DNA from: a virus
Length of the DNA: 35,534 nucleotides
IMG/VR virus record: IMGVR_UViG_3300028909_000048
Span: 1 to 35,534 of that record
Strand: one strand, 5' to 3'
Part shown: in pieces, positions 1 to 35,534 of the stretch
Position numbering within the stretch: position 1 is the stretch's first letter
Layout of the letters: each line of letters opens with the position of its first letter
The notes under the pieces: generated by a model
Told to the model about the DNA's origin: nothing
Database searches by the model: none
What the model saw: the letters and a program-made list of their open reading frames with translations, nothing else
Translations under genes and position numbers: made by a program

Positions 1-666
1 GATTGGGGTAATGAAGAACATTGGGGTGAACAAGGGAATAAAACTGGTAGTACGCTGAGGCGTATTCTTCAAAATACTAAAGATTTTCAGATGAAGTTAT
101 ATAAGAAAGACTACATAGACCAAGCTGAAGGTATTTTGAAAAGGGTTGGGTTAGACCCAAATAATGTAAAATTAAGGTCTGAAGTTGAGTATGCGCTTAG
201 AGCTAGCGGTGGAGCGTTCCACGATGAAGACGAATTGCGTAAAATAGTTTCCGCACATGGTGGAAGGTTAGACTCATTAACAGCCGGTGCTGAATTTGGG
301 CAGGTATATGCAAATTGGGGACATCGTCATGAATCAGATCAAGGAAGAGAAGGTGAGCAAGTTACAGTGTTCGCAAATTCCGTATCAAGAGCTGGCGCTG
401 TTGGTGGATTTCAAAGTTCTGTAGAAAAAAAACCTGTAGAAAAAAAACCTGTAATGACAGCGACAGAAATACATAATGCTTTAAGACAAATAGCTAAAGA
501 TAATAGAGAATCTCTTGAGTTTAGTCACTTTTCAGTATTGAATTTGACGATGCCTGATGGAGGACAGTCTAAGCAAACGACTGTTGGAACTATGAATTTC
601 TCTAAATTGAATCATAACAAGGCGAGTACCTCTGTTAAGACCTTGTCACCATCTGGAACTAAGTAA
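1..666 (+). CDS. C-terminal part of an unrecognised phage protein (5' end outside window)
   Basis: The frame is open from base 1, so this is the 3' part of a longer gene and the ATG at 91 is probably internal: about 30 residues upstream of it are in frame without a stop. The visible 221 residues are polar, with no membrane segment and a tandem VEKKP repeat near the middle. It ends two bases before the baseplate hub-like gene, where contractile-tail phages usually carry the tape measure or another hub component. By position it may therefore be a virion protein, but I recognise no domain and assign no function. Confidence 0.6.
   Translation, partial: DWGNEEHWGEQGNKTGSTLRRILQNTKDFQMKLYKKDYIDQAEGILKRVGLDPNNVKLRSEVEYALRASGGAFHDEDELRKIVSAHGGRLDSLTAGAEFGQVYANWGHRHESDQGREGEQVTVFANSVSRAGAVGGFQSSVEKKPVEKKPVMTATEIHNALRQIAKDNRESLEFSHFSVLNLTMPDGGQSKQTTVGTMNFSKLNHNKASTSVKTLSPSGTK
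421..450 (+). repeat. 15-bp tandem duplication in coding sequence
   Basis: Two exact copies of GTAGAAAAAAAACCT encode VEKKP twice. Each carries an A8 run read as A AAA AAA, which is formally a slippery heptamer. A -1 slip at the second copy reaches a stop within a few codons. Confidence 0.85.
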
Positions 667-668
667 TT

Positions 669-2315
669 ATGAGCACAAGCAATATCAACACGTTCAATCC
701 AAAATACGATGTAATTCTCGGTCTTCCATCAGGAATACAATCATTTAGCACTGGATTCAACCAGCTTGGTTACGTGACTAAAATAGAGACGCAGGCTACG
801 TGTAAGGATTTGACGAATAGTTTTAGAATCACCCTTGTTCCAAGAGATGATACTAACGGTGCAACGCTATACGATATGATAGAACCGATGGTTTATTGTG
901 AAATAAGGATGAAGCGTGAATCGAAAGATTATACAACCATCATGAGGGGTTTCGTAACCACCATATCTAAATCGCTAGATATGTCTAGCGGAAAGCCTGT
1001 TAGATCGATTGTTATTTCTGGAGAGAATTATGGAAAAGCTATTAAAAATGCTGTAATACATTATGTTTATGCTTTAGACCCGAGTCAAGTGTTCGCTGCT
1101 TCTGGGACTACATCGCCGTTGTTTTTTGGATATGGAATCGATATTTTGCAGGGTAATTGCACCCCATCCAAGATAGTAACAATGGTGTGGAATGAAGTTG
1201 TCACGCCAACTTTTCAGAACATTCTAAAAACAACCACTAACAGGAATCAGACGCAGAGTAATTCATCTTCAGCTAACGGCTCCGAAAGCAACGCCATAAT
1301 ATCCTCAGTTAATATTGCAGCATCTTTTGAATTAGATGTTGATGTGGATGGTGTAGACGGAAATAGAGCTGCCCAAGGGATAGGTGATGACGTAGCGAGT
1401 TATAGCCTCAGAGTAGTTGACCCATCAATAGCCTCGACGGAAATGTCTGTGTCGGACTTGTTTAACGAATTCACTGGAAAGCCGTTTATCGAGATATTCA
1501 CAGATGATGCTCCAGATGGCACTTACTTAGTGTTCAGACCAACCCCTTGGCGAGATAGAGACAGGGAATGGGTAGGAACCACCAGTTTTAGTGGAACTGG
1601 CCCTACGTACACCCCACTGGGTTCACGGAGTATAGATGCATGTGCGAAGGGATTGCCAATATTCATAGATCAAAGTGAAATAGTAAACTATAACTTAGGT
1701 CGCAGCGACCAAGAAGTGTGGAACTATATCATGGTTAATGCTACGAATAGTGGGATTGGAGAATCATTCGAATCTCAAGCGATGGGGCAGCTTACTAACC
1801 TTAATCCACATTTTACGGTTGATACTAGTTCGTTTACTGATACTGGCGTGACTCTTCCTCAATCGACAAAGCTTGAATATTCTAGGATGGAGTTGTTTGG
1901 TTTTAGAAAATTGCTAATCACTAGCAAGTTGCTATCAGTGGACCCAAAAACAATTGGTAGTTTGGAAGATACTAATGCTTTTTACAGAAGCGATTTTGGT
2001 TCGAATATAACTACTTCCGACATGTTTAAGGTTGGGCAGCAACTGGCAATGACTTTGTTTAATGCCTTTGAACACAATTCGCAATTAGAACAAGGTTCGA
2101 TGGTTATTCGTGGGCGAGAAGATATACGAGCTGGAATGTTTGTAGCGTTTTGGGATGAACGACTCGACACGATGGTTCACGTTTTTTATGTGGAAGAAGT
2201 GCATCAGAATTTCACTCCTATGGAATCGTGGTTGACGATGCTAACATTGACTCGTGGGGAAGCTCATTTAGACAGAATGCAGGACGATCCACGTTATGCT
2301 GATTACGGATATTAA
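669..2315 (+). CDS. Probable baseplate hub / tail protein (gpD or gp44-like)
   Basis: A 548-residue protein whose N-terminal 150 residues have the look of contractile-tail hub proteins: an opening beta-rich region (FRITLVPRDD), a stretch giving the measured unit (MVYCEIRMK), then a MRGFVTTISKS segment typical of late-control D / Mu gp44-type proteins. Such proteins form the central ring of the baseplate on which the spike sits. A low-complexity Asn/Ser/Thr/Gln stretch near residues 190-205 may be a linker or an inserted loop. It starts two bases after the previous stop and is followed at once by the spike gene, the hub-then-spike order usual in these phages. The family call rests on pattern and order, not on a catalytic motif. 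Confidence 0.6.
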   Translation: MSTSNINTFNPKYDVILGLPSGIQSFSTGFNQLGYVTKIETQATCKDLTNSFRITLVPRDDTNGATLYDMIEPMVYCEIRMKRESKDYTTIMRGFVTTISKSLDMSSGKPVRSIVISGENYGKAIKNAVIHYVYALDPSQVFAASGTTSPLFFGYGIDILQGNCTPSKIVTMVWNEVVTPTFQNILKTTTNRNQTQSNSSSANGSESNAIISSVNIAASFELDVDVDGVDGNRAAQGIGDDVASYSLRVVDPSIASTEMSVSDLFNEFTGKPFIEIFTDDAPDGTYLVFRPTPWRDRDREWVGTTSFSGTGPTYTPLGSRSIDACAKGLPIFIDQSEIVNYNLGRSDQEVWNYIMVNATNSGIGESFESQAMGQLTNLNPHFTVDTSSFTDTGVTLPQSTKLEYSRMELFGFRKLLITSKLLSVDPKTIGSLEDTNAFYRSDFGSNITTSDMFKVGQQLAMTLFNAFEHNSQLEQGSMVIRGREDIRAGMFVAFWDERLDTMVHVFYVEEVHQNFTPMESWLTMLTLTRGEAHLDRMQDDPRYADYGY

Positions 2316-2318
2316 AAT

Positions 2319-3443
2319 ATGGCCCGTCAAGGAAAAGTTATTAACGTTGATTACAGCGCTCACACTATAGATGTGCTTCTTGAGCAGGGTTGCGGAATCA
2401 TCTATGGTGTCCATGTACCCACTCTTGGTGCATCTACGAATGGTGGAATGATTTCGCTTCCAGTGCTTAAAACTGTTGGAAATAAGGCTGGAACTGTGTT
2501 GTCTTATGATGGAACCACTAAACAGGTTCCTAATGTATATAAGTATGAAAGTTTATCTTCTAATAATCCAGATTTGGATGATCCAACTTCTAATTATGTA
2601 TACGCTGTTATAGATAAATTAGACGCCAATCTTGGACAAAGTTCGTGGGTTTGTCTTGGGTTCCTATTCCCACAACGCTCTCAAATGCTGTTCGACCCTC
2701 AGAATATTCCTCCCGGTTTACCAGCCCCAACCACAACACAAATTAAGAAACTGGCTGGAGCTACAATAAGTAGAACAAATAGCGATGTTTACAGTTTTAC
2801 TGATGTGGATGGAAATTATGAATGGGCACACCCTAATGGTTCTTTCTTTAGATTAGCTGAGACCCCGACGCAACCAGTTGATGGCGCTGTGCATGTCGAT
2901 TTGAGCAAGGGTAATAGGAAATCCGTCATGAACGGAAAACCGACAAATATGGCGTGGAACACCCAACTGAAGAAGGGTGTTGATGGGAACCTGAATAATA
3001 GCCGTAAGTTATACGCCCAATTGGAGGTTGTCACTGCACAAGGAACTGTTCTGATACAGATCGATAAAGCTACAGGAAACGTTGTAATCAACACTCCGAT
3101 GGATACCAGCAGTGCGAGTTCAGCTAATAATCAGGTGAAGATTATTGCGGGAGGGAATGTTATACTGCAGAGTGTTGCTGGTGATGTCACGCTGCAATCG
3201 GTTAAAGGGCAATTAACCGCTGAGTCGAATACGACCATTACGGTTAAAACCGATTCCGCAAAGCAAAACAGCATAATTTTGGGACCGAACGCTTCACAAT
3301 TGGATAATCTTCTGCTGTATAAAAAGGTTGCTGATAAGTTTAATAGCCATAAGCACACTTGTACTGGCACAGGTAGTCCGACAACGACACCTGATCAACA
3401 GATTACTACTACGGATGCTACGAGCATTACGAAGGCTGGTTAG
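2319..3443 (+). CDS. Baseplate spike / central puncturing protein (gpV or gp45-like)
   Basis: A 374-residue protein. The N-terminal half (VINVDYSAHTIDVLLEQG, then a CLGFLFPQ segment) resembles the OB-fold of baseplate assembly protein V. From about residue 230 it turns into regular short beta repeats (ATGNVVINT, GGNVILQSVAGDVTLQSVKG), expected of the triple-stranded beta-helix of a spike needle. Near the C-terminus is H344-K-H346 followed by a Gly/Thr/Pro tail. P2 gpV and phi92 gp138 spikes bind a metal ion at the tip through an HxH motif, so this is probably the membrane-piercing tip. It lies between the hub-like gene and further baseplate genes, with gaps of 2-3 bases. Confidence 0.75.
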   Translation: MARQGKVINVDYSAHTIDVLLEQGCGIIYGVHVPTLGASTNGGMISLPVLKTVGNKAGTVLSYDGTTKQVPNVYKYESLSSNNPDLDDPTSNYVYAVIDKLDANLGQSSWVCLGFLFPQRSQMLFDPQNIPPGLPAPTTTQIKKLAGATISRTNSDVYSFTDVDGNYEWAHPNGSFFRLAETPTQPVDGAVHVDLSKGNRKSVMNGKPTNMAWNTQLKKGVDGNLNNSRKLYAQLEVVTAQGTVLIQIDKATGNVVINTPMDTSSASSANNQVKIIAGGNVILQSVAGDVTLQSVKGQLTAESNTTITVKTDSAKQNSIILGPNASQLDNLLLYKKVADKFNSHKHTCTGTGSPTTTPDQQITTTDATSITKAG

Positions 3444-3445
3444 AT

Positions 3446-4798
3446 ATGTCTATTACTGGTGCTGGTAGTGGCACACCATTGACGGCATCCACGTATGGAA
3501 CGCCGCTGAGCTCCGCAGCGGTAACCACAACACCAGCGCCATTTACCACGGATTCAACGTATTCTGGGTTATCAGCTGCAACAACTCCAACTCTCGGGCC
3601 TCCTTATTCATCCGCTTTAGCCAATGCCAACGTTTCTGAAAATGGGTGGACGAATAGTACATCCCCTGTCAATGTTGTATCGTGGTTAGGCCACGTCAAT
3701 CATTTCACCGTGATGTTGTCGAATAGCTTGAGTGGAACCACGGTTCCAACAACTGTGACGATGAATATCAATCCTGATGATTTCGTATTAGATACTCCAT
3801 ATCGTGTAAACGCCACCCAAACAATGAGCGGTGCATTCGTAGATGTGTGGGGTAAAACAATTGTGAGGCTTACGTTACGTGGGAATACTGGATGGAGAAC
3901 GCACAATTTTAGTGGGTCCACATCTCAAGCCCAAGACGGATATGCGAACGTGATGGCTCTGAAAAATTTGTTTGATAATTACTTCCTTTTGAGAGACACA
4001 AACTCTGCCAACTTTCCTCAATCTCAGTTGGAGCAAAAATTAACAGTACATATCATCGACAAATTACACAGAATGGTTCATTACGTTGTTCCAGAACAGT
4101 TCAAGTTGCTCAGAAACAAATCAAATCCGCTGCTTCACATGTATGAAGCGTCGTTTATAGTTACACAAGAAAACACTGATTTTCAAGTTGTAAACTCCAA
4201 CAACTCGAGGCCTCCAGTTACGATCAATAAGAATAATTCATCGTCTCCTAGTGGGTTCTGGTCAAAATTGGGAAGCATTCTATCTACTATTGCAGCTGTT
4301 GCTTCAGATGTGATGGTTGCTATGGAAGTCCTTAATCAAGTAGCATACGCGGGTGGTGGTATAGGCGGTTTGTTATCGGTTGTCAATCCATCTAGTACGC
4401 CTGGTTTAACGATGATGGCTCAAGAAACGTTTAATTCTATTGGCGGAGCGATGATGATTGCTCAAAATGGAACATCATTCAATACGATGAGTGTCACAGC
4501 TCAATTGGCGTGGAAAGACACAACACAATTTATGAAAGATGCGTCTACACTCGCTACACAGGTTACTCCGATGGGGATAACTGTACCAACAAATCTTGTA
4601 AGTTCTGGCCCTGTTCCTCCATATGTTGGAGCAATATACTCAATAGCAGAAGACACGCCTAATACATTTATAGCTGTAACAGCTGCAGCCAATACAAGCG
4701 GCATACAAACCGCAGTTAACCAGATTAGCGTTGCTAATACGACAGCAGCTAAAGATATGAATTCGGTTGATATGATTTTGAAACTTATAGGTAGGTAA
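3446..4798 (+). CDS. Baseplate or tail-associated protein of unknown function
   Basis: A 450-residue protein. The first 75 residues are a Ser/Thr/Ala/Pro-rich segment likely to be disordered. Residues about 85-160 form a compact region with NPDDF, a conserved-looking TQTMSGAFVDVWG and LRGNTGWR, a pattern I associate with tail or baseplate proteins of contractile phages but cannot tie to a named family. Residues about 270-345 are Ala/Gly-rich and mildly hydrophobic, perhaps a packed helical core. It sits between spike and gp25-like genes, 2 bases after one and 1 base before the other, with GGTAGG upstream of the next gene as shared ribosome binding signal. A structural role is likely from the context. 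Confidence 0.5.
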   Translation: MSITGAGSGTPLTASTYGTPLSSAAVTTTPAPFTTDSTYSGLSAATTPTLGPPYSSALANANVSENGWTNSTSPVNVVSWLGHVNHFTVMLSNSLSGTTVPTTVTMNINPDDFVLDTPYRVNATQTMSGAFVDVWGKTIVRLTLRGNTGWRTHNFSGSTSQAQDGYANVMALKNLFDNYFLLRDTNSANFPQSQLEQKLTVHIIDKLHRMVHYVVPEQFKLLRNKSNPLLHMYEASFIVTQENTDFQVVNSNNSRPPVTINKNNSSSPSGFWSKLGSILSTIAAVASDVMVAMEVLNQVAYAGGGIGGLLSVVNPSSTPGLTMMAQETFNSIGGAMMIAQNGTSFNTMSVTAQLAWKDTTQFMKDASTLATQVTPMGITVPTNLVSSGPVPPYVGAIYSIAEDTPNTFIAVTAAANTSGIQTAVNQISVANTTAAKDMNSVDMILKLIGR

Positions 4799-4799
4799 T

Positions 4800-6113
4800 A
4801 TGGTTCCCGTCATAGCATCGATAACACCTGATTACGTGGTTGCTGGAGGCTCACAGTTCTTGTTCGCTGTGCGAGGAACCAACTTTACAGGTGATAGTGA
4901 TATTGTGTTCGGCGGTGAAGTTCTTTTGGACGGAAACGGAAATCATGCCACAGTTTATGTAGACAATACTTACCTATATGCTTATGTTTTACCATCTTAT
5001 TTCGCTACTTTCTCGTTAGGAGGAGCGACAATATATATAGACGATCCGAATAACGGTCCATCTAATTCTGTGATATTTACCATTGATCAACAAGGCTTGA
5101 TATCTTTGGCAGATATACAAAGTATGGTTAATGCGATACAGATTCCAAACGCCAGTCAATTCACAGCTACAACCACAGACCCGTACTCGATGACGATAAA
5201 CAACATGCAAGTTTACCAAATTAAACCTTTTGATAATTTGCAGGGTATAGCAGCTCAAATGACCGGAGATGCTTCAAATTGGGAAGTCATAGCGGATATG
5301 AACAAATTGACATATCCATATATCAGCAGCGACCAGAACGTTTTGATGGGACAAACAAATTTCAATGTTTATCTGACCCAAAAGGCTAAGGCTGGAACTT
5401 CAACAATCTATATCAATGGATTGAGCCAATTGTTATCCATTGGGTCTACACTATATTTCAATTTGACAAGTCCGTTAACGAATGGGCAATCACAGGTTCT
5501 TTCAGATTTGGTGACGGTAGACTCGGTAACTGGGGACAACACTCAATCGATAGTGGTTTTATCATCGCCGCTTCAAAATACTTACGAATCTGGGTTCGTT
5601 GTAAACGTGTTATCTGCAGCGATAAATATTACGTCTAGAGTCGTCAGCCCAGGTAGCTATATTCTCATACCATCGAACAGCTCGAGCCAATCGAATATCC
5701 AAAACAACAATTATAATGCGAATAGTCTTTATGACATTCTTGGGGAAGATATTGCATTAGACGCTTATGGTCAGCTATGGGCAGATACGAACGGAGATTT
5801 ATTGTCGTTTTCAGGCATGATGAATCTTAATCAAGCGCTTGCACACAGATTGACCACAGAAACTAGCTCGCTTCACTATCATCCTGAATATGGAGATAGA
5901 CTGCTGGATTATGTCGGTTCGATAGATAACGATTCTCTTTTGGTTTTTGCTGCATATGAAATAAATAGAACTCTATCACAAGACCCTAGAGTTTCGTCTG
6001 TAACTAATGTTAATGTTAATCTATATGCTGATACATTGCGAGTGTCTGCTAGCGCTAATATAGATTTGTTAAATATATCGCAGAACTTCAATTTCGTAAT
6101 TCCAGCAGTATAA
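4800..6113 (+). CDS. Fused TIG - LysM-like - gp25/gpW baseplate protein
   Basis: A 437-residue protein with three recognisable parts. Residues 1-100 are an IPT/TIG immunoglobulin-like domain (ITPDYVVAGG, then FAVRGTNFTGDSDIVFGG). Residues about 137-190 look like a LysM-type repeat (IKPFDNLQGIAAQMTGDASN followed by NWEVIADMNKL). Residues about 310-437 match the gp25/gpW lysozyme-like baseplate wedge fold (LGEDIALDAYGQLW, then LTTETSSLHYHPEYGDRLLDYVG). In T4, gp25 is a conserved wedge component with no lysozyme activity, and the same is likely here. Stand-alone gp25 proteins are about 130 residues, so the first 300 residues are an added module, possibly surface-exposed or peptidoglycan-binding. 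It is directly followed by baseplate J. Confidence 0.75.
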   Translation: MVPVIASITPDYVVAGGSQFLFAVRGTNFTGDSDIVFGGEVLLDGNGNHATVYVDNTYLYAYVLPSYFATFSLGGATIYIDDPNNGPSNSVIFTIDQQGLISLADIQSMVNAIQIPNASQFTATTTDPYSMTINNMQVYQIKPFDNLQGIAAQMTGDASNWEVIADMNKLTYPYISSDQNVLMGQTNFNVYLTQKAKAGTSTIYINGLSQLLSIGSTLYFNLTSPLTNGQSQVLSDLVTVDSVTGDNTQSIVVLSSPLQNTYESGFVVNVLSAAINITSRVVSPGSYILIPSNSSSQSNIQNNNYNANSLYDILGEDIALDAYGQLWADTNGDLLSFSGMMNLNQALAHRLTTETSSLHYHPEYGDRLLDYVGSIDNDSLLVFAAYEINRTLSQDPRVSSVTNVNVNLYADTLRVSASANIDLLNISQNFNFVIPAV

Positions 6114-6121
6114 AAATAGCT

Positions 6122-6128
6122 GGGAGGT
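6122..6128 (+). promoter_or_regulatory. Strong Shine-Dalgarno sequence in front of an AUC codon
   Basis: GGGAGGT lies six bases before ATC at 6135, in the frame of the baseplate J gene. No ATG, GTG or TTG in this frame lies between the last upstream stop (TAG at 6117) and 6246, which is far too distant for this site to serve. The site marks the true start. Confidence 0.75.
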
Positions 6129-6134
6129 AGACGT

Positions 6135-7322
6135 ATCGCTTTCTACATCCGTAATTTCGCCAATATTACAGCCAGCCTGATACAATCGGTAGCTCAATCC
6201 ACATCTACGCTCACCGATTTTAATATTGGTTCGAAGACTCGTACCATGTTGGAAGCTTTTGCTGAAGAACTTGAACAGTTCTATCATATGATGCTCCGTG
6301 GTATTCTCGAGGGCATCGATACAGCAATCTATAATAGCTTTGATTTTCCACCGTTACCTCCAATCGCCTCATCAGGTCAATTGCTATTATCACTAGTAGT
6401 TGCAGGAACAACGACCCCAATAGCTCCTACATCGGCGATTGTTATACCAGCTGGAACTCGCTTTCAGGTTCCATCCACAGGGTCGACTGTAACCGCTTCA
6501 TCTATAGCTAGTGTTACGTATAGTGTAGTTTCTGATACGGTATGGCCTGCTGGAGCAACATCACAATTGGTTATGGTTATCTCTAATACAGCTGGAATCG
6601 TTGGAAACGCTGTTGCTAATACAATCACTGTGCCAGTTGACAATCTTCCGGTGGTTGCAGATGCGGTCTATGTCGTTACTAACCAATTTCCGTTTGTGAA
6701 TGGAGCTGATCAAGAAAGTTCTGCTAGTCAGAAAGTAAGATTTGCGGCATATCTACAAAGTTTATCTAGAGGCACTTTGGGGGCTATAGAATATGGCGCT
6801 TCTTTAGCTGTAGTGACAGACTCCAATGGCAACATCATAGAACAAGTTAAAAGTTGTACAGCTGTAGAACCATACGTACTAGACGGTTCTAATCCAATCG
6901 GACACGTAAATATATACATTTACAACGGGTTAGGTTCTACTTCTGCTGCCCTGGTCGCAAACTGTCAAAACATCATATATGGATATACAGACTCGGATGG
7001 GAACAGATTGCCGGGGTATAAAGCCGCTGGTATAGTAGCCACAACCATTGCAGCCACAGAACAACCTCAGAACTTTGTTCTACAAACAACATGGTTATCC
7101 GGGTATATTCTAGATAGCAATGCCGAAGCGGCGATAGCGGCAAGTGTTGTGCAGTATATGTCAACACTTAAACCGGGAGATTCGTTAATTTATAACGAAC
7201 TTATTTCGCTGGTTATGGGACAAAACGGAATGTATAATTGCGTATTATCAACGCCTTCAGGAGATGTGATTCCAGGTAACTCTCAAACAGTTATAAAGGC
7301 CGGAACAATAACAATATCGTAA
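6135..7322 (+). CDS. Baseplate J-like wedge protein (gpJ / Mu gp47 type), apparent AUC start
   Basis: The baseplate wedge protein J joins sheath, wedge and fibres in contractile tails. The first ATG is at 6246, but the open frame runs upstream from 6120 and encodes AFYIRNFANITASL and then TDFNIGSKTRTMLEAF. The latter is the usual N-terminal signature of J proteins (DFNxGSxxRTxLEA), so the ATG product would lack the conserved start. With AUC at 6135 behind GGGAGGT the protein is 396 residues, and the residues after it (AFYIRNF) fit the usual opening after Met. Later regions also fit J: SASQKVRFAAYLQSLSRGTLGAIEYG, and a Pro-Gly turn near the end (LKPGDSLIYNELI). A third-base change from ATG, or a sequencing error, is the other explanation. 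Confidence 0.75.
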   Translation: MAFYIRNFANITASLIQSVAQSTSTLTDFNIGSKTRTMLEAFAEELEQFYHMMLRGILEGIDTAIYNSFDFPPLPPIASSGQLLLSLVVAGTTTPIAPTSAIVIPAGTRFQVPSTGSTVTASSIASVTYSVVSDTVWPAGATSQLVMVISNTAGIVGNAVANTITVPVDNLPVVADAVYVVTNQFPFVNGADQESSASQKVRFAAYLQSLSRGTLGAIEYGASLAVVTDSNGNIIEQVKSCTAVEPYVLDGSNPIGHVNIYIYNGLGSTSAALVANCQNIIYGYTDSDGNRLPGYKAAGIVATTIAATEQPQNFVLQTTWLSGYILDSNAEAAIAASVVQYMSTLKPGDSLIYNELISLVMGQNGMYNCVLSTPSGDVIPGNSQTVIKAGTITIS

Positions 7323-7343
7323 CCCACAATGGAGGAACCAAAC

Positions 7344-7877
7344 GTGGTAGATCAAGAAACAGTACAGGAAGCAGTCGCTGCGGCAGCCGCCGATGTAGTT
7401 CTGGAAGCGGAAAACGAAAACGAACCATCCATCGAAGATACTCTTCAGCAAAATGATACAGCGCCTATTGAGACTTATGAACAGCCAAAGAAAATTATTA
7501 CTCAAGACGAGTTCATAGCGCGCCTCAAAGAGCAAAAGAAATTACAACAGCATGAACAAAGGAACGCGAAAGCTCGAGACCTTCGGCGTTCTCAGCCTTT
7601 TTCTAATGCTAAGATTGAAGATTTGAACGATATCATGCAGATGATTCAATCGCGCGATAACGACATCTTCGTTCTCGCCAAAACTCTATATCGTCTCGGT
7701 CTTGTTAAGGAATCAGATGTTCAGGAAACTCGAGCATACGAACAGCAACGTGCAGTTAAGTTCTCAGAGTTGATTGCACCGGATTGTAGCTTGACTGTTG
7801 AAGAGAAGCTCGTCGTAGCAACGGAGTGGAATTTGCCTTTGGCACCACTTGGATTGGAAGTCGCCACAACAGAGTAA
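7344..7877 (+). CDS. Small acidic, partly coiled-coil protein of unknown function in baseplate operon
   Basis: The frame is open from an ATG at 7329, but GGAGGA at 7331-7336 lies seven bases before an in-frame GTG at 7344, which is the better start and gives 177 residues. The first 55 residues are Ala/Glu-rich and acidic; residues about 60-115 (DEFIARLKEQKKLQQHEQRNAKARDLRR) are highly charged and helical, a likely coiled coil. The C-terminal part has a compact LYRLGLVKESDVQETRAYEQQ segment. No family recognised. It lies between baseplate J and the giant gpI-like protein, so it may be a baseplate accessory or assembly factor, but that is only by position. Confidence 0.6.
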   Translation: MVDQETVQEAVAAAAADVVLEAENENEPSIEDTLQQNDTAPIETYEQPKKIITQDEFIARLKEQKKLQQHEQRNAKARDLRRSQPFSNAKIEDLNDIMQMIQSRDNDIFVLAKTLYRLGLVKESDVQETRAYEQQRAVKFSELIAPDCSLTVEEKLVVATEWNLPLAPLGLEVATTE

Positions 7878-7880
7878 AAA

Positions 7881-10800
7881 ATGGCAAATGGGATATTTAG
7901 TAATCTTTTAAATAGATTGAACCGAGTTTTCTCGCGAGACCCTAAGAGTGTTCCTGCTTTTCAGTTGAAGGCGAGCGGAAATTCAAACTTAGTAATCTCC
8001 AACCGCGTGTTAACTATCACCACGGTTGGAGAAACTATCCCCGTTGTCACAATAAATTTTAATAATCCATATGATGCAGCTAAGAGCATAACTATTGCAG
8101 ACCTGTGCAATCAATTAAATAATACGTCTGGAATATCTGTTCAAAATATTTCTACTCCTTTCAGTGGTTTGGGTGCAATTGCTCTATTGGAAGGTACATT
8201 TGCTTTAAGTGAAGACGACTGGTACAACGTACAGATTTTTACATCTACGCTGTGGGCTATTTTTAGACCGTTAGCATATATATTAGAAACAGCTAAAAAT
8301 GATGTAGACCTCGCCATTCAGCAGCTAGGATTCGCCACAGCTCAAAACGGTTTCTTAGATTATTGGGGAACGATATTCGACATCCCTAGATTGTCGATAC
8401 CAATGTATGCTACGAGCGACCCGCAACATAACAATATTATTGGCTACACTGTTGAACCAGATTATGAATACTCCAACCGTCTGCTGTGGGAAACCGTAAA
8501 ACCACGCATCAACAATTTAGCTATCGAGAATATACTCTCTCGTGGCATTGGATACGAAACTACCATTCTTGAATACAGCCCCAACATACTTCTTGGCGAC
8601 GGTATGCCATCGTTGATAAATGTTACTCCATCTAACGAATATACTGACGATTTGATGGTTGGCGATGGATTCTTGAACAACCCAACGATGGGTTCTCCGA
8701 CAGACACGGCAAAGTATGGATTGGGTGGTCAGTATAGCTTTACTAATTTTGGTGTTTTTGTCGACGTACCCATCAATACATCGTATTTTCAATATACTAC
8801 ACAACATCTTGAGGAAATCGTAGCACGTCATCGTGCAGCTGGAACTACGCCATACTTTACCGTTACTCAAGTTGCTAATGAAGTGTTACTGATGGTGAAC
8901 GATACCTTGGCTTCGATTGAAGGTATCATCGACCAAGAAATTAGCGCTAGTGTTAAGTTCTTTTCACAACCTGATGAACAGTTCTATGGAGATCATTGGG
9001 CTGCCAGCAACGTTGCTCCTACGCCTTGGTATCAGAACAATCTAAACATACCAAGTGTTGGAGATGGGGTAGTTGTAGAGACGCGACAGGTTATAGCGCC
9101 TCCAACATTCACGACAGAAGTTGATACCGTAGTATTGGACGGTTCACTAGGAGATGGATTATCAGGAGGATTCAACACTAATTTATTGGTAGGTGATAGT
9201 AGCGGAACAGGGGACAACGTAAAGTTTATCAATATATTAACATCAACTACTAATCCAGCACCGCCGCCAACATACGAAAACGATCCAGTATTCCTATCTT
9301 ATCAACGTGTATCTGATGATTATTTAAATCCACGCGTTGGCGAAACGCTGAGTGATGATGTGATGGAAAAGACGCTTTCATCTATCACTGGCCCTGTTTC
9401 GTCTTGGGCTGGAACCGGCAGTAAGATAGATGTTTTGAGTTCCACATCTGTGATTATTACAACACCGATTAGTGTTACCGCTCCAACGAGTATGCAAGGA
9501 TTGTCGGTTAACACGTTAGCTTTGATGCTACAAAATATTCATAATGTTCCTGTTGTTATTAGGAACATAGACGCTCCATATCTTGGTGAAAATTGGGGAA
9601 CCGATTACTCAGATACTAGAAGCATCGTAATAGCCTATCAAGATGCCGCTGGAAACATATACTACCAAACAATTAATGTTCCGGCTTCACCTCCTCCACC
9701 AGCCACTGTATTGAGAATTCTTAATCCTACTGCCTACATCTGGTCTCTAGACCCAACCGACCCTCTTTCTACTACTGATTATCCCGATGCGAGACCTAAA
9801 GTACAGGTTGTGCTAGGTGGAATGGTCAACATATGCTGGGAGGTTACAAATTCTGATGCTGTTGGGATATACAGATATAACAACGATACTGGCGTTATTT
9901 TAGAAGACGATACAACGGTTGGATACAGTGGTTCAATCAGCTATTACCCAACTGTCAATACTCGTTATGTAATCGAGGCAACAGGAAACAATGGACAAAT
10001 TGCTTCTGCTTCCATCGTAGTATCTGTGGTTTTAGTTCCGATTACGACTGATGCTCCTACAATTACAGCTATTGCAACTCCTAGTGTGGTTGAATTGTGC
10101 GAGTCTGATCAAACTCAGATTTCTTATCTAGTTGATTTCAACGACCATGTAAGTGAAGAACAAACAGTACTTTGGGAATATGGATCAAGCTCTTTGAATT
10201 TAACTCCATTATCTTCAGACCCAGTTGGAACTGCATTCGCTAATGAAGTTCCGATTGTATCGAGAGTAGACGATGACACACCTGTATATGGTTCTTGGGA
10301 AGGATATGGAACAAGTGTGTTGACCTTCGTACCAACGCTGGAATTCCAAAATGGAGTGTTAGATGGTATATCGCTATTTTTTGAATACGCCGTAGAGTAC
10401 GGTAATCACCAATTATTTTTTAATAACAATGCTATAGCAATAAACCCCGATATTGAAACCTATTCTCAAACGATGACAGTGATACTTCCGAAGCCAGGTA
10501 GCCCAACCATTTCAAGTTACGACTCTTATATGGTTGGAAGTACTGAAATTGTGCAATACATTGTTAATTACGCTATTACAGCTGTTAATGCTGCTGGAAC
10601 ACGTACCATAATCCTTCCGGTATACGTGCAACCAGTTCAACAAGGCGCTGGAAATTTTGCTGTAAATAATATTAGCCCTACCAATATACCTGAAGCAGTT
10701 GGGCCTACGATTAGTGAGACCGTTCCTGTAACCTTAACTGGTACTGGTTTCAGTTCGAAGATGGAAGTGTGGTTGAGAACGCCGACTAGACAAGCAGCTG

Positions 10801-13800
10801 AATCTGTATCGCCTGGTAATCCAACCTTGACGCAACTGGTGCAAGCGGCAGTTACCAATATTGATTGGGTGAATGGGAGTATTACGTTCATCGCTCCACA
10901 ATTTACGTTTGGTTCATATCCTGTTCGTTTGGTTAAGTTGGATTGTGTGGAAGACGTGATAGCGATGAATGAAACATTCGTGCTGGTTTATGACGAATCG
11001 ACGTATAGATTTCCGCCATTCGTAGCAAATTGCCAACCCAATTATGTTTGCTCTGGAACTGGATTTACACCTACAACCATTGTTCTGAACGGTTCTAATT
11101 TCAGGTCAGGCATTGTAGTGTATATGGTGATGAACACTGGATTGGTAGCCAAGACAACAACCTTTATCAACGAGAATACGATTTCGTTTTTGATGGATGT
11201 CGATGTAGCAGGTATTTATAATTTGGTTCTCATAAATACGGATACGTCACAAGGAATAGCAACACAGATGTTCCAAGTACAAGATAGCTCTATAATCCCG
11301 ATAGTTACACAATTCGGATACACATTCCCAACCATCGATGGAACAACTGCTCTATACGGACAATCTTTCAATTTACACTGGTCTTGTCAGAATACCTCTG
11401 ACGTTTCGTTTATGTCGAGTGATGCAGATGTTGAGGCGGCCTTATCTGGAATTTGGGGAAGTGAGGGCTCAGTTTCAGTTGTCATACCCGCTGAGGGGGT
11501 GACAATTACGATGTATGCACATAATATATGTGGCAATACCTTACCAGACACTATTACCTTTACGCAAGCACAGAGCTATCACACCGAACGTATTGCGATA
11601 TCGCCAGACCCAGTTTATATGAACTTAAAACAGCCGTATAAACTTAGCGTTCTACAAACTCTTGTGGATGATTCTACCGGAGACCAAATTTTTGTAGATA
11701 TTACTACAGACAGTGACCTTACTTTTTCATTTGTAGATTTTAGGGGAAATCCGGTTACTACAGGTCTTGCTACATTGGCTGGATTTGTGCTTAACCCAGT
11801 TCAAAATGGAGTGGTCTCTGTATTGGCAAGTTGGAAAGGTTATACAGATATAGCCGTCGTATCAATACAATTGCCTTACCCTGTAGAATTGCAAGTTAAT
11901 CCGATGGTTATAGATTACAGTCAATTAGGACTGCAACAGCAGATTACAGTTATGGCTATATATTCGGATGGTTCATCTCTTGATGTAACGTCGGTATGCA
12001 GCTATAGCAATTACTCGTCATCCATCACAGTGAATGATGGGCTTGTAACCTATATAACTCTCGGAATTACTACGATACGGGTTAGTTTCTTTGATAATGT
12101 CTATACGCAAGGTATTCTTAGTACCATCATTCAGGTAAATGGGACAGACCCTTGTTTGTCGGTTTACGATATTGGTGTCACCCCGCCTTTCGCCTTCTTA
12201 CCGCTAAGTTCTACATCAGTATTAAGTAAAATATATCTGTTTGGTTCTGTTCTTACATACTATTGGGGTGATTCGCCACATAGTGGATCGGTAAGTGCAT
12301 ATATATGGCAGAATGTTTCCGACTTGTACGCAAATGGAATCACTCGTGTGTTGTCTGATGCAGATGGAATGACGGTTGGAAATTCGTTGCTCTTTGACGA
12401 AAATCCATACGGCTCTATATCAAGCCCGGTACAATGGACTATATTGAACAGCTCTGGTATACAAATAGGAACGAAAAATCTATTCGACCCGTCGCTTCCT
12501 GGTGGCGGAGGATACAGCAACTTTAACTGCTGTATATTGGCTTATTTGTACGTCCCGGCTGCTGGAACATATGATATAGGTGCATTTTATAAAGACAGCA
12601 TTATTTGGGGAATAGGTGGGAATTGCACGTGGGCAGGGCGTGGTTCAATAACTGGCACATCAGGTCAAACAAAGACTGTGATTGGTGGTTATCCATTACT
12701 TCCAGCTGCGCAATCTGGAGGTGAGGGAGGTCAACAAGGAAATTCACAAGTTCCTGTAACCTTCAACGCTGCCGGAATCTACCCATTAGAGGGCGATTGG
12801 GATTACTGGTATCATTATGGGCGCACGTTCCAAATCACGAGTAATGGTGGGACAATCGCACCAATTGATAGCATTCCTTTAAACCTATCTCAAACAACGA
12901 AAGCTGTGTTAACCATAGATGTGAATAACGTTAGAACAGCTTCTATTGATGGAGTTTCAGTTCTTAACGAAGATTTACAATTGAATTGGGATTATACAAC
13001 TCCGGAAACATTGTCAGCATCGCACGTATACAATATTGTCGTAGCGAATCACGGTACACAACTGACACTAAAAGCATCTGGCAATTTGCTTTCGGTTGAC
13101 GCTCCGGTGATTAATAAATTCACTGCGTATGATGCAGACATTTCGATGTCTGCCGAGTCTTCCACATCTATCACTGTCGGTTATGCAGATGGAATAGGGT
13201 TGTGCTGGAATACTTCTAATGCATTCAGCGTTTCGATTACAGATTTATCCACCATGATATCGACCAGTGTTGCTGATGCAGGCACCATGTTGGTGATGCC
13301 AACATGCAGTACCAGTTATCGTTTGTATGTCGTTGGGTATGGTGGAGCGGTTGTAATTAGCGACATTACTGTCAATGTTTCAACAGCTGTATCCAACGAG
13401 ATCACCATACTTTGTAAACCAGCCATAGTCCAACTTGGGCAAAGTTCAAACGTTGCGTACAACGCTTATTCGGTTGAACAGGTGACGTTGTATGCTTTTA
13501 GCGACTCTGTCGTTTCTGTAAACGGTGCCAGACCAACGCAGAATCAAACTACTTTGCTATCCAACGCGAATAACGCTCAATACACGGCGTTTCCAACTAC
13601 CAATACGATGTATAGGTTTAATGGAAAAAATAATTATTCTAGTTTTGTTGCTGCTGGATTTGTGAATGTTGATGCAGGGGCAAAATTTATATCAACCAGC
13701 ATATCTTCGGCAAGCGTCAATGTGGGAGACCCTGTTACGGTTTCGTGGCAGACAACTGGCGCTGTTAATGTGACAGGAGATTTTGTTGGTGGACAAAATC

Positions 13801-15119
13801 TTCCTCTAGGCTTGGCTAGCTTTGTCATATACCCAGATAGAACGCAAGATTTTAAGATAACTGCCACCAGTTCAACTGGTTTAACAACAACAGCGACTAT
13901 ACATATATCGGTTAATCCACAAGTCTTATCGCCGACGTGTGGCGGTTTGGATATTCCAAATGTTACGAGTATTTATTTGGATGGAAATGGAAATACGCCA
14001 AGTACGACCGAGATGGATGCTATTCACGTACTTGAAATTTACGGTTCTGGATTTGTTGGTGGACGCGCTCTAACATCTACAATTGTTGGTGCTGTACGTG
14101 TTGTTTTATCTAATCAGAATGGTGAAGTACCGCTAATTGATGTGGTTGGAATCGACACGGTAACCGATACTTATATTCGTTGCAAGATACATGTTTATGA
14201 ATACACATTGGCTGATCGTTATTTCGTTATAGTACAGAATGATATTGGCGTCAGCTTTCAACAGACAGCGTTAACTAGTTTCACTGTTGATACATATGTG
14301 CCTAGTTTCTTGGATACTATAGCTGTCGCTGGACATTCCGGAGACCAATATACATTAGAAATAGACTCGTATAATCCGATTAGGGATGCTGGATTTTCCA
14401 TTCTGGTTGGTGGTGTTGAAGCGAATATACTTTCGATTAGTGGTTTCGACGGTATTGGATATCCAGTACTGGTGGTTTTAAGTTCTGCCACAGTTACCGG
14501 AATCATCATAATGACGCAAAACGGATTCGGAGCGCTTCAAAAGACATTTGTTCCAACCCCATCTCCGGCGTCTCCTCCAACACCGCCAGCGGCGATGTCT
14601 ATTTCTTATGTTTCGCCAGCGCTTGTTGATACGTTGAGCACTTCTTCAGTATTTGGGAATAATTTTGCGAGTACGTCTACTGTATATGTAGGAGCTACGG
14701 CGTGTACAACAACCTATGTGAGCACAACAAAGTTAAATTTCGTAGTCCCAAGTGTTACAGCTGGTGGATATGTGGTTACTGTGGTTGATTCGGTTGGTAC
14801 GTATGGCTCGGTTAGCTGGATGGGGTTGACGGTATTTATTCCAGCATCCACAACACCCACTCAAGTTCCATCCTCTCAAACAATTGGTAGTTTGAATGGT
14901 CCTTTGAACATATCTCCAAATAACAATGTTATATCGACAGTGATCCCTGACCAAATTGTAGGTGCTGTTATTTTACAGCCGACAGTATATGTTCCACAGA
15001 ATCCAAACACAGCTATACAAACCACATCTATCAACGGTGTCGATGTTTCCCCTGTTAACGCTGATCCAATAAATGTTGGTGTTTTTGATGTTGCAGCACA
15101 ATCTGGGGGTTGGGAATAA
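7881..15119 (+). CDS. Giant baseplate/tail-fibre protein: gpI-like N-terminus plus many Ig-like domains
   Basis: A 2412-residue protein, the largest here. Residues about 110-240 resemble tail protein I, the wedge protein that usually follows J (LDYWGTIFDIPRL, then ETVKPRINNLAIENIL); this would anchor it to the baseplate. The rest is beta-rich. Four copies of one Ig-like pattern (small residue-x-W, Asn/Ser-Ala/Asp, later a Tyr and a GxxxxxxxxVxV end) start near residues 649, 1163, 1773 and 1952. IPT/TIG-like domains lie near 927-1040, 1047-1134, 2020-2135 and 2239-2324, and Big2-like domains near 1236-1420. A Gly-rich region near 1534-1660 (YDIGAFYKDSIIWG, GIYPLEGDWDYWYHYG) recalls a PA14-type carbohydrate-binding fold. 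Likely a long surface-exposed appendage for host contact. No enzyme motif seen. Confidence 0.7.
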   Translation: MANGIFSNLLNRLNRVFSRDPKSVPAFQLKASGNSNLVISNRVLTITTVGETIPVVTINFNNPYDAAKSITIADLCNQLNNTSGISVQNISTPFSGLGAIALLEGTFALSEDDWYNVQIFTSTLWAIFRPLAYILETAKNDVDLAIQQLGFATAQNGFLDYWGTIFDIPRLSIPMYATSDPQHNNIIGYTVEPDYEYSNRLLWETVKPRINNLAIENILSRGIGYETTILEYSPNILLGDGMPSLINVTPSNEYTDDLMVGDGFLNNPTMGSPTDTAKYGLGGQYSFTNFGVFVDVPINTSYFQYTTQHLEEIVARHRAAGTTPYFTVTQVANEVLLMVNDTLASIEGIIDQEISASVKFFSQPDEQFYGDHWAASNVAPTPWYQNNLNIPSVGDGVVVETRQVIAPPTFTTEVDTVVLDGSLGDGLSGGFNTNLLVGDSSGTGDNVKFINILTSTTNPAPPPTYENDPVFLSYQRVSDDYLNPRVGETLSDDVMEKTLSSITGPVSSWAGTGSKIDVLSSTSVIITTPISVTAPTSMQGLSVNTLALMLQNIHNVPVVIRNIDAPYLGENWGTDYSDTRSIVIAYQDAAGNIYYQTINVPASPPPPATVLRILNPTAYIWSLDPTDPLSTTDYPDARPKVQVVLGGMVNICWEVTNSDAVGIYRYNNDTGVILEDDTTVGYSGSISYYPTVNTRYVIEATGNNGQIASASIVVSVVLVPITTDAPTITAIATPSVVELCESDQTQISYLVDFNDHVSEEQTVLWEYGSSSLNLTPLSSDPVGTAFANEVPIVSRVDDDTPVYGSWEGYGTSVLTFVPTLEFQNGVLDGISLFFEYAVEYGNHQLFFNNNAIAINPDIETYSQTMTVILPKPGSPTISSYDSYMVGSTEIVQYIVNYAITAVNAAGTRTIILPVYVQPVQQGAGNFAVNNISPTNIPEAVGPTISETVPVTLTGTGFSSKMEVWLRTPTRQAAESVSPGNPTLTQLVQAAVTNIDWVNGSITFIAPQFTFGSYPVRLVKLDCVEDVIAMNETFVLVYDESTYRFPPFVANCQPNYVCSGTGFTPTTIVLNGSNFRSGIVVYMVMNTGLVAKTTTFINENTISFLMDVDVAGIYNLVLINTDTSQGIATQMFQVQDSSIIPIVTQFGYTFPTIDGTTALYGQSFNLHWSCQNTSDVSFMSSDADVEAALSGIWGSEGSVSVVIPAEGVTITMYAHNICGNTLPDTITFTQAQSYHTERIAISPDPVYMNLKQPYKLSVLQTLVDDSTGDQIFVDITTDSDLTFSFVDFRGNPVTTGLATLAGFVLNPVQNGVVSVLASWKGYTDIAVVSIQLPYPVELQVNPMVIDYSQLGLQQQITVMAIYSDGSSLDVTSVCSYSNYSSSITVNDGLVTYITLGITTIRVSFFDNVYTQGILSTIIQVNGTDPCLSVYDIGVTPPFAFLPLSSTSVLSKIYLFGSVLTYYWGDSPHSGSVSAYIWQNVSDLYANGITRVLSDADGMTVGNSLLFDENPYGSISSPVQWTILNSSGIQIGTKNLFDPSLPGGGGYSNFNCCILAYLYVPAAGTYDIGAFYKDSIIWGIGGNCTWAGRGSITGTSGQTKTVIGGYPLLPAAQSGGEGGQQGNSQVPVTFNAAGIYPLEGDWDYWYHYGRTFQITSNGGTIAPIDSIPLNLSQTTKAVLTIDVNNVRTASIDGVSVLNEDLQLNWDYTTPETLSASHVYNIVVANHGTQLTLKASGNLLSVDAPVINKFTAYDADISMSAESSTSITVGYADGIGLCWNTSNAFSVSITDLSTMISTSVADAGTMLVMPTCSTSYRLYVVGYGGAVVISDITVNVSTAVSNEITILCKPAIVQLGQSSNVAYNAYSVEQVTLYAFSDSVVSVNGARPTQNQTTLLSNANNAQYTAFPTTNTMYRFNGKNNYSSFVAAGFVNVDAGAKFISTSISSASVNVGDPVTVSWQTTGAVNVTGDFVGGQNLPLGLASFVIYPDRTQDFKITATSSTGLTTTATIHISVNPQVLSPTCGGLDIPNVTSIYLDGNGNTPSTTEMDAIHVLEIYGSGFVGGRALTSTIVGAVRVVLSNQNGEVPLIDVVGIDTVTDTYIRCKIHVYEYTLADRYFVIVQNDIGVSFQQTALTSFTVDTYVPSFLDTIAVAGHSGDQYTLEIDSYNPIRDAGFSILVGGVEANILSISGFDGIGYPVLVVLSSATVTGIIIMTQNGFGALQKTFVPTPSPASPPTPPAAMSISYVSPALVDTLSTSSVFGNNFASTSTVYVGATACTTTYVSTTKLNFVVPSVTAGGYVVTVVDSVGTYGSVSWMGLTVFIPASTTPTQVPSSQTIGSLNGPLNISPNNNVISTVIPDQIVGAVILQPTVYVPQNPNTAIQTTSINGVDVSPVNADPINVGVFDVAAQSGGWE

Positions 15120-15661
15120 TGGCGATTCTTGTAAACTCTATTTCACATGCTTCGTTTATGACTGGCAAATCTGCCGAGATAACCATAGGTGGAACAGGTT
15201 TTGTAGCCCCTATAGCTGTGATTATTAATATGGTTAGAATACCATGCCACTATGCCAACTCTTTTATGGCTAAATTCGTTCTTCCATATATCCCCGCTGG
15301 GATATATGATATTACTGTGGTAAATGGTGATCAATCGAGTTATGTGTTTAGACAACAATTGACTATAACGGACCCCGATCCTTCATTGAACATTCCAGCC
15401 TTGGGTTCGGCGGGAAGACCGATCGTTATTCCATCGACGGTTATTCAAGGAATAGGAACAGCTAGTGTTTCAACAGGTTCTAAAATTAGGAAGTACGAGA
15501 CTCCTGCTTCGGTTTCAGTAGACGATTTGGGAAACGCAACAGCTATTAAGTCCTCAGACCCTTCAGTTGTGACAGACGAAGGGGTTACTGCACAGGATAA
15601 TCAAAGAACTAACTACACAGGTATCGTGCTTCAAACTCCATTTGGTAATTTTGGGAATTAA
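15119..15661 (+). CDS. TIG-domain virion protein
   Basis: The ATG shares one base with the TAA of the giant gene (TAATG), a coupling arrangement; an in-frame TTG three codons upstream is less likely. The 180-residue protein has one IPT/TIG-like domain in residues 1-85 (SISHASFMTGKSAEITIGG, then IPAGIYDITVVNGD). A Pro/Ser/Thr-rich tail ends in a short Gly/Asn-rich stretch. The tail contains ASVSVDDLGNATAIKSSDP, which may be a small beta domain. It could be a decoration or a short fibre that pairs with the giant protein. Function is inferred only from fold and position. Confidence 0.6.
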   Translation: MAILVNSISHASFMTGKSAEITIGGTGFVAPIAVIINMVRIPCHYANSFMAKFVLPYIPAGIYDITVVNGDQSSYVFRQQLTITDPDPSLNIPALGSAGRPIVIPSTVIQGIGTASVSTGSKIRKYETPASVSVDDLGNATAIKSSDPSVVTDEGVTAQDNQRTNYTGIVLQTPFGNFGN

Positions 15662-15663
15662 AC

Positions 15664-16209
15664 ATGAAGAACATGATAAAAACTAATGATGGATTGGAAG
15701 TAAATGTTGATATTAAGTCCACTATTAAGGGCGAATATCAGGATGAAATCATACGATATGACGAAATTGGTCGTATCGTAGAGAAGATCGTTACTCCCAT
15801 TCGTCACAACATAATTACGGTTGGAATAAGCACTCTAGTGGCTGGCTTGATTCAGGGTTTCTATGCTGGAAATAATAGCTTTTGGGCCGTTGGAATCGGT
15901 TCCCAAACACAAAGTCCTAATCTTGCCACTCTTGTCAATGAATATACAAGAAAGCAGTGTACTATCAGCTTTGTAGATCAAAACAACGCCATTACAACAT
16001 CTCCTACTAATCGCATTATGATGACGGCTAGTTGGGTGAAGGGTGAATTAAGCCAAGGTTCGACTGTTATTCTCACTGAATTTGGGATATTTAGCGGATT
16101 TCAAGCCAATCTACCAAATAGCGGATTAATGATGGATTACGTGCCACACGCGCCACTTTCAATTGATGACACGCTCTCTTTAAGCAGAAAGATTTATTTC
16201 ACATTTTAG
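15664..16209 (+). CDS. Small tail protein of unknown function
   Basis: A 181-residue protein starting two bases after the previous stop. The middle carries FWAVGIGSQTQSP, and the second half carries GSTVILTEFGIFSG and ends in LSLSRKIYFTF. Proteins with a WxVGxG start and an EFGIFSG-like end are frequent beside tail-fibre genes of tailed phages, where they are thought to be structural or to connect fibres. I cannot name the family. It closes the first tightly packed block: a 74-base gap, the longest in the virion module after the J leader, separates it from the NHL fibre gene. Confidence 0.55.
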   Translation: MKNMIKTNDGLEVNVDIKSTIKGEYQDEIIRYDEIGRIVEKIVTPIRHNIITVGISTLVAGLIQGFYAGNNSFWAVGIGSQTQSPNLATLVNEYTRKQCTISFVDQNNAITTSPTNRIMMTASWVKGELSQGSTVILTEFGIFSGFQANLPNSGLMMDYVPHAPLSIDDTLSLSRKIYFTF

Positions 16210-16234
16210 ATAGAACTGGTAGTACATATTAAGG

Positions 16235-16264
16235 TTGGTAAACGCACCGAAAATTTCGTATTAT
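16235..16264 (+). promoter_or_regulatory. Candidate sigma70-like promoter before NHL fibre gene
   Basis: TTGGTA (16235-16240), an 18-base gap, then TATTAT (16259-16264), 20 bases before the fibre ATG. The -35 matches four of six consensus bases and the -10 five of six. It is in one of the few real gaps of the virion module. Weak evidence by itself. Confidence 0.35.
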
Positions 16265-16283
16265 CAGTTAAAGAGGAATTACT

Positions 16284-19200
16284 ATGAGCTGGTCAAAAAG
16301 CCGTGATATAACTACGGAACAATCTATCAGCAACACGAACGTCGTGATGAACCCTTGGGGTTTGGGCTGTCCAGCGTCCACCAAAGAATACAACATTAAA
16401 GACTGGCTACGCATAAAAGCAGATCAAGAGATTTATCGTTCTATGTCTCCTAGTGGGTTTATCACCAAGATCAAATCAGTTTCGCTTATAGAGACGACTA
16501 CCACCGCTGATGCCGACGGCGAACTGATGGTTCTAACCACAAACGGAATTCCATTATCTAATCAAATACGGCTTGGAAATATGCTTGGATTGGTGAATGG
16601 ATGGAAAATTCCTATTACCAATACAGCTGGAACAACTGGAACGTGTAGCAACATAACTTTGCCTGCGCCACCGACCACCGGAAATAGAATAGACCTCGCA
16701 TATCTTGAAGTTTGGATAGCCGAATTGGGTGGAACGTCGGCGACCATTTCGAATACATCAAATAAACCTGATGCAACACATCTTTGGCTTTATGGAAATA
16801 CTCAATACGCTGGAACAAATGCTACTGACGACATTTCAGAAGTTGATATGGAAATCAATCGCCGGTGGCAAATTCAGTACGCTATTCAGATTGCTCAAGG
16901 CGTAAACATAGATACGTATCCTGATGGCGTTAGTCAAACATCTGTTGTGAAGGCTTTCGGTGCTTCAGGAGCTGCTACTCCTTATACTTTCTCCGTATCT
17001 GCTACCGATCCGGGGTTATACGTGGCTGGTGACGGTTCAACTACAGCTAAGGCGACATTGGGAACAATCGACGGATATTCATACGCTATTCCTATCGCTG
17101 CTATATATCGTAGAAATACTGGTATTTATGCTGATTCAAACAGAGATGGATGTGCGGCGTCTGGTCCTAGTGGTGGAACGATTGCTTCTGGAATTTCGGG
17201 ACGACCTGATCATCTTTATGCCGATCAAATTGTGGTTGGAGACCTTTTAAGTCTTAGACACCAAGCTCTAATACAACAGCAATGGGATTTTCCATCCTTG
17301 TTACAAGACAATTTCGACAAGCTTTTAAGAGGTAATTCGAACAGTCTTTTTGGTGTTGGAGACGGTACTGGTAACGACGCTGCTTATAGAAGCACGGCTC
17401 CATTAATTGCTCAAGAGTTGAATTCTTCATCTGTGCCGTACTACTTGGGATTCTCTCAATACAATTATCAACGCAGAATCTATTCCGATGCTGCTGTTTT
17501 ACAGCAAACTGAATGGAACTACACGGCTGCTACTGTTATTCCTACGGCGAGTTTACTACCTTGGAATGTTAATCCTCCAGCTGTTCCAGCACTCGCTGCT
17601 TCGGCTGGTGGAACATTAAACGGAATAACAATATATGTTCGTTTGACCTACTGTACAGATGCAACTGGCTTATATGAAACCAATGGCGCTAATGAAGCTT
17701 CTTTGGCAATGGGTACTAACGGAACGCTGACAATCTCAAGCCCTGCAGCAGTAACCGGGGCTTCATATTACAATGTATACGCCGGAACTACAACTGGTGC
17801 TGCCAATCTATTTAAACAAAACAGCAGCCCGATATCTATCGGAACGAATAAAGTTCTAAACTCTGCTCTTTTGACTGTTACAGCGACACAAACAGTAAAC
17901 AGTGCATCATCACCTTTATTGTTTACACTCAGCACCAGTGGTCTTAAGAATCCGACTGGCGCTGCTATAAAAACAATGACAAATAGCACTAATCAATCTG
18001 ATGCTGGTGGTTTTCCGAACGGATATTCAATCATTGTTTATGAGTTCAGTACTGGTATCGCAGTGACAGGTGTATGGAGCGGGTTGGGAACAGTTAGCTC
18101 GACGTTTAGAATTACTCCCGGAACGCAATGGTCTGCCGCTGCGTTAGCTAATGGAGTAGTTTCTGTGTTCGGGATTTACTATCCAGCTGGAAATGGGTTA
18201 AACCATCGCCCATACAACATTGTGGCTCAGGATGCCAATATATCAGGCACAGATTACACTGTAGGTGTAATCGGTACTGGAAATGTTGGAACAGGCAATA
18301 ACAATTTTGCTTTGGCAAACGGGGTTGCAACCGATACAGCTGGAAACATTTTTGTAGTCGATACTGGAAACCACAGAATATTGAAGTATAGCTCGGCATT
18401 TGTATTCCAAGCACAGTTTGGTCAAACAGGCGTATCTGGAAACGATACATCGCATCTCAATAGCCCTCAAGGAATTGCAATCGATAGCAGTAACAATGTT
18501 TACATATCTGACACTATGAACCACAGACTTGTTAAGTTATCGAACTCGTTAGCTATTGTTGGAACACCGCTTTTCAACACTGGTGTTGCTGGCTCTGATT
18601 CTTCACATTTGAACACGCCGCTTGGGATGAATATAAACAGCACAAACCTTTTTATCGCCGATAGTTTGAATAATCGCGTGGTTGAAGTTAATCTAAGTTC
18701 GTTCACATACAGCGCAACTCCGGTTACTGGATTGGCTAATGCTATAAATTGTGTGACAGTGGATGCTTCTGGAAATTACTGGATCACGACAGGGCATAGT
18801 GTTGCCAGATATACCAGTGGTGGTTCTTTCTCTGCCAGGTTTGGTTCTGTTTTGACAAGCGGAGCGAGCAACTACGCACTTAACAGCCCATCCAATATAG
18901 AATATGGCGCTGATGGCTACATCTATGTAGCCGACACTAATAATCATCGAATCGTAAGGCTCAACAACAACCTTATTTATGTCGGACAATATGGCGTAAC
19001 AGGCATTGTTGGAACCGATACATCACATCTGAACCATCCAACTGGTTTCTTTCTGGACACGATTGGTGGTATCTACATATCCGATACCAATAACTACCGT
19101 GTGGTTAAGACAAATAAGTTCATGGGTGCATGTGATTTCCCACTTCGCCAGTTTGAAATTGTTGTAGGTGGTAACCCGACCGATACATTGAAATTGTGGT

Positions 19201-19871
19201 ACAATTTCAAGGCTTATCAAGGAATAATCGCTAGTCAGGGCAGTACGCCGATTGCGTATCATCTCAAGGCTTTGACACCGATTACTCTATACATCAACAC
19301 CTTGGGAACTGGTGGACGAAATACAGTTGTTTCTGATCTACTTAATGGCGCTTTGGTTAACCTTCCGATGCCATCTAACGACGGAACAAACACCATTGGT
19401 GAATGGGCCTGCAGTGGAACAAACTTTACGATCAGCGGATATGACAATTCACCTCTCTTAACCACATCAACCGCTGGATTGGTTGGCTCTGAGGGTAACT
19501 CATCAACCATTAACATATCTGGCTCTCAAATTCTTATCTCGCAGTTGACAGCTGCAGCGTACAGCATAAGGGGTATCAACACATTACAACGGTATGTTGA
19601 TAATTATGGGTATGACAGCGTAATTGCTAATTCCATTCAAACTCAAGCTGTTAATAAGTGTGTTGTTGGAGCGTTCTTAGCGGTTGCTTCTGGCGACCTA
19701 CAAAATAACGGAATAACACCAGTTATACCTGATTTGATTAAGGGTGAAATCGTTATGGTTGTAATAAATACCTACAACACATCAACATCAAGTCAGCTGA
19801 ATGGGCAAACCAATGTAACGACTGCCATCGATATTTTCAGACTTCAAAACAGACCTATTGTTCGTTATTAA
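16284..19871 (+). CDS. Large tail fibre with a six-repeat NHL beta-propeller
   Basis: A 1195-residue protein with a good ribosome binding site (AGAGGAA) before the ATG. Residues 1-390 are a phage-type fibre region that may attach to the tail (PWGLGCPASTKEYNIKDWL, then GLYVAGDGSTTAKA). A fibronectin-like or Ig-like stretch follows near 435-540 (ITIYVRLTYCTDATGLYETN). Residues about 673-946 contain six NHL-type repeats with the usual GxxxDxxGNxYVxDTxNHRIxK pattern, for example IFVVDTGNHRILKYS, VYISDTMNHRLVKLS, IYVADTNNHRIVRLN and IYISDTNNYRVVKTN. Six blades are enough to close one propeller. The last 250 residues are Ser/Thr/Asn-rich and may be a tip or trimerisation part. NHL propellers bind protein, RNA or sugar ligands; receptor binding is a plausible role here but unproven. 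Confidence 0.75.
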   Translation: MSWSKSRDITTEQSISNTNVVMNPWGLGCPASTKEYNIKDWLRIKADQEIYRSMSPSGFITKIKSVSLIETTTTADADGELMVLTTNGIPLSNQIRLGNMLGLVNGWKIPITNTAGTTGTCSNITLPAPPTTGNRIDLAYLEVWIAELGGTSATISNTSNKPDATHLWLYGNTQYAGTNATDDISEVDMEINRRWQIQYAIQIAQGVNIDTYPDGVSQTSVVKAFGASGAATPYTFSVSATDPGLYVAGDGSTTAKATLGTIDGYSYAIPIAAIYRRNTGIYADSNRDGCAASGPSGGTIASGISGRPDHLYADQIVVGDLLSLRHQALIQQQWDFPSLLQDNFDKLLRGNSNSLFGVGDGTGNDAAYRSTAPLIAQELNSSSVPYYLGFSQYNYQRRIYSDAAVLQQTEWNYTAATVIPTASLLPWNVNPPAVPALAASAGGTLNGITIYVRLTYCTDATGLYETNGANEASLAMGTNGTLTISSPAAVTGASYYNVYAGTTTGAANLFKQNSSPISIGTNKVLNSALLTVTATQTVNSASSPLLFTLSTSGLKNPTGAAIKTMTNSTNQSDAGGFPNGYSIIVYEFSTGIAVTGVWSGLGTVSSTFRITPGTQWSAAALANGVVSVFGIYYPAGNGLNHRPYNIVAQDANISGTDYTVGVIGTGNVGTGNNNFALANGVATDTAGNIFVVDTGNHRILKYSSAFVFQAQFGQTGVSGNDTSHLNSPQGIAIDSSNNVYISDTMNHRLVKLSNSLAIVGTPLFNTGVAGSDSSHLNTPLGMNINSTNLFIADSLNNRVVEVNLSSFTYSATPVTGLANAINCVTVDASGNYWITTGHSVARYTSGGSFSARFGSVLTSGASNYALNSPSNIEYGADGYIYVADTNNHRIVRLNNNLIYVGQYGVTGIVGTDTSHLNHPTGFFLDTIGGIYISDTNNYRVVKTNKFMGACDFPLRQFEIVVGGNPTDTLKLWYNFKAYQGIIASQGSTPIAYHLKALTPITLYINTLGTGGRNTVVSDLLNGALVNLPMPSNDGTNTIGEWACSGTNFTISGYDNSPLLTTSTAGLVGSEGNSSTINISGSQILISQLTAAAYSIRGINTLQRYVDNYGYDSVIANSIQTQAVNKCVVGAFLAVASGDLQNNGITPVIPDLIKGEIVMVVINTYNTSTSSQLNGQTNVTTAIDIFRLQNRPIVRY

Positions 19872-19881
19872 GGATTAGACA

Positions 19882-20550
19882 ATGAACGTATTTTTTGACA
19901 GTAATCTTCGGATCGCGAGTGTTGATGTTGGAAACGGGAAGGGCAATGGAGCTTTCATACATTGCCCAGATTCTATAAAATCTGTGTCAGTTTCGCATAC
20001 TGTATATACACAAAAAATAGACTCGCTAGGACGTCTACTGTTTCTTAAAAGCGATGGGGTTGAGGTGATATCGGCAACAACCAATTATCGCGAAAATGTT
20101 CCATCTATGGAGCCGGTAGTTAAGACGCGGCAAGCGAATCTATTATCAGACCCATCATCAATAAATGTGCAAGACGTAATCAACGCAAAGTACAATACAT
20201 TGGCTAACGGAAAGCAATATTGGTTTGATGAATTTCTAGATTCATCATCATTGGATGACATTCATGCAGCGGCATTCAACGTAAAGTGTGTTCAAATCCC
20301 AGATGGCGGTTTTTTAACATTCCATCCAATCTTTACAGGTGACGTTAAGCAATTAAATGTGAATATTGAAGCTGGTGATACTTACGATTTTTCAGGGTTA
20401 TCGCTACAATATAGTTTTGATGGTGGTGATACGTTTATAGATGGTGGTCCGTCTATCGAATTGTCTGATACACATAACAGATTCGTCTTCAAACTATCTA
20501 ACGATACGAAATCGATAATACCAGTTTACAGTTTTTCTATATTCTTCTAA
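19882..20550 (+). CDS. Fibre-associated protein of unknown function
   Basis: A 222-residue protein 10 bases after the NHL fibre, with AAGGA upstream of its ATG. It is mixed alpha/beta in feel: an opening NVFFDSNLRIASVDVGNG, a central LANGKQYWFDEFLDSSSLDD, and a beta-rich C-terminal half (YSFDGGDTFIDGGPS) that reads like a small carbohydrate- or ligand-binding beta sandwich. No membrane segment. No family recognised. Its place at the end of the fibre cluster suggests a fibre tip, adaptor or assembly chaperone. Confidence 0.55.
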   Translation: MNVFFDSNLRIASVDVGNGKGNGAFIHCPDSIKSVSVSHTVYTQKIDSLGRLLFLKSDGVEVISATTNYRENVPSMEPVVKTRQANLLSDPSSINVQDVINAKYNTLANGKQYWFDEFLDSSSLDDIHAAAFNVKCVQIPDGGFLTFHPIFTGDVKQLNVNIEAGDTYDFSGLSLQYSFDGGDTFIDGGPSIELSDTHNRFVFKLSNDTKSIIPVYSFSIFF

Positions 20551-20563
20551 GAAGGTGTATATC

Positions 20564-21010
20564 ATGCCCGACCTCATGCTTATGCAAATGCCGACTGTAT
20601 TACCACTGGTTACAGATGGAAAAGCTGTATCGTTGGCAGTCATTTCGGTTGGGTTGTTTGTATGGTCGTCAATTACAAATTTCCTTAACAGCAAGGAAAC
20701 TAAAGCAAGTAATAAAAGCCATGAAGCGATGACTGCTAATTTGGTGAGCATCCTTGCTTCTGTTGTAGACATTGTTCAGAAGACAAAAGATATTCAAGTG
20801 TGGCAGAAAGAATCTTGGAAAAAAATCGAAGAGGTTAAAAAAATAGAAGTAGACAATGGCGACGATTTAAATGTGTTAGCAGAGAAGCTCGCTGCTCTAG
20901 GACATCAAATGGAATTGGTCGCTCAAAACCAATTGTCGGCTACTAACGGATTGCAACAAGTTATAAACAGAATGTTGGACATCATCAAAGATGCAACCAA
21001 GGAATCATAG
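20564..21010 (+). CDS. Membrane-anchored coiled-coil protein, possible lysis or membrane factor
   Basis: An in-frame GTG at 20555 overlaps the ribosome binding site GAAGG; the ATG at 20564, eight bases after it, is the better start and gives 148 residues. Residues about 20-42 form one hydrophobic segment (AVSLAVISVGLFVWSSI), followed by charged, heptad-like helices to the end (VWQKESWKKIEEVKKIE). One membrane span near the N-terminus with a long helical tail after the fibre genes is where phages often place holin or spanin-type genes. No lipobox, no endolysin next to it, and only one span, so the lysis role is a guess. Confidence 0.55.
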   Translation: MPDLMLMQMPTVLPLVTDGKAVSLAVISVGLFVWSSITNFLNSKETKASNKSHEAMTANLVSILASVVDIVQKTKDIQVWQKESWKKIEEVKKIEVDNGDDLNVLAEKLAALGHQMELVAQNQLSATNGLQQVINRMLDIIKDATKES

Positions 21011-21020
21011 GAGTGTGATT

Positions 21021-21206
21021 GTGAAAGTCGAGACTGGTGCTACAACTTCGTGTGTTTTTACACATTTAAAAACAAGTAAAGAAGAGCTAGAGAAGAGCTT
21101 GGATAAATTTCATGTAGTGTGCAACGACCTACAATCCAACGAAAACAATAACTCGATTAAAGAGCATTTGCGCAACAGATTGACAAAGATATTTGTGAGT
21201 TGGTAG
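21021..21206 (+). CDS. Small protein of unknown function
   Basis: The frame opens at an ATG at 20991 inside the previous gene, but AGGAG at 21009-21013 lies seven bases before an in-frame GTG at 21021, which I take as the start. The 61-residue product is charged and mostly helical (KTSKEELEKSLDKFHVV) with no membrane segment. It is the last gene before the first CCGGGTATAAT promoter, and so the end of the late block. No family recognised. Confidence 0.5.
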   Translation: MKVETGATTSCVFTHLKTSKEELEKSLDKFHVVCNDLQSNENNNSIKEHLRNRLTKIFVSW

Positions 21207-21210
21207 TGCT

Positions 21211-21245
21211 AAGTTGCTCCGGGTATAATCAAACATAAGCAACTT
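21211..21245 (+). repeat. 8-bp inverted repeat flanking the promoter box (operator-like)
   Basis: AAGTTGCT (21211-21218) and AGCAACTT (21238-21245) are exact reverse complements and bracket the CCGGGTATAAT box, 19 bases apart. The dyad could be an operator or a hairpin overlapping the transcript start. No similar dyad surrounds the other copies of the box. Confidence 0.5.
21219..21229 (+). promoter_or_regulatory. CCGGGTATAAT promoter box 1 (metallophosphoesterase)
   Basis: Exact copy of the recurring box. The last base is 30 bases before the GTG at 21260. The -10 hexamer TATAAT is perfect and preceded by GGG rather than the TGn of an extended -10. A TTGGTA 18 bases upstream (21200-21205) is a poor -35 that the other copies lack. 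Confidence 0.7.
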
Positions 21246-21259
21246 TGGAGGTAATCTGT

Positions 21260-22603
21260 GTGGGTAAGCCAGTGAAGTCCTCGATTAAAAAGAGCAACAA
21301 AGTAACATCCAAGGTTGCAATCAAAGCTACAAATAAAGAACCAAAGCTAACTCAAGGACAAAGAGCAATGTTAGCTGAGCGTGGAAAGAAGTTCGACCCA
21401 ACAGCGACTAGAGAAGATGTTGTAAACGACCTTAGAAGGCTCCAGTTGGAGAATAACGATACCTTCATGGCTCGAAACTTTTACCGCACCAACGGTAAGT
21501 ATTCTGATAAAACATGGGATCAATATTTCGGTACTATGGAAGAGTTTCGCTCTGGAGCCGGGATTCAATTAAGTCGCAGTCAAAGACAACTTGAAAAACA
21601 TATTGCAAAACACGCCGCTCTGGATGAATCACGAAAGTTCTATAGGCTTGAGATAGAACCGTGGGTGGAGAAATACAACAAAACTATCACGAATGTTGCT
21701 GGTATGAAGAAGATGATCATCGCTTCTGATTTCCACGATATCGATACTGATCTGTTTTGCTTATCTGTTTTTATCGACACGTGCAGAGTTGAGCAACCAG
21801 ATATAATCGTACTAAACGGTGATATATTCGACCTGTATGAATTTTCTCACTTCGATAGAGACCCTCGCAAAATAAAGTTGAGACTACGCATGGAGTTCGT
21901 TAGAGATTGTATCTTGGGTCCGTTGCGTGAAGCTTGTCCGAAGTCTCAAATTGACTTCGTAGTTGGTAACCACGAACATCGTCTTCTGAAGCATATGGCG
22001 TCTAAGACTGAAAACATGGCTGCACTGATGGAACTAATGAATCTGTCTCTGGCAGAGTTGCTAGGGTTAGATAAATTCCAGATTAATCTTGTATCCAAAG
22101 GGAACACAACTGCTTTCAAAGCCAAGGAAATCAAAGACGAAATGGCTAAGAACTTCAAGTTGTATTTCAATTGCTTGGTGTGCAATCACACTGGATATGA
22201 AGATTTTGGCGTGACGACCGTGAGTGGACACCTACACCGTCCGGGCCTTGCAACCGAAGTTCATCTGCTGCAAGGACCGATTAATAAGCTGACTACTGGG
22301 TGTATGTGCAAGTTGGATTCTGACTACACATCTACGAAAACAAACTGGCAAAATTCGTTTGCCATTGCGTACGTCGACGCTATCAACGAAAAGGTACAGC
22401 TCAACCACGTTATGTTCACTGAACCGTTTGTTAATGTGAATGGGAGATTCTACTTCCGTGATATGGAAGCTACCGAAATTAGAGACTCTCAAGACGTTAT
22501 AGACTCTATCAAAAACGCTGAGCTTAGAGGATTCGTACGTGATGATGAATCAACGGCTGTGGTTGCAGGAATGGAAAAGTCTAAGAGAGCTGGAGCGATT
22601 TAA
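21260..22603 (+). CDS. Calcineurin-like metallophosphoesterase
   Basis: GGAGG at 21247-21251 lies eight bases before GTG 21260, a better start than the TTG at 21245, giving 447 residues. All core motifs of metallophosphoesterases are visible: D157-F-H159 (ASDFHD), G187-D188 (LNGDIFD), G236-N-H-E (VGNHEHR) and SGHLHRP near residue 330. These bind two metal ions and hydrolyse phosphoesters; the substrate cannot be told, but phage members are usually DNA nucleases or phosphatases. The first 140 residues are Lys-rich and then helical (KSSIKKSNKVTSKVAIK), and may bind DNA. It is the first gene behind a CCGGGTATAAT box and separate from the SbcD-like gene at 32431. Confidence 0.85.
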   Translation: MGKPVKSSIKKSNKVTSKVAIKATNKEPKLTQGQRAMLAERGKKFDPTATREDVVNDLRRLQLENNDTFMARNFYRTNGKYSDKTWDQYFGTMEEFRSGAGIQLSRSQRQLEKHIAKHAALDESRKFYRLEIEPWVEKYNKTITNVAGMKKMIIASDFHDIDTDLFCLSVFIDTCRVEQPDIIVLNGDIFDLYEFSHFDRDPRKIKLRLRMEFVRDCILGPLREACPKSQIDFVVGNHEHRLLKHMASKTENMAALMELMNLSLAELLGLDKFQINLVSKGNTTAFKAKEIKDEMAKNFKLYFNCLVCNHTGYEDFGVTTVSGHLHRPGLATEVHLLQGPINKLTTGCMCKLDSDYTSTKTNWQNSFAIAYVDAINEKVQLNHVMFTEPFVNVNGRFYFRDMEATEIRDSQDVIDSIKNAELRGFVRDDESTAVVAGMEKSKRAGAI

Positions 22604-22627
22604 TAATCGTGATTAGCAGAAAGTTTG

Positions 22628-22825
22628 ATGATGGAACAGGTAATCCCAGTAACCGAACAATTCAACAAAGTTCATTGCATTAGACATCCGCGTGCTAATT
22701 GGTACGCGGCTCTGTCTAATATCAACGATATTCAATGCGAAGCCTGCCTGATGGGGCTTGAATTCGCAAATGGACGCGATGTAATCGAGGAAAACTATGC
22801 CCAAACAAGTGATACAGATCAATGA
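22628..22825 (+). CDS. Small Cys/His-containing protein of unknown function
   Basis: A 66-residue protein starting at ATG 22628 or 22631; no strong ribosome binding site, and an upstream in-frame TTG is less likely. It has the pattern HCIRHPR ... QCEACLMG, four to five Cys/His residues that could hold one zinc ion. It overlaps the next gene by 29 bases in another frame, and that gene has its own GAGG site inside this one, so the pair is probably translationally coupled. No family recognised. Confidence 0.5.
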   Translation: MMEQVIPVTEQFNKVHCIRHPRANWYAALSNINDIQCEACLMGLEFANGRDVIEENYAQTSDTDQ

Positions 22826-23135
22826 AAGATGCCGTTGTGTATCTAAACAGTATCTAGGCAAGGTTGCTCAATTCTGGACTGGGTTGTGTTCTGCTTGCGG
22901 TTCCATATCAGCCTATCAACTGGAAGATTTCATCGACAATGGTGTAGATGGGAGATACAGCTATCCACTTAATGGAATGGTTGATTATGTCGAGTTGGTA
23001 AACGGAAGCAAGTTCTATTTATATCATCTTTGGGATGAGCCGGTTACAGAAGATGAATACGCAAGAATATTCGGGAAGATTGAAGATTTGTGTGGAAATT
23101 ACAAGATGTATATCAAGAAGATGGCAAAATACTAA
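22797..23135 (+). CDS. Small protein with Cys pairs, unknown function
   Basis: A 112-residue protein with GAGG six bases before its ATG. CRC near residue 12 and CSAC near residue 32 could form a small zinc knuckle, followed by an acidic, aromatic-rich second half (YVELVNGSKFYLYHLWDEP). No family recognised. It sits with other short Cys-rich genes between the metallophosphoesterase and the endonuclease VII-like gene. Its stop is immediately followed by a near-copy of the promoter box. Confidence 0.6.
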   Translation: MPKQVIQINERCRCVSKQYLGKVAQFWTGLCSACGSISAYQLEDFIDNGVDGRYSYPLNGMVDYVELVNGSKFYLYHLWDEPVTEDEYARIFGKIEDLCGNYKMYIKKMAKY

Positions 23136-23146
23136 CCGGGTAGAAT
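23136..23146 (+). promoter_or_regulatory. Near-copy of the promoter box (CCGGGTAGAAT)
   Basis: One mismatch to CCGGGTATAAT. It is directly behind the stop of the preceding gene and 9 bases before ATG 23156, or 18 bases before the in-frame GTG at 23165. The distance to the GTG is the one closer to the other copies. Weaker than the exact copies because the -10 loses a key base. Confidence 0.45.
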
Positions 23147-23155
23147 ATATTGGAG

Positions 23156-23686
23156 ATGCCACACGTGACACGAAGAATAAAACTTGCAAGATGTCATCCA
23201 AGTGAACTAAATCATTATTTTGGGATGTGCAGAGAATGTTGGGAATGGACGCAGAACCTAACTGCTCCATGTACTCATACAGACAGAATAAAAGACAGAT
23301 ATGGAAGATGCTCCAGCTGTATGAGTAGATACTATTATCTAAGAAGAAATAAGAAGATTGGAGACAAGTTTGGAACTATTAGGATATCTAAAGGTGTTCC
23401 TACTGGAAGCGGTCCTGAATATGTAGCTAGAAGCTGGGCAAAGAAGAAACTAGATGAAATGCGCATCAAGCAGAATGAAAAATGTGCTATCTGTGGTTTG
23501 GAAGACTCTATAGGTTTGTGTTTAGATCATGATCATTCTTGTTGTCCTGCTGGTAGAAGTTGCGAAAAGTGCGTCAGAGAGGCGCTCTGCCATGGATGTA
23601 ATATGCGATTAGGGCAGTTGGAGTCTGATTTGGTTCATAGAAGTCTTGAATACATTAAAAAGCATAAGGAAAAACAATATGAATAA
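23156..23686 (+). CDS. Endonuclease VII-like (Holliday junction / HNH-type) nuclease
   Basis: The C-terminal half carries the endonuclease VII signature of T4 gp49: C110-A-I-C113, then LDHDH at 123-127, then C145-H-G-C148-N149 followed by LG. In T4 the four Cys bind zinc, and Asp40, His41 and Asn62 form the active site; equivalents are all present, so the enzyme is probably active. It would cut branched DNA during recombination and packaging. An added N-terminal region of about 90 residues has two further Cys pairs (MCREC, CSSC), perhaps a second zinc finger. TTG at 23150 is an unlikely start. ATG 23156 has no spaced ribosome site; GTG 23165 has TTGGAG nine bases upstream and may be the true start. 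Confidence 0.8.
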   Translation: MPHVTRRIKLARCHPSELNHYFGMCRECWEWTQNLTAPCTHTDRIKDRYGRCSSCMSRYYYLRRNKKIGDKFGTIRISKGVPTGSGPEYVARSWAKKKLDEMRIKQNEKCAICGLEDSIGLCLDHDHSCCPAGRSCEKCVREALCHGCNMRLGQLESDLVHRSLEYIKKHKEKQYE

Positions 23687-24089
23687 AGATAATGGAGCAG
23701 TTTCGAAAGCAGATTCGACCAACCCTAAAGACATTTTAGGTTTTAAGAAGGTTCCGATGGGAGCTGTATCTCCAGCCGCTATCGCTCATGAAGCTTGTGC
23801 GATGCTTGATGGAGAAATAAAATATGGGTTTAGAAATTGGCGCGCGAAAGATGTTCGTGCTAGGGTTTATATCGATGCCTGTAAGCGTCACTTAGACGGA
23901 TGGCTTGAAGGCGACGAAGTAGCTGAAGATTCTGGTGTTCACCATCTCGGACACGCAAGAGCTTGCTTAGGTATTCTTCTAGACGCACAGGAAAGCGGTA
24001 ATTTGATTGATGATCGCGTCAAAGGACCATTTGCTAAAGTGTCTAAGAGATTAAGCGAATGGGTTAAGAATCGGATGGAAAGACAGTAG
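23679..24089 (+). CDS. dATP/dGTP diphosphohydrolase-like protein (MazZ-type, N-terminal domain family)
   Basis: A 136-residue protein from ATG 23679, eight bases after AAGGA, overlapping the previous stop by 8 bases. It has the shape of the phage dATP/dGTP diphosphohydrolase N-terminal family: an opening NPKDILGFKKVPMGAVSP, then ALA/HEA helices, KYGFRNWR, VYIDACKRHLDGWLEGDE, and DSGVHHLGHARACLGILLDA. The His/Asp/Glu-rich helices are expected to bind metal and nucleotide. The family includes MazZ, which in 2-aminoadenine phages removes dATP and supplies dGMP. The partner PurZ is not in this window, so a role in base replacement is open; general dNTP pool control is also possible. Confidence 0.7.
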   Translation: MNKDNGAVSKADSTNPKDILGFKKVPMGAVSPAAIAHEACAMLDGEIKYGFRNWRAKDVRARVYIDACKRHLDGWLEGDEVAEDSGVHHLGHARACLGILLDAQESGNLIDDRVKGPFAKVSKRLSEWVKNRMERQ

Positions 24090-24092
24090 CCA

Positions 24093-24833
24093 ATGACTCA
24101 AGAAACATATAACGATGATTGTGTGAACGTGCTACCAACGATTCAAGATTGTTCTGTGGATGGGATTATGACCGACCCTCCATTTAACATAAACCTTGTT
24201 CCTCAGCGAAAAACGCATGACATCATAGCTAACGACAATATTGCTCCGGAAGAATTCAAGCAATGGCTTAGTTCAGTGATACATCATTGCTATCGGGTAC
24301 TAAAACATAACAAGGTTGCATGGTTTTGCTGCAATTGGCAATGTTCTCATGTGTTTCATGAAGTATTGACAGATGTCGGGTTCGAAATCGTTAATCAGGT
24401 AGTCTGGGCTAAGACAAATTTTGGCATAGGTTACCAATTTCGCCCCCAACACGAGTACATATGGGTGGTAAGTAAAGGTGAACCAAATCTGCTTCTTGAA
24501 GCTGCCCCCAGCAACGTGTGGAACATCGCCAGACACATCAACACGTTGCACCCTACCGAGAAGCCTATCGAACTGGTACGGAAGGCACTGAGCCAATATA
24601 ACAAGGAAGGCGACGTAATCCTTGACCCATTTGCAGGCTCGTTTAGTACGTGTATGGGAGCGAAATCATTGGGTATGGGGTATATTGGCGTTGAAATAGA
24701 CCCTATTCATTACGAAACAGGCACCCAAAGGCTTGATGGTTGTGGCATAATCGAAAAAACCAATAAAAAAGGAAAACTAGTGACTCGAGTTGAGGGGGCA
24801 CCTCTTATGGATTGGGTTGACGCTAATGAGTAA
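24093..24833 (+). CDS. DNA methyltransferase (N6-adenine or N4-cytosine, beta type)
   Basis: A 246-residue protein with the catalytic motif IV D28-P-P-F31 near the N-terminus and the S-adenosylmethionine site DPFAGSFST (178-186) near the C-terminus, followed by GYIGVEIDPIHYE. This IV-before-I order is that of the beta group of amino-methyltransferases. HPTEKP at 153-158 is the usual element before motif I. The binding loop reads FAGSFST rather than the common FxGSGTT, a change at one Gly. No restriction partner is near, so it is a solitary enzyme, likely protecting phage DNA from host restriction or marking it. Confidence 0.85.
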   Translation: MTQETYNDDCVNVLPTIQDCSVDGIMTDPPFNINLVPQRKTHDIIANDNIAPEEFKQWLSSVIHHCYRVLKHNKVAWFCCNWQCSHVFHEVLTDVGFEIVNQVVWAKTNFGIGYQFRPQHEYIWVVSKGEPNLLLEAAPSNVWNIARHINTLHPTEKPIELVRKALSQYNKEGDVILDPFAGSFSTCMGAKSLGMGYIGVEIDPIHYETGTQRLDGCGIIEKTNKKGKLVTRVEGAPLMDWVDANE

Positions 24834-25062
24834 ATTGAGCGACGATTTGACGACTGAATTCAGAAAGTTCAGACATAACTACGAATTGTTCCGTACGTAT
24901 GGAAAGAAATACAATAAAATTGAATCTATTAACGCTTTGTGGAGAATATCACTACAAGCGAAAGCTCTGATGGACGAAATCAAAAAAGAGTCAAAGGCTA
25001 TTAAGAAGGTTAAAGATTTTGCCGTGATAGACGAGCTTTTGCACATAAAGAAAAAAGGTTGA
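24826..25062 (+). CDS. Small basic helical protein of unknown function
   Basis: ATG 24826 overlaps the end of the methyltransferase as ATGAGTAA, a coupled arrangement; TTG 24790 upstream is unlikely. The 78-residue product is Lys-rich and mostly helical (TEFRKFRHNYELFRTYGKKY, then KESKAIKKVKD). It ends 3 bases before the DNA polymerase gene. It might bind DNA or the polymerase, but no family is recognised. Confidence 0.6.
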   Translation: MSKLSDDLTTEFRKFRHNYELFRTYGKKYNKIESINALWRISLQAKALMDEIKKESKAIKKVKDFAVIDELLHIKKKG

Positions 25063-25065
25063 GTA

Positions 25066-27864
25066 ATGAGCGATAGTAATGAAAACTTGGTTCATCTCCA
25101 TGCACATTCTGAATATTCACAGCTTGATGCTGTTGGCACCGTGGAACACGTTGTTGCACAAGCTAAGAAAAAGGGATTTAAGGCGCTGGCGCAGACTGAT
25201 CATGGTACGGTCAGTGGTGGGCTTAAGTTCGCTAGAGAATGTAAGAAGAATGGCATAAAACCAATTTTAGGGTGCGAAATTTATATAGTGGATGATGTGC
25301 TGTATCGCAAGCCTGAAAATGTCAAGAAAGAACGTGAAGACTTATATCATACTATCGTTCTGGCTAAGAGCTGGGACGGGTTTGTGTCGCTCCAAAAGCT
25401 TCTTACAAAGGCTTATTCAAAGGATGGTTTCTACTACAAGCCTCGTGTTGGGTGGAATGACACTCTCGCTCTGAAAGATTGTGTAATATCTACGGCTTGT
25501 GTTGGTGGGATGCTTTCACATGATGATTATGTGAAGAAAGCTGAGATGTTTAATGAAACATTCAAGGAAGATTTCTACTTCGAAGTTCAACCTCACCAAT
25601 TCGACCTCCAATACAATACGAACATGAAAGCACTGCAACTGGCGAATAGATTCGGCAGGAAGCTTATTGCCACGAATGATTTTCACTACGCTAACGCTGA
25701 AGATTGTCACGCTCAAGAGTGTTTGTTAGCTACGGCTCGGAAGCAAACTAAATCAAGCGATAATAAGTGGGATTTTACGCCGGGTTTGTGGATGAAGACT
25801 TACCCAGAGATGATAGATTCGTTTCTCGGAATGCAAAAGAGTGTTTTGTCGTCTCAGTTGGTAAATGCAGCTGTTCTAAACACAGTTGAGGTTGCCGAGA
25901 AGTGTAATTGGTCTTTGCCAAATTTTGAAGTAGAACTACCGAACGTAAATACGACTTCTTTGGGAACAAGCGACCAAGTACAAGCATTGAAGATTTTGTG
26001 TGTTCAGGGGTGGAAGAAACGCTTTCCTGATATGGCATTTACCAGCGAAAAAGGGAAGCCATATTGGGAAAGGTTGACAAAGGAATTAGATACAGTTATA
26101 AAGCTGAATTTTGAAAAGTATTTTCTATTAGTGCAAGACATTTATCGATATTGTGATTCTGTTGGTATCGCCTATGGTCCGGGGCGTGGTTCTGGTGCTG
26201 GTTCACTGGTGTGTTATTTACTGGGCATTACAAACGCCGATCCACTTACCTATGGACTCATTTTTGAACGTTTCATAAACCCTGAGCGTATCGACCTTCC
26301 CGACCTCGACCTAGATTTCGAACACGATAGGCGTGATGAAGTTTATCAGTATTTATTGCAGACCTATAAGCATGTAGCTCACATAGCCACGTTCAACGGT
26401 ATGAACACCAAACAGGTTTTGAAAGATGTTTGCCGTTATGAAGAGATAGACTTAAAAGTAGTTGATGTTGTGTGCAAAGAGATAGATGAAAAAACAGCCA
26501 AACAAGACAAGGCTAAACTAACATTGCAAAAAGTCGAAGATGAGCCTGAAAAATACCCGCAATATGCTGCTTTTAAGGAAAAAAACTTCTCTATTTTGGA
26601 AGTTGCTAAAGTTCTCGAAGGACAAGTTAGACAAACTGGTATCCATCCTGGTGGTGTGATTGTTAGCTCTGAACCTCTAGAGAACCGTGTTGCTGTTGAA
26701 TATAGAAAAGGCGAATACACCATCAACTACGATATGTATGATGTCGGGTTCTTAGGGCTTCTAAAAGTAGATGTGTTGGGTTCTAAGACCGTTTCAGTAC
26801 TCGAATACACTAAGAAAATGATTGAGGAAACATCTGGTAAAGAACTAGATTTTCAGAAGATAGATTTGGAAGATAAGCCAACACTCATGCAGTTCAATAT
26901 GGGTCAAACTACTGGAGTGTTTCAGTTTGAGTCACCGGGTATGAGAAAAATGCTTCGTGAAATGGCACCACACGACATCAACACGCTAATTACAGCTAAT
27001 GCAATGTATCGCCCGGGTCCATTGCAGTTTAAGGATACTTACGTAAAGAACAAAAAAACTCCAAATTTGATAAAGTCTACTGGAAATGCTGCTTTGGATA
27101 AAATCACTCGAGATACATACGGAGTGTTCATCTATCAGGAACAGGTGATGCAGATAGCTGTAGAAGTGGCAGGATATACATATCCTGAATCTGATACACT
27201 TCGTAAAAAGATTTCTAAATCTAAGGGCAAGGAAGAAATCGAGAAAGATCGTTTGAAATTTGTGGAAGGATGCATAAGCTTTGGAAAACTTTCAGATGCC
27301 GCTGCTAACGAACTGTTCAGCGAAATTGTTGATTTCGGAAGATATTGTTTCAATAAATCGCACGCTACGACTTACACTCTTGTTAGTTACTACGCCATGT
27401 GGCTTAGAACCCATTTTCCATGTGAATTTCTATCGGCACAGATAGCCCATTCCAAGGATGAAGACAGACCAGACCTCCGTAAGGAAGTTGGGAGAGAGGA
27501 TGTCCAATACCTTCCAACGTGTATCAATCGGTCTCATAAATTGTGCAGTGTTGAAATTCTACCGAATGGAAAAAAGGCTCTTAGAGCTGGATTTAATGAG
27601 ATTTCAGGAATCGGTGATGCTGTTATAGACGCTGTATTGAAAACCAGAGGTGAAGTTCAATTTCTTAGTTTCGATGACTTCTTCAACAGACTGGAAAATA
27701 GGCGAGTGGTGAACATAAAGGCACAAGAGATTTTATTATCCTGTGGAGCATTTGCCTCGATGCATGATATGAAAGCAGCTAAAGCGATTTGTATCAGTCT
27801 GAGACAAGGTTTGTCGAAGAAGGGTGGGCCACCGGCTCAAGTACTGGAGGGAAAGTTATGGTGA
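25066..27864 (+). CDS. dnaE: DNA polymerase III alpha-type replicative polymerase (C-family, PHP domain)
   Basis: A 932-residue C-family polymerase, shorter than E. coli DnaE (about 1160), mainly by lack of the C-terminal OB and tau-binding region. The PHP domain opens with VHLHAHSEYS (H12, H14) and continues with TDHGTVSGG and NDFHYANAEDCH; its metal-binding residues look intact, so proofreading by the PHP domain is possible. The palm has GPGRGSGAGSLVCYLLGIT and then LPDLDLDF with D413 and D415, and the third aspartate is D569 in LLKVDVLGSK. The helix-hairpin-helix part is AGFNEISGIGDAVIDAVL near residue 845. I see no clear beta-clamp motif in the last 60 residues. It lies beside SSB and recombinase genes, which fits the phage's main replicase. 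Confidence 0.95.
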   Translation: MSDSNENLVHLHAHSEYSQLDAVGTVEHVVAQAKKKGFKALAQTDHGTVSGGLKFARECKKNGIKPILGCEIYIVDDVLYRKPENVKKEREDLYHTIVLAKSWDGFVSLQKLLTKAYSKDGFYYKPRVGWNDTLALKDCVISTACVGGMLSHDDYVKKAEMFNETFKEDFYFEVQPHQFDLQYNTNMKALQLANRFGRKLIATNDFHYANAEDCHAQECLLATARKQTKSSDNKWDFTPGLWMKTYPEMIDSFLGMQKSVLSSQLVNAAVLNTVEVAEKCNWSLPNFEVELPNVNTTSLGTSDQVQALKILCVQGWKKRFPDMAFTSEKGKPYWERLTKELDTVIKLNFEKYFLLVQDIYRYCDSVGIAYGPGRGSGAGSLVCYLLGITNADPLTYGLIFERFINPERIDLPDLDLDFEHDRRDEVYQYLLQTYKHVAHIATFNGMNTKQVLKDVCRYEEIDLKVVDVVCKEIDEKTAKQDKAKLTLQKVEDEPEKYPQYAAFKEKNFSILEVAKVLEGQVRQTGIHPGGVIVSSEPLENRVAVEYRKGEYTINYDMYDVGFLGLLKVDVLGSKTVSVLEYTKKMIEETSGKELDFQKIDLEDKPTLMQFNMGQTTGVFQFESPGMRKMLREMAPHDINTLITANAMYRPGPLQFKDTYVKNKKTPNLIKSTGNAALDKITRDTYGVFIYQEQVMQIAVEVAGYTYPESDTLRKKISKSKGKEEIEKDRLKFVEGCISFGKLSDAAANELFSEIVDFGRYCFNKSHATTYTLVSYYAMWLRTHFPCEFLSAQIAHSKDEDRPDLRKEVGREDVQYLPTCINRSHKLCSVEILPNGKKALRAGFNEISGIGDAVIDAVLKTRGEVQFLSFDDFFNRLENRRVVNIKAQEILLSCGAFASMHDMKAAKAICISLRQGLSKKGGPPAQVLEGKLW

Positions 27865-28466
27865 CTGATGGCCTATGCCCAATCGTTACGAGAGATGGTG
27901 TTGGGACGATTATTACATTGCAAGGTCGAGATGTTTTGACAGAGGGTTTAGAATTCCACAAAATGGAAATTAGACGAGACGAAGCTTTAAAGGGTGAACA
28001 ATGGATGATCAGAGTTGATGCTGTTCCAACTCCTGATAGGATTAGAAACAGCAGTATAAAGATATATTTAACTAGCGATGCATTATTAAAAACGCCGGAC
28101 GGTTGGAGACACCCTGAAGAATTGAAGCACGGCAATTTGGTAAAGGCGTATTTCATTCACTGCCTTGTTTGTCAGAAACTTTATCTTCCATCAAGACCTA
28201 TCATATCTACATGCGGCGAAAAATGTTTAAGCGCTGCTAAAAATGCAGAATTGTTCATTTTTAAACCACTTAATCAACAAAGTGTATATGCAGCGTTGGA
28301 AGAGAAGTGGGCATATATTACGTCATCATCTGACAAATTAAATGTTCAACCGGGCATGGAAGTTGTAAGGGTAAATAAAATCGAGAACGCTTGTAGTGTT
28401 TATTGTGGTGGGGTTCTTCTCAGTACAGACTCTTTGCAAGCCGGGTATAATTCACCAACGGAGTAA
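27858..28466 (+). CDS. Cys-rich protein of unknown function, weakly Hint-like
   Basis: GGAGG at 27846-27850 lies seven bases before ATG 27858, which overlaps the polymerase end as ATGGTGA; the open frame from further upstream is not used. The 202-residue protein has a central CLVCQK ... CGEKC pattern that could hold one zinc ion, as in short Cys-rich fingers of phage proteins. Around it, TSDALLKTPDGWRHPEELKHG resembles the middle of Hint (intein or hedgehog) domains (HxLLTPDGWxxAxxLxxGD), and the end, VYCGGVLLSTDSLQ, recalls their last strands but lacks the His-Asn splice pair. No self-splicing flanks are seen. It is coupled to DNA polymerase and precedes a recombination block, which suggests a replication accessory. 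Confidence 0.55.
   Translation: MVTDGLCPIVTRDGVGTIITLQGRDVLTEGLEFHKMEIRRDEALKGEQWMIRVDAVPTPDRIRNSSIKIYLTSDALLKTPDGWRHPEELKHGNLVKAYFIHCLVCQKLYLPSRPIISTCGEKCLSAAKNAELFIFKPLNQQSVYAALEEKWAYITSSSDKLNVQPGMEVVRVNKIENACSVYCGGVLLSTDSLQAGYNSPTE
28441..28451 (+). promoter_or_regulatory. CCGGGTATAAT promoter box 2 (recombination genes)
   Basis: Exact copy of the box, inside the last codons of the previous gene and 19 bases before ATG 28471. A ribosome site (CGGAG) lies between. It would start a transcript of the candidate mediator, SSB and recombinase genes. Confidence 0.7.
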
Positions 28467-28470
28467 TCAC

Positions 28471-28950
28471 ATGGCTTTTGACCGTGATTTAGGTAGTTTA
28501 ACCATCATGCTAAACGGCAAGGAAGAATTTCTTGACCCTGCCACTGACCTCTATATTGAAGAGGGAGCACTTAACACAGAGTTTTGCGAACAAGCATCGA
28601 AATTTGCGTTTTATGGCGGAATTCATTCTGATTGTTACATAGAGCTTGAATCGCGCAAACGTGCTTTATCGTCTTACGAGGCTGAAATCGAACTCGACAT
28701 TCGACAGAAGGTCTCTGAAAATCTTGGACAAAGTGAACGTATGTCTGAAGCCAAGATTGAAGCTGCACTAAAGCGTGAACCTAAATGGCAGGAAATTAGT
28801 AGCTCTGTGCTACAAATGCAAGCCATCGTTGGTAAACTGGATGTGTGGAAAGACGCTTTTAAGCAACGTTCCCAGATGTTATTTAATTTGGGTGCTACGA
28901 AACGTCAAGAAATGATGCGACTGACACCAAATACTCACGACGAGGAATAA
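28471..28950 (+). CDS. Candidate recombination mediator (UvsY-like by shape and position)
   Basis: ATG 28471 follows CGGAG by seven bases; an in-frame codon upstream at 28396 is not needed. The 159-residue protein is mostly charged helix. Its second half (QAIVGKLDVWKDAFKQRSQMLF, split by Lys/Arg pairs and ending in TKRQEMM) resembles the helical region of UvsY and similar mediators, which load recombinase on SSB-coated DNA. The neighbour order mediator, gp32-like SSB, UvsX supports this. No enzymatic motif is present and similarity is only in shape, so treat as a candidate. SSB starts six bases after its stop. Confidence 0.45.
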   Translation: MAFDRDLGSLTIMLNGKEEFLDPATDLYIEEGALNTEFCEQASKFAFYGGIHSDCYIELESRKRALSSYEAEIELDIRQKVSENLGQSERMSEAKIEAALKREPKWQEISSSVLQMQAIVGKLDVWKDAFKQRSQMLFNLGATKRQEMMRLTPNTHDEE

Positions 28951-28956
28951 ATTACT

Positions 28957-30207
28957 ATGACTGACACTTATCAATTCGATCCGAATGATCCGTATGCGTT
29001 AGATACAGATCAGATTCAGAAAGACGCTGCAAAGAAGGGTGGGCTAAAAGTCACTTATCACAACATTCCAGATGGCGAAACAACTTCTACGTGGCGCATT
29101 TTACCTTGGACTAAACGTCGTACTTTCTTCCGCAAGATTATGAAACATTGGAATGTTCCGGGATATAAAGGCGCTGTTACATGCCCTAAGTCTTTCTTCG
29201 AGGAGGAAGGCTCTGACGTGAAGTTTCCGTGTGCATTGTGTGACGAGAGTTACAAGCTCAATAAGTCGAAAGACCCGGTTGATTCAGCTCTTGCAAAAAC
29301 CCTACGCTCCACTAGCAACTACTACGTCAATGCATTCAATGTTGATGACCCTGAGAAGACTGTTGGTGTACTCAACATCCCTTATGCAGTTTATAAGCAG
29401 CTTTTTGATTGGCTTTCGATTGCAGGATATTCTGATTTTACGCATCCATTTAGGGGACGTAATGTATCTATTAAGAGCACTATTGTGGAGGGTGCGAAAG
29501 TTCCAGGTACATCAAACAAGAACAAACGTGACTTCACAATCACGGCTTCGTTGCAAGTTGCACCTATCGATGAAGCAATCATGGAGAAGATTTGGGATTT
29601 GGATTCCATTATGGGAATTCCAACGCTCGAGTTCACTCAGGCTTGTTTACAGAGGGTGGTTACTGGAGATGAAACAGCTGGAAAAGAGCTTGTGCATGGT
29701 ACTGGATATCGCCAACTAACGGATGGTTCTGAGAATTCAGAATTCTTCCCAGGTGTAAACACGGATGATAGCTCGGCCCCACCTCAGACAGCTCCACCTA
29801 CGACCACCCACACGACTGTAAATACAGCTCCACCTACGACCACCCACACGACTGTAAATACAGCTCCAACAAATGCATCGGTTAGTTCTCCAGTTCAGGC
29901 AGCGGTTAATGTTGGCTCACCTAAACCAGCTTTCGCATCGGTAGCAACTACATCAGCTATAGTTGGAACACAGCCACCAGTTAAGGTTGTTCCAGTGGCT
30001 GATTTAGTTAACGGAACTAAGCCTTGTTTTGGGATTGCTTTTGATGGCGATGCCAAGATTTGCCTGAAGTGTCCATTGGTTGATGATTGTGAAGTGGCTG
30101 TTTTAAAAGCTGCTCGTGTTGCAAAGAACAATCCTCCGGCTGCCACACCAGTGGCTGACGAAGGCGACCTAGCTGCGCAGATGATGGCAGCACTTGGAAG
30201 TAAATAA
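28957..30207 (+). CDS. gp32-like single-stranded DNA-binding protein with long C-terminal tail
   Basis: A 416-residue protein. Residues 1-260 follow the gp32 pattern: TWRILPWTKR, then FRKIMKHW, a Zn site and a beta-barrel. The zinc ligands appear to be H64, C76, C92 and C95, in step with T4 gp32 (H64, C77, C87, C90). From about residue 275 comes a Pro/Thr-rich linker with two exact 12-residue repeats, then a Pro/Val/Ala-rich stretch. Near the C-terminus, CFGIAFDGDAKICLKCPLVDDC has four Cys in a pattern of the kind seen in other phage and plasmid proteins; it may bind a metal. The usual acidic C-terminus is weak (ADEGDLAAQMMAALGSK). It would cover exposed strands during replication and recombination. 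GAGGA precedes the start. Confidence 0.8.
   Translation: MTDTYQFDPNDPYALDTDQIQKDAAKKGGLKVTYHNIPDGETTSTWRILPWTKRRTFFRKIMKHWNVPGYKGAVTCPKSFFEEEGSDVKFPCALCDESYKLNKSKDPVDSALAKTLRSTSNYYVNAFNVDDPEKTVGVLNIPYAVYKQLFDWLSIAGYSDFTHPFRGRNVSIKSTIVEGAKVPGTSNKNKRDFTITASLQVAPIDEAIMEKIWDLDSIMGIPTLEFTQACLQRVVTGDETAGKELVHGTGYRQLTDGSENSEFFPGVNTDDSSAPPQTAPPTTTHTTVNTAPPTTTHTTVNTAPTNASVSSPVQAAVNVGSPKPAFASVATTSAIVGTQPPVKVVPVADLVNGTKPCFGIAFDGDAKICLKCPLVDDCEVAVLKAARVAKNNPPAATPVADEGDLAAQMMAALGSK
29788..29868 (+). repeat. Two exact 36-bp direct repeats in the SSB linker
   Basis: The unit beginning ACAGCTCCACCTACGACC (29788-29823) is repeated base for base at 29824-29859, and its first nine bases appear once more at 29860-29868. 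It encodes APPTTTHTTVNT twice. Identity at synonymous sites points to a recent duplication. Confidence 0.9.
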
Positions 30208-30209
30208 CT

Positions 30210-31469
30210 ATGGCACTCCCTAAAGCAAAAAAGCCAGTCGCTAAGATTCCGGCGATGGTTCTTGAAAAGGGTAAGACCGATGCAGGGGATATCGTCAAGG
30301 TATTCAACAAAGCCTATGGCGTTAATTCCCTGCAAGTTCTTAACCTAGACGACAACTCTAAGCCTAGATATTGGGTTTCTACTGGTTCTTTCGAACTAAA
30401 CAATGCCATAACCAAAGCCGGATGGGGTGTTCCTTTCGGAAAAATCGTTACAATTACAGGCAAGAAGAGCAGCGGCAAGACTACTATCGCTCAACAGATT
30501 GTAGCCGAGGCTCAAAAGGGTGTTCTAGATGTTGAAACGTCGACTAAAGTCGATGCAGATACGTTTTGGTTGGATGCTGAAATTGCATTTGACCAAGATA
30601 GAGCTGTAGCTATCGGCGTAGACCCCAATCGCATGATGATTGGTCAACCTGATTATCTTGAACAGGTATTTGAAAAGCTGGAAAGCATCATTGAGATTGC
30701 TGAACAGACGAAGCGTCCCACTGTTGTTGTGTGGGATTCTGTAGCCGCATCACCAACTCAAAAGGAACTGGAAGGTGATAAGGGTGAGGGTGGTCATTAT
30801 GGTGAACACTCTAAACTGCTATCTCAATGGTTCCGTAAGATTGCCAAACGCTTGGGGAAGACTAATATCTTGTTCTTCATCATTAATCAAGTAAAAGTCA
30901 ATATCAATGCAATGTATGACAAGGATACTTACATTGGTAAGAACGCTCTTGATTTCCATTCTCACTTGATGATGACTATTTATCAATCTGGGAAGGTTGA
31001 AGAAGATGATACTGAAATAGGCATCGCATCAACCATAGAGATTACCAAGAATCGCCTTTGGAAGCCTTTTGAAGAACGTATTCTTCATATCATGTTCGGC
31101 GATGATAAGTATAAATCTGGATGTGATGTAAATTGGGAAGCGTTGGAAATTGGAAAGCGTAACCTTCGTGCAAGACTTAATGGGTCGTGGAACCAAATTA
31201 TTGAACCATGTTCTGATTGCCTTGTACCTAACGAAAATACTGAATTGGTAGAAAAGGGTGCTGAACCAGCTATGATTCCTTCTGGAAAAGGACCGGACGG
31301 TAAGACATGCCCTACTTGTGAGGGTACTTATTATCGCCAGATAGAAGGATTCAAGCAGTTCTACGCTAGGGACATCCAATACAAAATTGAAGATACTCCG
31401 GGGTTATTGGATTATTTGGTTAATGGAACACCGATGCCTGCACTAGAACCAAAAACAAAGAAAGCGTAA
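30210..31469 (+). CDS. uvsX: RecA/UvsX-like recombinase with C-terminal zinc-ribbon insertion
   Basis: A 419-residue ATPase starting two bases after the SSB gene. Walker A is GKKSSGKT (84-91) and Walker B ends at D176 (PTVVVWDS). RecA-type features follow: the pre-nucleotide segment (GGHYGEHSKLLSQWFRKIAKRL) and a conserved INQVKVNINAMYD loop. It would form filaments on single-stranded DNA and drive strand exchange, working with the gp32-like SSB and possibly the protein at 28471. Near the C-terminus, C334-SD-C337 and C367-PT-C370, 29 residues apart, form an apparent zinc ribbon that RecA and T4 UvsX lack. The last 25 residues are flexible and basic. I call it UvsX-like because of the phage context; RecA-like is equally valid. 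Confidence 0.85.
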   Translation: MALPKAKKPVAKIPAMVLEKGKTDAGDIVKVFNKAYGVNSLQVLNLDDNSKPRYWVSTGSFELNNAITKAGWGVPFGKIVTITGKKSSGKTTIAQQIVAEAQKGVLDVETSTKVDADTFWLDAEIAFDQDRAVAIGVDPNRMMIGQPDYLEQVFEKLESIIEIAEQTKRPTVVVWDSVAASPTQKELEGDKGEGGHYGEHSKLLSQWFRKIAKRLGKTNILFFIINQVKVNINAMYDKDTYIGKNALDFHSHLMMTIYQSGKVEEDDTEIGIASTIEITKNRLWKPFEERILHIMFGDDKYKSGCDVNWEALEIGKRNLRARLNGSWNQIIEPCSDCLVPNENTELVEKGAEPAMIPSGKGPDGKTCPTCEGTYYRQIEGFKQFYARDIQYKIEDTPGLLDYLVNGTPMPALEPKTKKA

Positions 31470-31474
31470 TGGTT

Positions 31475-31515
31475 GTGGTATGTCAGATAAATGTAGCAAT
31501 TATCTGACATACCAC
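31475..31515. terminator. Perfect 16-bp hairpin between convergent genes (likely bidirectional terminator)
   Basis: GTGGTATGTCAGATAA (31475-31490) and TTATCTGACATACCAC (31500-31515) are exact reverse complements with a nine-base loop. It lies six bases after the recombinase stop and between two genes that converge. There is no strong T-run on either side, so it is not a textbook intrinsic terminator; it may also protect or process the mRNA 3' end. Confidence 0.6.
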
Positions 31516-31524
31516 GCTGTTTAT

Positions 31525-31686
31525 CTATAGTAAATGCTTAACTTTGTTGTATTTACGCTCTAAATAAACCGTGGCATCATCGTAAAGATAGTGAGCGATA
31601 CGAGCAATTTGTTTGTGTCCGCCATAGGTTACAGCTCCTATGTTTGGACTATCTTTATGACGTATGCTGAATTTTGTTTTATCTAA
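31525..31686 (-). pseudogene. Detached C-terminal part of homing endonuclease (other frame)
   Basis: In the -strand frame one base away from the main endonuclease gene, the DNA reads on from TTA (Leu, 31684-31686) through LDKTKFSIRHKDS, then GGHKQIARIAHYLYDDATVY and LERKYNKVKHLL to a TAG at 31525-31527. The stretch has the standard end of phage and intron LAGLIDADG endonucleases (YLYxDATxYLERKY). It has no start of its own. It is the natural C-terminus of the gene at 31679-32329, lost by a one-base shift in an A5 run (31685-31689 on +). Confidence 0.75.
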
Positions 31687-32329
31687 AAAGACACTCCTTC
31701 ATCAAGATTTCTTGTATGCTCGTGATTATTTTTGTATTTGAAGTTATGGAAAAAGAAATATTGTCGTGATTTGACTTATTAGCTGTGAAGCATCCATCTC
31801 CATCGAAATATCCGCGGATGAAATGTCTGATTATATGTTGTGGAATGGATGGAAATTCCATTGTAAATGTTTTGTTTTGAATAACCCCATGTACGGCAAG
31901 AGCTGAAGTTAAGAAATCGGAATAGATGTGTAATCGAGCAGTTCCTCCATATTTGGTTATAGTGTGGTCACTCCCCAACGCATTCTTCAACAGCTGAATA
32001 TGGTGTTCGTCTTTATCAGACAATGTTATTCCGAGTATTCTTTTGGAGTTTCTTTTTGGAGCTGGACGGATATACCCATCTGCCGAGATGAAACCAAGCC
32101 AATAAGCTTTACTTTCAGAGTCTATGCTGTCGAAGAAATGCTCATTACATTTGAATTTCAAATTAAGTTCTTGATGAGTTCTTCGATCAACATTTTCTCT
32201 TTTTAAGATGTAAATTATAGTTACCTTCGATATCCCAAGTTCATCTCCTATTTTGATTGATGATTTTCCGTCTTTGTACATTTGTTTTATTTGGTCTACT
32301 ACGTCTTCGCTATATTTTCTTGGATGCAT
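31679..32329 (-). CDS. LAGLIDADG homing endonuclease, truncated by frameshift
   Basis: The only minus-strand gene in the window. Residues 7-50 form a helix-turn-helix that may bind DNA (YSEDVVDQIKQMYKDGKSSI, then IGDELGISKVTIIYILKREN). Two LAGLIDADG helices follow: LGFISADGY at 77-85 and IRGYFDGDG at 171-179, each with the acidic residue needed for cutting. The frame ends early at residue 216 (KECLFR), while the missing 53-residue end continues in the next frame, so the present protein lacks its C-terminal strand and helix. It is not within an intron or intein as far as can be seen: the flanking recombinase and SbcD genes are intact, so it is a free-standing endonuclease. ATG 32329 is the start; its own promoter is not clear. 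Confidence 0.8.
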   Translation of the reverse strand: MHPRKYSEDVVDQIKQMYKDGKSSIKIGDELGISKVTIIYILKRENVDRRTHQELNLKFKCNEHFFDSIDSESKAYWLGFISADGYIRPAPKRNSKRILGITLSDKDEHHIQLLKNALGSDHTITKYGGTARLHIYSDFLTSALAVHGVIQNKTFTMEFPSIPQHIIRHFIRGYFDGDGCFTANKSNHDNISFSITSNTKIITSIQEILMKECLFR

Positions 32330-32393
32330 ATAATTTTCTCTGTATATTTAACCTCACACAAATGCATGAACATAACAATGAAATTGTGCGGAA

Positions 32394-32404
32394 CCGGGTA
32401 TAAT
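32394..32404 (+). promoter_or_regulatory. CCGGGTATAAT promoter box 3 (SbcD-like gene)
   Basis: Exact copy of the box, 26 bases before ATG 32431, inside the 101-base gap behind the start of the homing endonuclease. It restarts + strand transcription downstream of the minus-strand insertion. Confidence 0.7.
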
Positions 32405-32430
32405 TAAAAGAAGTTAAACAGGTGTTGTAT

Positions 32431-33525
32431 ATGAGAATGGTTGTTTTTAGTGACGCTCAGTATCACGATTACAAATTATTTTCTGAAAATGGCGCTAATG
32501 GCATTAGTTCCAGACTCCAAGATCAGATTGATGTTCTTAATCAAATCAGTGATTACGCCGTTAAGAATAAAATTGGTAGGATTCTGTTCGTGGGAGATTT
32601 TTTAGATCAAAGACAGCGTGGTGATTTTATCACGATAAAAACCGCCTCTGACTGGATTAATAAAGTATCCAATGCAGGAATTATTCAACATTTCGTGGTC
32701 GGTAATCATGATCAGATCGCTAAACACGGAACTCACAGCTCGCTAGATTTGTTCGAGCACATCCCTAATGTACATGTGATTGCTACCCCTCAGTGGGTTG
32801 ATTTAGGGGAAGGTTGTGGCTTTTTGGCAGTTCCGTACATGAATAGGCTAGAAGAAGTGTTGGCGGGGCTTCAAGTCCAAATGCCAAGCACTATAAAGAA
32901 GGCTATTGCCGTCATTCACTATGGATTATTCGATGTCAGCGACGGGTACAGAACTATCGTTAAGTATCAAGGCTACGAGTCTGAAGGACAAGTGAAATTA
33001 TCAGATTTGGACAGCATTTTGACCGAGGTTAGCCACGTATTGCTAGGTCACTACCACATGCCAACAAGTGTGACTGATAGAGTTCATTTTGTAGGTACTC
33101 CAATACAACACAACTTTGGTGAAGCAAGCTATAAGACCCGATTCTTAGATGTGGATTTGGATACTGGAAAGATTATTGTAGTGCCCACAAAAGCCCCAAA
33201 GTTCGTGCAGTTTGAATCGCCAGCAGAAATCGGGGATGGTTCTAAAGCTAAGGGTAATTTCGTTCGCGTAGACGTTCACACTCAGGATGAAAAACTGGAA
33301 GTTGAAGCGAAGTTGGACGCTATTGGAGTTCGTGGAAGACAAGCCATACTCAAGCCGAAGGTTAAAGCGGCTGAGAACAGGTTGGGTTTAGACCTTGGTA
33401 TGAGTTATGAAGAAATGGGTATGAAGTTGGTTGATGCCGATACAGAAACCACCTTAGACAAGAAACGCTTAAAAAACATGCTGGTTGAGGTTTTCAAGGA
33501 AGCCCAACAGAAAAAGGATATTTAA
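32431..33525 (+). CDS. sbcD: SbcD / Mre11 / T4 gp47-like nuclease subunit
   Basis: A 364-residue metallophosphoesterase of the SbcD type; ATG 32431 follows AGG by eight bases, and the upstream GTG at 32422 overlaps that site. Motifs in order: D8-A-Q10 (FSDAQYHD), V54-G-D (GDFLDQ), G91-N-H-D, H163 (VIHYG) and G206-H-Y-H209. The first motif is normally D-x-H in SbcD and Mre11; here the His position is Gln, with H12 two residues later. The C-terminal 120 residues form the capping region and end in a helical, charged tail that could join an SbcC/gp46 partner. That partner is not in this window. With SSB and recombinase it would process DNA ends for recombination-dependent replication. Confidence 0.85.
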   Translation: MRMVVFSDAQYHDYKLFSENGANGISSRLQDQIDVLNQISDYAVKNKIGRILFVGDFLDQRQRGDFITIKTASDWINKVSNAGIIQHFVVGNHDQIAKHGTHSSLDLFEHIPNVHVIATPQWVDLGEGCGFLAVPYMNRLEEVLAGLQVQMPSTIKKAIAVIHYGLFDVSDGYRTIVKYQGYESEGQVKLSDLDSILTEVSHVLLGHYHMPTSVTDRVHFVGTPIQHNFGEASYKTRFLDVDLDTGKIIVVPTKAPKFVQFESPAEIGDGSKAKGNFVRVDVHTQDEKLEVEAKLDAIGVRGRQAILKPKVKAAENRLGLDLGMSYEEMGMKLVDADTETTLDKKRLKNMLVEVFKEAQQKKDI

Positions 33526-33526
33526 T

Positions 33527-33937
33527 ATGTACATAAACGACGCCGACAATACTCAAAAATATAATGATGAAGTATCTGCAACAACAGCTATAGGAAACCG
33601 CATCGTTGATGAAACGATTGATAATTTGAAGGCTGGTGAGAGTGATAAATCATTTATAAAACCGCTTTCATTCGGAACCAAGTACGAAATTTCCAAGGTT
33701 CTAGACGAGATTGATGCAGAAGCAATTAGAGCAACCACTCTCCACGGCTCTATGAAGTCTCTTCATGAAGCTAAAGCAGTAATTGAAGAAGAATTTGACG
33801 AGTTTTGGGATGCGGTCAAATTGAACCCAAAGAAAATGACGCCGGATGAAGTTGCGGCATGGAGTAAGAACATACATGAAGAACTTGTGCAGATTGCAGC
33901 TATGTGTGTTAAGACGATTGTAAATTTGAATCTATAG
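33527..33937 (+). CDS. MazG-like / all-alpha NTP-PPase-related protein
   Basis: AAAGGA precedes ATG 33527, which follows the SbcD-like stop by one base; the frame that opens inside the previous gene is not used. The 136-residue protein has HGSMKSLHEAKAVIEEEFDEFWDAVK at about residues 63-89, then IHEELVQIAAMCVKTIVNL at the C-terminus. Helices with an EExxE pattern followed by an Asp/Glu and an Ala-Ala-Met helix are typical of MazG-like nucleotide pyrophosphohydrolases, which need four acidic residues to bind magnesium. The second pair of acidic residues (E-x2-D) is not clear, so it may be a divergent or inactive member. Confidence 0.55.
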   Translation: MYINDADNTQKYNDEVSATTAIGNRIVDETIDNLKAGESDKSFIKPLSFGTKYEISKVLDEIDAEAIRATTLHGSMKSLHEAKAVIEEEFDEFWDAVKLNPKKMTPDEVAAWSKNIHEELVQIAAMCVKTIVNLNL

Positions 33938-33945
33938 GAGTGGTG

Positions 33946-34206
33946 ATGGATATTGATGTTAGACCTGTTGTAGCTGAATTTGCACTTGCGATGGAAGCTA
34001 AGTTACGTAAAAACGATCATAAACCAGGGTGGCAGAATGATACCGCTGCTGATTTGCTAGTTCGTTTGGAAGAGGAAGAGGAAGAGCTTTACGATGCTGT
34101 TCATGACGAAACAGCAGACAATACTGAGGTCATGGATGAAGCTACCGACGTAGCAAATTTTTCTTTGATGGTTTGGGATGCTGCAAGGAACTATCGTATT
34201 TCGTAA
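33946..34206 (+). CDS. MazG-like nucleotide pyrophosphohydrolase
   Basis: TAGGAG lies five bases before ATG 33946; the two GTG codons just upstream are less well spaced. The 86-residue protein has NDHKPGWQND, then LLVRLEEEEEELYDAV, and EVMDEATDVANFSLMVWD. The EExxE helix and the ExxDxAN helix are the two halves of the MazG magnesium site, here complete. Such enzymes release pyrophosphate from NTPs or dNTPs and in phages may lower host alarmone levels or remove unwanted nucleotides. It stands next to the other MazG-like gene, 8 bases apart. Confidence 0.7.
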   Translation: MDIDVRPVVAEFALAMEAKLRKNDHKPGWQNDTAADLLVRLEEEEEELYDAVHDETADNTEVMDEATDVANFSLMVWDAARNYRIS

Positions 34207-34207
34207 T

Positions 34208-34218
34208 CCGGGTATAAT
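34208..34218 (+). promoter_or_regulatory. CCGGGTATAAT promoter box 4 (second methyltransferase)
   Basis: Exact copy of the box in the 32-base gap between the MazG-like gene and the methyltransferase, 20 bases before ATG 34239. AAAGGA lies between box and start. Confidence 0.7.
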
Positions 34219-34238
34219 ACATTCATAAAGGAAGATAG

Positions 34239-35495
34239 ATGCTAAAGTTCATTAAACACAATTCACTACACCCATTTCCGCTTGAAAAAGATAGTATCGA
34301 CGCTGTTATTACATCTCCCCCATATTTTAATTTGAGAACATATCAAGGTGATCCTGATATGATTGGGATGGAAAAAACTCTCGGTGAATATATCGAGCAC
34401 ATCGTCGCTGTCGCCAAGAACATTAAGGGAGTGCTTAAGCCAGAAGGCAGCTTCATGCTTAATCTTGGTGATAGCTACTTTGATAAGTGTCTATCTCTAG
34501 TCCCTCATAGGGTTGCTATCGCTTTGATTTCCGATGGGTGGATTCTTAGAAACACCATTGTGTGGCATAAACCAAACCCAACACCTAGTTCTGTTAAAGA
34601 CCGTTTGAACACATCACACGAATATATTTTTCATTTCGTGTTGAATCAGAAATACTACTACAACCTTGATGCAATTAGGGTTGCACACCAAACCATCAAT
34701 ATAACCAAAAACATGAGCAATCCTAACTTGGTTAACAAGATTAATGGGTTGAAGATCGAAGTAGCTAAGGAAGTTGGTTCGCTGTTCGAAGAATCAGCTG
34801 AACTTGATAAGGAAACAAACGAGTATAAAACTGGATACAAGAATTCGAAATTACAAGGTGAAACTGATAAAAACATTGGTGCTCGTGGTGGTTTTGCTGT
34901 TACAGGTGAAACACTGGAGAATAGATATCATGATGGTGGGAAGAATCCAAATGATGTCTTTGTCGATGAAGGAAAGTTCACTTTAGAAGATGAATTGCAG
35001 GCCGAGCGTGATGGATATTCTCGTCACGCTGCAGCTAGAGTGTTGGGAAGGCTTCGTAAAGGTCTAGCAACCAATCACCCATTAGGAAAAAATCCAGCAG
35101 ATGTGTTTATGTCTAATTCCACGACGGAGAATTCTCAAAGAAAGTCGCCAGACGAAGTCTTGTTGGATTTAGAAACCGAATGTCCTGATTGTGGCCTGCA
35201 ATTCCGTACTGATTTGGAAAACTTCTTCGAGAACCCCGGCGATGTTTGGATGGTTAACACTGAATCATCCAAGATCAAACATTGTGCCATGTGGCCTACG
35301 AAGTTGGTTAAGCGAATGATTCTGGCTACTGTTCCTGTAGGCGGCACTGTACTTGATATTTTCTCAGGTTCTGGAACTACAGCGATTATGGCTGAAAAGC
35401 TTGAACGTAACGGGGTTGGGTTTGATATTGGATATGATGAAGCCAGAGAGCAAAGAATAGCTAAAGGTATTCAGAATGAACTCATCATCGAGTAG
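34239..35495 (+). CDS. DNA methyltransferase (beta type) with repeated NPxDV segments
   Basis: A 418-residue enzyme with S26-P-P-Y29 (motif IV) near the N-terminus and FSGSGTT (about 374-380) with the following GVGFDIG as the S-adenosylmethionine site. S-P-P-Y is most usual for N4-cytosine enzymes, but N6-adenine cannot be excluded. The middle (residues about 160-330) is an unusually long target region. It contains NPNDVF (236-241), NPADVF (285-290), SPDEVL (303-308) and the standard NPGDVW (332-337), so one motif seems to occur four times. A Cys pair (CPDC) just before the last copy may bind zinc. No restriction enzyme is nearby. It has its own promoter box. Confidence 0.85.
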   Translation: MLKFIKHNSLHPFPLEKDSIDAVITSPPYFNLRTYQGDPDMIGMEKTLGEYIEHIVAVAKNIKGVLKPEGSFMLNLGDSYFDKCLSLVPHRVAIALISDGWILRNTIVWHKPNPTPSSVKDRLNTSHEYIFHFVLNQKYYYNLDAIRVAHQTINITKNMSNPNLVNKINGLKIEVAKEVGSLFEESAELDKETNEYKTGYKNSKLQGETDKNIGARGGFAVTGETLENRYHDGGKNPNDVFVDEGKFTLEDELQAERDGYSRHAAARVLGRLRKGLATNHPLGKNPADVFMSNSTTENSQRKSPDEVLLDLETECPDCGLQFRTDLENFFENPGDVWMVNTESSKIKHCAMWPTKLVKRMILATVPVGGTVLDIFSGSGTTAIMAEKLERNGVGFDIGYDEAREQRIAKGIQNELIIE

Positions 35496-35534
35496 CTCAA
35501 TTCTTAACAATATCCACAAAATGGAATTTTACTT
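35496..35534. other. End of window, no gene resolved
   Basis: The last 39 bases contain an ATG at 35521 that stays open to the edge, but no convincing ribosome binding site precedes it. It could be the start of the next gene. Confidence 0.3.

Follow-up and report, generated by a model that had tools for sequence, protein, structure and literature searches.

The question raised by this locus is whether CCGGGTATAAT, an 11-base word that recurs ahead of start codons, marks a promoter class or is a chance repeat. The window, the whole stretch of 35,534 nt analysed here, is part of a tailed myophage. It contains four exact copies where 0.01 is expected, and none of 100 dinucleotide shuffles reached four or more. 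A one-mismatch variant, CCGGGTAGAAT, is located on the same strand. These five boxes end 9 to 30 nt 5' of start codons (Table 1). The original prediction had listed the same copies at the same coordinates and distances and had put the chance expectation below one copy, and both statements hold. It had also reported no copy in the virion genes, which is correct for exact copies but not for one single-mismatch copy, CCGGGTATATT, at 7099 (+). Looser matching is uninformative, because 11 matches with up to two mismatches are found in the window against 7.2 expected, and 8 of 100 shuffles reach 11. All boxes of the window are on the plus strand as described; since nearly all genes of the window are also on the plus strand, this orientation says little here.

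Table 1. Boxes in the window and the genes that follow them.
Feature	Position	Strand	Remarks
Exact box CCGGGTATAAT	21219..21229	+	30 nt from box end to GTG 21260
Metallophosphoesterase gene	21260..22603	+	PHROG 20266, E 4.6e-56 (longer frame 21245-22603); start by eye
Variant box CCGGGTAGAAT	23136..23146	+	abuts stop codon of previous gene; 9 nt to ATG 23156
Endonuclease VII-like gene	23156..23686	+	Pfam PF02945, E 1.1e-11 (frame 23150-23686); PHROG 2633, E 3e-15
Exact box	28441..28451	+	within last 26 nt of upstream ORF, whose stop is at 28466; ATG 28471 follows after 19 nt
Gene without assigned function, ahead of SSB-like gene	28471..28950	+	PHROG 1069/2058
Exact box	32394..32404	+	26 nt to ATG 32431; 17 nt to alternative GTG 32422
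SbcD-like nuclease subunit gene	32431..33525	+	PHROG 100, E 1.5e-46; no Pfam match at E 0.01
Exact box	34208..34218	+	previous stop codon 1 base away; 20 nt to ATG 34239
DNA methyltransferase gene	34239..35495	+	Pfam PF01555, E 2.2e-44; PHROG 67

Two longer, near-identical contigs lengthen the window to ~106 kb. The joined sequence still has a gap between the end of the window and the start of one of them (G010), and the contig searches found no contig that bridges it. No other 11-mer of the joined 106 kb is as over-represented as CCGGGTATAAT, which has seven exact copies against 0.028 expected. All seven are placed 80 nt or less 5' of the start of a gene on the same strand, and this zone occupies 4.25% of oriented positions. 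The placement depends on five starts that were chosen by eye. When starts were assigned automatically, only three of the seven boxes were within 60 nt of a start, and the other four needed starts by eye. Among 50 11-mers with at least four copies, the best one that does not overlap the box scores 1/4 in the upstream zone. Two exact boxes, G010 290(-) and 2915(-), are on the minus strand, each ahead of a minus-strand gene, so the orientation is meaningful in this contig. No exact box (0/7) lies within the 69-kb late block. The one-mismatch copies of the joined sequence are divided between intergenic positions on the gene strand (four of seven) and gene interiors (three of seven). Between box and start there are 6 to 38 nt, or 73 nt in the case of the variant ahead of the helicase gene. 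The expected numbers in the window and in the 106 kb, together with the start association of every exact copy, rule out a chance repeat.

The internal structure of the box agrees with the earlier description, in which CCGGG rather than TGn precedes a perfect TATAAT. CCGGG is found at all seven exact sites, and TG at the extended -10 position at none. Among 59 TATAAT in the joined sequence, seven follow CCGGG and none follows a CCGGG with one base changed, so the extension is all or none. The four intergenic variants retain CCGGG and change the hexamer at position 3 or 5 only (TAGAAT, TATATT twice, and TATACT), a restriction that fits a -10 element read by a sigma factor. TATAAT with loose positions 3-5 also corresponds to the sigma70-type -10. 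As predicted, no -35 hexamer (TTGACA at 16-18 bp) is common to the sites; the sole exception is a weak TTGGTA at 18 bp from the 21219 box. A partner element such as a -35 was rejected more generally, as the flanks of the seven exact sites contain no second shared element above random sets. At position 7 past the box, five of the seven exact sites have A and one has G, with positions 3 and 9 equally A-rich; a purine there in six of seven is compatible with the predicted transcript start and lends it weak support.

The boxes had been proposed to split the second half of the window into transcription units, which the sequence does not show. Three of the five window boxes begin 0, 1 or 12 bases past a stop codon, and a fourth overlaps the 3' end of the gene before it. 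A terminator scan of 18000-35534 gave 8 candidates, fewer than the 11.6 in shuffles, and a single weak candidate (34141-34154) precedes the 34208 box. Because the boxes adjoin or overlap upstream gene ends and terminator candidates are below the shuffled level, the boxes may be internal promoters.

In the extended genome, sequence and position give good support to a recurring promoter-like class that is tied to starts, has no -35 and is restricted to non-structural genes. To this extent the promoter class of the original prediction stands; the need for a phage factor, one of the two options it gave, is something we still infer. It is probable that CCGGGTATAAT represents a dedicated -35-less promoter class with a CCGGG-extended -10, which serves non-structural genes and is used by the host RNA polymerase, possibly with a helper from the phage. 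TATAAT would be the -10 element, judged from its sequence, position and tolerance pattern. Extended -10 promoters combine a -10 hexamer with an upstream extension able to replace the -35. CCGGG, placed directly 5' where such an extension would be, would be read base by base and would stand in for the -35, as suggested by its presence in full or not at all and by flanks that otherwise have nothing in common. The boxes would start transcription of genes for metallophosphoesterases, recombination and repair nucleases, a helicase, a DprA-like protein and a methyltransferase, and of small unassigned genes; several box-preceded genes encode DNA-handling enzymes. The absence of boxes from the late block suggests early or middle timing. 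The host RNA polymerase would most likely transcribe from the boxes. The least certain step is a phage protein that would read CCGGG or alter sigma, the chances of which are about evenly balanced if the rest is accepted. Two products encoded near the box pair G002rc 7545/8159 are too weak to claim as regulators: an FmdB-like zinc ribbon below the cut-off of Pfam, and an 83-aa protein with a helical predicted fold (pLDDT 65, folded without alignment).

The kind of element is, on the best reading, already known as phage-specific short promoters, and the new part is the form, CCGGG joined to a canonical TATAAT. T4 late promoters (TATAAATA) have no -35 and serve virion genes via gp55/gp33/gp45. 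They resemble the box as a -10-only phage class serving one gene set, whereas the box class is absent from the virion block and includes CCGGG. Bacterial extended -10 promoters likewise have an upstream extension beside the hexamer, but the extension here is five fixed bases instead of TGn. In the sections of PMC4331800 considered here, phiEco32 and 7-11 have a phage-encoded sigma and intergenic phage-specific motifs, TAATGTATA and TGATGT, in classes tied to temporal gene groups. As described there, those motifs are similar to the box in being short, intergenic, of extended -10 size and tied to one gene class, and different in their letters, as the box unites CCGGG with a canonical TATAAT and no sigma was detected here. 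If the proposed class is right, an 11-base code marks non-structural transcription starts in an undescribed myophage lineage and gives a sharp handle on the factor behind it. The class would also add a case of five fixed G/C bases beside a -10 replacing the -35, which bears on how phages retarget the host RNA polymerase. Combining k-mer over-representation with association to starts and strand is a way to detect such classes in raw metagenomic phages.

Several other readings differ in what would read the box. It is possible, although we hold it with some doubt, that an unrecognised phage protein other than a known sigma reads CCGGG and the host RNA polymerase starts at a bare -10, in which case the box would be a one-piece code for a replication and repair programme. 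The boxes at 23136, G010 2915 and G010 4432 leave just 6-9 nt to the start codon; with a transcript start 7 nt after the box, some transcripts would be nearly leaderless, a point that counts against the promoter class proposed above. It is rather unlikely that the boxes are ordinary host promoters, where the main or an alternative sigma of the host reads a G-rich extended -10 in its own genes as well. TATAAT is a perfect -10, and the searches found neither a phage polymerase nor a phage sigma (no PF04542 in G002 and no PF04545 in G000, G002 or G010, in an incomplete genome and with phage sigmas known to diverge). Sigma-B/SigF-type -10 elements read GGGTAT, and two box copies in another contig (G062) each lie 3' of GTTTAC placed 13 bases before GGGTAT, a sigma-B-like spacing judged by eye. 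However, no common -35, GTTT or other, is present at the sites of this phage, the five fixed bases exceed the usual need of an extended -10, and across viruses the box shows no enrichment 5' of genes. In the searches for the host, no terminase relative was found among the genome contigs searched, and no genome with an identical 36-base stretch of the phage tRNA-Ser.

An asymmetric operator or stoperator, at which a phage repressor blocks initiation or elongation and TATAAT belongs to an overlapped promoter, is improbable. L5-type stoperators, in the part of PMC9283540 that describes them, are 13-mers bound by the immunity repressor. The boxes share with them, to that extent, asymmetry, an orientation that follows transcription and a position in short intergenic spaces, and the same 11-mer forms palindromic sites in a contig (G051) that shares no protein with the phage at E 1e-4. 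On the other hand, the sites of the phage are not dyads and contain a -10, the tolerance at hexamer positions 3 and 5 fits sigma, and the protein scans, which covered part of the genes, recognised no repressor or integrase. A little less probable again is the promoter of a phage RNA polymerase that is unrecognised or encoded within the gap in the genome. Contig G023, which has one protein match to the phage at 30% identity, carries the box letters within a longer common element, CTATAACCGGGTATAATAGTATA, at two sites, and matches T7-type RNA polymerase in two places. The search that matched PF00940 there did not match it in G000, G002 or G010, no polymerase match was found among the large unassigned proteins scanned, and 11 bases are conserved rather than about 20. 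It is very improbable that the box acts in RNA as a start-associated signal for translation or processing. The start-associated sequences of Cluster K mycobacteriophages, given in the relevant part of PMC3203893 as 5'-GGGATAGGAGCCC, are likewise asymmetric repeats immediately 5' of starts and mostly in one orientation. The box differs from that motif in its letters, its variable distance to the start and its perfect -10; no common fold was found (one of five window sites folds better than shuffles), and Rfam gave no match in the window.

The box is absent as a class from the relatives checked, one by terminase (42%, G011) and one by DnaE (37%, G003), and the searches made found no relative with an identity above about 42% and short of near-identity. 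A general viral promoter word was rejected: the pattern CCGGGTATAATN{4,30}GGAGN{4,10}ATG matched 95 stretches of viral contigs, and the control GGCCGTATAAT, of equal composition, matched 102. Within the matched stretches the box does not recur more often (2/94, one being this phage) than the control (3/102), so multi-copy matches among these contigs do not by themselves prove function. Other multi-copy contigs appear to carry elements of another kind, having palindromes (G051), long near-identical repeats (L110 and G022), or the longer element with T7-type polymerases (G023). Literature searches for CCGGGTATAAT, or for GGGTATAAT with phage and promoter, gave nothing on a phage promoter, as judged by titles and the starts of abstracts. 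At the first box of the window, an 8-bp inverted repeat, AAGTTGCT/AGCAACTT, flanks the 11-mer. Ahead of the GTG at 21260, the upstream TTG at 21245 is replaced by TCG in a second strain, owing to a SNP at 21246.

The 11-base box CCGGGTATAAT, CCGGG followed by TATAAT, is a real, lineage-specific promoter-like class without a -35 element, judging from its sequence context, and a promoter mechanism is plausible. The four exact copies in the window and the one-mismatch copy at 23136 were found where the original prediction had placed them. Dinucleotide shuffles give 0.01 exact copies in the window. With two mismatches allowed, there are 11 matches versus 7.2 expected; the excess disappears, and therefore only exact or near-exact sites are meaningful.

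Contigs of the same virus were recovered by DnaE search. The reverse strand of G002 (IMGVR_UViG_3300028766_000004, 88,968 bp) matches positions 1-32376 of the window at 99.97% identity with 9 differences. G010 (IMGVR_UViG_3300028854_000024, 59,198 bp), recovered by terminase search, shows 99.8% identity over the 11.9 kb compared and reaches 14.1 kb further. The joined sequence has 106,273 bases and a gap left open beyond the window's end. The virus encodes an SU10-like capsid protein, a tail sheath domain scoring slightly under Pfam's cut-off, a large-terminase-like protein (sequence read by eye), a DnaE-type polymerase, a DnaB-like helicase and a UvsX-like recombinase. DnaE matches in 1,359 GenBank phage records are all below 60% identity (30.8%-33.7% across the 30 of 1,359 listed), and positions 20000-35534 of the window have no megablast match among GenBank phage records. 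In the joined sequence, CCGGGTATAAT is the top over-represented 11-mer (seven copies versus 0.028 expected) and CCGGGTATA the top over-represented 9-mer (12 versus 0.31). The window sites covered by a third contig, G001, are unchanged (two exact boxes and the 23136 variant).

Coordinates of box sites and other features (G002rc, reverse complement of G002)
Sequence	Position	Strand	Feature
Window	21219	+	exact box
Window	23136	+	one-mismatch box
Window	28441	+	exact box
Window	32394	+	exact box
Window	34208	+	exact box
G002rc	7545		exact box
G010	290	-	exact box
G010	2915	-	exact box
G002rc	8563-77142		virion-gene block
Window	21211-21245		8-bp inverted repeat AAGTTGCT/AGCAACTT flanking the 21219 box
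Window	21210, 21246		two of the nine window/G002 differences, just outside these repeat arms
Window	24093-24833; 34239-35495		two separate N6/N4 DNA methyltransferase genes
Window	29788-29868		tandem repeat, 36-base step, in SSB-like protein linker (two 45-base cross hits)
Window	31679-32329	-	LAGLIDADG homing endonuclease gene (PF14528), between recombinase gene and 32394 box
G010 (L053)	2044-2091		long inverted repeat between two minus-strand genes, two-mismatch box form ACGGGTATTAT in each arm; candidate terminator or operator
L110	13138-14247	-	three long near-identical repeats, box in each; two with palindrome-like core CTTATTCTACCCGGGTATAATAA
G003 (L157)	2705-10315	-	15 Twister-P5 self-cleaving ribozymes (RF02684), ~8 kb

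Conservation covers only the 11 bases and ends there on both sides; no upstream or downstream word is common to the box sites beyond random sets. CCGGG stands before seven of the 59 TATAAT hexamers; a version of it with one base changed stands before none. Four of the seven one-mismatch copies in the joined sequence, one each of CCGGGTAGAAT and CCGGGTATACT and two of CCGGGTATATT, are intergenic and on the strand of the gene; three are within genes, one of these on the opposite strand. The four intergenic variants keep CCGGG intact and change only at hexamer position 3 or 5, which are among the tolerant positions in -10 elements. The base 7 nt past the box is a purine in 6/7, with neighbouring positions equally A-rich.

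Six of the seven exact boxes are outside called genes, with intergenic DNA accounting for 12.8% of the joined sequence. The seventh is in the final bases of one gene, 19 nt ahead of the next. The simple gene caller chose late starts for some genes. Its starts alone put 3/7 boxes no more than 60 nt from a start. Manually adding two minus-strand starts and discarding some minus-strand ORFs that are likely false raises the number to six. When five starts are placed by eye, of which one was entered as 32432 instead of 32431, all seven come to lie within 80 nt; this zone takes up 4.25% of oriented positions. Of the 50 11-mers present at least four times, the top scorer that does not overlap the box has 1/4 copies in the zone. 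The box's 9-mer ranks first (10/12 in the zone) among 3,068 9-mers present at least five times; a Shine-Dalgarno word has 4/5 copies there.

The boxes had been described as all on the plus strand. This holds for the window but not for the joined sequence, where both minus-strand boxes, in G010, precede minus-strand genes, one for a DprA-like protein and the other a lipoprotein-like ORF, called by eye and cut by the contig end. One-way genes are thereby removed as an explanation of the shared orientation. None of the seven boxes is in the virion-gene block (64.5% of the joined sequence, p 0.0007), whose limits were set after the sites were seen and which includes a few non-virion genes. Genes behind boxes in the window encode a metallophosphoesterase, an endonuclease VII-like protein (variant box), an SbcD-like protein, a DNA methyltransferase, and a protein of unknown function ahead of the SSB-like gene. 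Beyond the window, they include small unknown genes besides the DprA-like and lipoprotein-like ones, and a helicase gene has a variant box 73 nt upstream.

Sigma-70 region 2 was not found in G002, nor were sigma-70 region 4 and T7-type polymerase in the window, G002 and G010, and no polymerase match was seen among the large unknown proteins scanned. Host RNA polymerase is therefore the likely enzyme at the boxes, on this sequence evidence. Canonical sigma70 sites are few, with six (at least 11/12, or 10/12 with TGn) in 106 kb, one of them intergenic; looser matches in positions 18000-35534 of the window are fewer than in shuffles (29 versus 43.4). The usual extended -10 demands fewer than five fixed bases beside the -10. 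Because the five in the box exceed this, a phage helper is about equally likely to act or not to act there, if a dedicated class is granted. The box class may work like the phage-specific short promoters of phiEco32 and 7-11 (PMC4331800); it is likened to these promoters rather than placed among them because no phage sigma was found.

The box is not a commoner pre-gene word across viral contigs than a same-composition control; 95 stretches have it before a ribosome site and ATG, versus 102 for the control, and second copies within retrieved stretches are 2/94 versus 3/102. In whole-length searches of 50 box contigs, 46 had a single copy and the other four 2-6. The four differ in setting: dyads in G051, near-identical long repeats in G022, an upstream GTTTAC block in G062, and a longer shared element in G023, a phage with T7-type polymerases. 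The letters of the box thus turn up again in unlike contexts, and the described class is this phage's own. The nearest relatives examined, G011 and G003, are without the box class.

In G051 (IMGVR_UViG_3300033076_001576, L161-L163), a phage contig of 61% GC, CCGGGTATAAT faces its own reverse complement a few bases apart at six palindromic sites, with one arm one-mismatch; these sites look like operators. G023 (IMGVR_UViG_3300030098_001484, L164-L167) has the box in four copies, three exact and one with one mismatch, inside the longer shared element, which adds ATAA before the box and AGTATA after it. Matches to T7-type RNA polymerase lie at two positions in this phage, and the element is possibly the promoter of that polymerase. 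Another sequence stretch, L067, has a site similar to that of L110, with TTGACA 17 bp before TATAAT.

The relative G003 (IMGVR_UViG_3300009506_000013) appears from its sequence to carry a phage gene array whose leaders have their own predicted ribozymes. No literature on such a phage Twister-P5 array was found, judged by titles. Fourteen RF02684 matches are above the gathering score and one is at 37.4 versus 37.6. Thirteen of the 15 ribozymes are immediately before a ribosome site and ATG, and their hairpin arms vary in sequence yet still pair.
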